In this document: piece by piece, positions 1 to 64,000 of the stretch
How the letters are laid out: every line of letters begins with the position of its first letter
Position numbering within the stretch: position 1 is the first letter of the stretch
Assembly (NCBI RefSeq): GCF_937129525.1
Contig: NZ_CAKZNK010000127.1
Coordinates: 1 to 64,000, forward strand
Length of the DNA stretch: 64,000 bases
Reading direction: 5' to 3'
Source of the DNA: an uncultured Chloroflexus sp.
Lineage (GTDB): Bacteria > Chloroflexota > Chloroflexia > Chloroflexales > Chloroflexaceae
The notes under the pieces: generated by a model
The model's input: the letters and a program-made list of their open reading frames with translations, nothing else
The model's database searches: none
Told to the model about the DNA's origin: nothing
Made by a program: the position numbers and the translations under genes

Positions 1-716
1 TGGCTACCGTTCCCGCCACGTCACTCCTCGCAGCCACTCGCGACCCGGTTACCTGCGCTGCCGTCACACCGCGCGGCCACCTGGGATCTGACGCCTTTCC
101 CGTCGTCGTCACCCCTCGCGGCGACCAACGTCCCGTTGTCTTCACCACTGCTGCAATTACCCGGAACACCGCTCGCCAGCTATCTTCCCTCCTGCTAACA
201 GACAGCACCCGATTATCGTGATCTGCCACATTGTGAAACGCAGGAATCGGCTAACTATGCATGCAATATGCAATCCTGGCAAAGCTGAGCACCCTTTCGT
301 GGCGCGCGGCGAGCAGGAGCGCGAAAAACGCGCCTGACTGCCCTGAACAGTAACGATGTTCGGTATGTATCGAGAAGTGGTATGGAACAGTGCGCCCAGG
401 CTGATGTCATCGTTGCGGCGGGAAACATGCGCTGAGCGATAATCAGCACTCCCAACAGGACTATATGATCAGGCCTGGACAATGCGATTGCTCAGCGCAA
501 TGGATAGTGCAGCGTGTAGACACCAGCCGCGTGTTTTTTGCAGCGCGTCGAACTCATATGCTAAAAGCAATAATTCGATGACCGTCAATTATCTACCAGG
601 ACGCAGTAGCCCGGCGCTTCCTCTGGCGCTTAAAGCCGACAATCTCCGCGCCGTGGCGATGCTCTGGGCATTGTCATCTGACAACAAGCACACAATGTTC
701 TTGTTACGCTGCGCTC
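1..716. other. Non-coding region, C-rich in its first 200 bases
   Basis: No convincing gene is visible here. The first ~200 bases are pyrimidine-rich and resemble the C-rich repeat island at 46.2-46.7 kb in style. Short open frames at about 255-784 have no recognisable domain or ribosome binding site and lie partly over the recA 3' end. A weak 5-bp hairpin (TTGTC-atct-GACAA, around 674) lies downstream of recA but has no T-tract. Confidence 0.6.
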
Positions 717-1772
717 CTACTCCTCGAATATACCGTCATCATCACCAATATCGGCGCTCGGCGCAATCACTGCCGGGTTCGTGAGCGCCTGGGCTTTGAT
801 CAGGCGTTCAATCTCATCGGTCAGCGCCGGATTATTCTTGAGAAATTCACGCACATTCTCGCGTCCCTGACCGAGTCGATCTTCACCGAGGTAGAACCAG
901 GCTCCACTCTTGCGAATGATCCCCAGCTCGGTACCGATGTCGATGATGTTTCCTTCGCGCGAGATACCCTCATTGGCCAGAATATCAAATTCGGCCTGGC
1001 GGAACGGTGGCGCGACTTTGTTTTTAATCACTTTGACCCGTACCCGCGAGCCGATCGCCTCTTGACCCTGCTTGAGCGTCTCGATCCGCCGGATATCAAG
1101 TCGCACCGAAGCGTAAAACTTCAGCGCCTGCCCACCGGTTGTGGTTTCGGGTGAACCAAACATCACACCGATCTTCATGCGCAACTGATTGATGAAGATG
1201 ACAACTGTACGACTCTTGCTAATCGCGCCGGACAATTTCCGCAGGGCCTGGCTCATCAACCGGGCCTGCATGCCGGGCATCGAGTCGCCCATATCACCTT
1301 CGATCTCAGCGCGGGGCACTAATGCTGCCACCGAGTCGATCACAATCACGTCAATGGCGTTTGAACGCACCAGCATTTCACAGATCTCAAGTGCCTGTTC
1401 GCCGGTATCAGGCTGTGATACTAGCAGCTCGTTGGTGTTGACGCCACAACGCGCAGCGTAAATCGGATCGAAGGCATGCTCAGCGTCGATAAAAGCGCAG
1501 ACACCACCCATCTTCTGCGCTTCAGCAATAATATGCTGGGCCAGAGTCGTTTTGCCACTACTTTCGGGGCCAAAAATCTCGATCACGCGCCCACGCGGTA
1601 CGCCACCAATGCCCAGCGCGATGTCAAGGGCAATCGAACCGGTGGGAATCGCTTCAATAGCCAGCCGATTCCCCACCTCGCCCATCTTCATGATGGAACC
1701 TTTGCCGAACTTGCGATCGATCTGAGCCATCGCCGCCGCGAGCGCTTTCTCTTTCTCCGGGGTGATTGCCAT
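717..1772 (-). CDS. recA: Recombinase RecA
   Basis: RecA is the DNA strand-exchange ATPase of homologous recombination; it also triggers LexA self-cleavage in the SOS response. The protein is 351 aa from the chosen ATG, the usual family length. It carries the N-terminal helix ([20 protein letters not shown]), the Walker A loop GPESSGKTT and the conserved FINQLR segment. A GTG at 1802 would add ten residues. The ATG at 1772 is preferred because GGAGGAG sits eight bases before it and E. coli RecA starts at the equivalent point (MAI...), although the GTG also has a GGAG-type site. The acidic C-terminal tail ([10 protein letters not shown]) is typical. It is transcribed alone, with its own promoter upstream and no recX beside it. 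Identification is certain; only the start is open. Confidence 0.97.
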
Positions 1773-1865
1773 CGCGGGCGCTCCTCCATTATTCGTGCTC
1801 ACTCGTATGCTCCTCTTGCTACTCTACTCGATGGGGAGGGCGCTGTCAACGCCGTTGCCTGCCCC

Positions 1866-1877
1866 GTACATATGTAC
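1866..1877. promoter_or_regulatory. Palindrome GTACATATGTAC at the recA start region, candidate LexA site
   Basis: This is a perfect 12-bp palindrome one base downstream of the recA -10 box, where a repressor would block initiation. It resembles the Gram-positive LexA box core (GAAC-N4-GTTC) but differs at the second and eleventh bases. LexA control is an inference from position and similarity. Confidence 0.4.
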
Positions 1878-1878
1878 T

Positions 1879-1907
1879 ATAATAGCACAAGTGTGCGACT
1901 GAAGCAA
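1879..1907 (-). promoter_or_regulatory. Predicted sigma70-type recA promoter
   Basis: Read on the minus strand, TTGCTT (1902-1907) and TATTAT (1879-1884) are separated by exactly 17 bases. They lie about 105 bases upstream of the preferred recA start. No other hexamer pair of this quality was seen in this gap. Confidence 0.6.
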
Positions 1908-2337
1908 GAGGGGTATGGCGCAATTTTTTTCCTCCCTATTAGTATACAGTTCTCGCCGCTGCAATGATGTGACAGAATTGACCAAACCGCGGAAATTGTC
2001 TCAGTGCCTGGCACAGGTTGCCATGATTTCAGCCCGGTTACCGCACCATTCACCGGCAACGCTCCTGAAAGCAGATACCACCAGGAGATGGATCATGAAC
2101 GATTGTTCACGGTTGACAGCCATACCAACTGAGCCGATGAATGCACATTTGCGCATTCGAGTGGCAGATCAATCTAGCTGTCTGTTTGTCACAACTTGTA
2201 AGGAAACTAAAATCATTGACAGTTTTACTCAATATTATCGCGTCGGGCAAGGTTCAAAATGGCCGGTATTGCCATGAAATAGTTTTCTAAGCATGGTATA
2301 GTTGTAGTAGTCTGCGCATTAACCTGGTGAGGTGAAA
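1908..2337. other. Intergenic region between recA and the DUF427 gene
   Basis: No gene is supported in this stretch. A TTGACA at 2216-2221 is followed by TATTAT only 11 bases later, too close for a normal promoter. TATAGT near 2299 could be a -10 box for the next gene, but no good -35 box is visible. Confidence 0.4.
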
Positions 2338-2832
2338 ATGAAACCACAACGCATTCCTCCCGGCCCCGGCCAGGAATCGGTCTGGGATTATCCACGCCCC
2401 CCAAGACTGGAACCAACTTCGCGCCGAATTCGGGTGATCTTTGCAGGCGTAACTCTGGTTGATAGCGTTCGCGCATTTCGCGTGCTGGAAACCAGCCATC
2501 CACCGGTTTACTACGTACCACCTGACGATGTGCGTATGGAATGGCTGCGTCCCAATCTGGCCCGCTCGTTCTGCGAATTTAAGGGTGTAGCCAGCTACTA
2601 TGATATAGTCGTCGGCAATCGTTCGGCGCTTCAGGCAGCCTGGTCGTACACTGACCCGCCTCCAGCCTTTGCTCCCATCCGCAATTATCTCGCCTTTTAT
2701 GCCAGCCCTATGGATGCATGTTATGTTGACGATGAACTGGTCACACCACAACCGGGCGGATTTTACGGAGGCTGGATTACCAGCGATATTGTGGGACCGT
2801 TTAAAGGGGGGCCGGGCACCTGGGGCTGGTAA
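2338..2832 (+). CDS. DUF427 domain protein
   Basis: The 164-aa protein matches the DUF427 family along its whole length. Visible landmarks are the N-terminal GPGQESVWDYPRPP, a central segment ETSHPPVYYVPPDDV, CEFKGVASYYD, and a C-terminal LAFYASPMDACYVDDE. The family is widespread and soluble, and its biochemical role is not established; I infer none here. ATG 2338 is chosen because GAGGTG lies just upstream; an in-frame GTG two codons earlier (2332) overlaps that site. It is followed after about 150 bp by an ABC importer operon on the same strand, with no obvious terminator between them. Confidence 0.88.
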   Translation: MKPQRIPPGPGQESVWDYPRPPRLEPTSRRIRVIFAGVTLVDSVRAFRVLETSHPPVYYVPPDDVRMEWLRPNLARSFCEFKGVASYYDIVVGNRSALQAAWSYTDPPPAFAPIRNYLAFYASPMDACYVDDELVTPQPGGFYGGWITSDIVGPFKGGPGTWGW

Positions 2833-2980
2833 GGCATGGTTTGCTATGCATAGACGCATACCCGAAACCATTCTGTTGTTGTCGCCCGCATGACCAAATT
2901 TAGACCCGGAACACGGTTTCGATGGATGTCGCGCAATGCCCTGTGTTGTGATGGGGATTGCCCGTAGAAAGGATGTTTCG

Positions 2981-4603
2981 ATGAGTCAAGAAGATGATCG
3001 GCTGAAAACACTACAGATAGCCCGATCTGAGGTCTTGACCGGACAGATGAGCCGGCGCGCTTTTTTGCGCCTGGGGCTGGCGCTAGGTCTATCTGCCGGC
3101 ACAACTGCCCTGGTCGCGTGCGGCAGTGGCGGACAAACGACCCAACCTGCTGCGGCACCGACCGGCATCAGCGCCGGTACTCCCAGCGGACGACTGCGCG
3201 TAGCAAGCGAAATTCCAGTGCAGCTTGATCCGGCTTTTGCTTCTTCTGATGCCGAGATTCTGATCCTCAACCACGTATACGATTATCTGGTCGATGTCGA
3301 TGCCGGCAATAATATCATCCCACGCCTGGCCCGCGAATGGACAGTGAGTGACGACGGCCTGACGTACCGCCTGACACTGGCTGATGGGGTGACATTCCAC
3401 GATGGTAGCCCGTTGACTGCCAGCGATGTGGTGTGGACATTTAATCGGCTGCGAGACGCGACGCTGCAATTGCCAACCGCCGATCTTTACGCCAATATCG
3501 TCGAGATTACCGCTGATGGCGATACTGCCGTCGTCTTTACCCTCGCCGAACCCAACCCGTTCTTCCTGTACGATGTATCCGACAATCACGCACTCATTCT
3601 GCGCGCCGGCACAACTGACCCGGCCACTACCTTCAACGGCACCGGCCCGTTCAGAGTGGTGGAATATCGCACCGAGAACCGGATCGATCTGGCCGCTAAT
3701 CCCACCTATTTTCAAACCGGGAAACCGGCGGTAGCCAATCTCGAAATCATCTTCTTCGCCGATCAGGCGGCAGCCGTTGACGCGCTGCGCGGCGGTCAGG
3801 TTGATCTAGTATTACGCATGTCAACGCCGCTCTTCCAGACATTGCAGCAAACACCCGGCTTTGTTGCCGTCCAAACTCCCACCAATGGCTTCGATCTGGT
3901 GCGTCTCCGCTCTGATCGCGAACCCGGCAACAAGCCGGAAGTGATCCGCGCGCTGAAACTTGCCACCGACCGCGAAGCAATCTTTCGACAAGTCAAAGCG
4001 GGGTTGGGCGCGGTTGGACGTGACAGCCCCATCGGCCCACTCTTCAGCGCCTACTACTCTGAAGAGACACCGCTGCCACCCCGCGATCCAGCCGCTGCGC
4101 GTGAACTGCTTAGCGCCGCGGGCTATCCCGATGGTCTCAAACTTGATCTCCATGTCCCTAATTCGGGTGACCGACCTGATCTGGCAGTTGTGTTGAAAGA
4201 GCAGTGGGCTGAAGCCGGAATCGACGTGAATGTCATCGTCGAGCCAGAAAGCGTCTACTATGGCGATAACGGCTGGCTCGAAGTTAATCTGGGAATTACC
4301 GGCTGGGGTTCGCGCCCGGTGCCACAATTCTATCTCGATGTGATGCTGGTGAGCGGCGCAGTGTGGAACGAGAGTCACTTTAGCGACGCGGAGTTTGATG
4401 CGCTGGCCGCCACCGCGCGCACAACGCTCGACGAAGCTGAACGGACGCGCGCCTATCGCGAAATTCAGCGCATTTTGATCGAACGCGGCCCGATTATCAT
4501 TCCCTACTTTTTCGCCCAGCTTAGCGCTCACCGTGAGGGGATAAGTGACTATGTGGCGAAGGCTTTTCCTGGTCGCACCGATCTGTCTGTGATTGCAGTG
4601 TAA
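2981..4603 (+). CDS. Peptide/nickel-type ABC transporter substrate-binding lipoprotein
   Basis: This is the extracytoplasmic solute-binding component (SBP_bac_5 / DppA-OppA family) of the ABC importer encoded downstream. The N-terminus has a twin-arginine-type signal (SRRAFLRLGLALGLSAG) ending in LVAC, a lipobox, so the protein is probably exported folded and lipid-anchored. A Gly/Thr/Pro linker follows, then the family pattern LDPAFASSDAE and LADGVTFHDGSPLTASDV. ATG 2981 is chosen for AAAGGATG eight bases upstream; the frame stays open to 2936 but without a better site. The mature protein is about 500 residues, normal for the family. The ligand (peptide, nickel, opine or other) cannot be told from sequence. 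The permease gene begins 10 bp later. Confidence 0.93.
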   Translation: MSQEDDRLKTLQIARSEVLTGQMSRRAFLRLGLALGLSAGTTALVACGSGGQTTQPAAAPTGISAGTPSGRLRVASEIPVQLDPAFASSDAEILILNHVYDYLVDVDAGNNIIPRLAREWTVSDDGLTYRLTLADGVTFHDGSPLTASDVVWTFNRLRDATLQLPTADLYANIVEITADGDTAVVFTLAEPNPFFLYDVSDNHALILRAGTTDPATTFNGTGPFRVVEYRTENRIDLAANPTYFQTGKPAVANLEIIFFADQAAAVDALRGGQVDLVLRMSTPLFQTLQQTPGFVAVQTPTNGFDLVRLRSDREPGNKPEVIRALKLATDREAIFRQVKAGLGAVGRDSPIGPLFSAYYSEETPLPPRDPAAARELLSAAGYPDGLKLDLHVPNSGDRPDLAVVLKEQWAEAGIDVNVIVEPESVYYGDNGWLEVNLGITGWGSRPVPQFYLDVMLVSGAVWNESHFSDAEFDALAATARTTLDEAERTRAYREIQRILIERGPIIIPYFFAQLSAHREGISDYVAKAFPGRTDLSVIAV

Positions 4604-4613
4604 TCATTAAGAA

Positions 4614-5441
4614 ATGGTGAATTTGCGGAGAATTGGTCGCGCCTTCTTTGCCGACCCGGCGACGGCAACCGGCACAATCATTGTGATGATATTTTTCGGA
4701 TTGGCGCTATTTGGCCCGTCGATCGCGCCGTACAGTCCAACTGCTCAAAACGTAGAGCTGATCCGTCAACCGCCGTCGTTTGGTCATCCTCTCGGCACTG
4801 ATCGGTTGGGGCGTGATTTGCTAAGTCGGATCATCTACGGCGCGCGCGATATTCTGATCCTGGCGGGCAGTGGCACGGCGCTAGCGGTCATCTGCGGCAC
4901 GCTGATTGGCGTTAGTGTAAGCTACCTGGGAGGATGGCTCGAAGAGCTGGTATTTCGCCTGTTTGACGGGCTGTTAGCCTTGCCCGCACTGCTGCTGGCC
5001 CTGCTGTTGCTGGGAGTAGTTGGACCATCACGCACGAGCGTACTGCTGGTGATCGTGGTGGTCTACACTCCCATCGTTGCTCGCGTTGCGCGGAGCGCGG
5101 TGTTGTCGCTCAAATCACGTGGCTTCATCGAAGCTGCCCGCATGCGAGGCGAACGGTTAAGTTACATCCTCTGGCGCGAACTCTTGCCGCTGGTAATGCC
5201 CACGCTCGCCGTCGAAGCTGCGCTGCGCTTTTCCTACGCAATTTTCCTGGTCGCATCGCTTGGCTTTCTCGGCGTTGGCGTGCAACCACCCAGCCCCGAC
5301 TGGGGGCTAATGGTGCTGGAAGCGCGCAATGAGTATGCGCTGGCACCCTGGTCACTGTATGCGCCGGCAGCAGCGATTGCCCTGCTGGTAATTGGGGTCA
5401 ATCTGATGGCGGAAGGAGTGCGTCAGACGCTAAATGAGTGA
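4614..5441 (+). CDS. ABC transporter permease, DppC/OppC type
   Basis: This is an inner-membrane permease of the peptide/nickel importer, 275 aa with about six membrane segments. The early motif GTDRLGRDLLSRIIYGARDIL is the hallmark of the DppC/OppC branch. The cytoplasmic EAA loop, which docks the ATPase, is visible at about residues 165-185 (SRGFIEAARMRGERLSYILW). It lies 10 bp after the binding-protein gene and should share its transcript. The partner DppB-type permease comes after the ATPase gene, an atypical order (usually B before C). Confidence 0.93.
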   Translation: MVNLRRIGRAFFADPATATGTIIVMIFFGLALFGPSIAPYSPTAQNVELIRQPPSFGHPLGTDRLGRDLLSRIIYGARDILILAGSGTALAVICGTLIGVSVSYLGGWLEELVFRLFDGLLALPALLLALLLLGVVGPSRTSVLLVIVVVYTPIVARVARSAVLSLKSRGFIEAARMRGERLSYILWRELLPLVMPTLAVEAALRFSYAIFLVASLGFLGVGVQPPSPDWGLMVLEARNEYALAPWSLYAPAAAIALLVIGVNLMAEGVRQTLNE

Positions 5442-5528
5442 TAGGTCTGGCGCATCAACCCATCGGTGACCGTCAACGTGTATGCTGCGCAAACCGGGTG
5501 ATGAGATCTGGCAATATTTGTAATTGCA

Positions 5529-7526
5529 ATGAGTGGTCTGGAAGTACAACAGCTTACAATTGAATATCGTGTTGCCAACCAGACTTTACCGGTAGTGCGT
5601 GACATTAACCTGAGCGTCGGCGCTGGCGAAACGCTTGGTATCGTTGGCGAGAGCGGCAGCGGCAAGAGTACGCTGGGGCTGGCGATCTTGCGCGCGTTGC
5701 CGGCAAACGGAAGAATCAAAGCCGGGCAGGTACTGCTCGATGGGATTGATCTGACACGGGTGCAAGGCCCGGCGTTGCGCGCCTTGTGGTCGCGCTCGTT
5801 GCGACTGGTACCGCAAAATCCGCTGGCGGCCCTCAATCCAACTTTGCGAATCGGTGACCAGTTGACTGAAGCGATTGGCGGTCGCCGCCAGGACGCCATC
5901 GCCCAGGCTGCTGCATTGCTGGCGCGCGCGCAAATTGCCGATCCAATGCGAGTGCTGCGCAGTTATCCCCACGAACTCAGCGGTGGCATGCAGCAACGAG
6001 TTATGATTGCCATGACGTTTCACGGGGCGCCGCGCCTGCTGGTACTCGATGAGCCAACGACCAGTCTCGATGTGACCACAGAAGCCGCTGTTGTCGATCT
6101 CCTCGCTGATCTGATCGCCGAACGCCGACCAGCCGCTCTGTTCATTTCGCACAACCTTGGCCTGGTTGCGCGCATCGCTACCCGCGCGGCTGTGCTCTAC
6201 GCCGGCGAACTGGTTGAAATCGCGCCCACAACATTCCTCTTCCAACACCCACGCCATCCCTATACCCAGGGATTACTGGCCAGTTTGCCTCATCCCGGTC
6301 TACGCTACAACCAGAATCCCCTGCAACCAATTGCAGGCACGTTGCCCGACCCCGGCGCGTTGCCGGCTGGTTGCATCTTCGCGCCGCGCTGTCCGCTGGC
6401 CGATGAACAATGCCGACGCGAACGACCACCTTTATTACCGGCGACTCCTGACCACCTGGTGCGTTGTCACCACTGGACGATGGTCGAACCTTACGCACCC
6501 TCGCCGGCCACGCCGACAATCAACGCGCTGACGAACGGCCAACCGCTTTTGGCAGCCCATCGTTTGACGAAGACCATCACACCTCGCCGCACATTCGCTG
6601 ATCTGGTTCGCGGGAAGCGACCTGCGCCGATGATTGCACTGGCGGGGGTCGATCTGACCGTATGCCGCAACCGCACCCTGGGGGTGGTCGGCGAAAGCGG
6701 CAGCGGCAAGACCACTCTCGCCCGCTGCATCATCGGGCTAACGCCACCGTCAAGCGGCGCTATTGAATTGATCGATATTCCACTGGCGCCATCGATTCAG
6801 CAACGACCGCCTGAACAGCTTCGACGCTTGCAGATGGTGTTGCAAAATCCGCAAGAGGCGCTCAATCCGGCACTAACAGTTGGTGAAGCGCTGCGCCGCC
6901 CGCTTATCCGCCTCGGCGGTCTTGACCGGCGGACAGCAGATCAGCGGATACCCGACTTGTTACGCCTGGTCAGCCTGCCACCAGAATATGCCAATCGTCG
7001 CCCCCATCAGCTTAGTGGCGGCGAGAAACAGCGGGTGGCAATTGCGCGCGCACTGGCGGCAACGCCCGATCTGCTCGTGCTCGACGAGGCCGTTTCGGCG
7101 CTCGATGTCTCGGTGCAGGCGGCGGTCTTGAATGTGCTGGCCGCGATCAAGGAACGAACCGGGATTGCGTATGTGTTCATTACCCACGATCTGGCGGTAG
7201 TCAGTTATCTGGCTGATGACGTGGTTGTGATGTACCAGGGCCAGATCGTTGAGCAGGGACCGGTCGCGGCAGTGCTATCGCCACCGTTGCATCCCTATAC
7301 TGAAGTACTGCTGTCAGCAAGCCAGCCGGATGGAATTCGGGCGCGCGAAGCTGACACCGCTGTTCCACCACCTGTTTCGGGATGCCCGTTTCAGCCACGC
7401 TGCCCACGCGCAATCGGTGAATTGTGTCGCACCACCCCGCCACCGTGGCGCGATGCTGGCGGTGGACATCTGATTCGCTGCCACATCCCGTTACCAGATT
7501 TACGCGCTGCGCAAATGACGGATTGA
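5529..7526 (+). CDS. Fused double ATPase of a peptide/nickel ABC importer (DppD-DppF type)
   Basis: This 665-aa protein joins in one chain the two nucleotide-binding subunits that are often separate DppD and DppF proteins. Half one has Walker A GESGSGKS (residues 40-47), the signature LSGGMQQR and Walker B LLVLDEPT. Half two repeats these as GESGSGKT, LSGGEKQR and LLVLDEAVSALD. Each half ends with the Cys-containing oligopeptide-transporter C-terminal segment (FAPRCP and FQPRCP), typical of this family. It would power import by the neighbouring permeases. The ATG has no strong ribosome binding site, and 87 bp separate it from the upstream permease. DppD-DppF fusions are known elsewhere, so this is unusual but not unique. 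Confidence 0.93.
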   Translation: MSGLEVQQLTIEYRVANQTLPVVRDINLSVGAGETLGIVGESGSGKSTLGLAILRALPANGRIKAGQVLLDGIDLTRVQGPALRALWSRSLRLVPQNPLAALNPTLRIGDQLTEAIGGRRQDAIAQAAALLARAQIADPMRVLRSYPHELSGGMQQRVMIAMTFHGAPRLLVLDEPTTSLDVTTEAAVVDLLADLIAERRPAALFISHNLGLVARIATRAAVLYAGELVEIAPTTFLFQHPRHPYTQGLLASLPHPGLRYNQNPLQPIAGTLPDPGALPAGCIFAPRCPLADEQCRRERPPLLPATPDHLVRCHHWTMVEPYAPSPATPTINALTNGQPLLAAHRLTKTITPRRTFADLVRGKRPAPMIALAGVDLTVCRNRTLGVVGESGSGKTTLARCIIGLTPPSSGAIELIDIPLAPSIQQRPPEQLRRLQMVLQNPQEALNPALTVGEALRRPLIRLGGLDRRTADQRIPDLLRLVSLPPEYANRRPHQLSGGEKQRVAIARALAATPDLLVLDEAVSALDVSVQAAVLNVLAAIKERTGIAYVFITHDLAVVSYLADDVVVMYQGQIVEQGPVAAVLSPPLHPYTEVLLSASQPDGIRAREADTAVPPPVSGCPFQPRCPRAIGELCRTTPPPWRDAGGGHLIRCHIPLPDLRAAQMTD

Positions 7527-7696
7527 CTGTCGTGATGAGGAGAAAGAGTTGCATGTTGGGAAGTAGCAAGCCGGCACCATGAGCCAGATTATCTCAGATA
7601 ATCTTGAGATAGCTGAGCGAGCATCTGCCGGCAAAAGCTTGCCAGCATCAGATGAAAGGTTCCTCCTTGCCAGACAACAATTGAGCGGAAATATCC

Positions 7697-8656
7697 ATGA
7701 TCCTTCGTTATCTGTTGCGCCGTGTAGTCTTGCTCGGTGTCACGGTGTTAATCAGCTCTATCATCATCTTCGTCATCTGTCGGCTGCTACCCGGTGACGT
7801 GGCCCGCGTCTTGCTGGGCCGCGAAGCCAGTGAAGCAGCACTGACAGCTCTGCGCGCCGAACTCGGACTCGACCGGCCATTACCGATCCAGTATCTCGAC
7901 TGGCTACGCGGCTTTGTCAGCGGCGACTGGGGAGTTTCGTACAGCACTCGCCAGCTCATCCGACCACTCGTATTTGAACGCTTACACAACTCACTCCTAC
8001 TGGCCGGAGCAACCCTGCTTCTGGCAATCCCTCTCGGTATCGGGCTAGGGGTATGGGCCGGAAGACGCGCCGGCAAGCTCGACGATACGGCGATCAGTAT
8101 AAGCACACTCGCCGTCACCGGTCTGCCTGAATTTGTCACCGGCTTGCTGTTGATCGATCTCTTCGCCTTCCGCATGCGCATGTTACCTGCCAATTCATCA
8201 CTGCGACCTGACGCCAACCTGCTGGAAATCATCCCACAGTTGATCCTGCCGGCAATGACTGCAACTCTGGTGCTACTGGCATATATTGCCCGACTGACGC
8301 GCGCCGGTGTGATCCATGAGCTTAATCAAGATTATGTGCGCACAGCGATGCTTAAGGGGCTGGCGCCCTTTACCTTGCTCCAACGGCACGTGTTACGCAA
8401 TGCGCTGCTGCCGGTGATTACGGTCATCGCTATCAGTCTGGGCTGGCTGATCAGTGGATTGATAGTGGTTGAAAATGTGTACAACTACCCGGGTATCGGT
8501 CGGCTATTGACCTTTGCCATCGATCGACGCGACCTGATCCTGCTACAGGCAGTGGCGATGATCACGGTTGTCATCTTTGCAGTTGCCAACCTTCTGGCCG
8601 ATCTGCTCTATGCCCTACTCGATCCACGTATCAGGTTGGGTGATGAAACGCGGTAA
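7697..8656 (+). CDS. ABC transporter permease, DppB/OppB type
   Basis: This 319-aa permease has about six membrane segments and completes the importer. The N-terminus (MILRYLLRRVVLLGVTVLIS) and the following FVICRLLPGD are diagnostic of the DppB/OppB branch. The EAA loop is visible as QDYVRTAMLKGLAPFTLLQRH. AGCGGAAA lies upstream of the ATG. It sits 170 bp after the fused ATPase; a small overlapping frame at 7579-7797 is not supported as a gene. The stop codon TAA at 8654-8656 forms the first bases of a 55-bp tandem repeat. Confidence 0.93.
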   Translation: MILRYLLRRVVLLGVTVLISSIIIFVICRLLPGDVARVLLGREASEAALTALRAELGLDRPLPIQYLDWLRGFVSGDWGVSYSTRQLIRPLVFERLHNSLLLAGATLLLAIPLGIGLGVWAGRRAGKLDDTAISISTLAVTGLPEFVTGLLLIDLFAFRMRMLPANSSLRPDANLLEIIPQLILPAMTATLVLLAYIARLTRAGVIHELNQDYVRTAMLKGLAPFTLLQRHVLRNALLPVITVIAISLGWLISGLIVVENVYNYPGIGRLLTFAIDRRDLILLQAVAMITVVIFAVANLLADLLYALLDPRIRLGDETR

Positions 8657-8769
8657 TCAAACTGGATCGCGCCAGACATGAAAAAGCGCGCCGCCTATAG
8701 CGACGCGCTAATCAAACTGGATCGCGCCAGACATGAAAAAGCGCGCCGCCTATAGCGACGCGCTAATCA
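8654..8769. repeat. Two identical 55-bp tandem copies carrying an intrinsic terminator
   Basis: Copies at 8654-8708 and 8709-8763 are identical, followed by six bases of a third (taatca). Each begins with the TAA stop of the preceding permease gene. Each contains a hairpin AGCGCG-c-CGC-ctata-GCG-a-CGCGCT. The duplication looks recent because no base differs. Confidence 0.9.
8681..8764 (-). terminator. Duplicated rho-independent terminator for the small minus-strand gene
   Basis: On the minus strand each 55-bp copy gives a GC-rich hairpin (8685-8709 and 8740-8764) followed at once by TTTTT. They lie just downstream of the 99-aa gene at 8792-9091, so two intrinsic terminators act in series there. 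On the plus strand there is no T-tract after the hairpins. Confidence 0.75.
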
Positions 8770-8791
8770 CGAAACCAGGTATCCCTGGCTA

Positions 8792-9091
8792 TCATACCTG
8801 AAACTGGTCGATCATCGTTAACACTTGTTGGCGATATTGGGTCCAGGCTCGCCGACCGAGCAGGCCCTCTATCACATGCTCCAGGCACGACCGACTGCTA
8901 AACGCAGCTTCTACGCCATCTGATGGACGGATAATGTAACCATGCCAGTTTTGCTTGCGGTCAAAGATAATATGCAAGGTTTGATTGCCAACAAAAAGAC
9001 GGTATTCCACTGGATTATCACTTTCCCGTTGATATGACATCGCTGCCGACCCTTTGAGCAGTCGGTGAGCGTGATCAAGACAGAATAGCAT
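8792..9091 (-). CDS. Small conserved-looking hypothetical protein
   Basis: I do not recognise this 99-aa protein. It has no signal peptide or membrane segment and contains a mix of aromatic and charged residues (VEYRLFVGNQTLHIIFD, NWHGYIIRPSDGVEA). The gene is credible because a strong ribosome binding site (GGGAGGG) lies about eight bases before the ATG, a hairpin sits in its leader, and a duplicated terminator closes it. It is monocistronic and convergent with the ABC importer. A small soluble regulator or binding protein is possible, but nothing in the sequence settles it. Confidence 0.65.
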   Translation of the reverse strand: MLFCLDHAHRLLKGSAAMSYQRESDNPVEYRLFVGNQTLHIIFDRKQNWHGYIIRPSDGVEAAFSSRSCLEHVIEGLLGRRAWTQYRQQVLTMIDQFQV

Positions 9092-9120
9092 TGTGATACC
9101 CTCCCGCTAAACACAAAATA

Positions 9121-9144
9121 CACCTGAAATGCTGGCTTCAGGTG
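9121..9144. promoter_or_regulatory. Perfect hairpin CACCTGAA-N8-TTCAGGTG in the leader of the small gene
   Basis: An 8-bp perfect inverted repeat with an 8-base loop lies about 30 bases upstream of the ATG at 9091. On the minus strand it is followed by the T-rich run TATTTTGTGTTT, so it could act as an attenuator, the terminator of an upstream transcript, or a protein site. Confidence 0.35.
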
Positions 9145-9240
9145 TCGATCGGGGCGCTGGAGCCAGCCCAACGCAGCTCTACAGTACCACTATCAACTGC
9201 GGTACTTTACCTCCCCTAGATGGATCGGGGGGTGGAATGA

Positions 9241-9555
9241 GGTTGGATCGACAGGATCAAGTCGCCGGATGAGAGCGCTGGAACCGCGCCGAAAACCCTT
9301 CCCGCCAGAGGCGCGGGTGGATCGACCACCGCAGGTCGCCGGATGCGCGTATCACCCTGGCAACGTACCCGGCAACAACCAGTTGGATCAGCCGGGACAG
9401 GTTGCCATATGAGAGCGCTGGAACCGTGCCGAAAACCCTTCCCGCCAGAGGCGCGGATGGATCGACCACCGCAGGTTGCCGGATGAGCGTATCGATCAGG
9501 CAACGTACCTGACAACAACCAGTTGGATCAGCCGGGACAGACTGCCGGATGAGAG
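9241..9555. repeat. 140-bp tandem repeat, two near-complete copies plus flanking partial copies
   Basis: Segments beginning GAGAGCGCTGGAACCG at 9271 and 9411 recur 140 bases apart, and a partial third copy starts at 9551. The 30 bases before 9271 match the end of the unit. Copies differ at scattered positions, so the array is older than the 55-bp duplication. Open frames across it (minus strand 9216-9664) show no protein signature. The array ends directly in the promoter of the next operon. Confidence 0.85.
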
Positions 9556-9557
9556 CG

Positions 9558-9566
9558 TGGTATAAT
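9558..9566 (+). promoter_or_regulatory. Extended -10 promoter (TGGTATAAT) of the hydrogenase-like operon
   Basis: A perfect TATAAT at 9561-9566 preceded by TG-n lies 26 bases before the first gene start. No good -35 box is present, as expected for an extended -10 promoter. The preceding bases are the degenerate start of a third repeat copy. Confidence 0.6.
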
Positions 9567-9592
9567 GCGCCGCGACAGAGAGGAGAGGCAGC

Positions 9593-10678
9593 TTGAAATA
9601 CCAACTGACACTCCACCCGGTTGCCGGCGCATGGCACAGCGAACAGATAACTCTCACCATTCACGGTGAGCAGATCATTGACGTTGAATACCGGCCATCA
9701 CTGGGCGACGGAACCTATGCGCGCCAATTGACCAGAGGCGAGATCGAGAGCGCCACGCGCGCAGCGGCTCAGGCCTGCCCTTACTGTCGCATCGCTCACA
9801 CGCTGGCCTTGAGTCTGGCCATCGAGCATTTGGCCGAGATTACCGCGCCGTTGCGGGCGCAAGCGATACGAGTTGTGCTGGCCGAACTCGAACGCGCCGC
9901 ATCGCATATCAATACCCTGGCGGCGATTGCCACCGCATTAGGGCTAAGCGATGCAGCGCGGCTAAGCCGGCTGGAAACTCGTATCCGATCGATCCTGCTC
10001 ACAATTCTCGGTCGCTACGATGCAGGATTGATTTGCCCTGGCGGATTGGTCGAAGCGCCGACAGATGCCGCACTAAGAGAAGCCGACCGCGAGATTAACG
10101 AGCTGCTACCAGCAATGATCAGTGTTGCCGGGCAAGTGATTCCACGGCGCTCGCTGCTGGCCCGGATGGTTGACATAGGAGTGCTCAACACGGCTGCTGC
10201 CAAACAGTTTGGTCTGGCCGGACCACTTGCGCGGGCCAGTGGCATATCAACCGATCTGCGCACCGATTTGCCGTACAGCGGATATACCATCATCACGCCA
10301 ACGCCAGTGGTAGAAGAAGGTGGTGATGTACACGCCCGGGCAGTGGTGATGCTGTTAGAAGCGATTGAGTCATTGCGACTGGCAGCGCGCTGGTTGCATA
10401 ATCTACCGGTAGGCGTCGCGCGCGAAGACTTTCAGTTACGAGCCGGCGAAGCGACCGCCACCGTTGAAGCTCCCCGTGGGCCGCTGCGGTATACTGTGCG
10501 TAGCGACGGCCAACGGCTCAGCGAGGCGCAGATCGGCATTGCCCCTCAACTCGATCGGTTGCTGGCGCGCTCGCTGTTGCAACGGTCTGCGGTTGATGAC
10601 GCCTTGCTCATTGCTATTTCGACCGATCCATGCACGGCATGCTGGCAAGCAGCCACTTATCTTATAGGCCGCGCCTGA
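9593..10678 (+). CDS. Complex I 49-kDa / group 4 [NiFe]-hydrogenase-like large subunit
   Basis: The 361-aa protein resembles NuoD, EchE and the C-terminal part of HycE, the subunit that holds either the quinone site (complex I) or the NiFe centre (hydrogenases). Two cysteine pairs are present: CPYCRIAH (Cys62, Cys65, His69), matching the CxxC-x3-H hydrogenase L1 motif apart from a missing Gly, and DPCTAC (Cys347, Cys350), matching the L2 motif DPCxxC. The residue after the second pair is Trp rather than the usual Thr or His, and the protein ends 11 residues later. TTG is the start, with GGAGAGG upstream. It heads an operon of membrane subunits. Metal binding is possible but unproven; a catalytically dead relative (Ehr-like) is the alternative. 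Confidence 0.78.
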   Translation: MKYQLTLHPVAGAWHSEQITLTIHGEQIIDVEYRPSLGDGTYARQLTRGEIESATRAAAQACPYCRIAHTLALSLAIEHLAEITAPLRAQAIRVVLAELERAASHINTLAAIATALGLSDAARLSRLETRIRSILLTILGRYDAGLICPGGLVEAPTDAALREADREINELLPAMISVAGQVIPRRSLLARMVDIGVLNTAAAKQFGLAGPLARASGISTDLRTDLPYSGYTIITPTPVVEEGGDVHARAVVMLLEAIESLRLAARWLHNLPVGVAREDFQLRAGEATATVEAPRGPLRYTVRSDGQRLSEAQIGIAPQLDRLLARSLLQRSAVDDALLIAISTDPCTACWQAATYLIGRA

Positions 10679-10755
10679 GTTCTTGCGCCTGATCCGGTTG
10701 GCTGTCAAGCCCTGACACGACGGTCAGCCTTTGCTCATACAATCAAAGAGGTTTC

Positions 10756-12456
10756 ATGGGCCTGTACATTGGTCTGATCAGCCTCATTGTGAGCGCAGGA
10801 GCGTGTTTCGCGCTCACCCACATCGGCCTCACGCGCCGACTCGGTTTATTGGCCGCGCTGGCTGCCACTGTTGCAACCACCGGCGTCATTTTTGACCCAA
10901 TAATACCAGCGGTTACCGAACCGATTACCACCATCGGCGCTGTACCGATCTGGTGGCCGATGTCACCCGATCTGAGCGAACGAGCTCCGGTGATAATGTT
11001 ACTGTTTGGCGGTGCAATCGGGTTGCTGGCGCTAGCGCTGGCAGCGCCGCCTGATGCCGAAGGCTTCGGCGCCTTGTTTGGCTGGTTATTGCTTGCATTG
11101 ACAGCCGCGTGCATCAGTCTGACCATTCCACCGCTCAGCTTTCTGACTCCATTGAGCTGGGCATTGGCGATACTGGCCACGCATGGAGCGCTCATCAGTA
11201 GCGGTGCGATCCCGGCGCCAGCCCAACTTCCACCCCACCTTGTTGCCGGCGCAATAGCAGTCGCTGCCGTGTGCGGAATTATCGCGATGATGGCGCTGCT
11301 TCCCCCTGAAACGCTGCCAGAGCCAGCCCTGCTCGCGCTTGCTGTGATCGGCGCACTTGCTATCGCCGGAGCGCCACCATTCGCCGGAACACGGTTTGGC
11401 ACTGCCAATGCGCCAGCCTTGATCAGTACCCTCACCGTCGGCCTCGTCTTACCGACTATTGGTCTGGGATTTATTGTGCGGCTACTGGCTCAATTGCCGC
11501 CATTACCGCCATTGCCCGGTCACGTACTGGCCGCCATCGGAGCGCTCGGCTCGCTCGGCGCAGCTATCGGCGCGCTGCGATCCACCTCAGGACGAGAATT
11601 AGTGCTCTGGCAAGGCGCATTTCAGGCAGGTGTGATTGTGTGCGCTGCTGCGATCAGCGATCCACTGGCCAGTCTGGCTGCGCCAGCCCTCTTGCCGGCA
11701 TTACAACTTCACGCGCTAGCCGGAGGTCTGATTATCGCTACTATCGAACAGCGACAGGGTAGTGATGCACTGGATGGTTCACCAGCGCGCCGCGCCTTAC
11801 CGTTCACCGGAATCCTCTGGATCTTCACAACTGCAACCGCAATCGGTTTACCGATTGTCTGGAGCTTCTGGGGCTGGCGCTGGTTAATCGAGGCGCTGAC
11901 TACCCGTCTGCCCTGGATCATCGCCCCTTTAATCGCGGCTGCCGTGATCAATATGGCCGCCGGTTTACCCCTTCTCATCCGTTGCTGGTATGGCAAACCC
12001 GGAAAACATGAATTATGGCCGGAAAACATTCTTGCCGTCCTGATCCTGGCTCCGCTGACGCTAGCCGGTCTGATCCCCTGGCTGGCATGGCCGCTCTGGT
12101 TGAGCTGGTCACCATTCGCGCCACCGGTATTGCCTGCCGACCCCATTGCATGGCCATTGGTTGGATTGGTACTTAGCATCGGTTTAGGGGGCTGGTTCCT
12201 GGCGCGACAGGCCAGCTTGCCCTACGCTTCCACCGAAACTGACCATGCCGTCATACCGACCTGGTACGGCCTGGGTGAAATTCTCCACGGCCTGACTGAA
12301 TTCGCCACCGGGCGCGTGACGCTTAACGCCCTTGGTCGCGGCCTCGATCGAACGGCAAGTATGCTCCATATTGCGATGATCATCTTTGAACAACGTTACT
12401 ACCTGTTTGGGGTTATCATCGCTTTACTGATCATACTGGTCTTGATGGCACAATAG
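10756..12456 (+). CDS. NuoL/NuoN/HyfB-like antiporter-type membrane subunit, degenerate
   Basis: This 566-aa protein is almost entirely hydrophobic, with about 14-16 membrane segments. Its length and operon context suggest the proton-pumping antiporter-like subunits of complex I and group 4 hydrogenases. The equivalents of key charged residues look lost. The usual HALFKA motif, whose Lys is in the proton path, appears as LQLHALAGG, and the KRLLAYSS-type segment appears as GRELVLWQGAF. A late helix near residues 535-566 is preceded by an amphipathic stretch (LGEILHGLTEFATGRV), reminiscent of the lateral arm of NuoL. Family membership is therefore moderately supported; a normal pump mechanism is doubtful. 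Confidence 0.6.
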   Translation: MGLYIGLISLIVSAGACFALTHIGLTRRLGLLAALAATVATTGVIFDPIIPAVTEPITTIGAVPIWWPMSPDLSERAPVIMLLFGGAIGLLALALAAPPDAEGFGALFGWLLLALTAACISLTIPPLSFLTPLSWALAILATHGALISSGAIPAPAQLPPHLVAGAIAVAAVCGIIAMMALLPPETLPEPALLALAVIGALAIAGAPPFAGTRFGTANAPALISTLTVGLVLPTIGLGFIVRLLAQLPPLPPLPGHVLAAIGALGSLGAAIGALRSTSGRELVLWQGAFQAGVIVCAAAISDPLASLAAPALLPALQLHALAGGLIIATIEQRQGSDALDGSPARRALPFTGILWIFTTATAIGLPIVWSFWGWRWLIEALTTRLPWIIAPLIAAAVINMAAGLPLLIRCWYGKPGKHELWPENILAVLILAPLTLAGLIPWLAWPLWLSWSPFAPPVLPADPIAWPLVGLVLSIGLGGWFLARQASLPYASTETDHAVIPTWYGLGEILHGLTEFATGRVTLNALGRGLDRTASMLHIAMIIFEQRYYLFGVIIALLIILVLMAQ

Positions 12457-12484
12457 CGCATTGTGAGGCAAAGGATAACGCACC

Positions 12485-13207
12485 ATGGTTGTCGATATCT
12501 GGATCATTCTGCTCGGACTCGCGGCAGGTGGCATCTTATTACTGCGGGACTGGCGCCTCACCGTTGGGCTGTTGATGCTCAAGTATGTCGTCCTGGCCGG
12601 ATTACTGAATGAGCAACCCTTTGTGCAACCAGACCTGGGTCAGATGGGGCTGAGTTCACTTGCGCTCATTAAATTGATCACCGGTATTTGCACAACGCTA
12701 ATCCTGGCAGTGACAGCGCTGACCTTTTCGCGTGAATATGGACTTGAAGACCTTGACGAGTTCGGACAGGCTGAGCTGCGTCGGGCGCTTCGCGCCGCAG
12801 CGCGCCAACGATCCACAGAGACGTTTCAACTCATCGACTATATCCTGCCGTTTGGGTCGGGGGTCGCAGCGCTGGTAGCCAGTATCGTATTGCCGATCAT
12901 CTATCCAATTGCGCCCAATCCGGCGCTCGATTTTGCCTGGTACTGGCTGGCCCTGAGCGGAATTCTGAGCATTGCGACAGCCAGCGACATCTTGAAAATC
13001 GGCCTGGGCATGCTGCTCTGTATCAGCGGGATCGACCTGCTTTACACCGCCGTGATCAGCGACCCGGCGGCAAGCGGCCTGAAAATCATGCCACTCTTAC
13101 TCCTTAGCGTCGTGCAAATTTTACTGGCACTCGCCATTGCCTACCTGGCCGGACTTGTCTACGGACGCTTGAAAACACTGGCTATTAATGAACTCTATCG
13201 TGGATAA
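12485..13207 (+). CDS. HyfE/NuoK-like membrane protein
   Basis: The 240-aa protein has about three N-terminal membrane segments, a charged cytosolic loop (residues ~78-108, rich in Glu/Arg) and about four more segments. The C-terminal part (ILKIGLGMLLCISGIDLLYT, then a final long helix) resembles NuoK and the C-terminus of HyfE, small membrane subunits next to the antiporter-like proteins. AAAGGAT lies before the ATG. It is 28 bp after the previous gene and 2 bp before the next, so it is clearly co-transcribed. Confidence 0.55.
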   Translation: MVVDIWIILLGLAAGGILLLRDWRLTVGLLMLKYVVLAGLLNEQPFVQPDLGQMGLSSLALIKLITGICTTLILAVTALTFSREYGLEDLDEFGQAELRRALRAAARQRSTETFQLIDYILPFGSGVAALVASIVLPIIYPIAPNPALDFAWYWLALSGILSIATASDILKIGLGMLLCISGIDLLYTAVISDPAASGLKIMPLLLLSVVQILLALAIAYLAGLVYGRLKTLAINELYRG

Positions 13208-13209
13208 CC

Positions 13210-14661
13210 ATGCTCTACCTGTTACTAATCTTTTTTCCAATTAGCATGGCCTTTAGCGCTTTTCTGCTACGCCGATTGCCACGTATCGCCATCGGTCTTG
13301 GCATTGGCGCACTCATTGTTGAGCTACTCCTGGCAGTGCAGGTGCGGGTCGATGATCCGGTGCGAGTGTTGGGCGTGACCTTTTTACTCAGCCCGTTGAA
13401 TCAGATCTTCTTGTTTCTCTTTTTGGGGGTGGGAATTACAACTCTGATAGCGGCTCTGGTTTTACCGCACGGTGAACATTTCAGCGCCATCGGCTTACTC
13501 ACCACCGGGCAGACGATGGCCATTCTGCTGATGCAAGACTCGTTTGTGACGGCTCTCGTCCTGGTGACCATCGGTCTCACCACGGTGCTGGCGATTGTTG
13601 ATCTTCCTTTCGGGGCCGGCGTGCTGGTCAGTCGCCAAACGCTCGTCACCGCACTGAAGTATCTGGTTTTGATGGTCATCGCCGGCATTTTGCTCTACAT
13701 TGCCTATGTGTTAACCGACATCTTTCGTCCGGGTGAATTACCGGGGCGCATCTCGCCAGCGCGCTTCATTCTCGCCCTGCTGGCAGCCGGCTTCGCTTTG
13801 CGGATGGCTTTAACGCCATTCCACTCCTGGCTGGTTGACCTGGTATCTTACGCCGGATCACTGGCGGCAATCCTGATCATCGCCCTGCCCACACCGGCCA
13901 GTCTGCTGGTCTTTCTGCTTACGCTGCAAAGTTTTCCGACGCTGATATTCGAAGGTGGGCAAGCGCTGGTTGTGCTCCGGATCGGCGCCGCCATCAGCGC
14001 AGTGCTGGCCAGCGCCCTGGCGCTGACTGCCGGTTCACTCCACCAGCGTATCGCTTACCTGATTGCAACCAATTGCGGTATCATATTTTACAGTTTTGTA
14101 TCGTTATCATTAGCAGGATTGAGTAGTGCGATTCTCGGGGTGATCAACCTTGCCCTGGCCGTCACTACCGTCTTAATCAGCCTGGCTCTCCTTGGATATC
14201 CTGATGGCCGCTTGCTAGCAACATCACGGAGCGATCTCTTCTGGCACCGGCCAATGGCCGGGGCAGGGTTGCTGGGTGGTGGTCTGGCGTTAATCGGATG
14301 GCTGCCATCGCCAGGTGGAACGAGCTATCTGCTGGCCTTACAGACAGCGGCAGCTATGCACTGGCTGGAACTGCTGGCATTGTTGATCGCAATGGCGCTG
14401 GCGGCGCTAACATTAGCACAACTGGCGGTACAATATTTGATTGGATCAGGTGAAGTGCCTGCTGATGAAGAACCACCGTTGCTTGGCGAGACGATCCTCG
14501 ACCGCCCACCACCACCCCGATACGTCGGCGAGCCGGCGGGGGTAGCGGGATTGATCGCGCTCTTGTTGATTACGATGCTGATCATTGGCGCCTTTCCCAA
14601 TCTGTTACTGCCGACGATTGAAGCGGCTGTGCGCAGTTTAGCCACATTAAGCACCGTGTAG
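13210..14661 (+). CDS. NuoM/NuoN-like antiporter-type membrane subunit
   Basis: This 483-aa polytopic protein keeps clearer antiporter-family marks than its 566-aa neighbour. FALRMALTPFHSWLVDLVSYAGS matches the conserved PFHxWLPDxxxxAP segment (shortened here). ALKYLVLMVIAG matches the helix that often follows it, and SLHQRIAYLIATNCG matches the KRxLAYSSIxxxG segment with Lys replaced by Gln-Arg. The HALFKA Lys is not evident (GVINLALAVTTV). It should sit in the membrane arm of the complex. A charged, proline-rich cytosolic loop with DEEPP and RPPPPPRY precedes the last helix. Confidence 0.68.
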   Translation: MLYLLLIFFPISMAFSAFLLRRLPRIAIGLGIGALIVELLLAVQVRVDDPVRVLGVTFLLSPLNQIFLFLFLGVGITTLIAALVLPHGEHFSAIGLLTTGQTMAILLMQDSFVTALVLVTIGLTTVLAIVDLPFGAGVLVSRQTLVTALKYLVLMVIAGILLYIAYVLTDIFRPGELPGRISPARFILALLAAGFALRMALTPFHSWLVDLVSYAGSLAAILIIALPTPASLLVFLLTLQSFPTLIFEGGQALVVLRIGAAISAVLASALALTAGSLHQRIAYLIATNCGIIFYSFVSLSLAGLSSAILGVINLALAVTTVLISLALLGYPDGRLLATSRSDLFWHRPMAGAGLLGGGLALIGWLPSPGGTSYLLALQTAAAMHWLELLALLIAMALAALTLAQLAVQYLIGSGEVPADEEPPLLGETILDRPPPPRYVGEPAGVAGLIALLLITMLIIGAFPNLLLPTIEAAVRSLATLSTV

Positions 14662-14686
14662 ACTGAGAAAGGGCACCAACACATTT

Positions 14687-15502
14687 ATGCTGTTAGCCGG
14701 ATTGCTGGCACTCGTCATCTATCCAGGTGGATTATTGGCGCTCGGACTGGGGCTAGGCTATCGGTTGCTTGCTACCCGACAATTGCCAGAGCATGGTAGT
14801 TTGATTCTGACCAGGGAATGGATCGGCTGGATAGCCCTGGCTACGCTGGCCCTCATCGCCGGCGGTCTTACCGGATTGCCCTGGCCGTGGCATCCATCGC
14901 CGTTCGCGTTTGGCTGGGCTGGAGCCTGGGTGCTACTGGAACTGGCAGCATGGCTACTGTTCTGGCCAATGTTGACCGCCGGCACACCACACCTTGTCCG
15001 GGCAGCAGTGCGCGAAGCCCAAATTGGCATGTTGGGGCGTGCCATGTTGTGGGGCGTGGCCGCAATCGGCTTTAGCGGCGCCGATGCGCTCAATGTCTGG
15101 TCACTTGGAGGGCATCTGCTCTTGTTATTAGCCGGCCTGGTCATTCTACCGGCAGCGATCAACTGGGGCCCATTTGGACCAGAGCCTTCGCTCAGCCCAC
15201 GCGGAATCCTGGAAGGGCTACCTGCGCGTTCGGCTACAACTCTGACCTTTGCCCGCGATACACTGGCTGCGGCGCTGATTTCCGTGGTCTGGCTGGCCGG
15301 CCTCCCAACCACCCTGCTGCCGCCATTCATCGCGCTGTTGATTATTTTCGGTGGTAGCGCGATTACTATCACAAGTTTGAGCTGGTTACACGGTCGGCTA
15401 CCTCGCCTAAGTGTACCGGCAGCGATCCGCGCGATCATTGTGTGGGGAGGAATTCCAGCCGTGCTGGCGATGACAATGCTGAGTCAGACGCAAGGCACTT
15501 GA
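14687..15502 (+). CDS. NuoH/HyfC/EchB-like membrane subunit, degenerate
   Basis: The 271-aa protein has about eight membrane segments. Two patches suggest the NuoH/HyfC family, which connects the hydrophilic module to the membrane arm. VREAQIGMLGR resembles the SREAxxG-type loop, and PSLSPRGILEGLPARSATT occupies the place of the PFDxxEAExELVEGxxxEYSG motif but has lost most acidic residues. The quinone-channel glutamates are thus mostly missing. It is the last gene of the operon, 25 bp after the previous one. The assignment rests on weak motifs and operon position. Confidence 0.5.
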   Translation: MLLAGLLALVIYPGGLLALGLGLGYRLLATRQLPEHGSLILTREWIGWIALATLALIAGGLTGLPWPWHPSPFAFGWAGAWVLLELAAWLLFWPMLTAGTPHLVRAAVREAQIGMLGRAMLWGVAAIGFSGADALNVWSLGGHLLLLLAGLVILPAAINWGPFGPEPSLSPRGILEGLPARSATTLTFARDTLAAALISVVWLAGLPTTLLPPFIALLIIFGGSAITITSLSWLHGRLPRLSVPAAIRAIIVWGGIPAVLAMTMLSQTQGT

Positions 15503-15570
15503 GCGCTATGCCGAACATAGGTTGCCGGGATGGTTTGCAACAGCGTTAATCCGCAGTGGAGAGCAACGCC

Positions 15571-16629
15571 ATGACCGATATCATCGTCGTCGAAGGTCTT
15601 TCCAAAAGTTATGGTCATGTTTCGGTGTTACGCGGCGTTAACCTGCGTGTTTCCACCGGCGAAGTCTATGGACTGTTAGGACCAAACGGAGCCGGTAAGT
15701 CCACGCTCCTGCATCTGCTGCTCGGTTTTTTGTATCCCGATAGCGGTCGGATTCGCATTTTCGGCAGCGCCGATCTCGAAGCTCAACGTCGCATGATCGG
15801 CTACGTCCCGGAACGGCAGCGCTACCACAACCATTGTACGCCACGTGAGTACCTGACCTTCCTCGGTCGCTGCGATGGTATGGAAATAGCACACTTACGC
15901 CAGCGCATCGACGAATTACTTGAACTCACCGGCCTCAGCACGGTTGCCAATCGCTATCTCCGCACTTTCTCGAAAGGGATGTTGCAGCGATTCGGTATCG
16001 CGCAGGCGCTGCTGAATGACCCCGATCTCTTGCTGATCGATGAACCGACCAGCGGTCTCGATCTCGATGGCCAGCAAGAATTGCTCACTCTGCTCAACAA
16101 TGTGCGTCAGCGCGGCCATACCGTCTTGATCTGCACCCATCGGCTAGCCGAGGTCGAATATCTCTGCGATCGCGTTGGCATCCTGGCTCATGGCAACATT
16201 GCGCTCGAAGTCAATGTCGCCGACGTGCAGCAAAAGATTGGCGGTATGATCGTGCAAACCGGCCCGCTCGATCTACCGCTGCGCCAACGGCTTGAAATGA
16301 TCGGGAGCGAGGTGCAATGCGAAGAACAGGCAGTTATCATCAGCCCGCACAATCCCGAATCACAAGCCAGAGTCTTACAAACCTTGCTCGAGGCTAATGT
16401 GACAATTCGGGCACTCGAACCACAGGTGAGCAGACTGGCCCAAATCTACACGCGAACGGTGCGGGGCGAACCGGTAGACAACTTGCTGGTAGAAAACCCG
16501 CCATTGCCACGGGTCGTGCTCCGTGAAACTACTCCTCCACTACCGACTGACGAGATTGATCCGTTATTGAAACGACTGTTGCGACAAAACCGCAATCGTT
16601 CGCCCGACCAGAAGGATAGCAAGCAATGA
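15571..16629 (+). CDS. ABC transporter ATP-binding protein
   Basis: The 352-aa protein is the ATPase of an ABC-2 type exporter. Walker A is GPNGAGKST, the signature region is FSKGMLQRFGIAQALL, Walker B is LLLIDEPTSGLD, and the switch His is in LICTHRLAE. The C-terminal ~130 residues form a regulatory extension ending in a charged tail. The frame is open from a GTG at 15556, but ATG 15571 is chosen for the GGAGAG seven bases before it. Its stop overlaps the ATG of the permease gene (ATGA), which implies translational coupling. The substrate is unknown. It lies 68 bp after the hydrogenase-like operon and could be read through from it. Confidence 0.92.
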   Translation: MTDIIVVEGLSKSYGHVSVLRGVNLRVSTGEVYGLLGPNGAGKSTLLHLLLGFLYPDSGRIRIFGSADLEAQRRMIGYVPERQRYHNHCTPREYLTFLGRCDGMEIAHLRQRIDELLELTGLSTVANRYLRTFSKGMLQRFGIAQALLNDPDLLLIDEPTSGLDLDGQQELLTLLNNVRQRGHTVLICTHRLAEVEYLCDRVGILAHGNIALEVNVADVQQKIGGMIVQTGPLDLPLRQRLEMIGSEVQCEEQAVIISPHNPESQARVLQTLLEANVTIRALEPQVSRLAQIYTRTVRGEPVDNLLVENPPLPRVVLRETTPPLPTDEIDPLLKRLLRQNRNRSPDQKDSKQ

Positions 16630-17402
16630 TACGGCAGATGACACAAGCTGTCTTGGTGGCCGGCTTTACCCTGCTAGAGTATCTGCGTTCAGGCCGAATC
16701 TTCCTCGAACTGATAGCAACCATAGCCTGTTACGTCATACTACTGCGGCCTACCAGCGCGGCAATGAACGCCAGCTATCTCTTTGCAGTGCTGGGCATAT
16801 TTGGACCGGGAATGGCAGTTATCACCACCGGATTTATTGTCGGTTTGGGCGATCGACCGCAGAATTATATCGTGCTGACCCACAATGTCAGTCGCGATGC
16901 CTTTCTGCTCGGCTTGTTCTTTGCCGCCGTGATCGTTACTCTGGCCATGTATGGCATCCTCTGCGCGCTGGTGGCACTCTTCAACCGGGCAACCGATCTT
17001 ACCCTCTTCGGCTGGACACTCGCTACCCTGCCCCTCATCCTGAACACCGGCCTGGTGGCAGCGATTGCCCTGTTGCTCTCGCCGCCTGTCTTAAGCGCGG
17101 GCTGGAGGCTCTTCGTGCTGGCACTGATCGCGTTAGCCTTATCGAGCAATGTAATCAGCGGACCGGTCATCGCTCAGATCAGTGAAATCAACCCCTTACT
17201 GGTTGACCTGCTGCGCGCCATACAAACCATTTTGAGTGGCCCGTTGGTGCCAGTTTTTTACGGTTACCAGTTGAGTGTCAGCCGCGCTTTCGATAGCGCA
17301 CCAGCCTGGGCCAACCTGCTCGCCCAATGCCTGCTACTCCTCTCATTTCTGGGTTTGGCCCGCTACGGTTTCCATCGGCGCGATCTCATCTTCAGCGTCT
17401 AG
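16626..17402 (+). CDS. ABC-2 type transporter permease
   Basis: This 258-aa membrane protein has about six to seven predicted membrane segments and shares an ATGA overlap with the preceding ATPase gene, so it is that ATPase's membrane partner. No substrate-specific feature is visible. The extracytoplasmic loops are short, as in drug, lipid or small-molecule exporters rather than large-substrate importers. It ends convergently with the M23 peptidase gene, overlapping it by four bases. Confidence 0.8.
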   Translation: MIRQMTQAVLVAGFTLLEYLRSGRIFLELIATIACYVILLRPTSAAMNASYLFAVLGIFGPGMAVITTGFIVGLGDRPQNYIVLTHNVSRDAFLLGLFFAAVIVTLAMYGILCALVALFNRATDLTLFGWTLATLPLILNTGLVAAIALLLSPPVLSAGWRLFVLALIALALSSNVISGPVIAQISEINPLLVDLLRAIQTILSGPLVPVFYGYQLSVSRAFDSAPAWANLLAQCLLLLSFLGLARYGFHRRDLIFSV

Positions 17403-19198
17403 CGCGTCGCGGAATCGGTCACCGGCACAAAGGCAATTGCATCGGCCCAAATACCGCGTTGCCGATCTCCGGCTACAGTGCCGGTAGCCACCAGCGGTCG
17501 CGCTGCCGGATCGAACGTGTAGATACCCAAATCGGCCCACCAGTTACGTTCTGCTTCCAGATCGATGGTGATCACCGTTTCACCACCCTGGTGGCGGATC
17601 AGAAACCGCGCTTCGCGTGAGTCATCGTAGCCGTTGAGCGCAAAAGGGACATAAGCCAGCACTCGATACTGCCCCACTGCCGGCAGTTCAGGTTGCCAAA
17701 CGGCGACGCGGGGAGCAGCAAAATCGCTCAAGCGCCATGGTCGCAGCGCGCTGGCGGCCAGGAATGACGGCGCAAACCGCGCCCCGCCACCATAGCCGCT
17801 CGCAATCGATTGCCAGTCTCCCGTTGCGCGAAATTGCGGATCGTCATCATCAACTACTATCACCCCGGCTGGTGGCGGGGCGCAGGGTGAAGGCATATCG
17901 CGCCACAACCAGACGCTAATCTGACCAACCGGATTGGCAGCCCACGGATCGGGATCGCTACCACACCAGCCATATGGATCAACATCGCGGCCTAAATACT
18001 GCACCTGCAAATGAAGATGCGCTCCCCGCGCGCACCCCGTATCACCGGCAATGCCAAGGACATCGCCGCGCGAAACCTCATCACCGGTCGTCACACTTAC
18101 CCGGGCCAGATGCCAATAGAGGGTACGGTACCCATTTCCGTGATCGATAATGACGGCTCCAGCAGGTGTTGCGCAGCCATCATCGGAATAGCCGGCAAAG
18201 ACAACCAGACCCGGCGCGGCAGCCAGCACCCGTTCAGGTGGCCCCATTGCATAATCCCAGCCAGTATGACCATCATAGGCAAAAGCTCGATCGGTTTCAC
18301 TGCGCCCCCAAAAGGTATGGAGTGATCCATTCGCGCGCAAAAAGGGGGCATCGTGATCAAAGAACGAGGTCACAGGCACATTGCGTTCTGCCGGTCGTGT
18401 CAGGAACGGCTCAGCCGGCGGTGGCCAATCGAGCGGAGCAAGCCGGGGATCGAGCGCAAACAACCGTTGATAGGTAGGCGCAACTGCCCCAAGCAGCGAC
18501 TCGAGTCGGGCTGGCGCGGTTGTAGGCGCTAATGCCCGGCTCAACACGTAGCGACTGAGATCGGTGGGAGCCGCCATCTGACTGCCATCGGCGAAAATCA
18601 AAGGCGGCAATGCCTCAGGGCCGAGCAGGGCATAGTCACGCAACGCGGCGCGCACTTCGCGGGTCAGCCAGCGCAATTGAGCAAACAAACCGCGCCGGCT
18701 ACCGTTATCACCGCGAAACCCGGCAGCCCACGCCAGTTGCTCATTGCTGGGGCTTTCTGCGCTGAGCAAGCCGCTTTGCAACTCCATCAAGCTCAACAAC
18801 AGGCGGGGACTGACACTGTAGAGGCTGCTGAGCGACACCAGTACCTCGACAAACGAATGGCTGCGCCGACCGATGTTTATGCGCGTAGTTGCCAGCGGAC
18901 TATTGCGCGCAGCTAAAAAAGCTTGTATCTCTGGAGTGCTGAAGTTATGATCGTAGCTCAGTCGCTGCGGATCGAAGATCGGATGAATTGCTGGCTCAGG
19001 CGTCGCTGTTGGAACAACAGTAACTGTTGCGATTGGGGTTGCAGTTGGGACAGGCGTCATCGTCGCAGTGGCCGTAACCACTAGTTGAGGCAATGGCGCT
19101 GATGTCACAGCCACCATCGGCGTCGGAGTTACCGACGGCGGGGAAGGCGCTGCGCAGGCACTCAGGCAGATAAACAACATCAACAGCAAACGACGCAT
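17399..19198 (-). CDS. Secreted M23 (LytM-type) peptidase with golvesin-like C-terminal domain
   Basis: The mature part is a cell-envelope metallopeptidase candidate, a family that usually cleaves peptidoglycan cross-bridges. From ATG 19198 it is 599 aa. A lipoprotein-type signal (MRRLLLMLFICLSAC) is followed by a Pro/Thr/Val-rich stalk of about 60 residues and a helical region of about 210 residues. The M23 domain then shows GHTGWDYA (zinc His and Asp) and GAHLHLQV (zinc/catalytic HxH), all intact. After VVDDDDPQF, the last ~140 residues form a beta-rich domain resembling the golvesin C-terminal domain. Earlier in-frame starts reach 19327 but put the signal peptide inside the chain. No strong ribosome binding site is visible. 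Confidence 0.85.
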   Translation of the reverse strand: MRRLLLMLFICLSACAAPSPPSVTPTPMVAVTSAPLPQLVVTATATMTPVPTATPIATVTVVPTATPEPAIHPIFDPQRLSYDHNFSTPEIQAFLAARNSPLATTRINIGRRSHSFVEVLVSLSSLYSVSPRLLLSLMELQSGLLSAESPSNEQLAWAAGFRGDNGSRRGLFAQLRWLTREVRAALRDYALLGPEALPPLIFADGSQMAAPTDLSRYVLSRALAPTTAPARLESLLGAVAPTYQRLFALDPRLAPLDWPPPAEPFLTRPAERNVPVTSFFDHDAPFLRANGSLHTFWGRSETDRAFAYDGHTGWDYAMGPPERVLAAAPGLVVFAGYSDDGCATPAGAVIIDHGNGYRTLYWHLARVSVTTGDEVSRGDVLGIAGDTGCARGAHLHLQVQYLGRDVDPYGWCGSDPDPWAANPVGQISVWLWRDMPSPCAPPPAGVIVVDDDDPQFRATGDWQSIASGYGGGARFAPSFLAASALRPWRLSDFAAPRVAVWQPELPAVGQYRVLAYVPFALNGYDDSREARFLIRHQGGETVITIDLEAERNWWADLGIYTFDPAARPLVATGTVAGDRQRGIWADAIAFVPVTDSATR

Positions 19199-19509
19199 AG
19201 CGCCAGCAGGATAGCCGAAGAAGGCCATCCGGTCAAGTTGAATAAGGCATAGCAGCACACGACTCACCTGACGGTTGCAGGCACGCCGCGCCAGCACAAC
19301 AATGAGGTGTCGGGCGAGCCGCGCCATCTGCGCTCATCGCAATCGGCAGGATGCTAACATATCACCGGCCTGCCTTCTCCACACCTCATAGAGAGCTGTC
19401 ACAACCCGCAAACCATATCCACACTGCCACAATTCCGATCAGCCGATAGCGCGGCAAGCGAGTCAGCTCTCGCAACGAAAACTGCCACTTCAATTCCGCC
19501 TGCAACCTA
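19199..19509. other. Intergenic region upstream of the M23 gene
   Basis: No gene is supported here. It contains the open upstream extension of the M23 frame (to 19327), and a minus-strand open frame (19386-19748) without recognisable features crosses it. The promoter for the following leader begins at 19510. Confidence 0.4.
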
Positions 19510-19538
19510 TTGACGACAGCCCCCATCAGATGTATAAT
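19510..19538 (+). promoter_or_regulatory. Strong sigma70-type promoter upstream of a structured leader
   Basis: TTGACG (19510-19515) and a perfect TATAAT (19533-19538) are separated by 17 bases. Transcription should start near 19545, over 500 bases before the decarboxylase start. Confidence 0.75.
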
Positions 19539-19544
19539 GCGCAC

Positions 19545-19881
19545 TCGGTTGAGCCAATCGACCGTGTCATTCGCGCCCCCCGTTACGTTTGGGTTACGGG
19601 TTTCGCGTTTCGGGAAGGCACCCGACACACGTAACACGCAACACCGAACGCCGAGCGGAAATCGTCGTCGCGGCAACAACAGTTGCCCTGTGTGGGAGAC
19701 GGCGTCGGGTGGGCTAGTGTGAGGCAGTATGGACGGCGCATACAACATACGCGCGATTCAGCGCTTCCCAAACTGCACACATGTACGCCGTGCGCGCGCA
19801 GGTTTGACCTGCTAACCGCGCGCGAGTGACGCTGCGCGTTCTCGCTCCCCCGGCCACTGCATCAGGTGCAGGGCCTTTTTT
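19545..19881 (+). ncRNA. Structured leader RNA or small RNA ending at an intrinsic terminator
   Basis: Between the promoter at 19510-19538 and the terminator at 19852-19881 lie about 340 transcribed bases without a convincing gene. Visible structure includes a long hairpin 19792-19823 (outer stem GCGCGC/GCGCGC, inner stem GCAGGT-ttg-ACCTGC) and a second hairpin 19822-19845 (GCGAG..ACGC-tgc-GCGT..CTCGC) that shares two bases with the first, so the two could compete. The terminator follows. It matches no RNA class I can name (not tmRNA, RNase P, SRP or 6S by eye). It could be a cis-acting riboswitch or attenuator for the decarboxylase, or a free small RNA. Confidence 0.5.
19852..19881 (+). terminator. 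Rho-independent terminator inside the leader of the decarboxylase gene
   Basis: GGCC-(a)-CTGCA-tcagg-TGCAGGGCC forms a 9-bp stem with one bulged A and is followed directly by six T residues. It stands 190 bases before the decarboxylase start and has no plus-strand gene upstream. Confidence 0.8.
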
Positions 19882-20071
19882 AATCCCCTTGCGCTGAATC
19901 GCTACGCATCCATGGCGCGCTCACGGCCACCATTACCGGCCAGCGCAGCCATTGCACGCCTGTAATCGGCCCGCTCGCGGTGGGGTGGGTCTTATCTTGC
20001 CTTGCTTTGCCTTGTCTTTCGCCTTGCGGGTTGTGGTTTCCCGCCTTGTACTAGGGAGGAATGTGGTACAG

Positions 20072-21577
20072 TTGAAGACGCTAACCTTTGCCGACCTGAT
20101 TGCACAGCAGACCGGCTTTGCCGGTGAGGGCCGCCTGACCGATTTCGTCAGCCGTTACGACGGCGAGCTCTATTTCGGCGATCGTCTCAACTTAAACCGG
20201 CTGGCCCGCCAATACGGCGCGCCACTCGAAGTAGTCTACACACCGCAAATTACTACTCAGGTACAACGGATGCGCAACTGGGCCGAGCAGGCTCGCGCTA
20301 TGACCGAATATCCGGCAGCCTTCCACTACGCATACGCCACCAAAGCCAACTTTGCCGCCGAGGCAGTGCAGACAGCGCTGGCTGCCGGCGCCCACTATGA
20401 AACATCGGCAACAGCCGATCTGATTATTGCCCATGGCCTCTGGCGGCAAGGGATCCTGCCATCGGATCGCCTGATCTGCTGCAACGGCTCAAAAGAGGCA
20501 GCTTACCGCGAAGCGATCCGCAATCTCCGTCTCGACGGTTGTGAAACGGTCATTCCGGTACTCGATGACCTGTCAGAACTGAACGATCTTCTGGCGACAC
20601 CGGCGCCGCTCCAGTTTGGTGTGCGCGAGCGAGCCGCCGGCAATCGCGACGGTCGCCATCCCGGCAACGATCGCTTTGGCTTGACAATGACCGAAATCGA
20701 GCAGGCCGTCGAACGAATTGCCGACAGCCATCATTCGCTCGTGCTCTACCATGCAATGGTCGGCAGCCAGATCGAGGATGCAAACCACTTTCTCGCCACG
20801 CTCCGCGCGTCGATCGAACATTACTGCCGGCTCCGTCAGCGCGTGCCAACGCTACGCTACTTCAACTTTGGCGGCGGTATGCCTACCGCGGGCTACCAGT
20901 TGAGCTTCCATTTTGATTACCAGGGATTTCTCAGTCGATTGATGGCAACCATCCGCGACATTTGCGCCGAATACAATGTGCCGGCGCCTGAATTGATCGG
21001 TGAATTTGGCCGCTATACGGTTGCCACGCATAGCGCATACCTGGTTGAGGTTGGATCGGTCAAAGCCGGCCAGCCCGGTCAACCTGACTGGTACCTGGTG
21101 AACGGATCGCTGATGGTCATGCTGCCTGACACCCTCTTCGTCAGCGGCCAGGAGTTTGTCATCCTGCCACTGACTGACTGGGATCGACCGCTACGCCCGG
21201 TTCGGCTGGCCGGTCGCCGCACATGCGACAGTGACGACATCTACCCGCGCCCTGAACAAGAGCCACTGTGGCTTCCGGAGACCGAAGGCGGTCTTATTCT
21301 GGCAATCTTCGGGATTGGCGCATATCAGCAGATGATTGCCGGTCGCGGTGGGGCGCATCACTGCCTGACTCCGGAAGCGGCGCGCTTCATCATCGAAGAG
21401 CAGCAAGGGCGGCTCAATTCACGGTTCGTGCCACAGCAGGATCAAGCAACGATCATGCGCCTGCTCGGTTATCGACCACAACCCACCGCGCTGCCGCTGC
21501 CATTCCGTCAACCAATGCGCTCTACCGTCTTGTCGGCTCGTCGTCGGCCACGCGCGCGCATTGCCGGTATCGCATAA
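20072..21577 (+). CDS. PLP-dependent fold-III amino acid decarboxylase (arginine or diaminopimelate decarboxylase-like)
   Basis: The family (alanine-racemase fold) makes polyamine precursors or lysine by PLP-dependent decarboxylation. The ~501-aa protein has the PLP-lysine strand HYAYATKAN, the glycine-rich phosphate loop FGGGMPT, IGEFGRY (the ExGR-type phosphate contact) and TCDSDDIYPRP, the Cys-Asp motif supplied by the second subunit. Its length lies between DapA-pathway LysA (~420) and SpeA (~630). I favour a SpeA-like arginine decarboxylase but cannot exclude others. GGGAGG at 20054-20059 points to TTG 20072 (spacing 12) or GTG 20063 (spacing 3); the frame is open to 19952. The strong upstream promoter and leader terminator suggest regulation. 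Confidence 0.75.
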   Translation: MKTLTFADLIAQQTGFAGEGRLTDFVSRYDGELYFGDRLNLNRLARQYGAPLEVVYTPQITTQVQRMRNWAEQARAMTEYPAAFHYAYATKANFAAEAVQTALAAGAHYETSATADLIIAHGLWRQGILPSDRLICCNGSKEAAYREAIRNLRLDGCETVIPVLDDLSELNDLLATPAPLQFGVRERAAGNRDGRHPGNDRFGLTMTEIEQAVERIADSHHSLVLYHAMVGSQIEDANHFLATLRASIEHYCRLRQRVPTLRYFNFGGGMPTAGYQLSFHFDYQGFLSRLMATIRDICAEYNVPAPELIGEFGRYTVATHSAYLVEVGSVKAGQPGQPDWYLVNGSLMVMLPDTLFVSGQEFVILPLTDWDRPLRPVRLAGRRTCDSDDIYPRPEQEPLWLPETEGGLILAIFGIGAYQQMIAGRGGAHHCLTPEAARFIIEEQQGRLNSRFVPQQDQATIMRLLGYRPQPTALPLPFRQPMRSTVLSARRRPRARIAGIA

Positions 21578-21609
21578 GCGTAACGCTATCACCAATTATC
21601 AGGATAATG

Positions 21610-21638
21610 GCAGAGGCGACCAGTTTGGTCGCCTCTGC
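21610..21638. terminator. Perfect 13-bp hairpin after the decarboxylase gene
   Basis: GCAGAGGCGACCA and its exact complement enclose a three-base loop, 33 bases after the stop. No run of T follows on either strand, so it may act as a Rho-aided terminator or RNA 3' stabiliser. Confidence 0.55.
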
Positions 21639-21755
21639 TCTCATCGATCTACGCAACTCCGGCACAGGTGGCTGATAACAAACCAGACGAACGTGCCGCC
21701 AGACTCAGGAAACACGTTTTTAATCTTCTATCTATAGCCAAATCAAAGCAGCAAG

Positions 21756-21764
21756 TGGTACAAT
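21756..21764 (+). promoter_or_regulatory. Possible extended -10 promoter (TGGTACAAT) for the two-component pair
   Basis: TG-n-TACAAT lies 65 bases before the response regulator start. No convincing -35 box is present, so support is modest. Confidence 0.35.
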
Positions 21765-21828
21765 GAATATACTGTAATCTGCAGGCCGTCGCGGTGTGCT
21801 CAACAGAATAACAAACAGGGAGTGCTCC

Positions 21829-22509
21829 ATGAATATTTTGGTCGTTGATGATGACATTCCTAGCGCCAAGCTTACCTCATACCTGCTTGAAGAGGCCGGC
21901 TATCGTGTCTTTCGCGCCCACGACGCCACCAGCATCTTACAGATGATCGAACAGCACAACCCCGACCTGATTTTGCTGGACATCATGATGCCCAAGATCG
22001 ACGGCTTTGATGTCTGTCGGCAGATCCGACGCAACTCAGATGTGCCCATCATTTTCCTTTCAGCGCGATCGCAACTGCAAGATCGGGTCATGGGGCTACA
22101 AATTGGTGGTGACGATTATCTGGTCAAACCCTTCGAGCCATCAGAACTGCTGGCCCGGGTCGAGGCGGTATTGCGACGGCGCAATGCTGATATGCTCAAT
22201 ACCTCAACCCGCTTGAGTCAGGGCAACATTACCCTCGATCCAGTTGAGCACAAAGTCCTCTTTACCGATGGGCGAGTTGTTGAGCTGACTCCACTAGAAT
22301 TCCGCCTGCTCTACTACCTGATGAAAAACGCTGGCCGAATTTTGAACGTGACCCAAATTCTGAGCAAGGTCTGGGGTTACGACTACGAGGGCGAAAGCAA
22401 TCTGGTCGCGGTCTACATTCGGCGTTTACGCACCAAAGTCGAAGAGGATCCCGATCATCCTCGTCATGTCATTACGGTACGCAACCTTGGGTATAAATTC
22501 GAGCCGTAG
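21829..22509 (+). CDS. OmpR/PhoB-family response regulator
   Basis: The 226-aa protein has a receiver domain (acidic pair in VVDDD, phospho-acceptor Asp in LILLDIMMP, conserved Lys in DYLVKPFEP) and a winged-helix DNA-binding domain (LTPLEFRLLYYLMKN, then VAVYIRRLRTKVE). It should bind DNA as a dimer when phosphorylated by the histidine kinase encoded 5 bp downstream. ATG 21829 is chosen for GGGAG nine bases upstream; the frame opens at 21796 without a better signal. Target genes are unknown. Confidence 0.95.
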   Translation: MNILVVDDDIPSAKLTSYLLEEAGYRVFRAHDATSILQMIEQHNPDLILLDIMMPKIDGFDVCRQIRRNSDVPIIFLSARSQLQDRVMGLQIGGDDYLVKPFEPSELLARVEAVLRRRNADMLNTSTRLSQGNITLDPVEHKVLFTDGRVVELTPLEFRLLYYLMKNAGRILNVTQILSKVWGYDYEGESNLVAVYIRRLRTKVEEDPDHPRHVITVRNLGYKFEP

Positions 22510-22514
22510 AAGAA

Positions 22515-24671
22515 GTGCCAGCCATTGTTATGCGCCCTAACTCCGAGCGACTGCAAACTATTATTCGTCGCCTGTTACCGTTACCGGCGCTAGGACTCGT
22601 CTGGACTCTCACCCAACTCAAGCCAGAGCCTCTCATCTGGGGGGGGCTACTTGTCTACGCTTCGGTAAACATCGGCCTGCTCTTCTTCCTGCGCCGGTTT
22701 CCAAACAAAGGCCATCAGCTCTTGACTGGCGCAGGGTTGAGCGACCTGGTTGCTATCGTCTGGTGTCTCATCGTCGCCGATTTGAGTCCCGCCATCATCG
22801 CTATTCAAGGTATCAGCGCCCTGCGCGCCTGGCGCTACCGCTTCATTTCGCACTGGTTGGCGCTCATACCGGCGCTAAGCGGATTTATCCCTGTGCTTGA
22901 TCAGGCGCCGTTATTCCCCACAACTGCATCATTCCAGGTTGGCCAGTTGGTCGAACTTGGCGGTCTCTCCCTCAGCATTGTTGTGATCATAACTCTCATT
23001 ATGCTCGGCGATCGGCGTAATCAGGCAGCGCGGGAATGGCGCGCGCGCTATGACAACGTTCGCCGTGAGCAGAAAGAACAGGTTGCCAGTCTCGAAGCTT
23101 CAAACAATGACCTGCGTGATCGCCTGCGTCGCATGGAAGCGCTGGGCGAAAGTCTGCGCGCCATCAACAGTTCACTAAGCCTTGATGATGTCTTGCGCCA
23201 GATCCTTGACTCGCTGACCAACATGCTGGGGGTGCAACGAATTGACAACGCTGCGCTTACACTCATTCACGGCACGGAACTTGAGCATCGACTGTTGCGC
23301 GACAACCCAAACGCTTCTGAGTGGGCAACAACGCTCGGCCACGCGGTGATGAACAGCGGTCGCGCGATCCTCCTGGACAATTATGAGATTGGACAACGAC
23401 CAGAATGGAATACACTGGCGCGCGCTCACATTAGCGCTGCGCTCAGTGTTCCGTTATTCGATCCCGACCAGGAAGGAGCCGCGCGAGGCGCATTGAGCGT
23501 AGTAAGCCGCCAGAAAGAGGTATTCTCACCCGCGGAAGAGCGCTACCTGACCTCGTTTAGCATCCAGGCGATGATTGCCATCCGCAATGCTGAGCTGCAC
23601 GTACAATTACAGCGGCAACAGGCAATGCTCAGCGCTGTGCTCAACGATATGGCTGATGGCCTGATTATTTACGACGAACAGGGTTTACCATATCTCGATA
23701 ACGCAAGCGCGCGCCAGGCGCTCGCGCGCAGCGCAGCTCATAATGGCACGCTGGCGACAAAACTGGCCGAGATAGCCGCCAGCCTCTATCAGGAGGCGCA
23801 TACGATCAGCCGTGAAGTAGCTGACAATGATGGTGAACATGCACGGTACTACCGAATTCACGGCTCGCTGGTCAATGCCCCGTTAGACACGCGACTGGCG
23901 GTGCTCGTATTGCACGATATTACCGACCAAATAGCGCAAGAACAGCAACGGCGCGAATTTATCGCGAAAGTTGCGCATGAATTGAACAATCCGATCCATA
24001 CATTGATAGGTTTCCTGGAAATCGTATTCAACGAAAAATTAGGTCCACTCAACGACCAGCAAATCGAGTTTTTACGTGAGGCTAGCCATAGCGCTCGTAA
24101 ACTGAACAGACGGATCAAGGAATTGATCGACTTTAACCGCTCTGAAAGCGGCCAGCTCCGACTCAATCTGACCAGAGCTAATGTGATCGACGTTATCATC
24201 TCGACCTGTAGCCAGCAGCGGCATCAGGTCAAAGAGCGCGAAATCGGATTGGAATACAATCTTCCTCCAGAGTTGCCCGATATTTTCATCGATGAAGAAC
24301 GTATCGGCCAGGTGCTGACAAACCTGATCGAAAATGCCGCGAAAGCCACGCCACCCGGCGGCAGGATTACCGTTAGTGCTGAATTGCGCGAACAAAGTAT
24401 CTATGTTCATGTGACCGATACCGGTAGCGGAATTCCGCCTGAACAGATCGAGAGAGTGTTTAAACCGTTCTACCGCTTAGACAATGGTCGGCCATCCTCT
24501 CGATCACATCCCGGTTTGGGGCTTGGTCTGGCTATCTGCAAGCAATTCGTCGAAGCCCACAACGGTACGATCTGGATCGAGTACAGTGAACCTGGAAAAG
24601 GAACGCGCTTTTCGTTCTCGTTGCCGCTCCAACCTGAAACCAAATCTATGACCCAAGACACAACAGTGTAA
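22515..24671 (+). CDS. Membrane-anchored sensor histidine kinase with GAF and PAS domains
   Basis: The 718-aa kinase is the cognate partner of the response regulator just upstream. Four to five N-terminal membrane segments (~residues 15-165) are followed by a coiled coil (~170-215), a GAF-type domain (~220-375), a PAS-like domain (~375-470) and the kinase core. The phospho-acceptor is in FIAKVAHELNNPIH. The ATPase domain shows LIENAAKATPPGG (N box), DTGSGIPP (G1) and LGLGLAICKQFV (G2). The signal could be sensed in the membrane or by the GAF/PAS domains; no ligand residue is recognisable. The GTG start has AGAAGAAG upstream, and an ATG five codons later is possible. Confidence 0.93.
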   Translation: MPAIVMRPNSERLQTIIRRLLPLPALGLVWTLTQLKPEPLIWGGLLVYASVNIGLLFFLRRFPNKGHQLLTGAGLSDLVAIVWCLIVADLSPAIIAIQGISALRAWRYRFISHWLALIPALSGFIPVLDQAPLFPTTASFQVGQLVELGGLSLSIVVIITLIMLGDRRNQAAREWRARYDNVRREQKEQVASLEASNNDLRDRLRRMEALGESLRAINSSLSLDDVLRQILDSLTNMLGVQRIDNAALTLIHGTELEHRLLRDNPNASEWATTLGHAVMNSGRAILLDNYEIGQRPEWNTLARAHISAALSVPLFDPDQEGAARGALSVVSRQKEVFSPAEERYLTSFSIQAMIAIRNAELHVQLQRQQAMLSAVLNDMADGLIIYDEQGLPYLDNASARQALARSAAHNGTLATKLAEIAASLYQEAHTISREVADNDGEHARYYRIHGSLVNAPLDTRLAVLVLHDITDQIAQEQQRREFIAKVAHELNNPIHTLIGFLEIVFNEKLGPLNDQQIEFLREASHSARKLNRRIKELIDFNRSESGQLRLNLTRANVIDVIISTCSQQRHQVKEREIGLEYNLPPELPDIFIDEERIGQVLTNLIENAAKATPPGGRITVSAELREQSIYVHVTDTGSGIPPEQIERVFKPFYRLDNGRPSSRSHPGLGLGLAICKQFVEAHNGTIWIEYSEPGKGTRFSFSLPLQPETKSMTQDTTV

Positions 24672-24809
24672 TATCATTGATTGATGTTGCTGACAAACTC
24701 TTCACGTTCATCATAGCGGGAATATGCTACACTTCAGAATACAGCACTCTTGCCATCCGCAACCAGGCGTTATCGACAACTGAATGATCCGATTATAGTT
24801 GGGGAAACT

Positions 24810-25886
24810 GTGAAGATTGCGATTATTACCCTACCCGGCAAACATGATCGCCATCTGCCACCACTGACGATGGCCTATGTTGCGGCGCTCCTTGAACAAC
24901 GTCGCGCAATTGTGCGCATTTATGATTGTGCCCTTGATCCGCAGGGGAATTGGGAAGATATTCATCGCCGCTTGCAGACGTTCCAACCGCAGCGCGTGAT
25001 TATTGCCGGTGAAACCAGTAACGAGATCGAGCAGGCGGTTATCCAGATTCATCAGACTCACCCCGAAATCTTGCCGATCTTGACCCGTCGCAGCGGCAGC
25101 GAAGCTTTCTCGGTTGCAACCAGTGTATTGGCCTGGTTTGACAACGCCTTTCATCTGCCGGCGCCATCTCACGAAGAGTTACCCTACCCTTCTCGCCACC
25201 TGTTAACGCTCGAGCAGTACGAACTACGCGCGCCGGGTGGTGAAATCCAGACCCCGGTAGTGGCGGGATGGCGGTGGCAGGGTCGGTGGTTGATGCGCCA
25301 GCCTCGCTTGATCGGGCAAGAGATTCGCGCGTTGACTGAAGAGGTAGGGATCCGTCATATCCTGTTTTACGAACCAGAACTCACTCACGATGAGGCCTGG
25401 TTCGATGAGTTGCTCTACTACCTGATCGGCGCAAACCTGAATGTGAAATGGCAAGCCGGCGTTGCGATTGATCGCCTGCACAGTGAACGGATTCCGCGAC
25501 TGGCACAAGCCGGTTGTGAAGCCATATCCTTTACCCTATCAGCGATCAGCGTGTTTGAATCGGCCAGCAGCCGCGAGCGAGCGCGCAAAATAATTGCCAG
25601 CGCGCGCGAACACGGCATCTATACGCGGGCCACGGTTGCGCTTGAACCGCCCTACGAATCGATTAACCGTCTGGTTGATGTCGCCGCCACCCTCGGCCTC
25701 GATGATGTTTCTTTCACCCTTATGCAGACCCTGCGCGTTGGCGACAACGAACAACAGATTCAAAACCACGCGCGCCAGCGCTACCAGGAAGGGCGCGCGC
25801 GTCAGCGCCTGATCGAACGATTTGGCCCGGCGTTAGGTGGTTTACTCTGGCAATTACGCGCCGAGCATCTGGCTGAAGACGAATAG
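24810..25886 (+). CDS. Radical-SAM/B12-fold protein lacking the iron-sulfur cysteines
   Basis: The 358-aa protein follows the outline of B12-binding-domain radical SAM enzymes (BchE/magnesium-protoporphyrin cyclase-like). It has an N-terminal Rossmann-like part (KIAIITLPG... PPLTMAYVAALLE) and then a TIM-barrel-like part with LIGQEIRALTEEVGIRHILF, LNVKWQAGVAIDRL and RLAQAGCEAISFTL. The CxxxCxxC loop, expected between PVVAG and the following LIGQEI, is replaced by WRWQGRWLMRQ. Only two Cys (40 and 236) remain in that whole region. It therefore cannot hold the usual cluster and is probably a pseudoenzyme or binding protein. GTG 24810 is chosen for GGGGAAA upstream. It is convergent with nadC. 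Confidence 0.65.
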   Translation: MKIAIITLPGKHDRHLPPLTMAYVAALLEQRRAIVRIYDCALDPQGNWEDIHRRLQTFQPQRVIIAGETSNEIEQAVIQIHQTHPEILPILTRRSGSEAFSVATSVLAWFDNAFHLPAPSHEELPYPSRHLLTLEQYELRAPGGEIQTPVVAGWRWQGRWLMRQPRLIGQEIRALTEEVGIRHILFYEPELTHDEAWFDELLYYLIGANLNVKWQAGVAIDRLHSERIPRLAQAGCEAISFTLSAISVFESASSRERARKIIASAREHGIYTRATVALEPPYESINRLVDVAATLGLDDVSFTLMQTLRVGDNEQQIQNHARQRYQEGRARQRLIERFGPALGGLLWQLRAEHLAEDE

Positions 25887-25888
25887 CG

Positions 25889-26740
25889 CTATCCTGCCCA
25901 ATCGAGACCAATATCGAGCGCCTGCACCGAATGGGTAAGCGCCCCCACCGAGATGTAATCAACGCCGGTTTCAGCAATGGCGCGCACTGTTTGCAGATTC
26001 ACGCCGCCGCTCGCTTCAGTTTTGGCCCTCCCGGCTACCGCCTGCACCGCCGCTCGCAATTGATCGAGCGGCATATTGTCAAGCAAAATCAGGTCAGCCC
26101 CTGCTTCCGCCGCACTGATGGCGGCTGCAACACTCTCAACTTCCACTTCCAATCGCACCATTGGGCCAAGCTGCGCGCGCGCGCGCGCAATTGCTGCCGG
26201 CAGGTCGATCCCTTCTGCTGCCAGAATGGCCAGATGGTTGTCTTTGAGCATGACTCCATCGTACAACCCAAACCGGTGATTGCGACCACCACCCATGCGC
26301 ACGGCATACTTTTCTAACGCGCGCAGACCGGGCGTTGTTTTGCGCGTATCGAGGATCTGCGCCCGCGTGCCGGCAACGGCAGCCACATATTGCGCGGTCA
26401 TTGTGGCAATCCCACTGAGCCGTTGCAACAGATTGAGCGCCACGCGCTCACCGGTGAGGATGTGGCGAGCAGAACCGCTCACCGTGGCGATGATAGCGCC
26501 GGCAGCCACGGCGGCGCCATCCTGAACGTGAAAGACGACCTGAAGCGCAGGATCGAGGTGGTGGAAGACGGCTTCCAGCACCGGCAAGCCGGCAATCACA
26601 CCGGCGGCGCGAGTCACAACATGGGCAGTAGCCCGGGCCGTCACCGGAATAACGGCCAGAGTCGTCAAATCGCCGCTACCGATGTCTTCGGCGAGTGCAT
26701 GAGCGACGACCGTATCGATGAGGTGGCGGGGAAGATCCAT
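25889..26740 (-). CDS. nadC: Quinolinate phosphoribosyltransferase (nicotinate-nucleotide pyrophosphorylase)
   Basis: NadC converts quinolinate and PRPP to nicotinate mononucleotide, the third de novo NAD step. From ATG 26740 it is 283 aa, the normal length. Visible motifs are ALAEDIGSGDLTT at the N-terminus, ERVALNLLQRLSGIAT, DTRKTTPGLR, KYAVRMGGGRNHRFGLYD and the C-terminal ADLILLDNM and EASGGVNL. GAGGAG seven bases upstream fixes the start; the frame runs on to 26845 into nadB. It lies 17 bp after the nadB stop and is the last gene of the operon, meeting the radical-SAM-like gene tail to tail. Confidence 0.97.
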   Translation of the reverse strand: MDLPRHLIDTVVAHALAEDIGSGDLTTLAVIPVTARATAHVVTRAAGVIAGLPVLEAVFHHLDPALQVVFHVQDGAAVAAGAIIATVSGSARHILTGERVALNLLQRLSGIATMTAQYVAAVAGTRAQILDTRKTTPGLRALEKYAVRMGGGRNHRFGLYDGVMLKDNHLAILAAEGIDLPAAIARARAQLGPMVRLEVEVESVAAAISAAEAGADLILLDNMPLDQLRAAVQAVAGRAKTEASGGVNLQTVRAIAETGVDYISVGALTHSVQALDIGLDWAG

Positions 26741-26757
26741 CACATGACTCCTCAAAC

Positions 26758-28383
26758 TTAATCTGCGGCGAGCGTCACTGCCAGCGCAATCGTCGGCGTA
26801 AAGAAGGGAGCGGCATTGCGGCGCAGGATGATGTGTTTTTGCCATTCATCACTGGGCTGCGGGTAATCTTGCCGGAAATGTCCGCCGCGACTCTCAGTGC
26901 GGATCAGGGCCGACGCCACAATCAAGCGGGCAGTAAGGGCAGCATTGACAGCGGTGAGCGCCTTCGGATCGCCAGGATCGGCGCTGACCGGCCAGTGCGC
27001 AAGCGTCTCCAGCGCGACATACAGGCCATCGCCGTGGCGCAACGGTCCGGCAGCCTGCATAACGGTAGCCAGCGCCGCGCGCCAGTTGACCGGTGGCGGC
27101 GCCGAGACCGGCGCGACCGGCAACGGATCGGGTTCCGGCACAGCGCACCCGCACCCGGCTGTCGCGGCTTCGCCAGCCCGTCGCCCAAAGACGAGACACT
27201 CGAGCAGCGAATTGCTCGCCAGCCGGTTAGCGCCATGAACGCCAGTACAGGCAACCTCACCGGCAGCAAAGAGACCGGGAAGACTGGTTGCGCCGTTTAG
27301 ATCGGTGCGCACTCCCCCCATGAGATAATGCGCTGCCGGCGCCACCGGGATCGATTGGTAAACCGGGTCAAGACCATCAGCGCGCAGACGGGCACAGATG
27401 GTTGGGAAATGGCGCTCGATGAGATCGGGCGGAAGGTGAGACAGGTACAGCAAGACGTGATCGCAACCTTCAGCCTGCATTGCAGCTACGATGCCACGGG
27501 TAACAATATCGCGGGGCGCCAGCTCGGCGCGCGGATCGTAGTCTGGCATGAAACGGCGACCGGCAGGTGTGTAAAGCAAGCCCCCTTCACCACGAGCTGC
27601 TTCGGTGATGAGAAAGCCTTGCCCGTCACGAGTGCGGTAGACTGTGGGATGAAACTGAACAAACTCCATGTCGGCAACTTCGGCGCCAGCGCGGTACGCC
27701 ATCGCGATCCCTTCACCCAACGCTACCGGCTGATTGCTGGTCAAACCGTACAACGCACCAGCGCCACCACTTGCCAGCACTGTCGCTGCGGCCAGTACCC
27801 GCAACCAGGAGCCATCGGCCAGGCGCGCCAGAGCGCCCACCACCCGCTCGCCGGCAGTCAGCAATTCAACCGCCTGCGCCTGCTCACGGATGGTAATCAG
27901 CGGCGTCTTGCGCACCCGCTCGATCAAGACCCGCGTCACTGCCCAACCGGTGGCATCGCCAACATGAACGATGCGCCGGCGCGAATGGCCGCCTTCCAGA
28001 CCCAGCGCAAACCGATCAGACTCGCGTTCGAAGGGCACGCCGAGTTCAACCAGATCCCGCATCAAAGCCGGCGCTTCGTGGGCGAGCGTAGCAACCGCTG
28101 CCGGATCGCACAGGCCGGCGCCAGCGACGAGAGTATCGGCAATGTGCGCCCCCGGTGAGTCGGCAGGATCAAGCGCGGCGGCGATACCGCCTTGCGCCCA
28201 CGCAGAATTGCTTTCGGGCAATGAACCACGCGCCAGCATCAGCACGCGCGCGCCGCGCGCTGCCGCCGCTAATGCCGCCGTTAAACCGGCCACACCAGCG
28301 CCGATCACGAGCACATCAGTGCGTCGAACACGAGCCGGTGGAATAGATTGCAAAATGCTCCGCAAAGCAGGAAGCGACTCCAT
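26758..28383 (-). CDS. nadB: L-aspartate oxidase
   Basis: NadB is the FAD-dependent enzyme that oxidises L-aspartate to iminoaspartate, the substrate NadA condenses with dihydroxyacetone phosphate. The 541-aa protein has the FAD Rossmann motif (VIGAGVAGLTAALAAA), the succinate-dehydrogenase-family segments SAWAQGGIA and GGHSRRRIVH, FVQFHPT, and the FAD-contacting C-terminal GEVACTGVHGANRLASNSLLE. CGGAGA precedes the ATG. It sits 53 bp after nadA and 17 bp before nadC. Confidence 0.97.
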   Translation of the reverse strand: MESLPALRSILQSIPPARVRRTDVLVIGAGVAGLTAALAAAARGARVLMLARGSLPESNSAWAQGGIAAALDPADSPGAHIADTLVAGAGLCDPAAVATLAHEAPALMRDLVELGVPFERESDRFALGLEGGHSRRRIVHVGDATGWAVTRVLIERVRKTPLITIREQAQAVELLTAGERVVGALARLADGSWLRVLAAATVLASGGAGALYGLTSNQPVALGEGIAMAYRAGAEVADMEFVQFHPTVYRTRDGQGFLITEAARGEGGLLYTPAGRRFMPDYDPRAELAPRDIVTRGIVAAMQAEGCDHVLLYLSHLPPDLIERHFPTICARLRADGLDPVYQSIPVAPAAHYLMGGVRTDLNGATSLPGLFAAGEVACTGVHGANRLASNSLLECLVFGRRAGEAATAGCGCAVPEPDPLPVAPVSAPPPVNWRAALATVMQAAGPLRHGDGLYVALETLAHWPVSADPGDPKALTAVNAALTARLIVASALIRTESRGGHFRQDYPQPSDEWQKHIILRRNAAPFFTPTIALAVTLAAD

Positions 28384-28436
28384 AATATAATCTCCGGCAA
28401 GCGAGATGGTACACGGTACGCCATGAAGTGGGCAAT

Positions 28437-29408
28437 TTACAAGGCCAGCATCCGCTCAATCGCCACCCGCGCCCGTTCGGCAATCTCGGTGGGAACGGTG
28501 ACCGGTTCGCGCAAATCGCGCAAGCTATTGCGTACCTTCTCAAGCGTGATCATCTTCATGTAGCGGCAACTGATCGACTCATCGATTGGCACAAACTGCT
28601 TGTCAGGATTGGCCTTGCGCATGCGGTGAAGAACGCCGATCTCGGTCGCGACGACAAAACGGCTCGCGGATGAGCGATTGACATGCGAAATCATGCCCTC
28701 GGTCGAGAGAATATACGTGTCACGGCTATCAATCGCGCCGCGGGCCACATAATCCATTGCGCTACTCACACACCCACATTCCGGGTGAATCAGAAACTCG
28801 GCATCAGGCATAGCTGCCCGTTTCTGTTCGATCATCGCCGGACGAATGGCAGCGTGAACGTGGCATTCACCGGCCCAAATCTTGAGAGACCGCCCCGTCT
28901 TCTGGCGCAAATAGCTACCGAGAAACATATCGGGCAAAAACAGAATCGTCTGGTCAGCCGGAATAGCGTTGATCACCCGCTCGGCATTGCCCGACGTGCA
29001 GCAATAATCGCTCTCGGCTTTGACAGCGGCGCTGGTATTCACGTAGCTCACCACCACTGCGCCGGGATTGGCTGCTTTCCATGCCCGCAATTGTTCGACG
29101 GTTATCGAGTCGGCCAGCGAGCATCCGGCATTGGAATCAGGGATCAGCACTATGCGCTGGGGGTTGAGGATCGCCGCCGTTTCGGCCATAAAGTAGACGC
29201 CGCAGACCACGATCACATCGGCTTCAGCGCGCGCCGCGGCCTGGGCCATCCCTAACGAATCGCCGACATAATCGGCAATCTCCTGGATTTCGCCGTATTC
29301 GTAGTTGTGGGCCAGAATGATGGCATTGCGCTGACGACGTAATTCGTTAATCTCAGCAATCAGATCGGCAGCCGTTGCGCCGGTAGATTCGGAGAGTTGG
29401 GCGACCAT
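28437..29408 (-). CDS. nadA: Quinolinate synthase
   Basis: NadA is a [4Fe-4S] enzyme that makes quinolinate from iminoaspartate and dihydroxyacetone phosphate. The 323-aa protein shows ILAHNYEYGEIQEIADYVGDS and the three cluster cysteines Cys69 (VVCGVYFMAETA), Cys211 (HPECGC) and Cys281 (SISCRYM). GAGGAA lies upstream of the ATG. It is the first gene of nadA-nadB-nadC and is preceded by a near-consensus promoter and a palindromic operator candidate, so the operon is probably controlled by NAD or niacin status. Confidence 0.97.
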   Translation of the reverse strand: MVAQLSESTGATAADLIAEINELRRQRNAIILAHNYEYGEIQEIADYVGDSLGMAQAAARAEADVIVVCGVYFMAETAAILNPQRIVLIPDSNAGCSLADSITVEQLRAWKAANPGAVVVSYVNTSAAVKAESDYCCTSGNAERVINAIPADQTILFLPDMFLGSYLRQKTGRSLKIWAGECHVHAAIRPAMIEQKRAAMPDAEFLIHPECGCVSSAMDYVARGAIDSRDTYILSTEGMISHVNRSSASRFVVATEIGVLHRMRKANPDKQFVPIDESISCRYMKMITLEKVRNSLRDLREPVTVPTEIAERARVAIERMLAL

Positions 29409-29425
29409 AGTTGTTCCTCGAAATT

Positions 29426-29442
29426 AGTGTTAATATTACACT
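29426..29442. promoter_or_regulatory. Palindromic operator candidate (AGTGT-N7-ACACT) before nadA
   Basis: The 5-bp arms flank TAATATT, whose surroundings form an 8-bp palindrome. It lies just downstream of the predicted transcription start and 18 bases before the nadA start, a typical place for a repressor. Which NAD-pathway regulator (NiaR, NrtR, NadQ or other) would bind is not known. Confidence 0.55.
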
Positions 29443-29458
29443 TTTAACAATTGCGATG

Positions 29459-29487
29459 AGTATACACCGCCGACAAGATATTGTCAA
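29459..29487 (-). promoter_or_regulatory. Near-consensus sigma70-type promoter of nadABC
   Basis: On the minus strand TTGACA (29482-29487) and TATACT (29459-29464) are exactly 17 bases apart, about 50 bases before the nadA start. Confidence 0.8.
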
Positions 29488-29852
29488 GAGGTCACTAAAA
29501 AATTTTTTATCATATCCCTACCATTTTCCCCCTTCTCTTTTCGGCACTTTGGTTGCACAATGATGGCATATCAGTGAGAAGAGACCATCAACCATCTTGA
29601 CCATCACCAATCGCTGGCCAGGCAATCAACCGTTTAGATTTTGTTACATCGGCGAGCCGCCGGTCACTCTTATCTCGTTGGATTTATCGACAAGCGAATA
29701 GAAAACCAGGATGGCGTAACGTCGTTTTACGCATACAGATAATCACCTTTTGCCCTGGCGATGAAGTTGTGACGTAACCGCGAAACAATCTTCAGCGACA
29801 ATACGTTTACAGATGTAGATGCATATAAACCTCTCATCGCCAGGAATACCGC
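29488..29852. other. AT-richer divergent intergenic region between nadA and the cyclase gene
   Basis: No gene is supported. It includes an A6T6 tract near 29497-29509. A promoter for the rightward cyclase gene should lie here, but no clear hexamer pair was found. Confidence 0.4.
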
Positions 29853-32800
29853 ATGGAAACAGTTATGGTTAGTCCGTTGATCGAATGGCGCGATCTGCGA
29901 GAGCATCTTACCGATCTTCAGGTTGCCGAAATTGCTTCCACTGGTAATCTGGCCGCCGCAACGCGCGCCGAAATTGCTCGTCGCCTGCGCGAACAAATTG
30001 TCGCCTATGCTGCTTATATTCCGGCCCGGATTGTCCAACACCAGCTTGCGCATCCCCAGCCTGGCCGCACGACCGGCGCTTTCTGGGAAGGAACTCTCCT
30101 GTTTGCCGATCTCTCCGGCTTCACCAATTTATCGGAACGGTTATCCGTACTGGGACGGCAGGGTGCCGAGGAAGTCTCTGCGCTCGTCAATCGCTTGTTC
30201 GCTGCGCTGCTCCAAGAGGTGCAAATGCGGAGCGGTATGCTGCTCAAGTTTGGCGGCGATGCGCTTACCGTCTTCTTCGACTCGGCAACACTCGGCGATC
30301 AACACGCTTTAGCAGCCTGCGCAGCAGCACTGGCGATGCAGCGCCGCATGGAAGAATTTGCCCACCTGGAAACTCGCGCCGGCACATTCACGTTACGCCT
30401 GCGGGTTGGCGTGCATGCCGGTCGGGTATTCGCCGCTGAAGTCGGCGATACCAGTCATATCGAGCTGGTTGTCACCGGGCCGGAAGTCAACCGGGTCGCA
30501 CTGGCGCAAGAGATTGCTGCGCCGGGTGAAGTGGTCATCACCGAACACACTCGACGACTGCTGGGAGGGCATCGAGTTGAGCCACGCCACGCGGGATTCT
30601 CGCGCCTGCTCGAGCTGGATTTTACGGCTACTGACATCACGGCGCCGCAGTCACTGTCGCTCGCCGACTCCGACGACCTGGCCACACTGAACCATCTGGC
30701 TCGCCAGCTTGCCGCACTTAAACCTTATCTCGTTCATCGACTGCCGCGACGCTTTCTCGATCCGGGCGCTGGCGAGCTGGGCGAATTCCGTCCGGTGACA
30801 GTACTCTTTGCCAATGTCTACGATTTTTCGGGCTATCTAACGATGTTACCAGATGCGCCTGAGCTGGCAGCTACGATCTTCAATACCTATTACCAGCGTG
30901 CTCAGGCAGTAGTTCATCGCTACGAAGGAATTATCAATAAAGTTGACATGTATACTCACGGCGATAAGCTGATGGCGCTCTTCGGCGCGCCAACTGCGCA
31001 CGAAGACGACCCTATCCGCGCCGCGCGCTGCGCCCTTGAATTGCGCCAGACACTGCGCGAGGCCAATCGCGCAATCGCCGAACTCATTGAGGAGAACATC
31101 CCGCTATTAGAACAAAAGATTGGGATTAATACCGGCACCGTCTTCGCTGGCCGAGTCGGAGGAGCTACCCGTTACGAATACACGGTAATGGGGCCGGCAG
31201 TGAATCTGGCTGCGCGCTTGATGGCAGCCGCGCCGACAGGTGCCATCTACCTTTCACCGAGCACGCGAGCGACAGTTGAAGGCCAGTTTGTGCTGGAACC
31301 AGGTGAGCCACTCCAGCTCAAGGGGTTTAGCGAGGCCGTTGTGCCGGCCCAAGTCACCCAGATTGCTGCCGTCGCTACTCGTCATGCTGACGAACATCTA
31401 CTGAACGCCCCTCTCATCGGGCGTGACGCTGAGTTACGGCGGGTGCTGACAACAGCGCAGGCAGCGCTCAAGGGACAGGGCGCCACAATCGCAGTGGTGG
31501 GCGAAGCGGGAGCAGGTAAATCGCGTCTGGCCGAGGAGGTGATTCAACAGCTTGTGATCGCCTCAACAGCGCATCACAACGATCCTGAGGAAATACCACC
31601 ATTTACCATTCTGTTCGGTGATTGTCAGAGCTACGAGCAGCGCACGGCGTATGCGGCTATTCGCGCGCCCTTGTTGAGCGCATTGGGTCTCGATCTGCGC
31701 GCTACCCCTGACCAGATCGCCGCCGACACGCTGGCGCGCATTCAGCAACTCGCGCCTGACTTCAGCCGCTTCACGCCATTGCTGGCCGATGCGTTGGGTT
31801 TGCCGCTTACCGAAACGCCACTCACCATCGGTCTGTCGCCGCAGCAACGCCATGATCGATTGCAAGAGCTGCTGGTTGAGATCGTGCTGGCAACAGCAGC
31901 GCGTGAGCCGGTCTTGCTCGTGCTGGAAGACTGCCATTGGGCCGATTCTCCCTCGTTAGAAGTGCTTGAACGGCTGAGCAAAGCGGCGCGTACCAGGGCG
32001 CTGGCATTGATCGTAACTTACCGGCCAGAAATGGTTTCGCCAGCGCCGTGGGACAACCTCCCCGGCACGGCACGGATCGAATTGGGCGAATTGCAAGTGA
32101 GCGACAGTCAAGCGCTGCTGGCCGCACTCTTAGGAGGAGAGCCACCACCTGAAATCCTGCCCTTGCTCGAGCGAACACAAGGCAACCCCTTCTTCATCGA
32201 AGAGCTGGTACGGGCGCTGGTACGCGATCGGGTGCTGGCGCGCGATGTGGTCAGCGGCAGATGGCAGCTTACCAGGCTAATCGATAAGATCGAGCTGCCG
32301 CGCAGCATTGAAGGCCTGCTCATCGCGCGACTCGACCGGCTTGACGAACCGCGCCAGGAACTGGTGCAGGTAGCTTCGGTAATCGGACGCCGCTTCCACC
32401 GTCCGGTGGTGGAAGGAGTCTATTCCAACCCAACCACACTCGACGAGAGTATCCAGCGGTTGATTGAAAGTGAATTGATCCAGGCTGACCAGCAAGAGCG
32501 GATTCTAGCCTATATCTTTCGTCACGCCCTCTTGCGCGACGTGGCCTATGAAGGCATTCTGTACGCTCGTCGGCGCGCGCTTCATGCGCGGGTGGCTCGC
32601 CGGATCGAAGAGATTGCTGCCAATCAGCTCGAAGATCAATACGCTGTTCTGGCCTGGCACTTCCTGCAAGCCGAAGAGTGGCAGCAAGCGTTTCATTACC
32701 ACGCGCAGGCTGCCGGGCAGGTCCGGCGGCGTTTTGCCAACCATGATGCAGTGGCACTCTACACCACTGCCCTCAACATCGCGCCTCGGCTGACCACTAT

Positions 32801-34064
32801 CCTGCCACCGGCGCAGTTGATCGAGCAGGTAGCCGACATTCACGAAGCGATTGGCGAGCTGCATCTGGTGTTAGGCGAATATGACGCTGCCGAACATCAT
32901 TTCCGCGAAGCGTTGCAACTCAGTCTGCCGATTGGAAATGAGCCGGTCAGTGAGCGCTGGCTGCGAATGCACCGCATGCTGGCCTCGGTTGAAGAGCGGC
33001 GGTCGCGTTATCAAGCCGCTTTTGACCTGCTTACCAGCGGAATGGCGCGCGCTCATCGCGGTCTGCAGGCGGAAACAGCGCGCTGCTATCTGTTGGGGGC
33101 CGGGATTGCTTACCGCACCGGCGATTATGCTCACGCAATGGAATGGGCAAAAATCGGGTATGAACTGGCAGTGCAGACTGGTAATCCGATCGATCAGGCA
33201 CGCGCGTTGAAGATTATCGGAAATATTGCGAACGATCAAGGCGATCGAACTCAGGCGATTGATGCGCTTAATCGGGCGCGCGCGCTTTACGAACAAGCCA
33301 CCACACTATCTGGGTTGTGTGATGTGCTCAACGATCTTGGGCGGGTCTATACCCAGGCCGGACGCTGGGCCGAAACAATTGCCGTGTTCGAGCAATCGAT
33401 GGCCATCTCAGAAAACATTGGCGATGTGCTGGCGACGGCGCGCACAGCCAATAATTTAGCTGTCGTGCTGGTTGGGCGCAATCAGCTTGAGCGAGCCGCG
33501 GAGCTGTATCAACGCGCCAGCGACCTCTTCGCCCGCCTCGGCTCGCGTCTAGGAGTAGCAGTAACTGGCTACAATCGCGGCGAGGTGTTGCTCAATCAGG
33601 GACGGGCCGGCGAAGCGTTAGCGTTGTTTACCATTGCTATCGCCGATATTGAATCAATCAATGCCCGGAGCTTTCTTCCCGAAGTGTTGCGGCTGGCGGC
33701 GCTGGCAGCGCTGGCGTTGGGTGACCTCGATCAGGCGCGCAGCAATGCCAATCGCTCGTTGGCCATTGCCGAAGAGTTGGGGCAAGTCGACGACTCGGCG
33801 ATTGCGAATCGCGTCTTGGGTGAAATCGCCCTGGCCGCCGGCGATCTGGCAGTAGCCGAGGATCTGTTCACTCGCAGCAGCGCAACCCTGGCCCAACTGG
33901 ATAATCGTTACGAATTAGGCAAAGTTCGCTACCAACAGGCTCGCCTCGCCCTGGCTCGCCACGACAGCGCAGCAGCAGTAACCGCTCGCGCGGAAGCAAT
34001 TGCCATCTTTACCGAACTCGACGCTCAACGTGATCTGGCCCTTGCTCAGGCATTGCCGGTCTGA
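29853..34064 (+). CDS. Soluble adenylyl cyclase-like protein: two class III cyclase domains, AAA-type ATPase, TPR
   Basis: The 1403-aa cytosolic protein has the domain order of mammalian soluble adenylyl cyclase and bacterial relatives. Cyclase domain 1 (~80-240) keeps both metal Asp residues (Asp86 in FADLSGF, Asp136 in LKFGGDA, with Lys132) but lacks the transition-state Arg. Domain 2 (~313-480) has Asn321 where the first Asp should be, but keeps Lys363, Asn451 and Arg455 (GPAVNLAARL). The two therefore complement each other as one catalytic site. A Walker A (GEAGAGKS, 550-557) and a Walker B-like LLVLEDCHWAD mark a STAND-type ATPase, and TPR-like helices fill ~900-1400. It probably makes cAMP in response to a signal. 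AGGAA precedes the ATG. The next gene starts 35 bp later. Confidence 0.9.
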   Translation: METVMVSPLIEWRDLREHLTDLQVAEIASTGNLAAATRAEIARRLREQIVAYAAYIPARIVQHQLAHPQPGRTTGAFWEGTLLFADLSGFTNLSERLSVLGRQGAEEVSALVNRLFAALLQEVQMRSGMLLKFGGDALTVFFDSATLGDQHALAACAAALAMQRRMEEFAHLETRAGTFTLRLRVGVHAGRVFAAEVGDTSHIELVVTGPEVNRVALAQEIAAPGEVVITEHTRRLLGGHRVEPRHAGFSRLLELDFTATDITAPQSLSLADSDDLATLNHLARQLAALKPYLVHRLPRRFLDPGAGELGEFRPVTVLFANVYDFSGYLTMLPDAPELAATIFNTYYQRAQAVVHRYEGIINKVDMYTHGDKLMALFGAPTAHEDDPIRAARCALELRQTLREANRAIAELIEENIPLLEQKIGINTGTVFAGRVGGATRYEYTVMGPAVNLAARLMAAAPTGAIYLSPSTRATVEGQFVLEPGEPLQLKGFSEAVVPAQVTQIAAVATRHADEHLLNAPLIGRDAELRRVLTTAQAALKGQGATIAVVGEAGAGKSRLAEEVIQQLVIASTAHHNDPEEIPPFTILFGDCQSYEQRTAYAAIRAPLLSALGLDLRATPDQIAADTLARIQQLAPDFSRFTPLLADALGLPLTETPLTIGLSPQQRHDRLQELLVEIVLATAAREPVLLVLEDCHWADSPSLEVLERLSKAARTRALALIVTYRPEMVSPAPWDNLPGTARIELGELQVSDSQALLAALLGGEPPPEILPLLERTQGNPFFIEELVRALVRDRVLARDVVSGRWQLTRLIDKIELPRSIEGLLIARLDRLDEPRQELVQVASVIGRRFHRPVVEGVYSNPTTLDESIQRLIESELIQADQQERILAYIFRHALLRDVAYEGILYARRRALHARVARRIEEIAANQLEDQYAVLAWHFLQAEEWQQAFHYHAQAAGQVRRRFANHDAVALYTTALNIAPRLTTILPPAQLIEQVADIHEAIGELHLVLGEYDAAEHHFREALQLSLPIGNEPVSERWLRMHRMLASVEERRSRYQAAFDLLTSGMARAHRGLQAETARCYLLGAGIAYRTGDYAHAMEWAKIGYELAVQTGNPIDQARALKIIGNIANDQGDRTQAIDALNRARALYEQATTLSGLCDVLNDLGRVYTQAGRWAETIAVFEQSMAISENIGDVLATARTANNLAVVLVGRNQLERAAELYQRASDLFARLGSRLGVAVTGYNRGEVLLNQGRAGEALALFTIAIADIESINARSFLPEVLRLAALAALALGDLDQARSNANRSLAIAEELGQVDDSAIANRVLGEIALAAGDLAVAEDLFTRSSATLAQLDNRYELGKVRYQQARLALARHDSAAAVTARAEAIAIFTELDAQRDLALAQALPV

Positions 34065-34099
34065 CTACCACCAAGTTCTCAATCGGAAGGAGCGATCCT

Positions 34100-37000
34100 A
34101 TGTACCGGCTTCTGCTCGCACTGACTCTGTTCAGTCTCCTGTTGACACCATTCACGCTTGTGCCACAACCAACACCGGCAACTGCCACCGAGTCAACACC
34201 AATCCATCTGACCACCATTACCGAGCTGCCGCCGATCGACGAAATTGAACCAAACAATAGCATTACCCCACCCGAGGTTACTGCCCAGCCGATCGCGCCT
34301 GAACGCACCGATAGCTGGCAACAGGTGATCAGCGGTATCATTGCCTCATCGAGCGACATCGACTACTACATGGTTGTGATCGATAGGCCAGGCTCGCTGA
34401 TCAAACTCGAACTCACCAATCTGGATGCCGATTACGATCTGGTTTTTGGCGGCGGCGTTGATCCGGCCACAGGTGTAGGTGGCACAACCGAGACCTTCGA
34501 ATTTGACACCGGCGAGCAAGGGTTAGAAGACATTACCCAGATTGGCGGTCAGATCGCCTCTATCGGTGGACAGATCGCCTCTATCGGTGGACAGATCGCC
34601 TCCATCGGCGGCCAGATTGCCTCCATCGGCGGCCAGATCGCCTCCATCGGCGGCCAGATCGCCTCCATCGGCGGCCAGATTGCCTCTATCAGCGTCAATC
34701 CGGGAACGCGCGACGAACGGATCGAGACCATTGTCTGGCAACCAGGACGCTACTTTGTAGCCGTAGCGCCTTCCAGCGCCGGCCAGATCGGCGCGCGTCC
34801 GTACCGGTTGACGATCACGCTCGAGCGCAGCACGCTCCAATCGCTCGGCCCGGCGCCACACGTGGAATTTCTCACCGATGAGCCAGACCCTGAAGTCACT
34901 ACCCTCTACCTGGTCAATTCAAGCCGGATGGAAGAATTGTATCCAGAAGATCCCAATATCACGACCATCACGGCAACTCTCCAGAGGTGGTATCCGTATC
35001 AAACGACACTGGTGTGGGGCAGCTCAGAAACTCCGCTCGTTACCGAAAAAGGCGCGATCATCGATCTCGCCAACCTGGAGGTAATATCGAGAAGTGGCAT
35101 AACTCCCTTCAATGACTTACTCACCGAATGGTCGCAACCGGATAATCAACGCAATCCACTTTATGCAAACTATATCGCCAGTATCATCGATCACGTGATC
35201 GAAGCAGCCATTGCCTCTGACGGGAGTGGCCGTTCCAGCGATGTGCGGATCGGCTATCAGTTGCGGGCCAACAATGACTTTGAAGCCAACAATGAGACCA
35301 ACCGTGAGACCCCTTACCCCAATGTGCGCAACATTGTCCTGATCGGTAGCGACGAGATCATTCCCTTCTTCCGACTGCCCGATCTGACCACAATTGCTAA
35401 CGAAGCCGATTATCTTGAATACCTGAAAACGATCGATAGTCGCAGCAATGGCGACAGCATTATTGCGCCTGACAACCCGCTAGGAGCAGCTCTACGCAAT
35501 CGCATGATCTTGAGCGATAATCCCTACGGCACCGATCGGCCCTACCGTTTCTACGGCTTTCCACTCTTCATTCCAGATCTTGCTGTCGGGCGGATTGTCG
35601 AAACTCCGGCAGAGATCGCCGATTTTCTACGTCGGAATGTGCCTTTCGGAGAGCCCAACATTCAACTTGTTGCTGACATTTATTATCAAACTCCTTCGTA
35701 CTCCATTACCGGCTATGACTTCCTGATCGATGGCGCAAACTTCATCTCAGGCACATTGCGACGGTCAACCGAAACGTCATCGACAGCCGTCGTGAGCCGT
35801 ACCATCATCAACAATGACTGGGATCGCGACAGTTTTGAACAACAATGGCTCGAACAAGACCTCAACGAAATTTTTACCTCGCCCATCGATGTCTTTAGCA
35901 CGACCTCGACTCTCGTCAGTTCGCTCAATGCGCACTTCGATCACTGGCAGCTCATTCCGGCTGTCTCGCGCGGCAGTCAACCCAACTTCCCGGCTGATCG
36001 CATCCTATCAGTTGAATACTCCTCCAGTTCTCACCAATGCGACGACTACCCGAGTTTATGTCCGGGGTTTTTCTACAATACCATTTACTACTCGGTAGGG
36101 TGCCATAGCGGATATAACGTGCCCTTCAATGCGGTGATTCAATCGGCTGAAAATCTTCCGCGCGCCTTTTACGCTGCCGACTTTGCCCAGGCGTTTAATC
36201 GACACGCCGGTAACTGGATTGGAAACACCGGCTACGGATACGGCACGCTCGACGGCGTTGACTACAGTGAGCGCTTGGCCGGATTGTTAACCCAGGAATT
36301 GACCCGCAATGAGGTTCGTCCTGACAGCGGATCAGAAACCGGCTTTACCTACATCGGACGCAGTATCGGCGAGGCGATGGTCAATGCGAAACAGCGTTAT
36401 CTACGCGCGTCGATTGGATTGAACGCCTATGACTATAAAGTCTTGTCAATCAAAACACTGTACGGCCTGCCGTGGAAACGTCTGTTTGTCGATAATCCGC
36501 TGAGCGCGCCGGTCGAAGATCTCAACGCTGAATTACCGGTCGATGATCGCACTGCGCCTGTGCCGGTTGCCGGCAGTCAGTTGACGCGCACGATTACCTT
36601 CACCATCAGCTATGATTCGAACTACCTGCAACTATCTCGCACCGGCCAGACGGTCAACCTGCGCCCGGAAAACTTCACCATTACCGACACCTTCCTGCTG
36701 GCCGACACCTTCAACGTCACGCCGACCGTCACCGTCTTTGACCTCAATCTGATCGGTATGCCGGGATTACCCGCTTTCACCTACGACATTACTGCGCTTT
36801 CGGGTAGCGACCATGACGAACATAAACCGCTGGTAGTGCGTGATGTGATCTTCCTGGGTGGGCAATACAATACGGTAAATAATTTTGATCCTACTGTGAC
36901 CCAGATTGTCACCGAGACCTTCACGCCGCTGATTACAAGCACGTTTGAACCTGACTTCAGCGCCGGAATCGGGTTCTGGGTGCCTGATCGCTTCTTTGGG

Positions 37001-37621
37001 CACAGTAGCATCGGCAGTGGCGCCGACCAGCGCGACACCCTGGTCAGCACAGCGGCTCAGTTCCGCGCCAGCGACGGTGTGACCGGCACGCTCCGCACCT
37101 ATACCCAGCTTGTGTATCAAGTCATCTACACCGATCCTGACGCAAGCGGGGCCGCAGAGGCATTGGCCGACCAGAATCCACCCGTGATTGAGCAGGTGCG
37201 GATCGGTGGGCAAGAGGCCGGATTGCAGACAGTTTCTACGCTGATTGAGGTTCTGGTGAGCGATCCCGATAACCCTGACAATCCCGATGTAACTGTCAGC
37301 GCGGTCTATCTGGAGAGTGACAATATTACGTGGTCACCACTCGTCTTTGCGCAGGATTCCCATAACCCGCGGCTCTGGACGGCCAGCGTGCCGCGTAACT
37401 GGCCAGATGTGCGGTTGATAATTACTGCTATCGATAGCGCCGGAAATTCGGTGATGTATACGGCAAAAGGGAGTTTTGCTCCTCCCACCTACCAAATACA
37501 TCTACCAATCATCACAAAAAATCCTGCCGCCAGTAGTTCGGGATCACCTTCAAGCTTCGCTGTCTACTTGCCAACCATTACCAACGACAAGCGGCAGTTG
37601 CTGGTGTTAGAGGAGTATTAG
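34100..37621 (+). CDS. Secreted caspase-fold (peptidase C25-like) protein with PPC domain and IGGQIAS repeats
   Basis: The 1173-aa protein has a signal peptide (LLLALTLFSLLLTPF) and a PPC-like beta domain (~45-245; IDYYMVVIDRPGS, DADYDLVF, PGRYFVAVAP). Seven IGGQIAS heptads (residues 148-196) are inserted into a loop of that domain. A gingipain-like peptidase domain (~250-800) follows, with LIGSDEIIPFF, FIPDLAVGRI, a candidate catalytic His in NAHFDHW (His612) and the candidate nucleophile Cys668 in SVGCHSG. The usual GHG around the His is absent, so activity is plausible but unproven. The C-terminal ~350 residues are beta-rich, ending in two IYLPxIT-like repeats (IHLPIITKN, VYLPTITND). AAGGAG precedes the ATG. 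It is probably co-transcribed with the cyclase gene upstream. Confidence 0.78.
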   Translation: MYRLLLALTLFSLLLTPFTLVPQPTPATATESTPIHLTTITELPPIDEIEPNNSITPPEVTAQPIAPERTDSWQQVISGIIASSSDIDYYMVVIDRPGSLIKLELTNLDADYDLVFGGGVDPATGVGGTTETFEFDTGEQGLEDITQIGGQIASIGGQIASIGGQIASIGGQIASIGGQIASIGGQIASIGGQIASISVNPGTRDERIETIVWQPGRYFVAVAPSSAGQIGARPYRLTITLERSTLQSLGPAPHVEFLTDEPDPEVTTLYLVNSSRMEELYPEDPNITTITATLQRWYPYQTTLVWGSSETPLVTEKGAIIDLANLEVISRSGITPFNDLLTEWSQPDNQRNPLYANYIASIIDHVIEAAIASDGSGRSSDVRIGYQLRANNDFEANNETNRETPYPNVRNIVLIGSDEIIPFFRLPDLTTIANEADYLEYLKTIDSRSNGDSIIAPDNPLGAALRNRMILSDNPYGTDRPYRFYGFPLFIPDLAVGRIVETPAEIADFLRRNVPFGEPNIQLVADIYYQTPSYSITGYDFLIDGANFISGTLRRSTETSSTAVVSRTIINNDWDRDSFEQQWLEQDLNEIFTSPIDVFSTTSTLVSSLNAHFDHWQLIPAVSRGSQPNFPADRILSVEYSSSSHQCDDYPSLCPGFFYNTIYYSVGCHSGYNVPFNAVIQSAENLPRAFYAADFAQAFNRHAGNWIGNTGYGYGTLDGVDYSERLAGLLTQELTRNEVRPDSGSETGFTYIGRSIGEAMVNAKQRYLRASIGLNAYDYKVLSIKTLYGLPWKRLFVDNPLSAPVEDLNAELPVDDRTAPVPVAGSQLTRTITFTISYDSNYLQLSRTGQTVNLRPENFTITDTFLLADTFNVTPTVTVFDLNLIGMPGLPAFTYDITALSGSDHDEHKPLVVRDVIFLGGQYNTVNNFDPTVTQIVTETFTPLITSTFEPDFSAGIGFWVPDRFFGHSSIGSGADQRDTLVSTAAQFRASDGVTGTLRTYTQLVYQVIYTDPDASGAAEALADQNPPVIEQVRIGGQEAGLQTVSTLIEVLVSDPDNPDNPDVTVSAVYLESDNITWSPLVFAQDSHNPRLWTASVPRNWPDVRLIITAIDSAGNSVMYTAKGSFAPPTYQIHLPIITKNPAASSSGSPSSFAVYLPTITNDKRQLLVLEEY
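34541..34687 (+). repeat. Seven tandem 21-bp repeats encoding IGGQIAS
   Basis: Seven in-frame 21-base units encode identical heptapeptides but differ at third positions (GGT/GGC, ATT/ATC, TCT/TCC). The peptide is thus selected while the DNA has drifted. Copy number is likely to vary between strains. Confidence 0.95.
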
Positions 37622-37623
37622 GG

Positions 37624-38286
37624 CTAAAGTAACGAGAGATGTTCACGCGCCCACAAGGCGGCCTGAGTGCGGTCACGCACAGCCAGTTTGGCAAAGATGA
37701 CGCTCAAATGGTTTTTGACTGTCCCGATACTCAGGGCAAGATATTCACCGATCTCTTGATTGGTGTAACCCTGAGCCAGCAAGCGCAGGATCTCGCGTTC
37801 GCGGGGCGTAAGTGAAATGACAGGTTCAGGCGGTGGCGGCGGAGTAGATGCTGCCGTCGCCGCCAACTGGCTCAGTCGAGGTAACAATTGTGCCGTGATT
37901 TGGGGATGGATCAGCGCGCCGCCGGTAGCGACCGTCCGGATACCATCAGCCAGCGCGCGATGATCGACATCTTTCAGCAGGTAGCCGCGCGCGCCAGCGG
38001 CAATTGACTGCAACACTTTCTCATCATCAGGAACGGTGGTGAGCATGATGACCGCAGGACGCGGCCCGCGCGCAGCTAGCTGGCGGGTTGCTTCCACACC
38101 ATCCATCACCGGCATGAGGACATCCATCAGCACCACATCAGGATCGAGCGTTGCGACGAACTCGAGCGCCTCGCGACCATTGGCGGCCTGCCCAACCACT
38201 TCAATGTCAGGCTTTCGCGCCAGTAACGTGGCGATACCGGTTCGGATCAAAGGTTGGTCATCAACAATCAGCACCCGAATCGCCAT
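37624..38286 (-). CDS. NarL/LuxR-family response regulator
   Basis: The 220-aa protein has a receiver domain (VDDQPLIRTG, phospho-acceptor Asp in DVVLMDVLMP, Lys in GYLLKD) and a C-terminal LuxR-type helix-turn-helix (LTPREREILRLLAQGYTNQEI, then LSIGTVKNHL). A proline-rich linker joins them. It is encoded directly after its kinase (2 bp gap) and ends tail to tail with the caspase-fold gene, also 2 bp apart. Its target genes are unknown; the flanking protease genes are candidates by location only. Confidence 0.95.
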   Translation of the reverse strand: MAIRVLIVDDQPLIRTGIATLLARKPDIEVVGQAANGREALEFVATLDPDVVLMDVLMPVMDGVEATRQLAARGPRPAVIMLTTVPDDEKVLQSIAAGARGYLLKDVDHRALADGIRTVATGGALIHPQITAQLLPRLSQLAATAASTPPPPPEPVISLTPREREILRLLAQGYTNQEIGEYLALSIGTVKNHLSVIFAKLAVRDRTQAALWAREHLSLL

Positions 38287-38288
38287 AG

Positions 38289-40325
38289 TTACTCCTTATG
38301 TTCAGTCGGCAACACCAGGCGCAAGCGCCAACCGCCATCGGGCAATGGCCCAGCTTCAAAACCACCACCCAACGCCTCTACCCGCTCGCGTAACCCGATC
38401 AGGCCAAAGCTGCCACTGCCAAGATCGATCGCTGGCAAAGTGCGATCGGGTTGATCGTCATTGGTGATGGTAACGACCACACAGTCACCTTCGGCCTTCA
38501 CCTGCGCCACAATGACGCTGGCGCGAGCGTGTTTGCAAGCGTTGGTTAAACCCTCCTGGACAGCGCGGTAAATACAATGCGCTACCGCAGCCGTCAATTG
38601 ATCAAGACGCCCCTGGATGTCTAGCTCTACTCGTGACCGCGTGCTATGGGCACAATGCATGGCCAGTTGACGCAAATCTGCTACCAGAGTCTCGCTATGC
38701 ACCGGCAGGTTGGCATCAACAACGGCCAGCAAATTGCGCCAGGCGCTGTGCAACAATTCGCGACTATTCACCAGATGATCGCGCGCGGCAACCGGATCCT
38801 CCGCTGCCAGTTCGGCTGCCAGTTGCAATTCGAGATTGATCAAGACCAGTTTGGAACCAAGATCGTCATGCATTTCACGGGCAAGTCGCGCCCGTTCGGC
38901 AGCCACCGTTATCGCCTGGATTTCATCGGCCTGTTGTTGCATCTCGGTCTCGAGCAGCTTGACCTGTAATTCCACCTGCTGGCGGCGCTGCATCTGGTAG
39001 CGGGCCAGTAACAACGGCGCGCTGACCAACATCGCGGCGAGGATCAGGCTCACTGTTGTAGTAGGATCAATGATTACCGGCTGCCAGAGACCGGTCAATG
39101 CCAGCAATAGTGGGAAAAGAGCGGTAAAGAGCAACCACTGCACAAGCGAGAGCCGACTGGCCATTTGCCACGCCACCAGTAAGAAACCCCAGAGCAGGGG
39201 CAGCAGATTGGTGACAGCCGCCATCAAAGTGATAGTGAGCGTCTGTGCAGCCAGTCCGAGATGAACGAAGAGGGTACGGCGCGCCTGTTGCGTGCAGGCA
39301 CTGGCAATGATCAGTAACCCACCGAGCGCCAGTAACCAGAGTAACCCACTCGCCGAGAGCTGATGCGGCTGAAGCATTGCCAGGCCAAGCGAGATGCTCA
39401 CGAAGAGTGATGGCAAGATCCATGCCAGGACGTGGTTGGGACGTGGTGAGATCAAACTGTCGTCAAGCGCGCCGACTGCCGCCAGTGGCGACGATAGTTT
39501 AGGTTGTTGCGGCAGATAGCGCAGCGCCAACACTGTAGAGCGCAACCGTTCGATAGCCGTTGCCGCTGTTGCGCGTGACAATTCGAGCGCCGTTTGCAAA
39601 CGTCCGAGATTTGATTGAGCCGTTATGAGAGCCGAGTTCATGCTTTGCTCGGCAACAGCCAGAGCCTGTTGTATCTCATGCGTCAACAGATGTAACAACC
39701 GCTGGCGTTCTTCTTGCGCCACCCGCTGTTGAATATCGCGTAGCAACGATGAGAAGATTGCGTAGCGTTGCTGCATCTGCTGTAACATGTACTGCATCTG
39801 CTCACGGCGATGCAGGTGACGGACGTAGATGAAGACGGCGATGATTGCGCAGGTGGCCGGAAACGCGATCGCCAGGTTACTTTGCAGCCATGCGATCAGA
39901 TCGTTCGAGAGCTGATAGCGCACCAATGCCCAGATCGCCCAGATACTCACCGCCGTGATTGCCCATATCCATGGCCGGAAGAGAATGATGCCTTGCAAGA
40001 CGATGATCAGGTAGAGATAGTCGATCAACGGCGCAGCGGTCAAGAGTTGCGCGCCTGCCGCCGCCATCAGTTCGAGGCCCAGCAAGACCAGTTGCCCCCA
40101 GACCGTAAGCAGGCGCAAAGGCGTTAACCAGGCCAGCCCCAACAACACACCAAGACAGGCCAGCATGCCAGCCAGACGCGGCCATTCGGCGCGGAGCGTC
40201 GCATCACCCAATCCGCTCAAGGCAATAACCAGCGTCACCAGCGAGAGCAACCCCAGCAACGCAAGGGCAGTGCGCTGGTAGCGAAAGGTTATTGCCTGGA
40301 TGAATGACGACAAGCGATGTTTCAT
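38289..40325 (-). CDS. NarL-type (HisKA_3) sensor histidine kinase with internal duplication
   Basis: The 678-aa kinase partners the response regulator 2 bp downstream. It has two similar halves. In each, five to six membrane segments (~20-170 and ~298-442) are followed by a coiled coil and a dimerisation helix. The C-terminal half has the real phospho-acceptor His486 (AERARLAREMHDDLGSKL) and an ATPase domain (~575-675; LTNACKHA, GSFGLIGLRERVEALGG). The first half has a look-alike, VAQEERQRLLHLLTHEIQQ (His216), without an ATPase domain after it. Two membrane sensor modules in one chain are uncommon. Confidence 0.9.
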   Translation of the reverse strand: MKHRLSSFIQAITFRYQRTALALLGLLSLVTLVIALSGLGDATLRAEWPRLAGMLACLGVLLGLAWLTPLRLLTVWGQLVLLGLELMAAAGAQLLTAAPLIDYLYLIIVLQGIILFRPWIWAITAVSIWAIWALVRYQLSNDLIAWLQSNLAIAFPATCAIIAVFIYVRHLHRREQMQYMLQQMQQRYAIFSSLLRDIQQRVAQEERQRLLHLLTHEIQQALAVAEQSMNSALITAQSNLGRLQTALELSRATAATAIERLRSTVLALRYLPQQPKLSSPLAAVGALDDSLISPRPNHVLAWILPSLFVSISLGLAMLQPHQLSASGLLWLLALGGLLIIASACTQQARRTLFVHLGLAAQTLTITLMAAVTNLLPLLWGFLLVAWQMASRLSLVQWLLFTALFPLLLALTGLWQPVIIDPTTTVSLILAAMLVSAPLLLARYQMQRRQQVELQVKLLETEMQQQADEIQAITVAAERARLAREMHDDLGSKLVLINLELQLAAELAAEDPVAARDHLVNSRELLHSAWRNLLAVVDANLPVHSETLVADLRQLAMHCAHSTRSRVELDIQGRLDQLTAAVAHCIYRAVQEGLTNACKHARASVIVAQVKAEGDCVVVTITNDDQPDRTLPAIDLGSGSFGLIGLRERVEALGGGFEAGPLPDGGWRLRLVLPTEHKE

Positions 40326-40435
40326 ACCTATGAGTGTATCACATCAGGCGAAACAGGTTGATCGCATCGCCAATCGGGCACAACCCACGCAATGACTTGG
40401 GAGCGTTTACAGTTTAACGAAACGCAAGCGGCAAC

Positions 40436-42754
40436 TTACTCACCCAACGCCCGCCGCACTGCCGCTGCCACATCGAGGATGCCGGCGCCAGCCACATTGC
40501 CATCACCGCAACGGTTGCCATCAGGAGCAGCGTAGGGTCGGGCAGTTTCAAGCAAGATGCGCTCGGTTGTCACAATATCGCCGATCAATGTCGGGTTGGC
40601 CGACCAGATCAGGGCCACAGCCCCGGCCACGTGTGGCCCGGCCATCGAGGTGCCATCAGCCCGCGCATAACTCTGGTTGGGAAAGGCTGATAACACATCC
40701 GTCCCCGGCGCAACCAGATCGGGTTTCACTCGCTCACTGCCATCGCTCAGCACCGGCCCGACACTGCTAAACACTGCCACGTTACCATCTGCATCGAGAG
40801 CGCCGACCGTCAACACCTCATCGTAGATCGCCAATGGCGCATTGAGTGAACTACAGGCCGGCCCATCATTGCCGGCACTGGCAACAACGAAGACACCGGC
40901 GGCCCGCAGGGCCTGCACTGCGGGCTGGAGTGAGGTCGGAGTGCATCCCTCAAGATCCTGCGGACAACCCCACGAGTTGTTGAGCACGTGAGCGCCGCGC
41001 GTTGGGTTGCCATCGCGGAATGGATCGCCATTGGGAGGGTAGGGCGCAAAGAGAAATTGCATGCAGTCGAGGTAGCGTGGCGCATTGCCGAGATTGCGAG
41101 CTAGATTGACACATCCGATCCACTGCGCATCAGGCGCAACACCAACGTTGTTCCCTAGCACCGTTGCCAGGGTATGTGTGCCATGCCCGCCAACATCGTA
41201 AGGAGCGGTTGCCCCTGTCCACGGATCGAGCCAGTGGTAGGCGTGGTCGGTTCCGCTGGCAGTGCGACCAGCGTAAGCATCGCTCAGTTCGGGATGATCG
41301 GCATCGACCCCTGAATCGGCTTGCCCGACGATGATACCGGCGCCACGCACCCCCATTGCCCACACTTCCGGCGCGCCGATCATGACCAGATTCCAGAGCG
41401 GCTCTGTCGGTGGTGATTGATCACCGCTTACCGTTATCGGCGCAACTGGCAATGGCCTTAGATGTGGCACAGGAATCACTGTCGCCACTTCTGGCCGATT
41501 CTGCAACCAGAGCCGCAAGGGCAAATCACCCTCAACTTCGAGCGCATTGACCAGGTAATAAGGAGTGTAACGAACGCCGATCTGGTTGAGCGCAGCGCGC
41601 AGATCAGCCTGAGTAGTCATGGCGTGATCGGTCAGTCGCTGGTAAACAGCTAGCCGGCGCTGCTGATAGCTGGTCAGGGTAGATAGTTGACTGACATCGG
41701 CCTGATCACGCAGGATTACAAACAGGCGGTCACCGGTTGGCACTGCTCTCTCACCGCTGATCAACAGCGCCAATCCGGTTAATGCCGCTAATCCTGCGCC
41801 GACTATGTGAAAGCGCTGATTGGCAACCAGCAGCGCCAGCGGCGTTGCCAGGAGCGCCAGCAGCGCCTGCCCGACCGCAGCCAGGAGCGCCAGATGGAAC
41901 CCTTCGGGAAAACCGCCAAAGAGCAGCAGCAGCACCAGCGCATCGGGATCGGTCAGCGCCAGCGGCACCCCAAAAAAGAACAGACCAAACAGCGCCGAAA
42001 CCGGCGCCACAGCCGCAACACCGACCTGACGACCTGTGGCGAGCCAGAGCCAGCCCCCGGCTGGCGCGCTGAAGAAGAAGAGCAGAGATGCGCTATTCGG
42101 CCCTAGCGCCCGGCTTAAAATGAGCAGCAGCAGACTCAGCGTCGCTCCTTCGGCCAGCCACACCCCGGTTCCAACTTCGGCTCGCTGCCAGCTTAGCAAT
42201 GGTCGCCATGCCAGCAATTGCCCACCGGCCCAGCCTACCGTCGCGCCGAGCAACAATGTCAGCGCCAGATCGAGCCACGAACCGGGTACACCGATGGCCA
42301 GCCAGGGTAAGCTAATGATCAGACCAGTGCTGATCACAACCGGCGACCAGACAGCCCGCGCCGGTCTGCGGATAAGCCACGCAACGATGATCGCGTAGAG
42401 CAGGCTCAGGCCGAGTTGGATCAATACGATCACCTGACTCTCCGCCGACGGCAAGAAGATGGTTACTGCAAGCAATGCCGGCAATGGGAGCGCAGCCAGC
42501 CAGCGTAACGCAGCATCGCGCGCGGTGCCGTCACTTAGCCATGCCCAGAGCGCGAATGCTACTGCGCCTATGCCAAGGCTGATCCAGACAACAATTGCCT
42601 GCCCGGTATCACCTGATCCCAGTAGACTAACGCCAAGTTCCACCAGTCGTAAAAAACCGCCGATGGTTAGCGCAATGATCAGAATGGCGGCCAGTAGACA
42701 ACCTTTTGCTTTCGAAAACCCGGCGGAAGAAGCTGTTTTATCAAATGATCCCAT
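40436..42754 (-). CDS. Polytopic membrane subtilase (S8 serine protease)
   Basis: From ATG 42754 the protein is 772 aa. About ten membrane segments fill the first ~335 residues; a short I9-like inhibitor domain follows (RLFVILRDQADVSQL ... ALEVEGDLP), then a full subtilase domain. The catalytic triad is intact: Asp480 (VGQADSGVD), His524 (GGHGTHT) and Ser703 (DGTSMAGPH), with the oxyanion Asn in ASAGNDGP. A membrane domain in place of the normal signal peptide ties the protease to the membrane; its side depends on the helix count. The frame is open to 42835, but that start lies inside purF. It diverges from purF. Confidence 0.88.
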   Translation of the reverse strand: MGSFDKTASSAGFSKAKGCLLAAILIIALTIGGFLRLVELGVSLLGSGDTGQAIVVWISLGIGAVAFALWAWLSDGTARDAALRWLAALPLPALLAVTIFLPSAESQVIVLIQLGLSLLYAIIVAWLIRRPARAVWSPVVISTGLIISLPWLAIGVPGSWLDLALTLLLGATVGWAGGQLLAWRPLLSWQRAEVGTGVWLAEGATLSLLLLILSRALGPNSASLLFFFSAPAGGWLWLATGRQVGVAAVAPVSALFGLFFFGVPLALTDPDALVLLLLFGGFPEGFHLALLAAVGQALLALLATPLALLVANQRFHIVGAGLAALTGLALLISGERAVPTGDRLFVILRDQADVSQLSTLTSYQQRRLAVYQRLTDHAMTTQADLRAALNQIGVRYTPYYLVNALEVEGDLPLRLWLQNRPEVATVIPVPHLRPLPVAPITVSGDQSPPTEPLWNLVMIGAPEVWAMGVRGAGIIVGQADSGVDADHPELSDAYAGRTASGTDHAYHWLDPWTGATAPYDVGGHGTHTLATVLGNNVGVAPDAQWIGCVNLARNLGNAPRYLDCMQFLFAPYPPNGDPFRDGNPTRGAHVLNNSWGCPQDLEGCTPTSLQPAVQALRAAGVFVVASAGNDGPACSSLNAPLAIYDEVLTVGALDADGNVAVFSSVGPVLSDGSERVKPDLVAPGTDVLSAFPNQSYARADGTSMAGPHVAGAVALIWSANPTLIGDIVTTERILLETARPYAAPDGNRCGDGNVAGAGILDVAAAVRRALGE

Positions 42755-42833
42755 AGCGATCCGTGTTATACTTTCTCTGTAAAAGCAAAGATGCAATCCA
42801 TCCCCAAACCTGCGCGCAGGAGGATTATTTCCC

Positions 42834-44306
42834 ATGAACGATCAATCGCTTGCAAGCGTAGCTGATCGTAATGATACCATTGCCGGCGGTAACCCCGATC
42901 CTACCAGTGGTGATGACAAACCCGGTCACGAATGTGGTATCTTTGGTATCGTTGCCGCCGACGCTGATGTTGCCCGCCTGACTTTCTTCGGCCTCTATGC
43001 CCTCCAGCACCGTGGTCAGGAGAGTGCCGGTATTGCGGTTAGCAATGGACGCAGCATTCGATACTACAAAAATATGGGCCTGGTAGCGCAAGTCTTTGAT
43101 GAAGAGAAGCTGCGCCCGCTCTCCGGCTATATGGCAATCGGCCATACGCGCTATTCCACAACCGGTTCCTCGAAGCTAGAAAATGCGCAACCGTTTGTCG
43201 TTGAGAGCGCACTGGGTCCCCTGGCTGTCGGTCACAATGGTAATCTAACCAATGCCTCAGCCTTGCGCCGCGAATTGTTGCAGCGTGGCGTTGGTCTTAC
43301 CAGCAGTAGCGACAGCGAGGTGATTACCCAGATGCTGGCCGGCGGCGAGGGACGAACATGGGAAGAGAAGCTGAAGGTCTTCATGGTGCGAGCGCAGGGT
43401 GCCTACTGCCTCACGGTACTCACACGCGATGCGCTTTACGCAGTTCGCGATCCGTGGGGTTTGCACCCGCTTTGCCTCGGCCAGCTTGGCGATCAGGGTT
43501 GGGTGGTTGCCTCAGAAAGTTGTGCGTTAGGTACAATCGGCGCTCAATTCGCGCGCGAGATCGAGCCAGGAGAGATTCTCAAACTGACTCTCGATGGGCC
43601 ACAGGTCATCTCACTGCAACCATCGATCCAGCGGGCAGCATGTCTGTTTGAGTATATCTACTTTGCCCGCCCCGATAGCGTTCTGGACGGTAAGGTACTA
43701 CACGCGATGCGCGTGGCCCAGGGGCGTGAATTGGCCCGTGAAGCTCCCTGCGATGCTGATGTGGTGATTGCTGTACCCGATAGCGCTACTCCAGCGGCAA
43801 TCGGGTACGCCCAGGAATCGGGGATTCCGTATTCTGAAGGTTTGATCAAGAACCGCTACATTGGACGTACCTTCATTCAACCCGACGACCGGCTACGTCA
43901 GCTTGGCATTGCGCTCAAATTCAATGCGCTGACCGATAATCTGGCCGGTAAACGGGTAGTGCTGGTCGATGATAGTATCGTTCGCGGTAACACAAGTGGC
44001 CCGATTGTGCGCTTATTGCGCGAGGCCGGCGCGCGCGAAGTGCATGTGCGCGTCTCATCGCCACCGATTCGCCACCCCTGTTTCCTCGGCGTGGATATGG
44101 CGACCTACCCTGAGCTGATCGCGCATCGCCTGACGATTGAAGGTATCCGGCAACATCTCGGTGCCGACAGTCTCGCCTATCTCAGCCTTGAAGGATTGAT
44201 CCGCTCTACCGGTCGCGATCCCGCCACCTTCTGCACCGGCTGTTTTACCGGTCGTTATCCGGTCGAGGTGGAACTGGTTGACAAAGAGGTCTTTGAGTTG
44301 CGCTAA
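42834..44306 (+). CDS. purF: Amidophosphoribosyltransferase
   Basis: PurF makes 5-phosphoribosylamine from PRPP and glutamine, the first committed step of purine synthesis. The 490-aa protein has the N-terminal nucleophile Cys34 (GHECGIFGIV), exposed by removal of an unusually long 33-residue propeptide, followed by LYALQHRGQESAGIA. The PRPP loop is VVLVDDSIVRGNTSG. Four cysteines (RAACLFEY, RHPCFLG, CTGC) match the [4Fe-4S] ligands of the B. subtilis-type enzyme. AGGAGG lies ten bases before the ATG. A bidirectional hairpin follows. No other purine gene is adjacent. Confidence 0.97.
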   Translation: MNDQSLASVADRNDTIAGGNPDPTSGDDKPGHECGIFGIVAADADVARLTFFGLYALQHRGQESAGIAVSNGRSIRYYKNMGLVAQVFDEEKLRPLSGYMAIGHTRYSTTGSSKLENAQPFVVESALGPLAVGHNGNLTNASALRRELLQRGVGLTSSSDSEVITQMLAGGEGRTWEEKLKVFMVRAQGAYCLTVLTRDALYAVRDPWGLHPLCLGQLGDQGWVVASESCALGTIGAQFAREIEPGEILKLTLDGPQVISLQPSIQRAACLFEYIYFARPDSVLDGKVLHAMRVAQGRELAREAPCDADVVIAVPDSATPAAIGYAQESGIPYSEGLIKNRYIGRTFIQPDDRLRQLGIALKFNALTDNLAGKRVVLVDDSIVRGNTSGPIVRLLREAGAREVHVRVSSPPIRHPCFLGVDMATYPELIAHRLTIEGIRQHLGADSLAYLSLEGLIRSTGRDPATFCTGCFTGRYPVEVELVDKEVFELR

Positions 44307-44346
44307 ATAAAGCGTTACCCACAGCGCGAATGGTCGCCAGCGCGCG

Positions 44347-44383
44347 ATGGCAACAGCAGTTAGAAGCACGCTGCTGTTGCCAT
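44347..44383. terminator. Bidirectional hairpin between purF and the amidase gene
   Basis: A perfect 13-bp stem (ATGGCAACAGCAG and its complement) with an 11-base loop lies in the 126-bp gap between two convergent genes. It lacks a clear T-tract. Confidence 0.6.
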
Positions 44384-44432
44384 TATCTCGTTAACCGTAT
44401 CTTTTGAGTCGCTGTGCAGTCTGTTGCCTGCT

Positions 44433-45992
44433 TCAATCATCACCAACAATCCGCTGCCGGTAAGCAGGAGGCTGGCGCAAACGTGTCGCCTGCTCGAAGG
44501 AATAGGCCAGCCGGATCAGCATCGGTTCAGACCATGCGCTCCCAATAAAGTTGATGGCAACCGGCAATCCGAATGCCATGCCTGCCGGCACCGTCACTAT
44601 CGGATACCCGGCGCGGGCAGCGAGCGAGCTGCTTCCACCGGGGTAGTGGTCGCCACCGATCAGGTCGATTGGCCAGGCCAGGCCAGTTGCCGGAGCCACC
44701 AGCGCATCGAGCTGCTGTTCGTATAACACCTGATCGATTGCCCGGCGCGCAGCGTCGCGACTGGCTTGCAGCGCCTGCTGATAAATCTCATCGTCGAGAC
44801 CGCCGACCGCTACCGCTTGCTGGAATAGCTCCTGACCAAAGAAGCGAAGTTCTATGCCGGCATGCTGTTCGTTGAAGGCAATCAATTCGTCAAGCGAGCG
44901 TGGCGCGCGAGTGGCAGCCTGCGGATCAGGAATGCGTTCGGCAAGATAACGGTTGAGCGTTGCTTTGAATTCGTAGATCAGCACTGTCAATTCAGCTTCA
45001 CTGAAAGCCAGCAGCTCATCAGGCAACGAGACAGGATCGACCACATGCGCGCCAGCCTCGCTCATCGCCTGCAACGCAGCCGCAAATGCTTGTTCGACGT
45101 GACGACCGAATCTTGCAAAGCGCTCACTGCGGAGCACGCCGATCCGTGCGCCCCGCAAGGCATCAGATTGGAGACAGGTACGATAGTCAGGGCGCACATG
45201 CCCGACGGAGGCTGCCGTGGCCGGATCGCGTGGATCGGGGCCGGCAATGATGCCAAGCACGGTGGCAGCGTCGGCCACACAACGAGCGTGCGGCCCGACC
45301 GTATCCTGGGTTGAACTGATCGGAATCACGCCGGCGCGACTTGTCAGGCCAACAGTTGGCTTAATCCCAACCACCCCACACAATGCCGACGGACACGAGA
45401 TCGAGCCGTCGGTTTCAGTGCCGATGGCAACCACGCACATACTTGCTGCCACGGCGATGGCCGATCCCGAACTTGAACCACAGGGACTCCGGGTCAAAAC
45501 GTGCGGATTGCGCGCCTGTCCGCCGCGCGCGCTCCAGCCGCTAGACGAAGCGGTGCTGCGAAAGTTGGCCCATTCGCTCATATTAGATTTGCCGAGAATG
45601 ACTGCTCCGGCGGCGCGCAGGCGGATCGCTACGGTTGCTTCGGCAGCCGGACGTGAACCGAGCAACGCCAGCGAACCGGCGGTGGTTGCCGTGTTATCGA
45701 GTGTATCGATGTTGTCTTTCAGCAGCACAGGAATACCATGCAGCGGACTGCGTGGCCCCAGTGCATCGCGTTCCGTATCGAGCGCAATTGCCGTTTCCAG
45801 CGCCGATGGACTAACCTCAATCACAGCGTTGAGGCAAGGCCCGGCGCGATTGAGCGCTTCGATCCGCTCAAGGCATGCCATTGTCAAGGCTTCCGCAGTG
45901 AGGTTGCCACTTTCCATATCCGCTTGCAGCCCGGCAATGGTTGCTTCGTAGGCCATGGCTCCAATATGGCGTGTTGGATCGTGATCGGTCAT
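44433..45992 (-). CDS. Amidase-signature family protein (GatA/6-aminohexanoate hydrolase-like)
   Basis: The 519-aa enzyme belongs to the Ser-cisSer-Lys amidases. The catalytic Lys is in PVLLKDNIDT, the glycine/serine-rich signature is in SPCGSSSGSAIAVAA, and the nucleophile region TETDGSISCPS follows. The family hydrolyses diverse amides. GatB and GatC are not nearby, and the protein has the longer C-terminus of stand-alone amidases, so a transamidase role is less likely. Its substrate is unknown. ATG 45992 is chosen for GGGAGGAAAGG just upstream. Confidence 0.9.
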   Translation of the reverse strand: MTDHDPTRHIGAMAYEATIAGLQADMESGNLTAEALTMACLERIEALNRAGPCLNAVIEVSPSALETAIALDTERDALGPRSPLHGIPVLLKDNIDTLDNTATTAGSLALLGSRPAAEATVAIRLRAAGAVILGKSNMSEWANFRSTASSSGWSARGGQARNPHVLTRSPCGSSSGSAIAVAASMCVVAIGTETDGSISCPSALCGVVGIKPTVGLTSRAGVIPISSTQDTVGPHARCVADAATVLGIIAGPDPRDPATAASVGHVRPDYRTCLQSDALRGARIGVLRSERFARFGRHVEQAFAAALQAMSEAGAHVVDPVSLPDELLAFSEAELTVLIYEFKATLNRYLAERIPDPQAATRAPRSLDELIAFNEQHAGIELRFFGQELFQQAVAVGGLDDEIYQQALQASRDAARRAIDQVLYEQQLDALVAPATGLAWPIDLIGGDHYPGGSSSLAARAGYPIVTVPAGMAFGLPVAINFIGSAWSEPMLIRLAYSFEQATRLRQPPAYRQRIVGDD

Positions 45993-46207
45993 GCCTTTCC
46001 TCCCCGCTAAAATCGACATCTCTGGCTACGCTTTGCCCGATGAGCGTGAGAGGGAGCGATCTCCGTCCCACGCTTGCCCTTCCCCGGCGAGGTAAGGGAC
46101 ACCAGTGACGCAAGGGCGAGGATGGGTCACTAGCGACGCAAGAGAGTGACGCAAGGGCGAGATATGACGTGTGGGTGAGCCGTAAGGGCGAGATATGACG
46201 TGTGGGT

Positions 46208-46245
46208 GAGCCGTAAGGGCGAATAATTATTCGCCCTTACGGCTC
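46208..46245. repeat. Perfect 38-bp palindrome, left boundary of the repeat island
   Basis: The two 19-base arms are exact complements with no loop, centred on AATAATTATT. The inner 28 bases recur at 46613-46640. On RNA it would form a strong hairpin; as DNA it resembles the palindromes of small non-autonomous repeats. Confidence 0.9.
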
Positions 46246-46610
46246 CTGGCTCCTGGCTCCTGGCTCCCGGCTCCTGGCTCCTGGCTCCCGGCTCCTGCTG
46301 AGCACCTCGCCCTGGCACCGCACCCTGACCCGTCACCCCCGCACCTCATCCTGGCCCGTCACCCTGACCCGTCACCCCCGCACCTCATCCTGGCCCGTCA
46401 CCCTGACCCGTCACCCCCGCACCTCATCCTGGCACCGCACCCCGACACTCGCCCTGGTACTCGCCCTGGCCCGTCGCCCTGGCACTCACCCTGGCCTGTC
46501 ACCCTGACCCGTCACCCCCGCACCTCATCCCGGCACCGCACCCCGGCGACGTCCCGGCGCCCTGACGGCGTCCCGGCGCCCTGACGGCGTCCCGGCGCCC
46601 TGACGACGTA

Positions 46611-46642
46611 ACGTAAGGGCGAATAATTATTCGCCCTTACGT
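46611..46642. repeat. Perfect 32-bp palindrome, right boundary of the repeat island
   Basis: It shares its 28-bp core with the palindrome at 46208-46245. Flanks differ: ACGT-type ends here, GAGCC/GGCTC ends on the left copy. Confidence 0.9.
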
Positions 46643-46728
46643 CGCACCCTTACGTCGCACCCTTACGTCGCCTGCTGAGTACATCATCCCAGCACTCGCC
46701 CTGAACCGTCGCCTGAGCCCGTCATCTA

Positions 46729-49638
46729 CTACAACACCTTCACTGGCGATAACAAACCGGGTCGCTCGCAGTTAGCCGCCTCAATTGCCTCAGCCGAACC
46801 CAATACCGCCACCTGCCCGTAGTCTCGCAGAGCAGCAGCGGCTTCAGCAAAGGCCTCGAAATCGGCAGCCGTTGTTGCCAGCACCTGATCACGGATTTGC
46901 TGGCGATACTCATCGCTCACGCTAGTCAAATAACGAACCAGCGCTGTATACCCTTTCGCGTCAGGCAACTGGTACGCATCCATATCGCCGATGGTACCGA
47001 TAATCGCTCGCTCGATAGTCGTTGAATCGAGCGCTGCCTGCTGCAGAAACTCCGCCATCTCGTCGTAGACATCGAGGGTGCGCAACAGGTTGGGATCGCG
47101 ATACGACGTAGCGATAAACAGACCGGTGCTTCGGTCGTAGTTACCGCCGGCGCCATATGCTCCACCCTGAATCCGAATCCGGTCGAGCAGATAATCAATC
47201 GTGAGGTGACGCAAGACCACCATGGCCGAACCACCGGGTCGAATGCCATGAGCGTGCAGATTCACTCCTTTGGCAACATAGTTGACTTGCGCCGGAATAA
47301 TGAGACCTTCCCCGCCATCAACATTGCGTGTCGGCCAGGACACTGGCGTGTAGTCGGCTTCAGGCAATTCGGCAAGGAAGGAGGTCAACACCGGTAGTAC
47401 CGTCTGCTGATTGTCTGCATCGAGGGTCAGGTTCGCCACCAATCCGCGCCGGTTGATCAACGCCGCGCGCGTGGCTTCAAGATCGGACAGCACGCCCGGC
47501 CAATCGTGTTGAATCCGCTGTTCCAGCTCGCGCAGGAAGAAGAGGGAGGAAATGCCACCCATCTGCTCTTCCGCCCATTCGGCAGGCGAGAAGCGGGCAG
47601 CCAAACGCCGCCGGGCATACGCATTGCCTGCCGGCACCAGCGACGACTCCTTGTTGGCTCTGGCCCGCAACACAATCTGCCGGAACCGCTCGTAGTCATC
47701 AAGATTCACCGTAAGCAGAATTTCGCTCAACAGCCGCAGCAATCCGTTGACCTGGGCCAGCGTACTCTTCCCGCGCACCACCAGGCGACCTACCGGCGTT
47801 GCAGTGGTAACATCAGTCGCCGTCATTGTTGCGGCGTAGATTCCGCCCGTTTCGCGCCCGATCCGTTGCAACAGACGGACAAAATCCGAGGTTGCCGTCC
47901 CCATTTCGGTTAGCGCGCGCGCAAACAGCGGAGCATAGGGCAACAGATGAGCCGGCAACGCGCGCAAATCGAAGGCCAGATCGAGATAGACGATACCGTT
48001 GGTGAAGAGATTGTGGCGCAAGAGCGTCACCCCGCCGCGCTCGTCAACCTCGGTGGGGATACGCTTAACCTGCCGGTCGAGATCGGCCAGGCGCAGCGTC
48101 GGAATCGTGGCAAGTGCTTCGGGCGGATCAGGAGTCTGTTGCCACTCGGCCAGCGCCTGCGTTTCAGCGACCAGCGCCGCGCGCTTCTCGGCATCGAGGG
48201 TTGCCGCAAAAGCATCGATCCGGGCCTGTTCGGCAGCGGCCAGAAGGGCCGCATGGTCGGGATCGGGGCGCAGCATTACGCGAGTGCGGTGCGGATTATC
48301 CAGGAAGAGTTCGCGGATCATCCGTTCAAAGATGCGCTCACCGCTATCAACCGCAGCCCGCACTGCCGCCAGCGGCGCTTCAAACCGGAGCGGCGCAATC
48401 GGATCATCGTCGTAGAGCCAGGTGCTCAATGCGCGCAGCATCAACACCAACCCACGCGGAAAGCTACCGGTATTGTTTTCGCGCAGGCTAAACTCAAAGG
48501 TATTGAAGGCAGCCGCAATTGTTTCGGGATCGATCCCCTGTTCGGCGAGTTCGGTCAACACGCGCAGGATCAATTCCTCAACCTGGCTAGCGCTGGCGGG
48601 ATCAATGCCCTTCATCCCGACCGAGAAAGTCTGCTGAAGCAGATCGCTCTCATAGCCACCGACGACCTCTTCACCTAAACCTGAATCGATTAACGCTTTG
48701 CGCAGCGGCGCTGCCGCATTCCCCAACAGAATGTAACTCAGCAGCTCGCGCGCCATCACCTGGGTTGGATCGCGATTGTCATCGATCAACCAGTTGAGCA
48801 TCACCATGCCCTTCTGGTTGTTGTCGGCACTCGCGCTGAAGGTATGTTCAAACGCGCGCGGTTCGGCAAAACGCGCCTGTCGTTCGATCTGTGACGGCGG
48901 CTCGATCCGCTCAAATTGACTTAGATATTCATCGAGCTTGCGCAACCGCTCCTCTGGTGGATCGTCTCCGTAGAAGAAGATTCGCGCATTCGATGGATGG
49001 TAGAGCGTTTGGTGGAATTGCTTGAATGCCTCGTAGGTAAGATCGGGAATAGCCTGTGGATCGCCTCCCGACGAATGGCCATAAGTGGTATCGGGAAAGA
49101 GTGACTGTTGCGAATAGCGATAGAGCATGCTATCGGGCGAAGAATATGCCCCTTTCATCTCGTTGTAGACCACACCCTTGATCGAAAGCGGGGCATCGGG
49201 ATCGGGCAGCTCGAAATGCCAGCCCTCTTGTTTAAGCACTTCAGGCGTGATGCGCGGGAAGAAGACTGCGTCAAGGTAGACATCGACCAGATTGTAGAAA
49301 TCTTTCAAGTTGGTGCTGGCAACGGGATAGGTCGTCTTGTCGGGATAGGTCATCGCATTGAGGAAGGTATGCACCGATCCCTTGACCAGCGTGAAGAAGG
49401 GGTCTTTGACCGGATACTTGCGCGAACCGCACAACACCGAATGTTCGAGAATATGGGCAATGCCGGTGGAATCACGCGGCGGTGTGCGGAAGGTAATGCC
49501 GAAGCACTTGTTCTCGTCATCGTTTTCAAGCGAGAGCAGTTCGGCGCCGGTTTTAACATGGCGGTAGAGGCGGGCGCGCGTGTTCAGTTCAGAGATGAAC
49601 TCATCACGCAGCAGCTCGAATCCGTACATATTCGTCAT
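46729..49638 (-). CDS. M16C metallopeptidase, presequence-protease (PreP) like
   Basis: The 969-aa zinc peptidase has the inverted HxxEH motif (HILEH, His62-His66) in the expected setting (DSTGIAHILEHSVLCGSRKYPVKDPF) and the distal Glu in VYNEMKGAYSSPDS. Its length and domain order, two M16 halves joined by a helical hinge, fit the PreP/Cym1 family, which degrades short unstructured peptides inside a closed chamber. There is no signal peptide, so it is cytosolic. GAGG lies just upstream of the ATG. It is monocistronic and diverges from the GT2 gene across 77 bp. Confidence 0.93.
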   Translation of the reverse strand: MTNMYGFELLRDEFISELNTRARLYRHVKTGAELLSLENDDENKCFGITFRTPPRDSTGIAHILEHSVLCGSRKYPVKDPFFTLVKGSVHTFLNAMTYPDKTTYPVASTNLKDFYNLVDVYLDAVFFPRITPEVLKQEGWHFELPDPDAPLSIKGVVYNEMKGAYSSPDSMLYRYSQQSLFPDTTYGHSSGGDPQAIPDLTYEAFKQFHQTLYHPSNARIFFYGDDPPEERLRKLDEYLSQFERIEPPSQIERQARFAEPRAFEHTFSASADNNQKGMVMLNWLIDDNRDPTQVMARELLSYILLGNAAAPLRKALIDSGLGEEVVGGYESDLLQQTFSVGMKGIDPASASQVEELILRVLTELAEQGIDPETIAAAFNTFEFSLRENNTGSFPRGLVLMLRALSTWLYDDDPIAPLRFEAPLAAVRAAVDSGERIFERMIRELFLDNPHRTRVMLRPDPDHAALLAAAEQARIDAFAATLDAEKRAALVAETQALAEWQQTPDPPEALATIPTLRLADLDRQVKRIPTEVDERGGVTLLRHNLFTNGIVYLDLAFDLRALPAHLLPYAPLFARALTEMGTATSDFVRLLQRIGRETGGIYAATMTATDVTTATPVGRLVVRGKSTLAQVNGLLRLLSEILLTVNLDDYERFRQIVLRARANKESSLVPAGNAYARRRLAARFSPAEWAEEQMGGISSLFFLRELEQRIQHDWPGVLSDLEATRAALINRRGLVANLTLDADNQQTVLPVLTSFLAELPEADYTPVSWPTRNVDGGEGLIIPAQVNYVAKGVNLHAHGIRPGGSAMVVLRHLTIDYLLDRIRIQGGAYGAGGNYDRSTGLFIATSYRDPNLLRTLDVYDEMAEFLQQAALDSTTIERAIIGTIGDMDAYQLPDAKGYTALVRYLTSVSDEYRQQIRDQVLATTAADFEAFAEAAAALRDYGQVAVLGSAEAIEAANCERPGLLSPVKVL

Positions 49639-49715
49639 GACAACCTCGTCTGATACAATAGGCGACAGGGATTAATTGTGCGTTTACAGAGTATTGTACC
49701 AGAAGCATTCAGGCA

Positions 49716-50693
49716 ATGGCGAACCGAAGATATAGCTCCGTTTCAATCATCTGCACTGCGCGCGACGAAGCCGATAACATTGCCGCGCTGATCGATTCGA
49801 TGCTGATGCAGACGCGACCCGCCGATGAGATCGTGATCAACGATTGTCAAAGCAGCGATGAGACACCGGCAATCGTAGCCGCTTATGCTGCCCGTTACCC
49901 GCACGTCAAGCTGGTACGCGGCGGACACAATATCTCATCGGGACGAAATAATGCTATCCGGCACGCGCGCGGACCAATCATTGCCAGCACCGATGCCGGT
50001 CTTACCCTCGATCCGCACTGGCTGGCGCGCATTATCGCTCCAATTGAAGCGGGTGAGGCCGATTTGGTGGGAGGATTTTTCCACCCTACCCCGCGATCTC
50101 TCTTTGGGCTGGTGTTGGGTGAAACAAACTATCGCCGGAGCAATGAGATTGATCCGGCAGCCTTCCTGCCCTTTGGTAAATCAATGGCCTTCCGCAAAGA
50201 GGTGTGGGAAACGGTGGGTGGGTTTCCAGAATGGGCCAGTCATTGCGAAGACCTGCTCTTCGATCTGGCGGCGCAGCAAGCCGGCTTTCGCCGTGTTTTT
50301 GTGCCCGAGGCTGTCGTCCATTTCGCGCCAAGACCGACATTGCGTGCCTTTATGCACCAGTATTACACTTACGCCCGCGGCGATGGCCGGGCCGGTTTGT
50401 GGCCAGAACGACATGCTTTGCGCTATGCCGTCTATCTGGCGCTGAGCGCCCTGACCAGTCTTGCTATCTCGCAGCCACGCTTGCGGCTGCCCATCGGCGT
50501 TCTGGTCGGGATCGGAGTTGCCGCCTACACCCGCGGCCCCTACCGCCGACTCTGGCCGCGCCTGCGCGGACGGGCCATATCCGAACGGCTGGCCGCGCTG
50601 GCGCTGGTGCCGTTGATTCGACTGGCAGGCGATACCGCCAAAATGGTTGGCTATCCGGTTGGCGTGTGGCGACGGCTACAAAGTCGAACGTGA
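49716..50693 (+). CDS. Family 2 glycosyltransferase
   Basis: The 325-aa GT-A fold enzyme starts with VSIICTARDEADNI and has the sugar-nucleotide site VINDCQSSDET, STDAGLTLDPHWL in place of a DxD motif, and the acceptor-side ASHCEDLLFDLAA (ED). A hydrophobic C-terminal region (~225-310) contains one or two possible membrane segments. It probably transfers a sugar to a lipid or polysaccharide acceptor at the membrane. The start has only a weak AGG two bases upstream. No neighbouring polysaccharide cluster defines its product. Confidence 0.88.
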   Translation: MANRRYSSVSIICTARDEADNIAALIDSMLMQTRPADEIVINDCQSSDETPAIVAAYAARYPHVKLVRGGHNISSGRNNAIRHARGPIIASTDAGLTLDPHWLARIIAPIEAGEADLVGGFFHPTPRSLFGLVLGETNYRRSNEIDPAAFLPFGKSMAFRKEVWETVGGFPEWASHCEDLLFDLAAQQAGFRRVFVPEAVVHFAPRPTLRAFMHQYYTYARGDGRAGLWPERHALRYAVYLALSALTSLAISQPRLRLPIGVLVGIGVAAYTRGPYRRLWPRLRGRAISERLAALALVPLIRLAGDTAKMVGYPVGVWRRLQSRT

Positions 50694-50739
50694 TGGCATA
50701 GCCGGGCTATGCCATCGCCAATAGCGCTTCCTATACCTC

Positions 50740-51090
50740 TCACGTCGCCGGTTTTGGTCGACGCCGGTTGAAGAACTTGAGTATCAGATCAATCGCAACC
50801 ACAATCATGGTAATAATCCCCAGTTTGGCCAGAGTGCCGACCATCTCAGTAGCGCCGGCCAGCGAAGGGGTTTCGCCAGGATGACCGTCCCGCTCACCAA
50901 ATGGCGGTCTGCCTTCGGCAGAGAAGATGCCTTCCCGTATTCCACCTCTTGGTCGCTCACGCTCGCGGAAACCTTCAGTGGTAGCGAACTGGTCAGTCGG
51001 CAACACATTTTCGGTCCGTAACCAGTTCATTCCCATAACGATCAGCCAGGCAACGCCAAGAATGATGAGAATGCGACCGATAATTTTCAT
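50740..51090 (-). CDS. Small two-helix membrane protein, unknown function
   Basis: The 116-aa protein has an N-terminal membrane helix (IIGRILIILGVAWLIVMGMN), a charged, Gly/Pro/Arg/Glu-rich loop of about 55 residues and a second helix (~88-105) ending in FNRRRPKP. I do not recognise a family. Its ATG overlaps the stop of the upstream DUF4405-like gene (ATGA) and uses the GGAGG inside that gene's end, so the two proteins are translationally coupled and may interact. Confidence 0.75.
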   Translation of the reverse strand: MKIIGRILIILGVAWLIVMGMNWLRTENVLPTDQFATTEGFRERERPRGGIREGIFSAEGRPPFGERDGHPGETPSLAGATEMVGTLAKLGIITMIVVAIDLILKFFNRRRPKPAT

Positions 51091-51587
51091 TGGTTCACCT
51101 CCTCGAGACGAGCAGGCGTCATCGTCGCCCGGGCCTGCGGTTTACGTCGTGAAAAGATGCGTCGAATCATGCCTGCAATCCAGCTCCAGTGGATGGCGAT
51201 GTGCAGGCCGAGCACGAGCACGGTCAGATCGGATGCCTGATGGTGCAAGACCTCGAGCGCGCGATCACGTGTCATCGTCAACCCCAGCATCGGCAGTGCC
51301 TCGCGCGAAATGAAGATACCGGTGGCGACAGTGACAGTAAAGGCAATAAACAGGATTGCGTTCAGCAGATAATTTAAGCGTGAACGCCACGTGGTTTTGG
51401 CAAAGAATCGCTTGCCGACCGTAACAATCCAGTTCCAGTGAAGAAGTAAGTGCGTGATAATCGTCGCTGCCAGCGCCAGACCGAGCCATTCGTGGATCGT
51501 TAGTCCACTGAAGCGGGGCGCAGTTGCGACTAAGAAGGCAATGAACATCGCGCCATCAATCAGGAAGTTGCGCCAGTTTTGTTTCAT
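51087..51587 (-). CDS. DUF4405/cytochrome b561-like membrane protein
   Basis: The 166-aa protein has four membrane helices with paired histidines in them or near their ends (TIHEWLGL, THLLLHWNW, VLHHQASD, LHIAIHWSW). This pattern resembles DUF4405 and small b-type cytochromes, so it may bind heme and move electrons across or within the membrane. ATG 51587 has GGAG eight bases upstream; ATG 51608 is an alternative. It is coupled to the small membrane protein downstream. Confidence 0.72.
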   Translation of the reverse strand: MKQNWRNFLIDGAMFIAFLVATAPRFSGLTIHEWLGLALAATIITHLLLHWNWIVTVGKRFFAKTTWRSRLNYLLNAILFIAFTVTVATGIFISREALPMLGLTMTRDRALEVLHHQASDLTVLVLGLHIAIHWSWIAGMIRRIFSRRKPQARATMTPARLEEVNQ

Positions 51588-51852
51588 CGGTTGCACTCCA
51601 GTTTTCATACCTGCTACCTGGTTTGATGGTATCAGGCAGATTTGAAAGAGTTGTGAAGACGGCGCGCACAATTGGTGAAAGATTCCGCAATCACCGCTGA
51701 GTAACCCGGTAACAGAGGTTTCGTCAATACGTATCGCGCTCGTCGGTTGATACGTGTCAGCGCAATGTCATGCGTGACTACACAATGGTGAAGGGCGACC
51801 CGATGGGCCGCCCTTCACGCGCTCGACGTATTCGGAATATCAATTGCTCACC

Positions 51853-52047
51853 TTAACGGGTGCGAATCCGGAATGGCAAATAGAGCGGGCAGAAACCAAT
51901 CGCGCTCGTGGCGAGAAAAACAACCGCCAGGATCCCGCCAATCCAGGCCAGTACTCCCGACAAGACGTTGGTAACGATCAGCACAGCAATCACGAGCGCC
52001 ACTACCACGCGCGCGATCCGATCGATATTTCCCATATTCGGTGTCAT
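51853..52047 (-). CDS. DUF2892 (YgaP-like) inner-membrane protein
   Basis: This 64-aa protein fits DUF2892 in full: NMGNIDRIARVVVA at the start, two membrane helices, and the C-terminal IGFCPLYLPFRIRT (the CPLY motif). In some proteins this domain is fused to rhodanese; here it is free-standing. The role is unknown, though sulfur handling has been proposed for relatives. GAGGAGGAAGG directly before the ATG confirms the start. Confidence 0.88.
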   Translation of the reverse strand: MTPNMGNIDRIARVVVALVIAVLIVTNVLSGVLAWIGGILAVVFLATSAIGFCPLYLPFRIRTR

Positions 52048-52813
52048 GACCTTCCTCCTCTGAGCGGTAACGGTTTGCCTGATCTGACTATAGCAGATAC
52101 AGAGATACCGATCAGTGACAAAGTCACGTTGCCGTCGTTGCTGGCGTATCGCGTTTTATGAAATGTATCACCAATCTGCCAGCATCACGGCAAGGACAGC
52201 ATCCACTCGCCGACATTTGGCCATATTAAAGTAAAGTATGGATACGTCACGGATGAAAATGCACCTGCGCACAGTCGCACGCCAACATGGAAGACGGAAA
52301 TGACCGGCTGATCCTCAAAGGATGAGACAGACTACGCCAGAACCGGCGAGCTGGCGAGGCGCTCCTGCCAATCCCAAAGGTTCGCTGCTCGCGTCAATCC
52401 ACAGACTTCGCCGGCATTTGCCGGTCATACGCCAGGTCACAAATTTCGATAGCCGCTCCTGGTTTCTCTACTGACCGGCGATCATAATCATATCGTTCAT
52501 CCCAACGCGAGATAACCCCTTGCCGGACAACGCGCCACCTTCTCACGCGCCTTGCGGTTTCACCATCGACCGACCATTCGCGTTCATCCCAACGCGAGAT
52601 AACCCCTTGCCGGACAACGCGCCACCTTCTCACGCGCCTTGCAGTTTCACCATCGACCGACCATTCGCGTTCATCCCAACGCGAGATAACCCCTTGCCGG
52701 ACAACGCGCCGCTCACGCCTGCTCAGCCACGCTCGCTGACAACAGGCCACCTTCTCACGCGCCTGTCAGGCTGTGGTATTGTATGACAGCGTTGAAATAG
52801 CAACGGAGACGAG
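52048..52813. other. Intergenic region containing an 87-bp tandem repeat
   Basis: Outside the repeat at 52495-52711 nothing is recognised. A few copies of short inverted elements occur, but no promoter pair or gene is convincing. The start of the next gene (52814) has GGAG upstream. Confidence 0.4.
52495..52711. repeat. 87-bp tandem repeat, two full copies and one partial
   Basis: Units beginning GTTCATCCCAACGCG start at 52495, 52582 and 52669; the first two differ by a single visible base. Since 87 is a multiple of three, both strands stay open across the array, giving spurious 29-residue peptide repeats. The unit contains no direct-repeat/spacer division, so it is not a CRISPR array. Confidence 0.9.
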
Positions 52814-53968
52814 ATGCGGATTCTCTTTATCACTGGCGAATATCCGCCGCAACCGGGAGGAATCGGCGACTACACGCAACGGCTGGCGCAAGCGCTGACG
52901 CATGCCGGGCACGAGGCGCTCATCCTGACCGCCGCGCAGCGCAGATGGCAACTCTGGCGGTCAACCGGCGCCGGTGATGAGGCATTGGTTGCCCCAGGAG
53001 GACGCGCCGGCTGGGATGTAACTACCGCTCTCCGGCTAGCGAGACTGATACACCGCATCCAACCCGATTGGTGCCACATTCAATACCAGACCGGCGCCTA
53101 TGGCATGCAGATCGGCATCAATTTCCTTCCCCTGCTGCTGCGGCGAGCGAGGATTGCCACTGCAATCACCTACCACGATCTGCTGCCACCTTACCTGTTC
53201 CCTAAAGCGGGGATAGTGCGCGATTGGGTCACCCTGTTGCCGGCCCGCACAGCCAGCGCAGTCATTGCGACCAATCCTGAAGATGAGATGGTTTTGCGCT
53301 CCGCCGGCTTGCAACCGCGCTTCATTCCGATTGGCGCCAATATCGAGCCAATGCTGCCGCCGAACTTTGACCGCGCCACATGGCGCTCGCGCCTCGGCGT
53401 TGCCGCTGATGAGGCCTTGATCGGGTATTTTGGCTTGCTTTCGCCGGGGAAGGGAGTCGATGTGCTGCTCGATCTGGTCGCCACTCATCCAGGCTGGCGA
53501 TTACTGATTATCGGTGGCGCTGCCACTGCGCCAACCGATCGAGCCTACGCCGCGACGGTACAGCAACGGATCGCAACCGCTCTCGGTGATCGGGTGATCA
53601 TAACCGGCCATATTGCGCCGGATCAGGTCTCTGCCCATCTGAGCGCCTGCGATATTGTGGCGCTGCCTTTCCGCGATGGCGCTTCACTGCGTCGCGGTAG
53701 CCTGCTGGCGGCGCTGGCTCATGGCTGTGTCGTCGTCACCACACCACCTACCTCAGCGGCGACTGCGGCATCCCTCGCTGAAGCGGTGCAATTCGCGACA
53801 GCTCAACCTGAAGCAATTGCCACTGCCATCGAAACGTTACTCGCCAATCCAACAAGCCGCGCGCGCCTCGGCGCTGCGGCTCGCGCCGTTGCTCACCGGT
53901 TTAACTGGACTGCCATTGCTGCTGCCCATCTCGATCTGTACCGCGCGCCGCATCCACGAATCGGATAA
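52814..53968 (+). CDS. Family 4 (GT-B) glycosyltransferase
   Basis: The 384-aa protein is a two-domain GT-B enzyme. The N-terminal domain opens with ILFITGEYPPQPGGIGDYTQRLA, the acceptor side typical of GT4. The C-terminal domain has IGYFGLLSPGKGVDVLLDL, ITGHIAPDQVSAHLSACDIVALPF and the sugar-nucleotide region RRGSLLAALAHG where many GT4 enzymes have EGFG. It transfers a sugar from a nucleotide donor to an unknown acceptor. GGAG lies five bases before the ATG. It stands alone. Confidence 0.9.
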   Translation: MRILFITGEYPPQPGGIGDYTQRLAQALTHAGHEALILTAAQRRWQLWRSTGAGDEALVAPGGRAGWDVTTALRLARLIHRIQPDWCHIQYQTGAYGMQIGINFLPLLLRRARIATAITYHDLLPPYLFPKAGIVRDWVTLLPARTASAVIATNPEDEMVLRSAGLQPRFIPIGANIEPMLPPNFDRATWRSRLGVAADEALIGYFGLLSPGKGVDVLLDLVATHPGWRLLIIGGAATAPTDRAYAATVQQRIATALGDRVIITGHIAPDQVSAHLSACDIVALPFRDGASLRRGSLLAALAHGCVVVTTPPTSAATAASLAEAVQFATAQPEAIATAIETLLANPTSRARLGAAARAVAHRFNWTAIAAAHLDLYRAPHPRIG

Positions 53969-54020
53969 AAAGGTGCAAACTACCGGCTTTCTCTCATTGT
54001 GCCGCGTGAACCTTATTTAT

Positions 54021-54049
54021 AGCGGCAACTGCCGCCGCAGCCTGCCGCT
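54021..54049. terminator. Weak inverted repeat after the GT4 gene
   Basis: AGCGGCA and TGCCGCT enclose 15 bases in the 193-bp gap between convergent genes. It lacks a T-tract, and its role as a terminator is a guess from position. Confidence 0.3.
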
Positions 54050-54161
54050 CTACTTCCCGCTCGCGTGTCGTTCGCTTCAGGTCACTGCTTCCTGCCCTGG
54101 AAGAAAGCGCGACCAGATGGAACTGATGAGCGCTCGACCGGGTGTAACAAAAGAAAAACAT

Positions 54162-55280
54162 TCAGCTCTGGCGTGACTGACCAAAGAGACGTTCTTGTAC
54201 CGCCGCGCGCAGATCGCGCGCAATCTTGATGTCGGTCAACGAGATACCGAGTCCTACTATCGTTTGCGCTACTTCGGGACTGACGCCAATCAAGATCAGA
54301 CGCGCGCCCAGCAACCGCGCGCTGCGCGCCAGCGCAATCAAGCCATTAGCCCCCTCCTGATCGAGGTATGGTACACCGGTAATATCGACCAGCAACGAAC
54401 GCGCCCGGCTTTGTTCGAGTGACTCGAGTGCCCGCTGCTGGGCCAGCGCAAGCCGCTGGCTATCGAGCACTCCAATCAGCGGCATGATCAGCATGTCGTC
54501 GTGAACGGCCAGAATCGGCACACTCAGGGCCTGAATCTCGCGCCGCTGTCGTTCATTTTCGCTCAAAGCCGCAGATAACGCTCGCTGCCGCTGCTCACTC
54601 TCAGCCAGGGCAGCCTGCAACGCCGCTGTGCGTTCAATCACGCGCAGTTCGAGCGCCTGATTGGTCTCACCCAACCGCCGGGCCAACTCTTCGGCTCTGG
54701 CCTGCGCCGCAGTTGCCAGTGCGATGGCGTGTTGCACACTTCGGGTACCAATCCCGGCTATCACACCGCATGCCACTGTGAGCAATACGCCAACGACTAC
54801 CACTTCACCGGGGCCAGGTGAGTCTTGAGCCTGACCGGCCAGCGCCAGCCACTGCCCGATCGAACCGGCGACGCTCGCGAGCACGGACAGAACAACATGG
54901 GATACCCGCCCAACTACCGCCGCCGTGACCACCGCGACTACGGCAAAGACCGGTACCAGACCGATTTGACCGGTACCGAAGGGGATCAGGGCAAAACTGC
55001 CCACCAGAACGATAATTAAGCCTATTGTTGCCTGATCTACCCGACCTGAGCGAGTCAACACCATGATTGCAATCAGTAGCGCTAACCCGATAAGCGAGGA
55101 AATTAATTGCGGTATCGGATCGGGTTGGATCAAAACCAGAGGGATTGATAGCAGCGTCAGAAGGATAAGAACAAGCCCAATCACCATCAAGTTCTGTCCA
55201 CGCCGCCGCAGTTCAGGATCAGAGAGAGGCACTGTTATAAGGTTACTCCATGACCAAGAATGCATCGCAGTGACCACCAT
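54162..55280 (-). CDS. Membrane protein with coiled coil and stressosome-like STAS domain
   Basis: The 372-aa protein has about six membrane segments (~30-190), a long coiled coil (~190-255; EELARRLGETNQALELRVIE) and a C-terminal STAS domain (~255-365). The STAS domain matches RsbR-type stressosome proteins (VDITGVPYLDQEGANGLI, then LLGARLILIGVSPEVAQTIVGLG). The Thr or Ser normally phosphorylated right after the conserved Asp (VDT) is Gln here (LDQ), so switching by phosphorylation at that site looks impossible. It may sense a membrane signal and scaffold other STAS proteins. No strong ribosome binding site precedes the ATG. Its upstream region carries four ACAATGT-type motifs. Confidence 0.82.
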   Translation of the reverse strand: MVVTAMHSWSWSNLITVPLSDPELRRRGQNLMVIGLVLILLTLLSIPLVLIQPDPIPQLISSLIGLALLIAIMVLTRSGRVDQATIGLIIVLVGSFALIPFGTGQIGLVPVFAVVAVVTAAVVGRVSHVVLSVLASVAGSIGQWLALAGQAQDSPGPGEVVVVGVLLTVACGVIAGIGTRSVQHAIALATAAQARAEELARRLGETNQALELRVIERTAALQAALAESEQRQRALSAALSENERQRREIQALSVPILAVHDDMLIMPLIGVLDSQRLALAQQRALESLEQSRARSLLVDITGVPYLDQEGANGLIALARSARLLGARLILIGVSPEVAQTIVGLGISLTDIKIARDLRAAVQERLFGQSRQS

Positions 55281-55339
55281 TCTGGATTATTGTGCCTGAA
55301 AACACAGATAGTTATCGTTCGTAGACGCATGAATGATCG

Positions 55340-55390
55340 GGACAATGTCCAAATAAGACAATGTACTACCGGCATTGTAGCGCATTGTCA
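55340..55390. promoter_or_regulatory. Cluster of ACAATGT/CATTGT motifs upstream of the STAS gene
   Basis: GGACAATGTCC (55340-55350, an 11-bp palindrome), GACAATGTAC (55357-55366), GGCATTGTAG (55371-55380) and CGCATTGTCA (55381-55390) lie within 51 bases. Two orientations and helical-turn-like spacing suggest a multi-site operator. The regulator is unknown. Confidence 0.4.
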
Positions 55391-55430
55391 CCATTCATAT
55401 CATATCTACGCGCGAGCCTTGAGGAATGAT

Positions 55431-56315
55431 TCACCCGGCTAAAAACGGCCTGATCAGCCGCAATACCTCTTCCGGTCGCTGCTCGGGAAACCAGTGCGGG
55501 TTGGCGGTGAGATGCACCTGGCAATCTGGTCGCTGTTGCAATGCCAGTTCGAAACCGGCAGTTGACGCGATCCGATCGAGCGGACAACGCATAAAGAGGA
55601 CGGGAAAGCGAATATCGGTGAATGGAGGTTGTCTTCCATAGCCAATCAGTCGTAGCGGCAACCGCATCAATGTTAATGGCCAATCCCAGTAATGAAAACT
55701 ATCACAGGCGGCATTGGCAGCGTCTGGCGCGCGGTAGCCACCGAGCATAAGCATGGCTGCGGTCAGATGTCGCGCCGGTGGCAGGTAATAGGGCAGACCA
55801 AAGAGCACGCTGTACAGCCACGCCAGCGCCCGCAACCCATGTTCGGCCCAATCGTAGCGAAACGACGATCCTACCGAAAGTGCCACCATCTTCTCGATTG
55901 GCACATCGGGTCGCCGTCGCACCAGCGCCCAGGTCAGTGTTGCGCCCCAATCGTGAGCGATAATCACCACCTTGCCGGTCGGACTGGCAGCAATCACCGC
56001 GTCGATCAACGCCGCCACTTCGCGCGCCAGCCTTCCCCGACGCAGATCGGCCAGCGATGGCCAGGAAGGATTGGTGCGCCGGTTAGGTAAAGCAATCGCA
56101 TAAATATTGCGCCCGCGCAGCCAGTCCCGCTTGCGTTCGTCTGGAGTCACATAGGTGTCAAACATGCGTTCCGAGTCGGGGAACCCATGGATCAGCAGTA
56201 TCGGACTGCGATGGCTGTCGGGATGGTCATGAATCCGGCGTAGCCGACACAAGAGACGACAGGCCGGCGGCTGCCGGAGAGCAGTCCAGAACGTTGGAAA
56301 TGGTTTGATCGTCAT
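55431..56315 (-). CDS. Alpha/beta hydrolase (epoxide hydrolase/haloalkane dehalogenase-like)
   Basis: The 294-aa protein has the oxyanion-hole motif LLIHGFPDS, the nucleophile elbow VIIAHDWGATL with Asp as nucleophile, and a likely catalytic His in NPHWFPEQRPEEV. Asp as nucleophile places it with epoxide hydrolases and dehalogenases, but the substrate is unknown. The frame starts at a TTG (56321) overlapping the end of the MFS gene; the ATG at 56315, with GGAG ten bases upstream, is preferred. The two genes form one operon. Confidence 0.87.
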   Translation of the reverse strand: MTIKPFPTFWTALRQPPACRLLCRLRRIHDHPDSHRSPILLIHGFPDSERMFDTYVTPDERKRDWLRGRNIYAIALPNRRTNPSWPSLADLRRGRLAREVAALIDAVIAASPTGKVVIIAHDWGATLTWALVRRRPDVPIEKMVALSVGSSFRYDWAEHGLRALAWLYSVLFGLPYYLPPARHLTAAMLMLGGYRAPDAANAACDSFHYWDWPLTLMRLPLRLIGYGRQPPFTDIRFPVLFMRCPLDRIASTAGFELALQQRPDCQVHLTANPHWFPEQRPEEVLRLIRPFLAG

Positions 56316-56317
56316 CG

Positions 56318-57577
56318 TCAATCAGCTCCGGCCACAACCCGGCGAGATGGCTGCCCCCACCAGAGCGCTGCGCTCAACGGGATCAGGCTCAGCACCGCCC
56401 CAAACAGGCACAGCAACAGATACCCCAATCCGGACAGGATAAAACCACTACTCAAGCTACCGAACGCTGAACCGAGATTGACAAGGAGATCACTCATACC
56501 CTGCGTCGAACCACGCTCAGCCGGAGTGATGGCATCGGCCAGCAGTGATGATCCGGCGATGTAGCAAAAATTCCAGCCCAATCCCACCAGGAACAGCCCT
56601 AATGCCAGCCATGGTGTTAGCAGCGAAGCTGGCGCAATCAGCGCCCCGGCAATCAACATTAACGCGCCGAGAATGATAGTGAGTGAGCGCCCCAACCGGT
56701 CGGCCACCCGCCCCGTAAACATCGACAATCCGTACATGCCGAACGTGTGTGCGCCGATCACCAATGAGATGCTGTCAAGACCGTGCGCATGGTGGCTCAT
56801 GTGCAACGAGGTGACGCTCATCACCAGCACCATGACCACTTGTCCCAGCACCATACTGATCAGACCGAGCCGCGCGAGTGACAATTGCAAAATTATTGAT
56901 AACGACCGCGCTGAAGCAGGTGGCGTAACGATGGTAGTCGATGCTTTGGCTGCCACACGCAACGAGAGCAGACGCGGATCGGGTCGTAAAAATAGAAACA
57001 AGGCCGACGCGGCTACCGCAAAGAGCAATGCGCCACCGAACATAGGGCCGGTCAATTCGGGTAATCCACGCGCTGCCGCGAGCTGGCCTAACGGCCCAAC
57101 CAGTAATGGCCCGCCAACGGCCCCAATCGTGCCGGCAAACACGACGGTGCTGATTGCGCCGGCCCGCCGATCCGGCATCACGGCATCGGCAGCGGCATAG
57201 CGGCTCTGATCGGTGATGCCACGCGCTGTGCCAACCAGGAACAGTCCGCACAGAAAGAGGAAAAACGACTGATTGAGCACGGCAATACCGTCGATCAGCA
57301 TCCCGCCGATGCCCAGGAGCATCCCGATAATCAGGCCGGGGCGCCGGCCAAACTGTTGCATCGCCCGACCCGATGGATAGGCCGACAGCGCTGCCCCGGC
57401 CAGCATCAGAGTTGCCGGCAGACCGGCCAGCGCATCGTTGCCACTCAATTGCGCGCCGGCGATGGCGTTAACCGCGATATTGGCGATGAAGGCGGCTGAA
57501 GCTAAACTTTGCGCCACGAATAGTGTGCCGATGATACGGCGGGTGACTGCGGCTTGATCAACGGGGCTTGGAAACAC
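56318..57577 (-). CDS. Major facilitator superfamily transporter
   Basis: The 419-aa protein has about 12 membrane segments and the MFS loop motif between helices 2 and 3 (PSGRAMQQFGRRPGL) plus the second-half equivalent GRVADRLGRSLTI. It probably exports a small molecule by proton antiport. The GTG start has GGAGCAGG eight bases upstream. Its end abuts the alpha/beta hydrolase gene, so export and hydrolysis of a related compound is a reasonable but unproven idea. Confidence 0.9.
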   Translation of the reverse strand: MFPSPVDQAAVTRRIIGTLFVAQSLASAAFIANIAVNAIAGAQLSGNDALAGLPATLMLAGAALSAYPSGRAMQQFGRRPGLIIGMLLGIGGMLIDGIAVLNQSFFLFLCGLFLVGTARGITDQSRYAAADAVMPDRRAGAISTVVFAGTIGAVGGPLLVGPLGQLAAARGLPELTGPMFGGALLFAVAASALFLFLRPDPRLLSLRVAAKASTTIVTPPASARSLSIILQLSLARLGLISMVLGQVVMVLVMSVTSLHMSHHAHGLDSISLVIGAHTFGMYGLSMFTGRVADRLGRSLTIILGALMLIAGALIAPASLLTPWLALGLFLVGLGWNFCYIAGSSLLADAITPAERGSTQGMSDLLVNLGSAFGSLSSGFILSGLGYLLLCLFGAVLSLIPLSAALWWGQPSRRVVAGAD

Positions 57578-58190
57578 GACGCCTGCTCCGTACTGATGGG
57601 GTGATACTCAAATCAGACCACGTGGCAGGCCGCGATAACAGCGCATCGATAACGTCGCTATCTGCGTCTGCTACCGATCACATTGCCTGCTCAGATGCCA
57701 GTATAACAGATTTTGCTGTGTCAAATATTGCCATAATGAAGCTTGAACTTTTGTTCGCTCCAGTCGCCCTGATCATTGTTTTCACTCAGACGCCTTGCGG
57801 CAATATCACCTGCTGTGTGGAATCGGTAACGCCGCCGCGCCAGACCTCCTCTGTCCCACCACCTGATATTGATAGCCGCAACCTTGCTTCGCGCAGAAGC
57901 CAACTCAGTGACTTGTTCTATGGTATGATGCAGAATATTCGGCCACCTCTTAATGAAAGCGTTACTAGTATCATTAGATCAAAAAGCTACAGTTGCGCCA
58001 ACAAAAAGCGAACTCTAAGCAACTGCCTGCAAACCGGTAAAACGATGACATCCAGCCCTGTCGCTACACTCGGCGCCCTGGTTACTATCGGGGATAGGCG
58101 AAATCCCATTGAGTAGATTTGTCAACCAACGCGGCAACTTGTCCATCGCCTTTCACATCACTGCTGCCTTTGCCGGTAGCTTCTGCCAAT
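57578..58190. other. Intergenic region with AT-richer stretch
   Basis: A plus-strand frame of 182 codons (57568-58116) shows no domain, signal or ribosome binding site and is not accepted. TATGGTATGATGC near 57919 resembles a -10 region for the next gene, without a clear -35 box. Confidence 0.4.
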
Positions 58191-58676
58191 ATGCGCATCT
58201 TCCGTCAGTTCCAGCTCATGATCGCCCGTATATCATCGACTCGAGCCGGCGCATGGTTCGCGCGCGCATGCGTGCAACCGCTCGATCGCCTTGTGTTACG
58301 GGTCAGTGGAGGCCGATTCGGAGTCGTCTCGCTCGTCTATCCAACCCTGGTCTTAATCACAACCGGTGCCCGCAGCGGGAAGCAGCGTCGCGCGCCGCTA
58401 CTCTTCCTGCCCGATGGGAGTCGAGTCGTGATCGTGGCCTCAAATTTTGGTCGCGCCCAACTTCCTGGCTGGTACTACAATCTCCGCGCGAATCCTGAGG
58501 CCAAAGTGAATATCTACGGCCACACTTATACCTGTCGGGCACGCGAGGCGACCGGCATCGAGTATATCGAGTTGTGGGAGCGAGCGGCGCGTTATTACCC
58601 TGGCTTTGCCGCATATGCGCGGCGGGCAAAACGAACAGTGCCGATTATCGTGCTTGACATCAATACACCCACATGA
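58191..58676 (+). CDS. Deazaflavin (F420)-type nitroreductase family protein (DDN-like)
   Basis: The ~161-aa protein matches the F420-binding split-barrel family. Visible motifs are LVLITTGARSGKQRRAPLLF, VIVASNFGRAQLPGWYYNL and ANPEAKVNI. Relatives reduce substrates with F420H2. The start is uncertain: ATG 58191 fits the family N-terminus (RIFRQFQLMIARI), but no ribosome binding site is seen, and the frame is open to 58119. Its 3' end overlaps the convergent ABC permease gene by 17 bases. Confidence 0.82.
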   Translation: MRIFRQFQLMIARISSTRAGAWFARACVQPLDRLVLRVSGGRFGVVSLVYPTLVLITTGARSGKQRRAPLLFLPDGSRVVIVASNFGRAQLPGWYYNLRANPEAKVNIYGHTYTCRAREATGIEYIELWERAARYYPGFAAYARRAKRTVPIIVLDINTPT

Positions 58677-60927
58677 TCACCAGCGGCGTGAGCAACCCTT
58701 CGACCAGCGCCGCCAGTAACACCAGCGGCGCAATCAGCAAGAGCCAGACCTTCACCGCCTGCGCCACTGCCCAGAGCAGATTCTCGCCCACCGTAAACTC
58801 GCCTGGAGCGGTCAGCAAGGCCGCTCCCATGCGCAAACCCAACGCGGCACTGATCATGAAGACTGGCAGTTCGATGATGCCGTGCGGCAACAGGTAAGCG
58901 ACCAGAAAAGCAATCGGACTATCCAGCCCCACCCCACCGCGTTCGATCAAGCGGCCACAGACATAGCCAATCTGGGCAAAGACTGTTGCCGGCACCAGAA
59001 ATGGAAAGACCCCAAGGCTCACTGGCGCCAGCAGATTCGACAAAATGGACACCCGCAGGTTGTTGAAGAAGACAAACAATGCCAGCAACAGCGAAGGCGC
59101 CGGGCCAACTGCAATCAGATCAAGCGCGCGTTCAACTGCTGGAAACACGACGACCCGCGCCTGAATCCACCCGAAACCAAACCCACCAATCGCCGCCAGG
59201 AGGCTTACTGCCAGCGGCAGCCGCAACTCGCGCAGCAAAGCCAGCAATTCGTAGCGGTAAAAGCGAACTGGCGAGAAGGGCAATCCAGCATAGGCATAGA
59301 GTGGCGTTCCCGCCGGTTGATACTCGTTGAAGAAACGACGGAAAACCTGCCAGAGTCGGCGCAAACCAATCTCCTCGCGGCTGCGCGAAAAGATGGCCGC
59401 CCGCCGAAACGTTTGCAAACCGCTGCGGAGAAACGCCAATCCGATCACAAATATCGCCAGCATCGCCAGCCAGATCACATCAAACCGACGCGCGATGAAA
59501 TACGGCGCTTGCGTCTGCAAGAGCGCAGTGGTTGGCAGCAGAATACCCGACGCCAGCAGCGATGCTTCGCGCACGCTGCCGGCATGGATCGAGAGACTGA
59601 CAGCGCCGGTCACCAGCGCTAACGCCACCGTTACCGTAAGCAAGCCCATCTGCATCAACAAGTCAGGTGACATACTATCGGTATACAACGCCGGCAGACC
59701 AAACGCTACCATCCCATAGAAGAGATATTGCGTCGCCAGCCCGGTCACAAGTGGAATGGTGAGCGTACCGACCAGTTTGCCAAGAAAGAGTTGACGATCC
59801 GAAACCGGTAATGCGCAGAGCGACTCAAGCGTATTGCGTTCCCGCTCGCCGACGAATGACTCGAGTGCGGCGACCAGCGCAAAACTGATCGGCACAAAAC
59901 CAGCCAGCACGCCACCGAATGGAATCAGTGGCGCGATTGCCAGCGGATCGTCAAGGCGGGGCAAGAGCGCATGAATACCGGCGACCAACCCCGTTGGCAT
60001 CAAAATGGTTAGAAAAACGAGCAGCATCATCGAGCGCCAATCGCGGGTGATCTCGATCATTTCACGTCGGGCAATCACCCAAATCGGGCCGCCGTGAAAC
60101 CACGTAATCTGCCGCCGAGGACGGAGTCCAAACCAGGGCCGTCGGAGCTGCTCGCGCGCCAGCAACTCTTCGCGACTGAAGGAACGCATACCGGTCTGCA
60201 CTAGCAGCACAACCAGCGCATTCAAACCTAACCAGACTGCTACCACCAGATCCCAGCGTTCGCCCACGATGAGGAACGCGATCAATTGCACGATCAGCGC
60301 CAATGGCACCAAAATCAGGCTAGAGAGCAGACTTGCCGCCCGCACCGTCATCACGTGCGACGAGATGATAACTGCGCCGCTGACCATCACCAGCGCCATA
60401 GTCATCACCAGCGCCAGCAACAACATCACACGCAATGGCTGAAACGCGACCAACGCCACATCTACCGCAAAGAGCCAGAGGATCGCGCTAAAGACCAGTT
60501 GACTGAGCAGCGTGCCTAGCAACGGTAGTGCCAGCGCCGCCACCAGCTTCGCCAGATACAGCTCACGATCACCCAGCGGCATGGCCAGCAACGTCTCCAG
60601 TGTCTGCCGTTCGCGTTCGCCTGCAAACGACTCGAGCGCCAGAATGAGCGAAAAACCGGCGGGCAAGAAACCAACCAGCAGGATAGCAAACGGCACGATC
60701 TGAGTGGCAAGTTCAAGCTGTTCGGTAAACCGGATAAAGACCAGCATGGCCGAGGCAACCAGGAGCGGCAACGCCAGCGCCAGCATAATGAGCGGGATCA
60801 GCAGGCGCCAATCGGTCAAGGTATCACGCAGCTCGCGCCTGGTAATGACCCACCACGCCGGCAGAGAACGGGCAGTACTGGTCGCCGAAACCGATCGAGA
60901 GAGCGAAAATCGTTTCATCATTGTCAC
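58660..60927 (-). CDS. ABC-2 permease duplicated and fused to a SpoIIM-like domain
   Basis: The 755-aa protein has three parts. Residues ~20-250 and ~275-510 are two ABC-2 type permease units, each with an ARRE/TRREL N-terminal amphipathic segment, a DWR motif, and the repeated ALESFAGERERQTLETLLAMP / ALESFVGERERNTLESLCALP loop. Residues ~560-755 resemble SpoIIM/DUF95 (FFNNLRVSILSN, LLPHGIIELPVFMISAALGL). It is the membrane part of an exporter with the ATPase encoded immediately upstream; their stop and start overlap as GTGA. A single chain would supply both membrane halves. The substrate is unknown. Confidence 0.85.
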   Translation of the reverse strand: MTMMKRFSLSRSVSATSTARSLPAWWVITRRELRDTLTDWRLLIPLIMLALALPLLVASAMLVFIRFTEQLELATQIVPFAILLVGFLPAGFSLILALESFAGERERQTLETLLAMPLGDRELYLAKLVAALALPLLGTLLSQLVFSAILWLFAVDVALVAFQPLRVMLLLALVMTMALVMVSGAVIISSHVMTVRAASLLSSLILVPLALIVQLIAFLIVGERWDLVVAVWLGLNALVVLLVQTGMRSFSREELLAREQLRRPWFGLRPRRQITWFHGGPIWVIARREMIEITRDWRSMMLLVFLTILMPTGLVAGIHALLPRLDDPLAIAPLIPFGGVLAGFVPISFALVAALESFVGERERNTLESLCALPVSDRQLFLGKLVGTLTIPLVTGLATQYLFYGMVAFGLPALYTDSMSPDLLMQMGLLTVTVALALVTGAVSLSIHAGSVREASLLASGILLPTTALLQTQAPYFIARRFDVIWLAMLAIFVIGLAFLRSGLQTFRRAAIFSRSREEIGLRRLWQVFRRFFNEYQPAGTPLYAYAGLPFSPVRFYRYELLALLRELRLPLAVSLLAAIGGFGFGWIQARVVVFPAVERALDLIAVGPAPSLLLALFVFFNNLRVSILSNLLAPVSLGVFPFLVPATVFAQIGYVCGRLIERGGVGLDSPIAFLVAYLLPHGIIELPVFMISAALGLRMGAALLTAPGEFTVGENLLWAVAQAVKVWLLLIAPLVLLAALVEGLLTPLVIMWVY

Positions 60928-61865
60928 CGTGTCGCGGGGAGCGCTTCATCTTCGGCAACGATCCGCAAATACAGGTCTTCCAGCCGACGCGGTCGCTCGG
61001 CCAGGCGGTAGACCGCAATCCCGGCAGTTAGCAAACGCTCCAGAATAACTGGATTGAGCAGATGAGGTTCGCCAGTTTGCCAGACCAATCGATCGGCGCC
61101 AACAGGTTGCGCAGCAACCAGATCGCGAGTGATCATCAGCGCCCGATCCAGATCGGTTGATCGCGCGAGCGCCAGTTCAAAGGTCGGCTCACCGAGCAAC
61201 TGCTGACTCAGCTCAGCAAACGTGCCGGCGGCAATGATCTGCCCGCCGCGAATAATCGCAATCCGATCGGCTAGCTCCTCTGCTTCGCTGAGATTATGGG
61301 TGGTCAGCAAGATACTGCGCTTTGCGCTGCGCAATTCACCGATTGCGTCGCGCACCGTGCGCGCGCTCTGCGGATCCATCGCCGTCGTCGGCTCATCGAG
61401 AAACAGCACCGGTGGATCGTGGATCATGGCGCGGATCAACGCCATTTTCTGGCGCATGCCCTTGGAAAAACTCTCAAGATGGCGATCGCGCACTTCCCAC
61501 AGGCCAAACTGGCGCAAGAGCATTTCACTGCGCTGACGGCACTGCCTGGCCTCAAGACCGAGCAACGCGCCGAAGAAAGCCAGATACTCAAGCGCTGCCA
61601 TCCGCCCGTACAAACCGGGATATTCGGTCAGCAGACCGACCATACCGCGCACGCGGGGGGCATCGCGCGCAACATCGTGTCCGCAAATACGCGCTTGCCC
61701 ACTGCTCGGCGGCAAAATTGCCGCCAGCATACGCACCGTAGTCGTCTTGCCGGCGCCATTTGGCCCTAACAGCGCGACCAGTTCACCAGGCTGCACGATC
61801 AGATCGAGGTCACGAACTGCGACAAAATCACCGAATTGCTTGCTGAGATGAATGGCTTCAATCAT
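60924..61865 (-). CDS. ABC exporter ATP-binding protein
   Basis: The 313-aa ATPase drives the fused permease encoded downstream. It has Walker A GPNGAGKTT, the signature FSKGMRQKMALIRAM, Walker B VLFLDEPTTAMD and the switch His LTTHNLSE, then a C-terminal ~90-residue extension of the NatA/CcmA type. ATG 61865 lies after AGGTAGGCAGG; the frame is open to 61970. Its stop overlaps the permease start. Confidence 0.93.
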   Translation of the reverse strand: MIEAIHLSKQFGDFVAVRDLDLIVQPGELVALLGPNGAGKTTTVRMLAAILPPSSGQARICGHDVARDAPRVRGMVGLLTEYPGLYGRMAALEYLAFFGALLGLEARQCRQRSEMLLRQFGLWEVRDRHLESFSKGMRQKMALIRAMIHDPPVLFLDEPTTAMDPQSARTVRDAIGELRSAKRSILLTTHNLSEAEELADRIAIIRGGQIIAAGTFAELSQQLLGEPTFELALARSTDLDRALMITRDLVAAQPVGADRLVWQTGEPHLLNPVILERLLTAGIAVYRLAERPRRLEDLYLRIVAEDEALPATR

Positions 61866-62052
61866 ATCCTGCCTACCTGAATAGCGGCATTGTCGGCGCT
61901 CATAGCACCCCTTGGTATTGTAGCCCGACTGTGTAACCATTGGCAGCCTGTGAACCGTACATTCCGCCAAACCGGATCGACCTTTACCTTCCTGCGCCAG
62001 CCCAATTCAGGTATACTGCAAGATAGATTTCCACAGAATGGCGGAGTATGAT

Positions 62053-62340
62053 ATGGATGAACCTCAACGCAGTAACGGCCCAGATATGGGCAACCATCTG
62101 ACCTACTGGAGTATTGTCGGTATCACGGCGCTGCTCTGCTTTGCCTGGCTGCTGACCGGCAGTCTGGTGCTGACGCTTATCATCATCGTGCTCGGATTAC
62201 TCCATCTGGCTCAGTTCTTTCCCGATGCCGAAGTCTTTGTTCGCTCAGATCCGATCCTGCTTGGCCTCCGCCGTTTCTCGCTCGTGCTGGTGTTGATCAT
62301 CACCGTGATCGCAGTCACCATCCGGTTCATTCGGTTGTGA
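62053..62340 (+). CDS. Small membrane protein, unknown function
   Basis: The 95-aa protein has two to three membrane helices (LTYWSIVGITALLCFAWLL, LVLTLIIIVLGLLHLAQFF and a C-terminal helix). No family is recognised. ATG 62053 is chosen for CGGAG upstream; an ATG at 62038 is also in frame. TATACT at about 62012 with a weak TTCCTG 17 bases upstream could be its promoter. A second small membrane protein gene follows. Confidence 0.65.
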   Translation: MDEPQRSNGPDMGNHLTYWSIVGITALLCFAWLLTGSLVLTLIIIVLGLLHLAQFFPDAEVFVRSDPILLGLRRFSLVLVLIITVIAVTIRFIRL

Positions 62341-62380
62341 AATTTAGACATTTTGCACAAATCATGCAGCGTTTTAGTTG

Positions 62381-62409
62381 TTGAAATCATCCAAATCCTC
62401 TGCTATGAT
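62381..62409 (+). promoter_or_regulatory. Sigma70-type promoter for the 87-aa membrane protein gene
   Basis: TTGAAA (62381-62386) and TATGAT (62404-62409) are 17 bases apart, 94 bases before the gene start. Confidence 0.7.
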
Positions 62410-62502
62410 GCGAGCAGATAGCCATCATGAGCGACCGATGGCTCCCGTCAGTCTCAATGGAGAGCTGAACGGTAGTTGCAATGCGGCAGCGCGGAGGAAG
62501 CG

Positions 62503-62766
62503 ATGGAAGTGCAAGGTATCCTGATCGGCTTGACTGGATGGGCGGCAACGGCAATCATGGCGCTTGGCACACAACGGCTCTCGTCAATCGAGCAACGGGC
62601 CGTGATCGTGTGTAGCTGGCTGGTGTGGATGATTCCTGGTTTCGGCACGTTCGTGCGCAGTGGGGCGATCACGATTGATACGGCAGCGCTGTTTATCGGC
62701 GTCTCTACCATTCTGCTGGCCGCGCTGCTGCTGATCGGCGCGCGCGGGCGTAAGCGGGCGCGCTGA
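62503..62766 (+). CDS. Small membrane protein, unknown function
   Basis: The 87-aa protein has an N-terminal helix with Gly (VQGILIGLTGWAATAIMALG), a central hydrophobic stretch and a third helix ending in the positive tail GARGRKRAR, so the C-terminus is probably cytosolic. No family is recognised. GGAGGAA lies four bases before ATG 62503. It has its own promoter and shares a bidirectional terminator with glnA. Confidence 0.7.
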   Translation: MEVQGILIGLTGWAATAIMALGTQRLSSIEQRAVIVCSWLVWMIPGFGTFVRSGAITIDTAALFIGVSTILLAALLLIGARGRKRAR

Positions 62767-62823
62767 GCGTGACACAATGATGCACAATCTGGATCGGCAT
62801 CATGACAACGGTGAGCAGACACC

Positions 62824-62852
62824 AAAAGGGCACGGCATGACCGTGCCCTTTT
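62824..62852. terminator. Bidirectional intrinsic terminator between the small membrane gene and glnA
   Basis: AAAAGGGCACGG and its complement pair around a 5-base loop, giving a 12-bp stem with TTTT on the 3' side in both directions. Confidence 0.88.
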
Positions 62853-62900
62853 GTGATGGCAATTTCTGGTGGAGCGCGGCGTGGTCGCGCCCCAGTCGCT

Positions 62901-64000
62901 CTACGCATCGTAATACATCATAAACTCATACGGGTGCGGACGCAGCGCAATCCCAACAGCCTCTTTGCGCTTGGTCTCGATATAGGTTTCGAGCAGGTCA
63001 GTCGTGAAAACGCCACCCTTCAACAGGAAATGATAATCCTGCTCAAGCGCGTTAAGCGCTTCGTTGAGCGAACCCGGCGTGCCGCGGATGTCCGCCTTCT
63101 CTTCCGGTGAGAGTTCATAGATGTCCACATCTAGCGGCGGCGGCGGCTCAATCTTGTTCTGAATACCATCGAGACCGGCCATCATCATGGCAGCGAAGGC
63201 CAGGTACGGGTTACACATCGCATCGGGAGCGCGGAATTCGATTCGGCGCGCCTTCGGCGACGAGCTGTACGTTGGAATTCGGATCGCCGCCGAGCGGTTG
63301 CGCATCGAGTAGACCAGGTTGATCGGCGCTTCAAAGCCGGGAACCAACCGTCGGTAGCTATTGGTCGTCGGCGCGCAGATTGCCAGCAACGCCGGAGCGT
63401 GCTTGAGAATGCCACCGATGTAGTATTGCGCCGTCTTCGAGAGCAGGGCGTATTGCGTTTCGTCGAAGAAGAGCGGTTCCCCATCCTTCCACAGGCTCTG
63501 GTGGGTGTGCATGCCCGATCCATTATCGCCAAAGATTGGCTTGGGCATGAAGGTCGCGCTGTAGCCGTGGGCCCGAGCCACATTGCGCACGATGTACTTG
63601 TATTTCTGCACCTTGTCGGCCATGTTTACCAGCGAGTCGAACCGCATGTCGATCTCGCACTGGCCGGCAGTCGCAACCTCGTGGTGATGGAGCTCGATCT
63701 CGATCCCGATCTCCATCATCTTCAAGATCATCTCTGAACGGATGTCTTGCAAGGTATCGGTCGGCGGCACCGGGAAATAGCCCTCTTTGTGGCGAATGCG
63801 ATAGCCTTTGTTGCCGCCGGGCACCTCCGCGCCGGTGTTCCAGACCGCTTCAGGGCTGTCGATGTAGTAGAAGCCGTGATTGGCAGCCTGCCCGAACCGC
63901 ACATCGCTGAAGAGGAAGAACTCGGCTTCCGGTCCGAAGTAGGCCGTATCGGCAATTCCGGTCGTCTTCAGGTATGCCTCAGCCTTCTTGGCAACCGTGC
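62901..64000 (-). CDS. glnA: Glutamine synthetase type I, 5' end beyond the window
   Basis: GlnA makes glutamine from glutamate and ammonia. The visible 366 residues cover the catalytic region: [10 protein letters not shown] near the cut end, [33 protein letters not shown] (metal and substrate Glu), [13 protein letters not shown] (ATP/glutamate loop), [16 protein letters not shown] and the adenylylation-loop equivalent DIYELSPEE, which has a Tyr where AMP is added in some type I enzymes. The reading frame continues past base 64000 without interruption, so the start and the promoter are not seen. It ends at a bidirectional terminator. Confidence 0.97.

Follow-up and report, generated by a model that had tools for sequence, protein, structure and literature searches.

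Several described systems lie close to the operon analysed here. Ehr complexes were described as having no Ni/Fe ligands (PMC6349859), and MBS retains two of the four Cys together with an Fe-S subunit (PMC7684303). In Mrp and complex I, a set of Glu and Lys residues is key for proton translocation, and in Mrp the Glu/Lys pair is described as essential (PMC7419157). In the hydrogenases, acidic residues of the beta1-beta2 loop (HycE D192/E193, MbhL E21) function in proton transfer (PMC9474812). Two complex I clusters are reported in the genome paper of C. aurantiacus, the available sections of which make no mention of the five-gene operon (PMC3150298). No described Chloroflexus Ehr was found in the literature open to readers outside subscription papers.

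The locus lies in a 64-kb window of a Chloroflexus genome (the window being the whole stretch of DNA that was analysed), where five open reading frames occupy 9593-15502, all in one direction (+ strand, as for every feature given below) and separated by gaps of 2-78 nt. Gene 1 (9593..10678) encodes a HycE/MbhL/NuoD-like large subunit of 361 aa and begins with a TTG start, upstream of which is a ribosome site, GAGAGGAG. Genes 2 (10756..12456) and 4 (13210..14661) encode antiporter-like subunits, the former MrpA/NuoL-type by profile and closest to MrpA, the latter MrpD/NuoN/NuoM-type and closest to MrpD/NuoN. Between them gene 3 (12485..13207) encodes a HyfE/NuoK (MrpC/MbxG)-like subunit, which has a weak profile match (E 0.013) and is the most conserved of the membrane subunits. 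Gene 5 (14687..15502) has no sequence-profile match, nor any to the NuoH of its own genome, and its identity was therefore settled by structure: the predicted model (pLDDT 89) has the HycD/NuoH fold, with Z 20.7 to 7z0s_D, indicating a diverged membrane anchor. Reading frames, profiles and this structure thus bear out the composition proposed in a sequence-only reading of this DNA, namely a large, two antiporter-like, one HyfE/NuoK-like and one NuoH-like protein. That reading was also right in seeing no NuoB, NuoC or NuoI next to them, since neither profile nor phmmer searches recovered such genes at 4001-22000; within the operon, no NuoA, B, C, E, F, G, I or J and no MrpB/E/F/G was recognised. 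Other Chloroflexus genomes have the identical five-gene order, and as three of these are single-contig genomes, an assembly artefact is ruled out.

What the sequence-only reading overlooked is an ABC transporter pair. Gene 6 (15556..16629) encodes a DrrA/GldA-like ABC-transporter ATPase and gene 7 (16626..17402) its partner, a membrane permease that has no Pfam or NCBIfam match and is conserved together with gene 6. The relatives' loci were collected with gene 3 as query, the large-subunit alignment having no sufficiently conserved stretch. Among the 34 loci of three families (f1, f4, and f2 as represented by g19) that have gene 5 with a visible neighbourhood, the ABC ATPase stands directly behind gene 5 in 34/34; f3 and f5 loci lack this link. 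As judged from gene context, the unit is larger than the five genes described earlier, and the ABC ATPase and permease at 15556-17402 belong to it.

Between genes 4 and 5 there are only 25 nt in this genome (14662..14686), at a site where Roseiflexus-type and other relatives carry a 115-aa MbhJ/NuoB-like gene. This small subunit, with its CxxC...C...CP motifs, occurs there in the basal genera of f1, in f2 (g19), in f3 and in f4; the Roseiflexus-type protein scores above the cut-off of PF01058, and MbhJ is the best solved match of the relatives' protein (4e-20). Since the gene is linked in relatives, the five-gene form arose by loss, and the 'new minimal complex' envisaged at first does not hold: as reconstructed from these loci, the Chloroflexus complex is secondarily reduced, not primordial minimal. 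Comparison of the loci shows an ancestral Chloroflexales form of six subunits (large, antiporter-like, HyfE/NuoK-like, antiporter-like, NuoB/MbhJ-like small and NuoH-like), with the ABC ATPase/permease pair downstream of it in three families. In the tree, the 19 rows without a small subunit form one clade (SH-aLRT 100), and at least two small-subunit losses are forced. The tree thus shows that the Chloroflexus clade lost the small subunit and its [4Fe-4S] cluster, with at least one further loss elsewhere. Any NuoC/NuoI or other ferredoxin subunit appears, across the family, only in distant f11/f12 loci.

The possibility that the small subunit lies elsewhere, also raised in that reading, is true of Herpetosiphon, where the small-subunit, NuoH-like and ABC genes have moved together to another locus, but not of Chloroflexus. 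In the complete Chloroflexus genomes G006, G007 and G009 the only two profile matches are both complex I NuoB. The genome studied here has four PF01058 genes, all accounted for: complex I clusters hold two of them, another encodes the HoxY subunit of a bidirectional hydrogenase, and the fourth lies 7.7 kb away from hypD. The dedicated profile leads only to complex I NuoB. The proposed search of related genomes therefore found the operon shared and a NuoB-like gene linked in relatives, yet absent from Chloroflexus.

Gene 1 falls within the NuoD/EchE family, as had been assumed (PF00346, 4.5e-27). Among solved structures the best match is HycE from formate hydrogenlyase (3e-74, end-to-end alignment), and gene 1 also aligns with MbhL by profile. 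The four NiFe-site Cys noticed earlier are present as CPYC and DPCTAC, and the PRG Arg and DPC Asp are kept too, while other relatives of gene 1 have lost one to four of the four Cys. The pairing of four Cys with a missing small subunit is indeed unusual; Ehr and MBS differ from it. The catalytic acid of the beta1-beta2 loop is absent in f1-f4, where the loop is of the GPFHPAWRGPQR type or LHPVAGAWHS-EQ, and only f5 relatives have it (GPWHPALDEP). The processing site of [NiFe] hydrogenase large subunits is a C-terminal DPCxxCxx(H/R); in gene 1 the corresponding stretch is DPCTACWQAATYLIGRA, with neither His nor Arg at +3. HypD is encoded in the genome studied here and is absent from seven f4 genomes whose large subunit keeps all four Cys, so that there is no NiFe(CN)2CO site in these relatives. 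A working hydrogenase is ruled out by the missing catalytic acid and by these seven four-Cys relatives without HypD. On these residues and genes, the predicted complex is not a hydrogenase and its four Cys are no sign of a working NiFe site.

The Cys/Arg/Asp pocket is nevertheless best kept precisely in the clade without a small subunit, with four Cys in 15/19 rows and both the DPCxxC Cys pair and the PRG Arg in 19/19. Such retention after the loss is more in keeping with a site of chemical activity than with a role in structure only. It is one of the observations in favour of a persisting redox chemistry, in which the large subunit would recruit a NuoB of complex I, or an unrelated ferredoxin would bind directly at the Cys-lined pocket; the genome also has two complex I NuoB copies, and the host has HypD. 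However, both NuoB copies are encoded inside complex I clusters, and the dedicated small subunit is so far diverged that its profile match to NuoB covers only 31-113. With the catalytic acid gone and the residues of the proton path decayed as well, we consider this explanation distinctly improbable. Alternatively, the large subunit may be a sensor or carrier of a metal (Ni, Fe or Zn) that uses the four-Cys pocket without electron transfer, with the ABC pair exporting the metal or a metallo-compound. The conservation of the four Cys, the PRG Arg, the DPC Asp and the CxxCxxxH His after small-subunit loss, and the occurrence of HypD in nearly all f1 genomes, agree with such a role. It is made doubtful, and in our estimate of low probability, by the seven f4 genomes that keep four Cys without HypD and by the loss of one L1 Cys in some genomes of the clade.

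In the membrane subunits, the antiporter half-channels have lost most of their canonical Glu and Lys residues, as alignment of the predicted proteins shows. Gene 2 has none of the canonical TM5 Glu, TM7 Lys, TM8 Lys and TM12 Lys; in gene 4 the TM5 Glu is lost, the TM7 Lys is replaced by Arg and the TM12 Lys by Tyr, and the TM8 Lys is missing as well. The TM5 Glu is missing from genes 2 and 4 in nearly all rows, whereas the complex I subunits of the same genome keep it in 6/6. At TM12 of gene 4, Lys is found in 18/23 rows with a small subunit, and Y/S/H/Q/R in 24/28 rows without a linked one. The acidic NuoH loop of gene 5 is down to a single Glu. The Lys-to-Arg changes of gene 4 keep the charge, so that some ion transport may persist. 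One may imagine a complex that, like Mrp, transports or exchanges ions with no redox input: the ions would pass through the products of genes 2, 3 and 4, with the large and NuoH-like subunits as a regulatory lid. The affinities of genes 2 and 4 to MrpA and MrpD/NuoN point this way, as do the Arg kept at gene 4 TM7 and, in most rows, at gene 2 TM12, and the stand-alone antiporter-K-antiporter trio of other Chloroflexota, near which no large, small or NuoH-like gene was recognised. Still, with the TM5 Glu and TM8 Lys lost from both genes, the NuoH loop so reduced, and TM12 in Chloroflexus carrying Tyr/Ser (gene 4) and Trp (gene 2), such a transporter is unlikely.

Losses accumulated stepwise across the order (large-subunit Cys, small-subunit Cys, the small subunit, linkage to the NuoH-like gene) and gene 2 evolves fast, as would be expected of a relic on its way out that no longer serves a function. 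Against this, every Chloroflexus genome that was read through has all five frames uninterrupted, the genes were kept across about ten genera after the small-subunit loss, and dN/dS among Chloroflexus species is 0.06-0.18 for all five genes. These estimates show the remaining predicted subunits to be under purifying selection and rule out a pseudogene operon; a decaying relic is very unlikely.

While the identity and history of the complex are well supported, its function is a matter of more tentative reading. By its gene content, without NuoB, NuoC and NuoI, the operon encodes no usual electron route, and the loss of the small subunit while the other subunits and the ABC genes were maintained suggests a role other than redox-driven pumping. 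Genomic context makes a tie to the co-encoded ABC transporter the best reading. We therefore favour, at about even chances, a reduced member of the MBH/Ehr/complex I superfamily that would be redox-silent and work with the ABC transporter. According to this model, a redox reaction would no longer be coupled to proton pumping; the large, NuoH-like, K-like and two antiporter-like proteins would form a membrane assembly that works with, gates or anchors the transporter, and the Cys-lined pocket would be a structural, metal-binding or thiol-sensing site. A bolder version, to which we give little probability, holds that the four-Cys pocket is under selection as a metal/thiol switch. By way of the NuoH-like and antiporter-like subunits this switch would gate a dedicated ABC exporter, and a former redox pump would have become a transporter regulator.

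In models of complex I evolution, a redox-driven pump gains modules or has them exchanged; the Chloroflexales order shows the reverse. Depending on the lineage, the Ni/Fe-type ligands have decayed, the small subunit has lost its Fe-S ligands, or it has disappeared altogether. Purifying selection meanwhile still maintains the large, NuoH-like and antiporter-like subunits next to an ABC transporter. The operon opens to experiment the question of what a membrane assembly of the complex I type can do without electrons. It also shows that the four hydrogenase Cys, a common signature for NiFe annotation, can persist without an Fe-S partner or, in relatives, without the Hyp machinery.

The two complex I sets of the same genome share homologous NuoD, NuoH and NuoL/M/N-type subunits with the operon, which differs in having no NuoB/NuoC/NuoI connecting module, in the four Cys of its large subunit and in lacking the Glu/Lys proton-path residues that complex I keeps. 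Genes 2-4 resemble MrpA, MrpC and MrpD, but Mrp has a TM5 Glu/TM7 Lys/TM12 Lys path that is not found here, and the operon adds large and NuoH-like subunits. With E. coli formate hydrogenlyase (HycE/HycD/HycC/HycG) it shares a HycE-type large subunit and the HycD fold of gene 5, and with Pyrococcus MBH an MbhL-type large subunit and, in relatives, a small subunit closest to MbhJ; unlike both, Chloroflexus has no small subunit, ferredoxin subunits or catalytic acid, and its antiporter residues are mostly lost. Of the features of group 4 [NiFe] hydrogenases (MBH/FHL/Ech), the four-Cys HycE/MbhL-type large subunit is present, whereas the small subunit with its proximal [4Fe-4S] cluster is missing in Chloroflexus and Hyp genes do not accompany the four Cys in the seven f4 relatives. 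To Ehr/Mbx/MBS the likeness lies in a hydrogenase-like large subunit with antiporter-like subunits and, in relatives, a retained small subunit. The Chloroflexus operon has the antiporter-like subunits and NuoH-like anchor of Ehr; it differs in that the Fe-S small subunit, present in six-subunit relatives, is gone, and in that gene 1 keeps the four Cys, whereas several relatives of the same family are, like Ehr, without Ni/Fe ligands.

The operon at positions 9593-15502 of the forward strand comprises the five co-directional genes described in the sequence-only reading, and the identity and history of the complex they encode can be assigned with high confidence. Gene 1, the large subunit, matches PF00346 (4.5e-27); the profile of its family (27 members) lies closest to E. 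coli formate hydrogenlyase HycE (3e-74) and to MbhL, and its AlphaFold model (pLDDT 90) has HycE and NuoD as structural matches. Of the two antiporter-like proteins, gene 2 matches MrpA/NuoL and gene 4 NuoN/MrpD in profile comparison, and the HyfE/NuoK-like gene 3 is weakly matched to MbxG/MrpC (E 0.013). Gene 5 gave no match in the sequence search; its predicted structure (pLDDT 89) is that of HycD/NuoH (Z 20.7 over 250 residues), with HycD, NuoH and ND1 types throughout the top Foldseek ranks. Just upstream of gene 1, a tandem direct repeat of two 140-nt copies (9242-9557, 86% identity) is built from about five diverged 36-nt units with a spacing of 74/66 nt.

Relatives from the same taxonomic order carry, between gene 4 and gene 5, a gene for a 115-aa protein with the motifs GSCGGCD, GRCA and DGCPP. 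This protein is of the NuoB/MbhJ type (PF01058, 57.5 bits, cut-off 27; MbhJ, 4e-20), and occurs in families f3 and f4 (except one genus of the latter), in genus g19 of f2 and in basal genera of f1. Of the genomes compared, G064, G042 and G007 are presumably of Roseiflexus, Herpetosiphon and C. aurantiacus type. Chloroflexus and several other genera lack the small subunit; a tree of 57 genomes places 19 rows without it in one fully supported clade and requires two or more losses, with parsimony giving three. The small subunit is therefore ancestral and was lost later. The alternative raised earlier, that it lies elsewhere, is right for Herpetosiphon-type genomes, where a second locus groups the small subunit, its CxxC lost, with a NuoH-like gene, an ABC ATPase and a permease (L114 6744-9761 in G042, the large-subunit cluster being some 2.4 Mb away). 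It is wrong for Chloroflexus, whose genomes, three single-contig ones included, hold only the two complex I NuoB copies in a 158-genome scan with the small-subunit profile. Since this loss, genes 1-5 have been retained across deep divergence, and all five are under purifying selection between Chloroflexus species (Nei-Gojobori dN/dS 0.06-0.18, complex I controls 0.01-0.11, dS being saturated in the more distant pair). The operon is still functional.

Membrane-only trios seem to exist too in Chloroflexota. Gene-3 homologues there (mostly E 1e-6 to 1e-18) are, in other families, often flanked by two antiporter-like genes, as at L127 (5721-9942) and L129 (5235-9133), where no large, small or NuoH-like gene was recognised within 15 kb.

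The four cysteines of gene 1 (CPYC and DPCTAC) are real, as first read. The pocket is, unexpectedly, best kept in the clade without the small subunit: the DPCxxC pair in 19/19 rows, the L1 cysteines (CPYC in gene 1) in 16/19 and 18/19, the PRG Arg in 19/19 and the Asp of DPC in 18/19. Outside this clade 12/33 rows have all four cysteines; within its genera, 8/9 further genomes have them. Such counts are inflated by shared ancestry, but the mean column identity at which the DPCxxC pair survives is about 63%. Could the complex be a hydrogenase? HypD is required for the hydrogenase cofactor, and seven f4 genomes keep all four cysteines without it. His or Arg usually follows the last Cys in hydrogenases; in gene 1 WQA follows, with neither. 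Across the family the cysteines decay, all four being lost in genus g10 of f1 and the second L1 one in Herpetosiphon and f3. An acid of the beta1-beta2 loop serves hydrogenases (HycE D192/E193; PMC9474812); it is missing from all f1-f4 rows of the large subunit and present in f5 relatives (GPWHPALDEP). Cysteine decay, the four cysteines without HypD and the missing acid rule a hydrogenase out. Two g10 loci (L068, L095) present the inverse case, a large subunit that has lost all four cysteines beside a small subunit that keeps its Cys motifs. The f5 large subunits (L056, L057, L086-L088) keep the acidic loop AL[DE]EP and CGKC/CxAC(A/G)ER, and the linked small subunit, as read in the alignment for L056, has lost its Cys ligands. 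Elsewhere in the Chloroflexus genome, contig C124 carries a HoxF/HoxU/HoxY-type bidirectional hydrogenase cluster (L102), and contig C91 a further PF01058 gene that lies 7.7 kb away from hypD (L103).

The best clue to present function is the conserved linkage to an ABC ATPase and permease (15556-17402, after gene 5). The ATPase gene directly follows gene 5 in 34/34 f1, f2 and f4 loci having gene 5, and the permease is found in 31 of these; in Herpetosiphon the pair moves together with the genes for the NuoH-like protein and the small subunit. Five f3 loci and the f5 loci lack the pair. The ATPase belongs to the DrrA/GldA type of exporter, but scores under every curated cut-off among the matches listed. 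The preferred explanation is a redox-silent assembly that may support or regulate the transporter, a role we put forward tentatively, and whose Cys pocket would serve as a structural, metal or thiol-sensing site; this explanation as a whole has about an even chance of being correct.

No NuoC or NuoI homologue occurs in the f1-f8 loci, so the form with six subunits, too, would seem to hold no more than a single cluster. Canonical parts of the proton path are missing as well. In Mrp and complex I, the TM5 Glu and the Lys residues of TM7, TM8 and TM12 are described as key to proton translocation (PMC7419157). When genes 2 and 4 were aligned with the six NuoL/M/N proteins of the genome's own complex I, the TM5 Glu, kept there in 6/6, was missing from both in nearly every member; the TM8 Lys is lost from both as well. 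In gene 4, the TM7 Lys is replaced by Arg, and the TM12 Lys, kept in 18/23 rows with a small subunit, is Tyr or Ser in Chloroflexus. The acidic NuoH loop reads PFDLVEAEQELTGGYNTEY in the genome's own complex I, whereas it reads PFGPEPSLSPRGILEG in gene 5.
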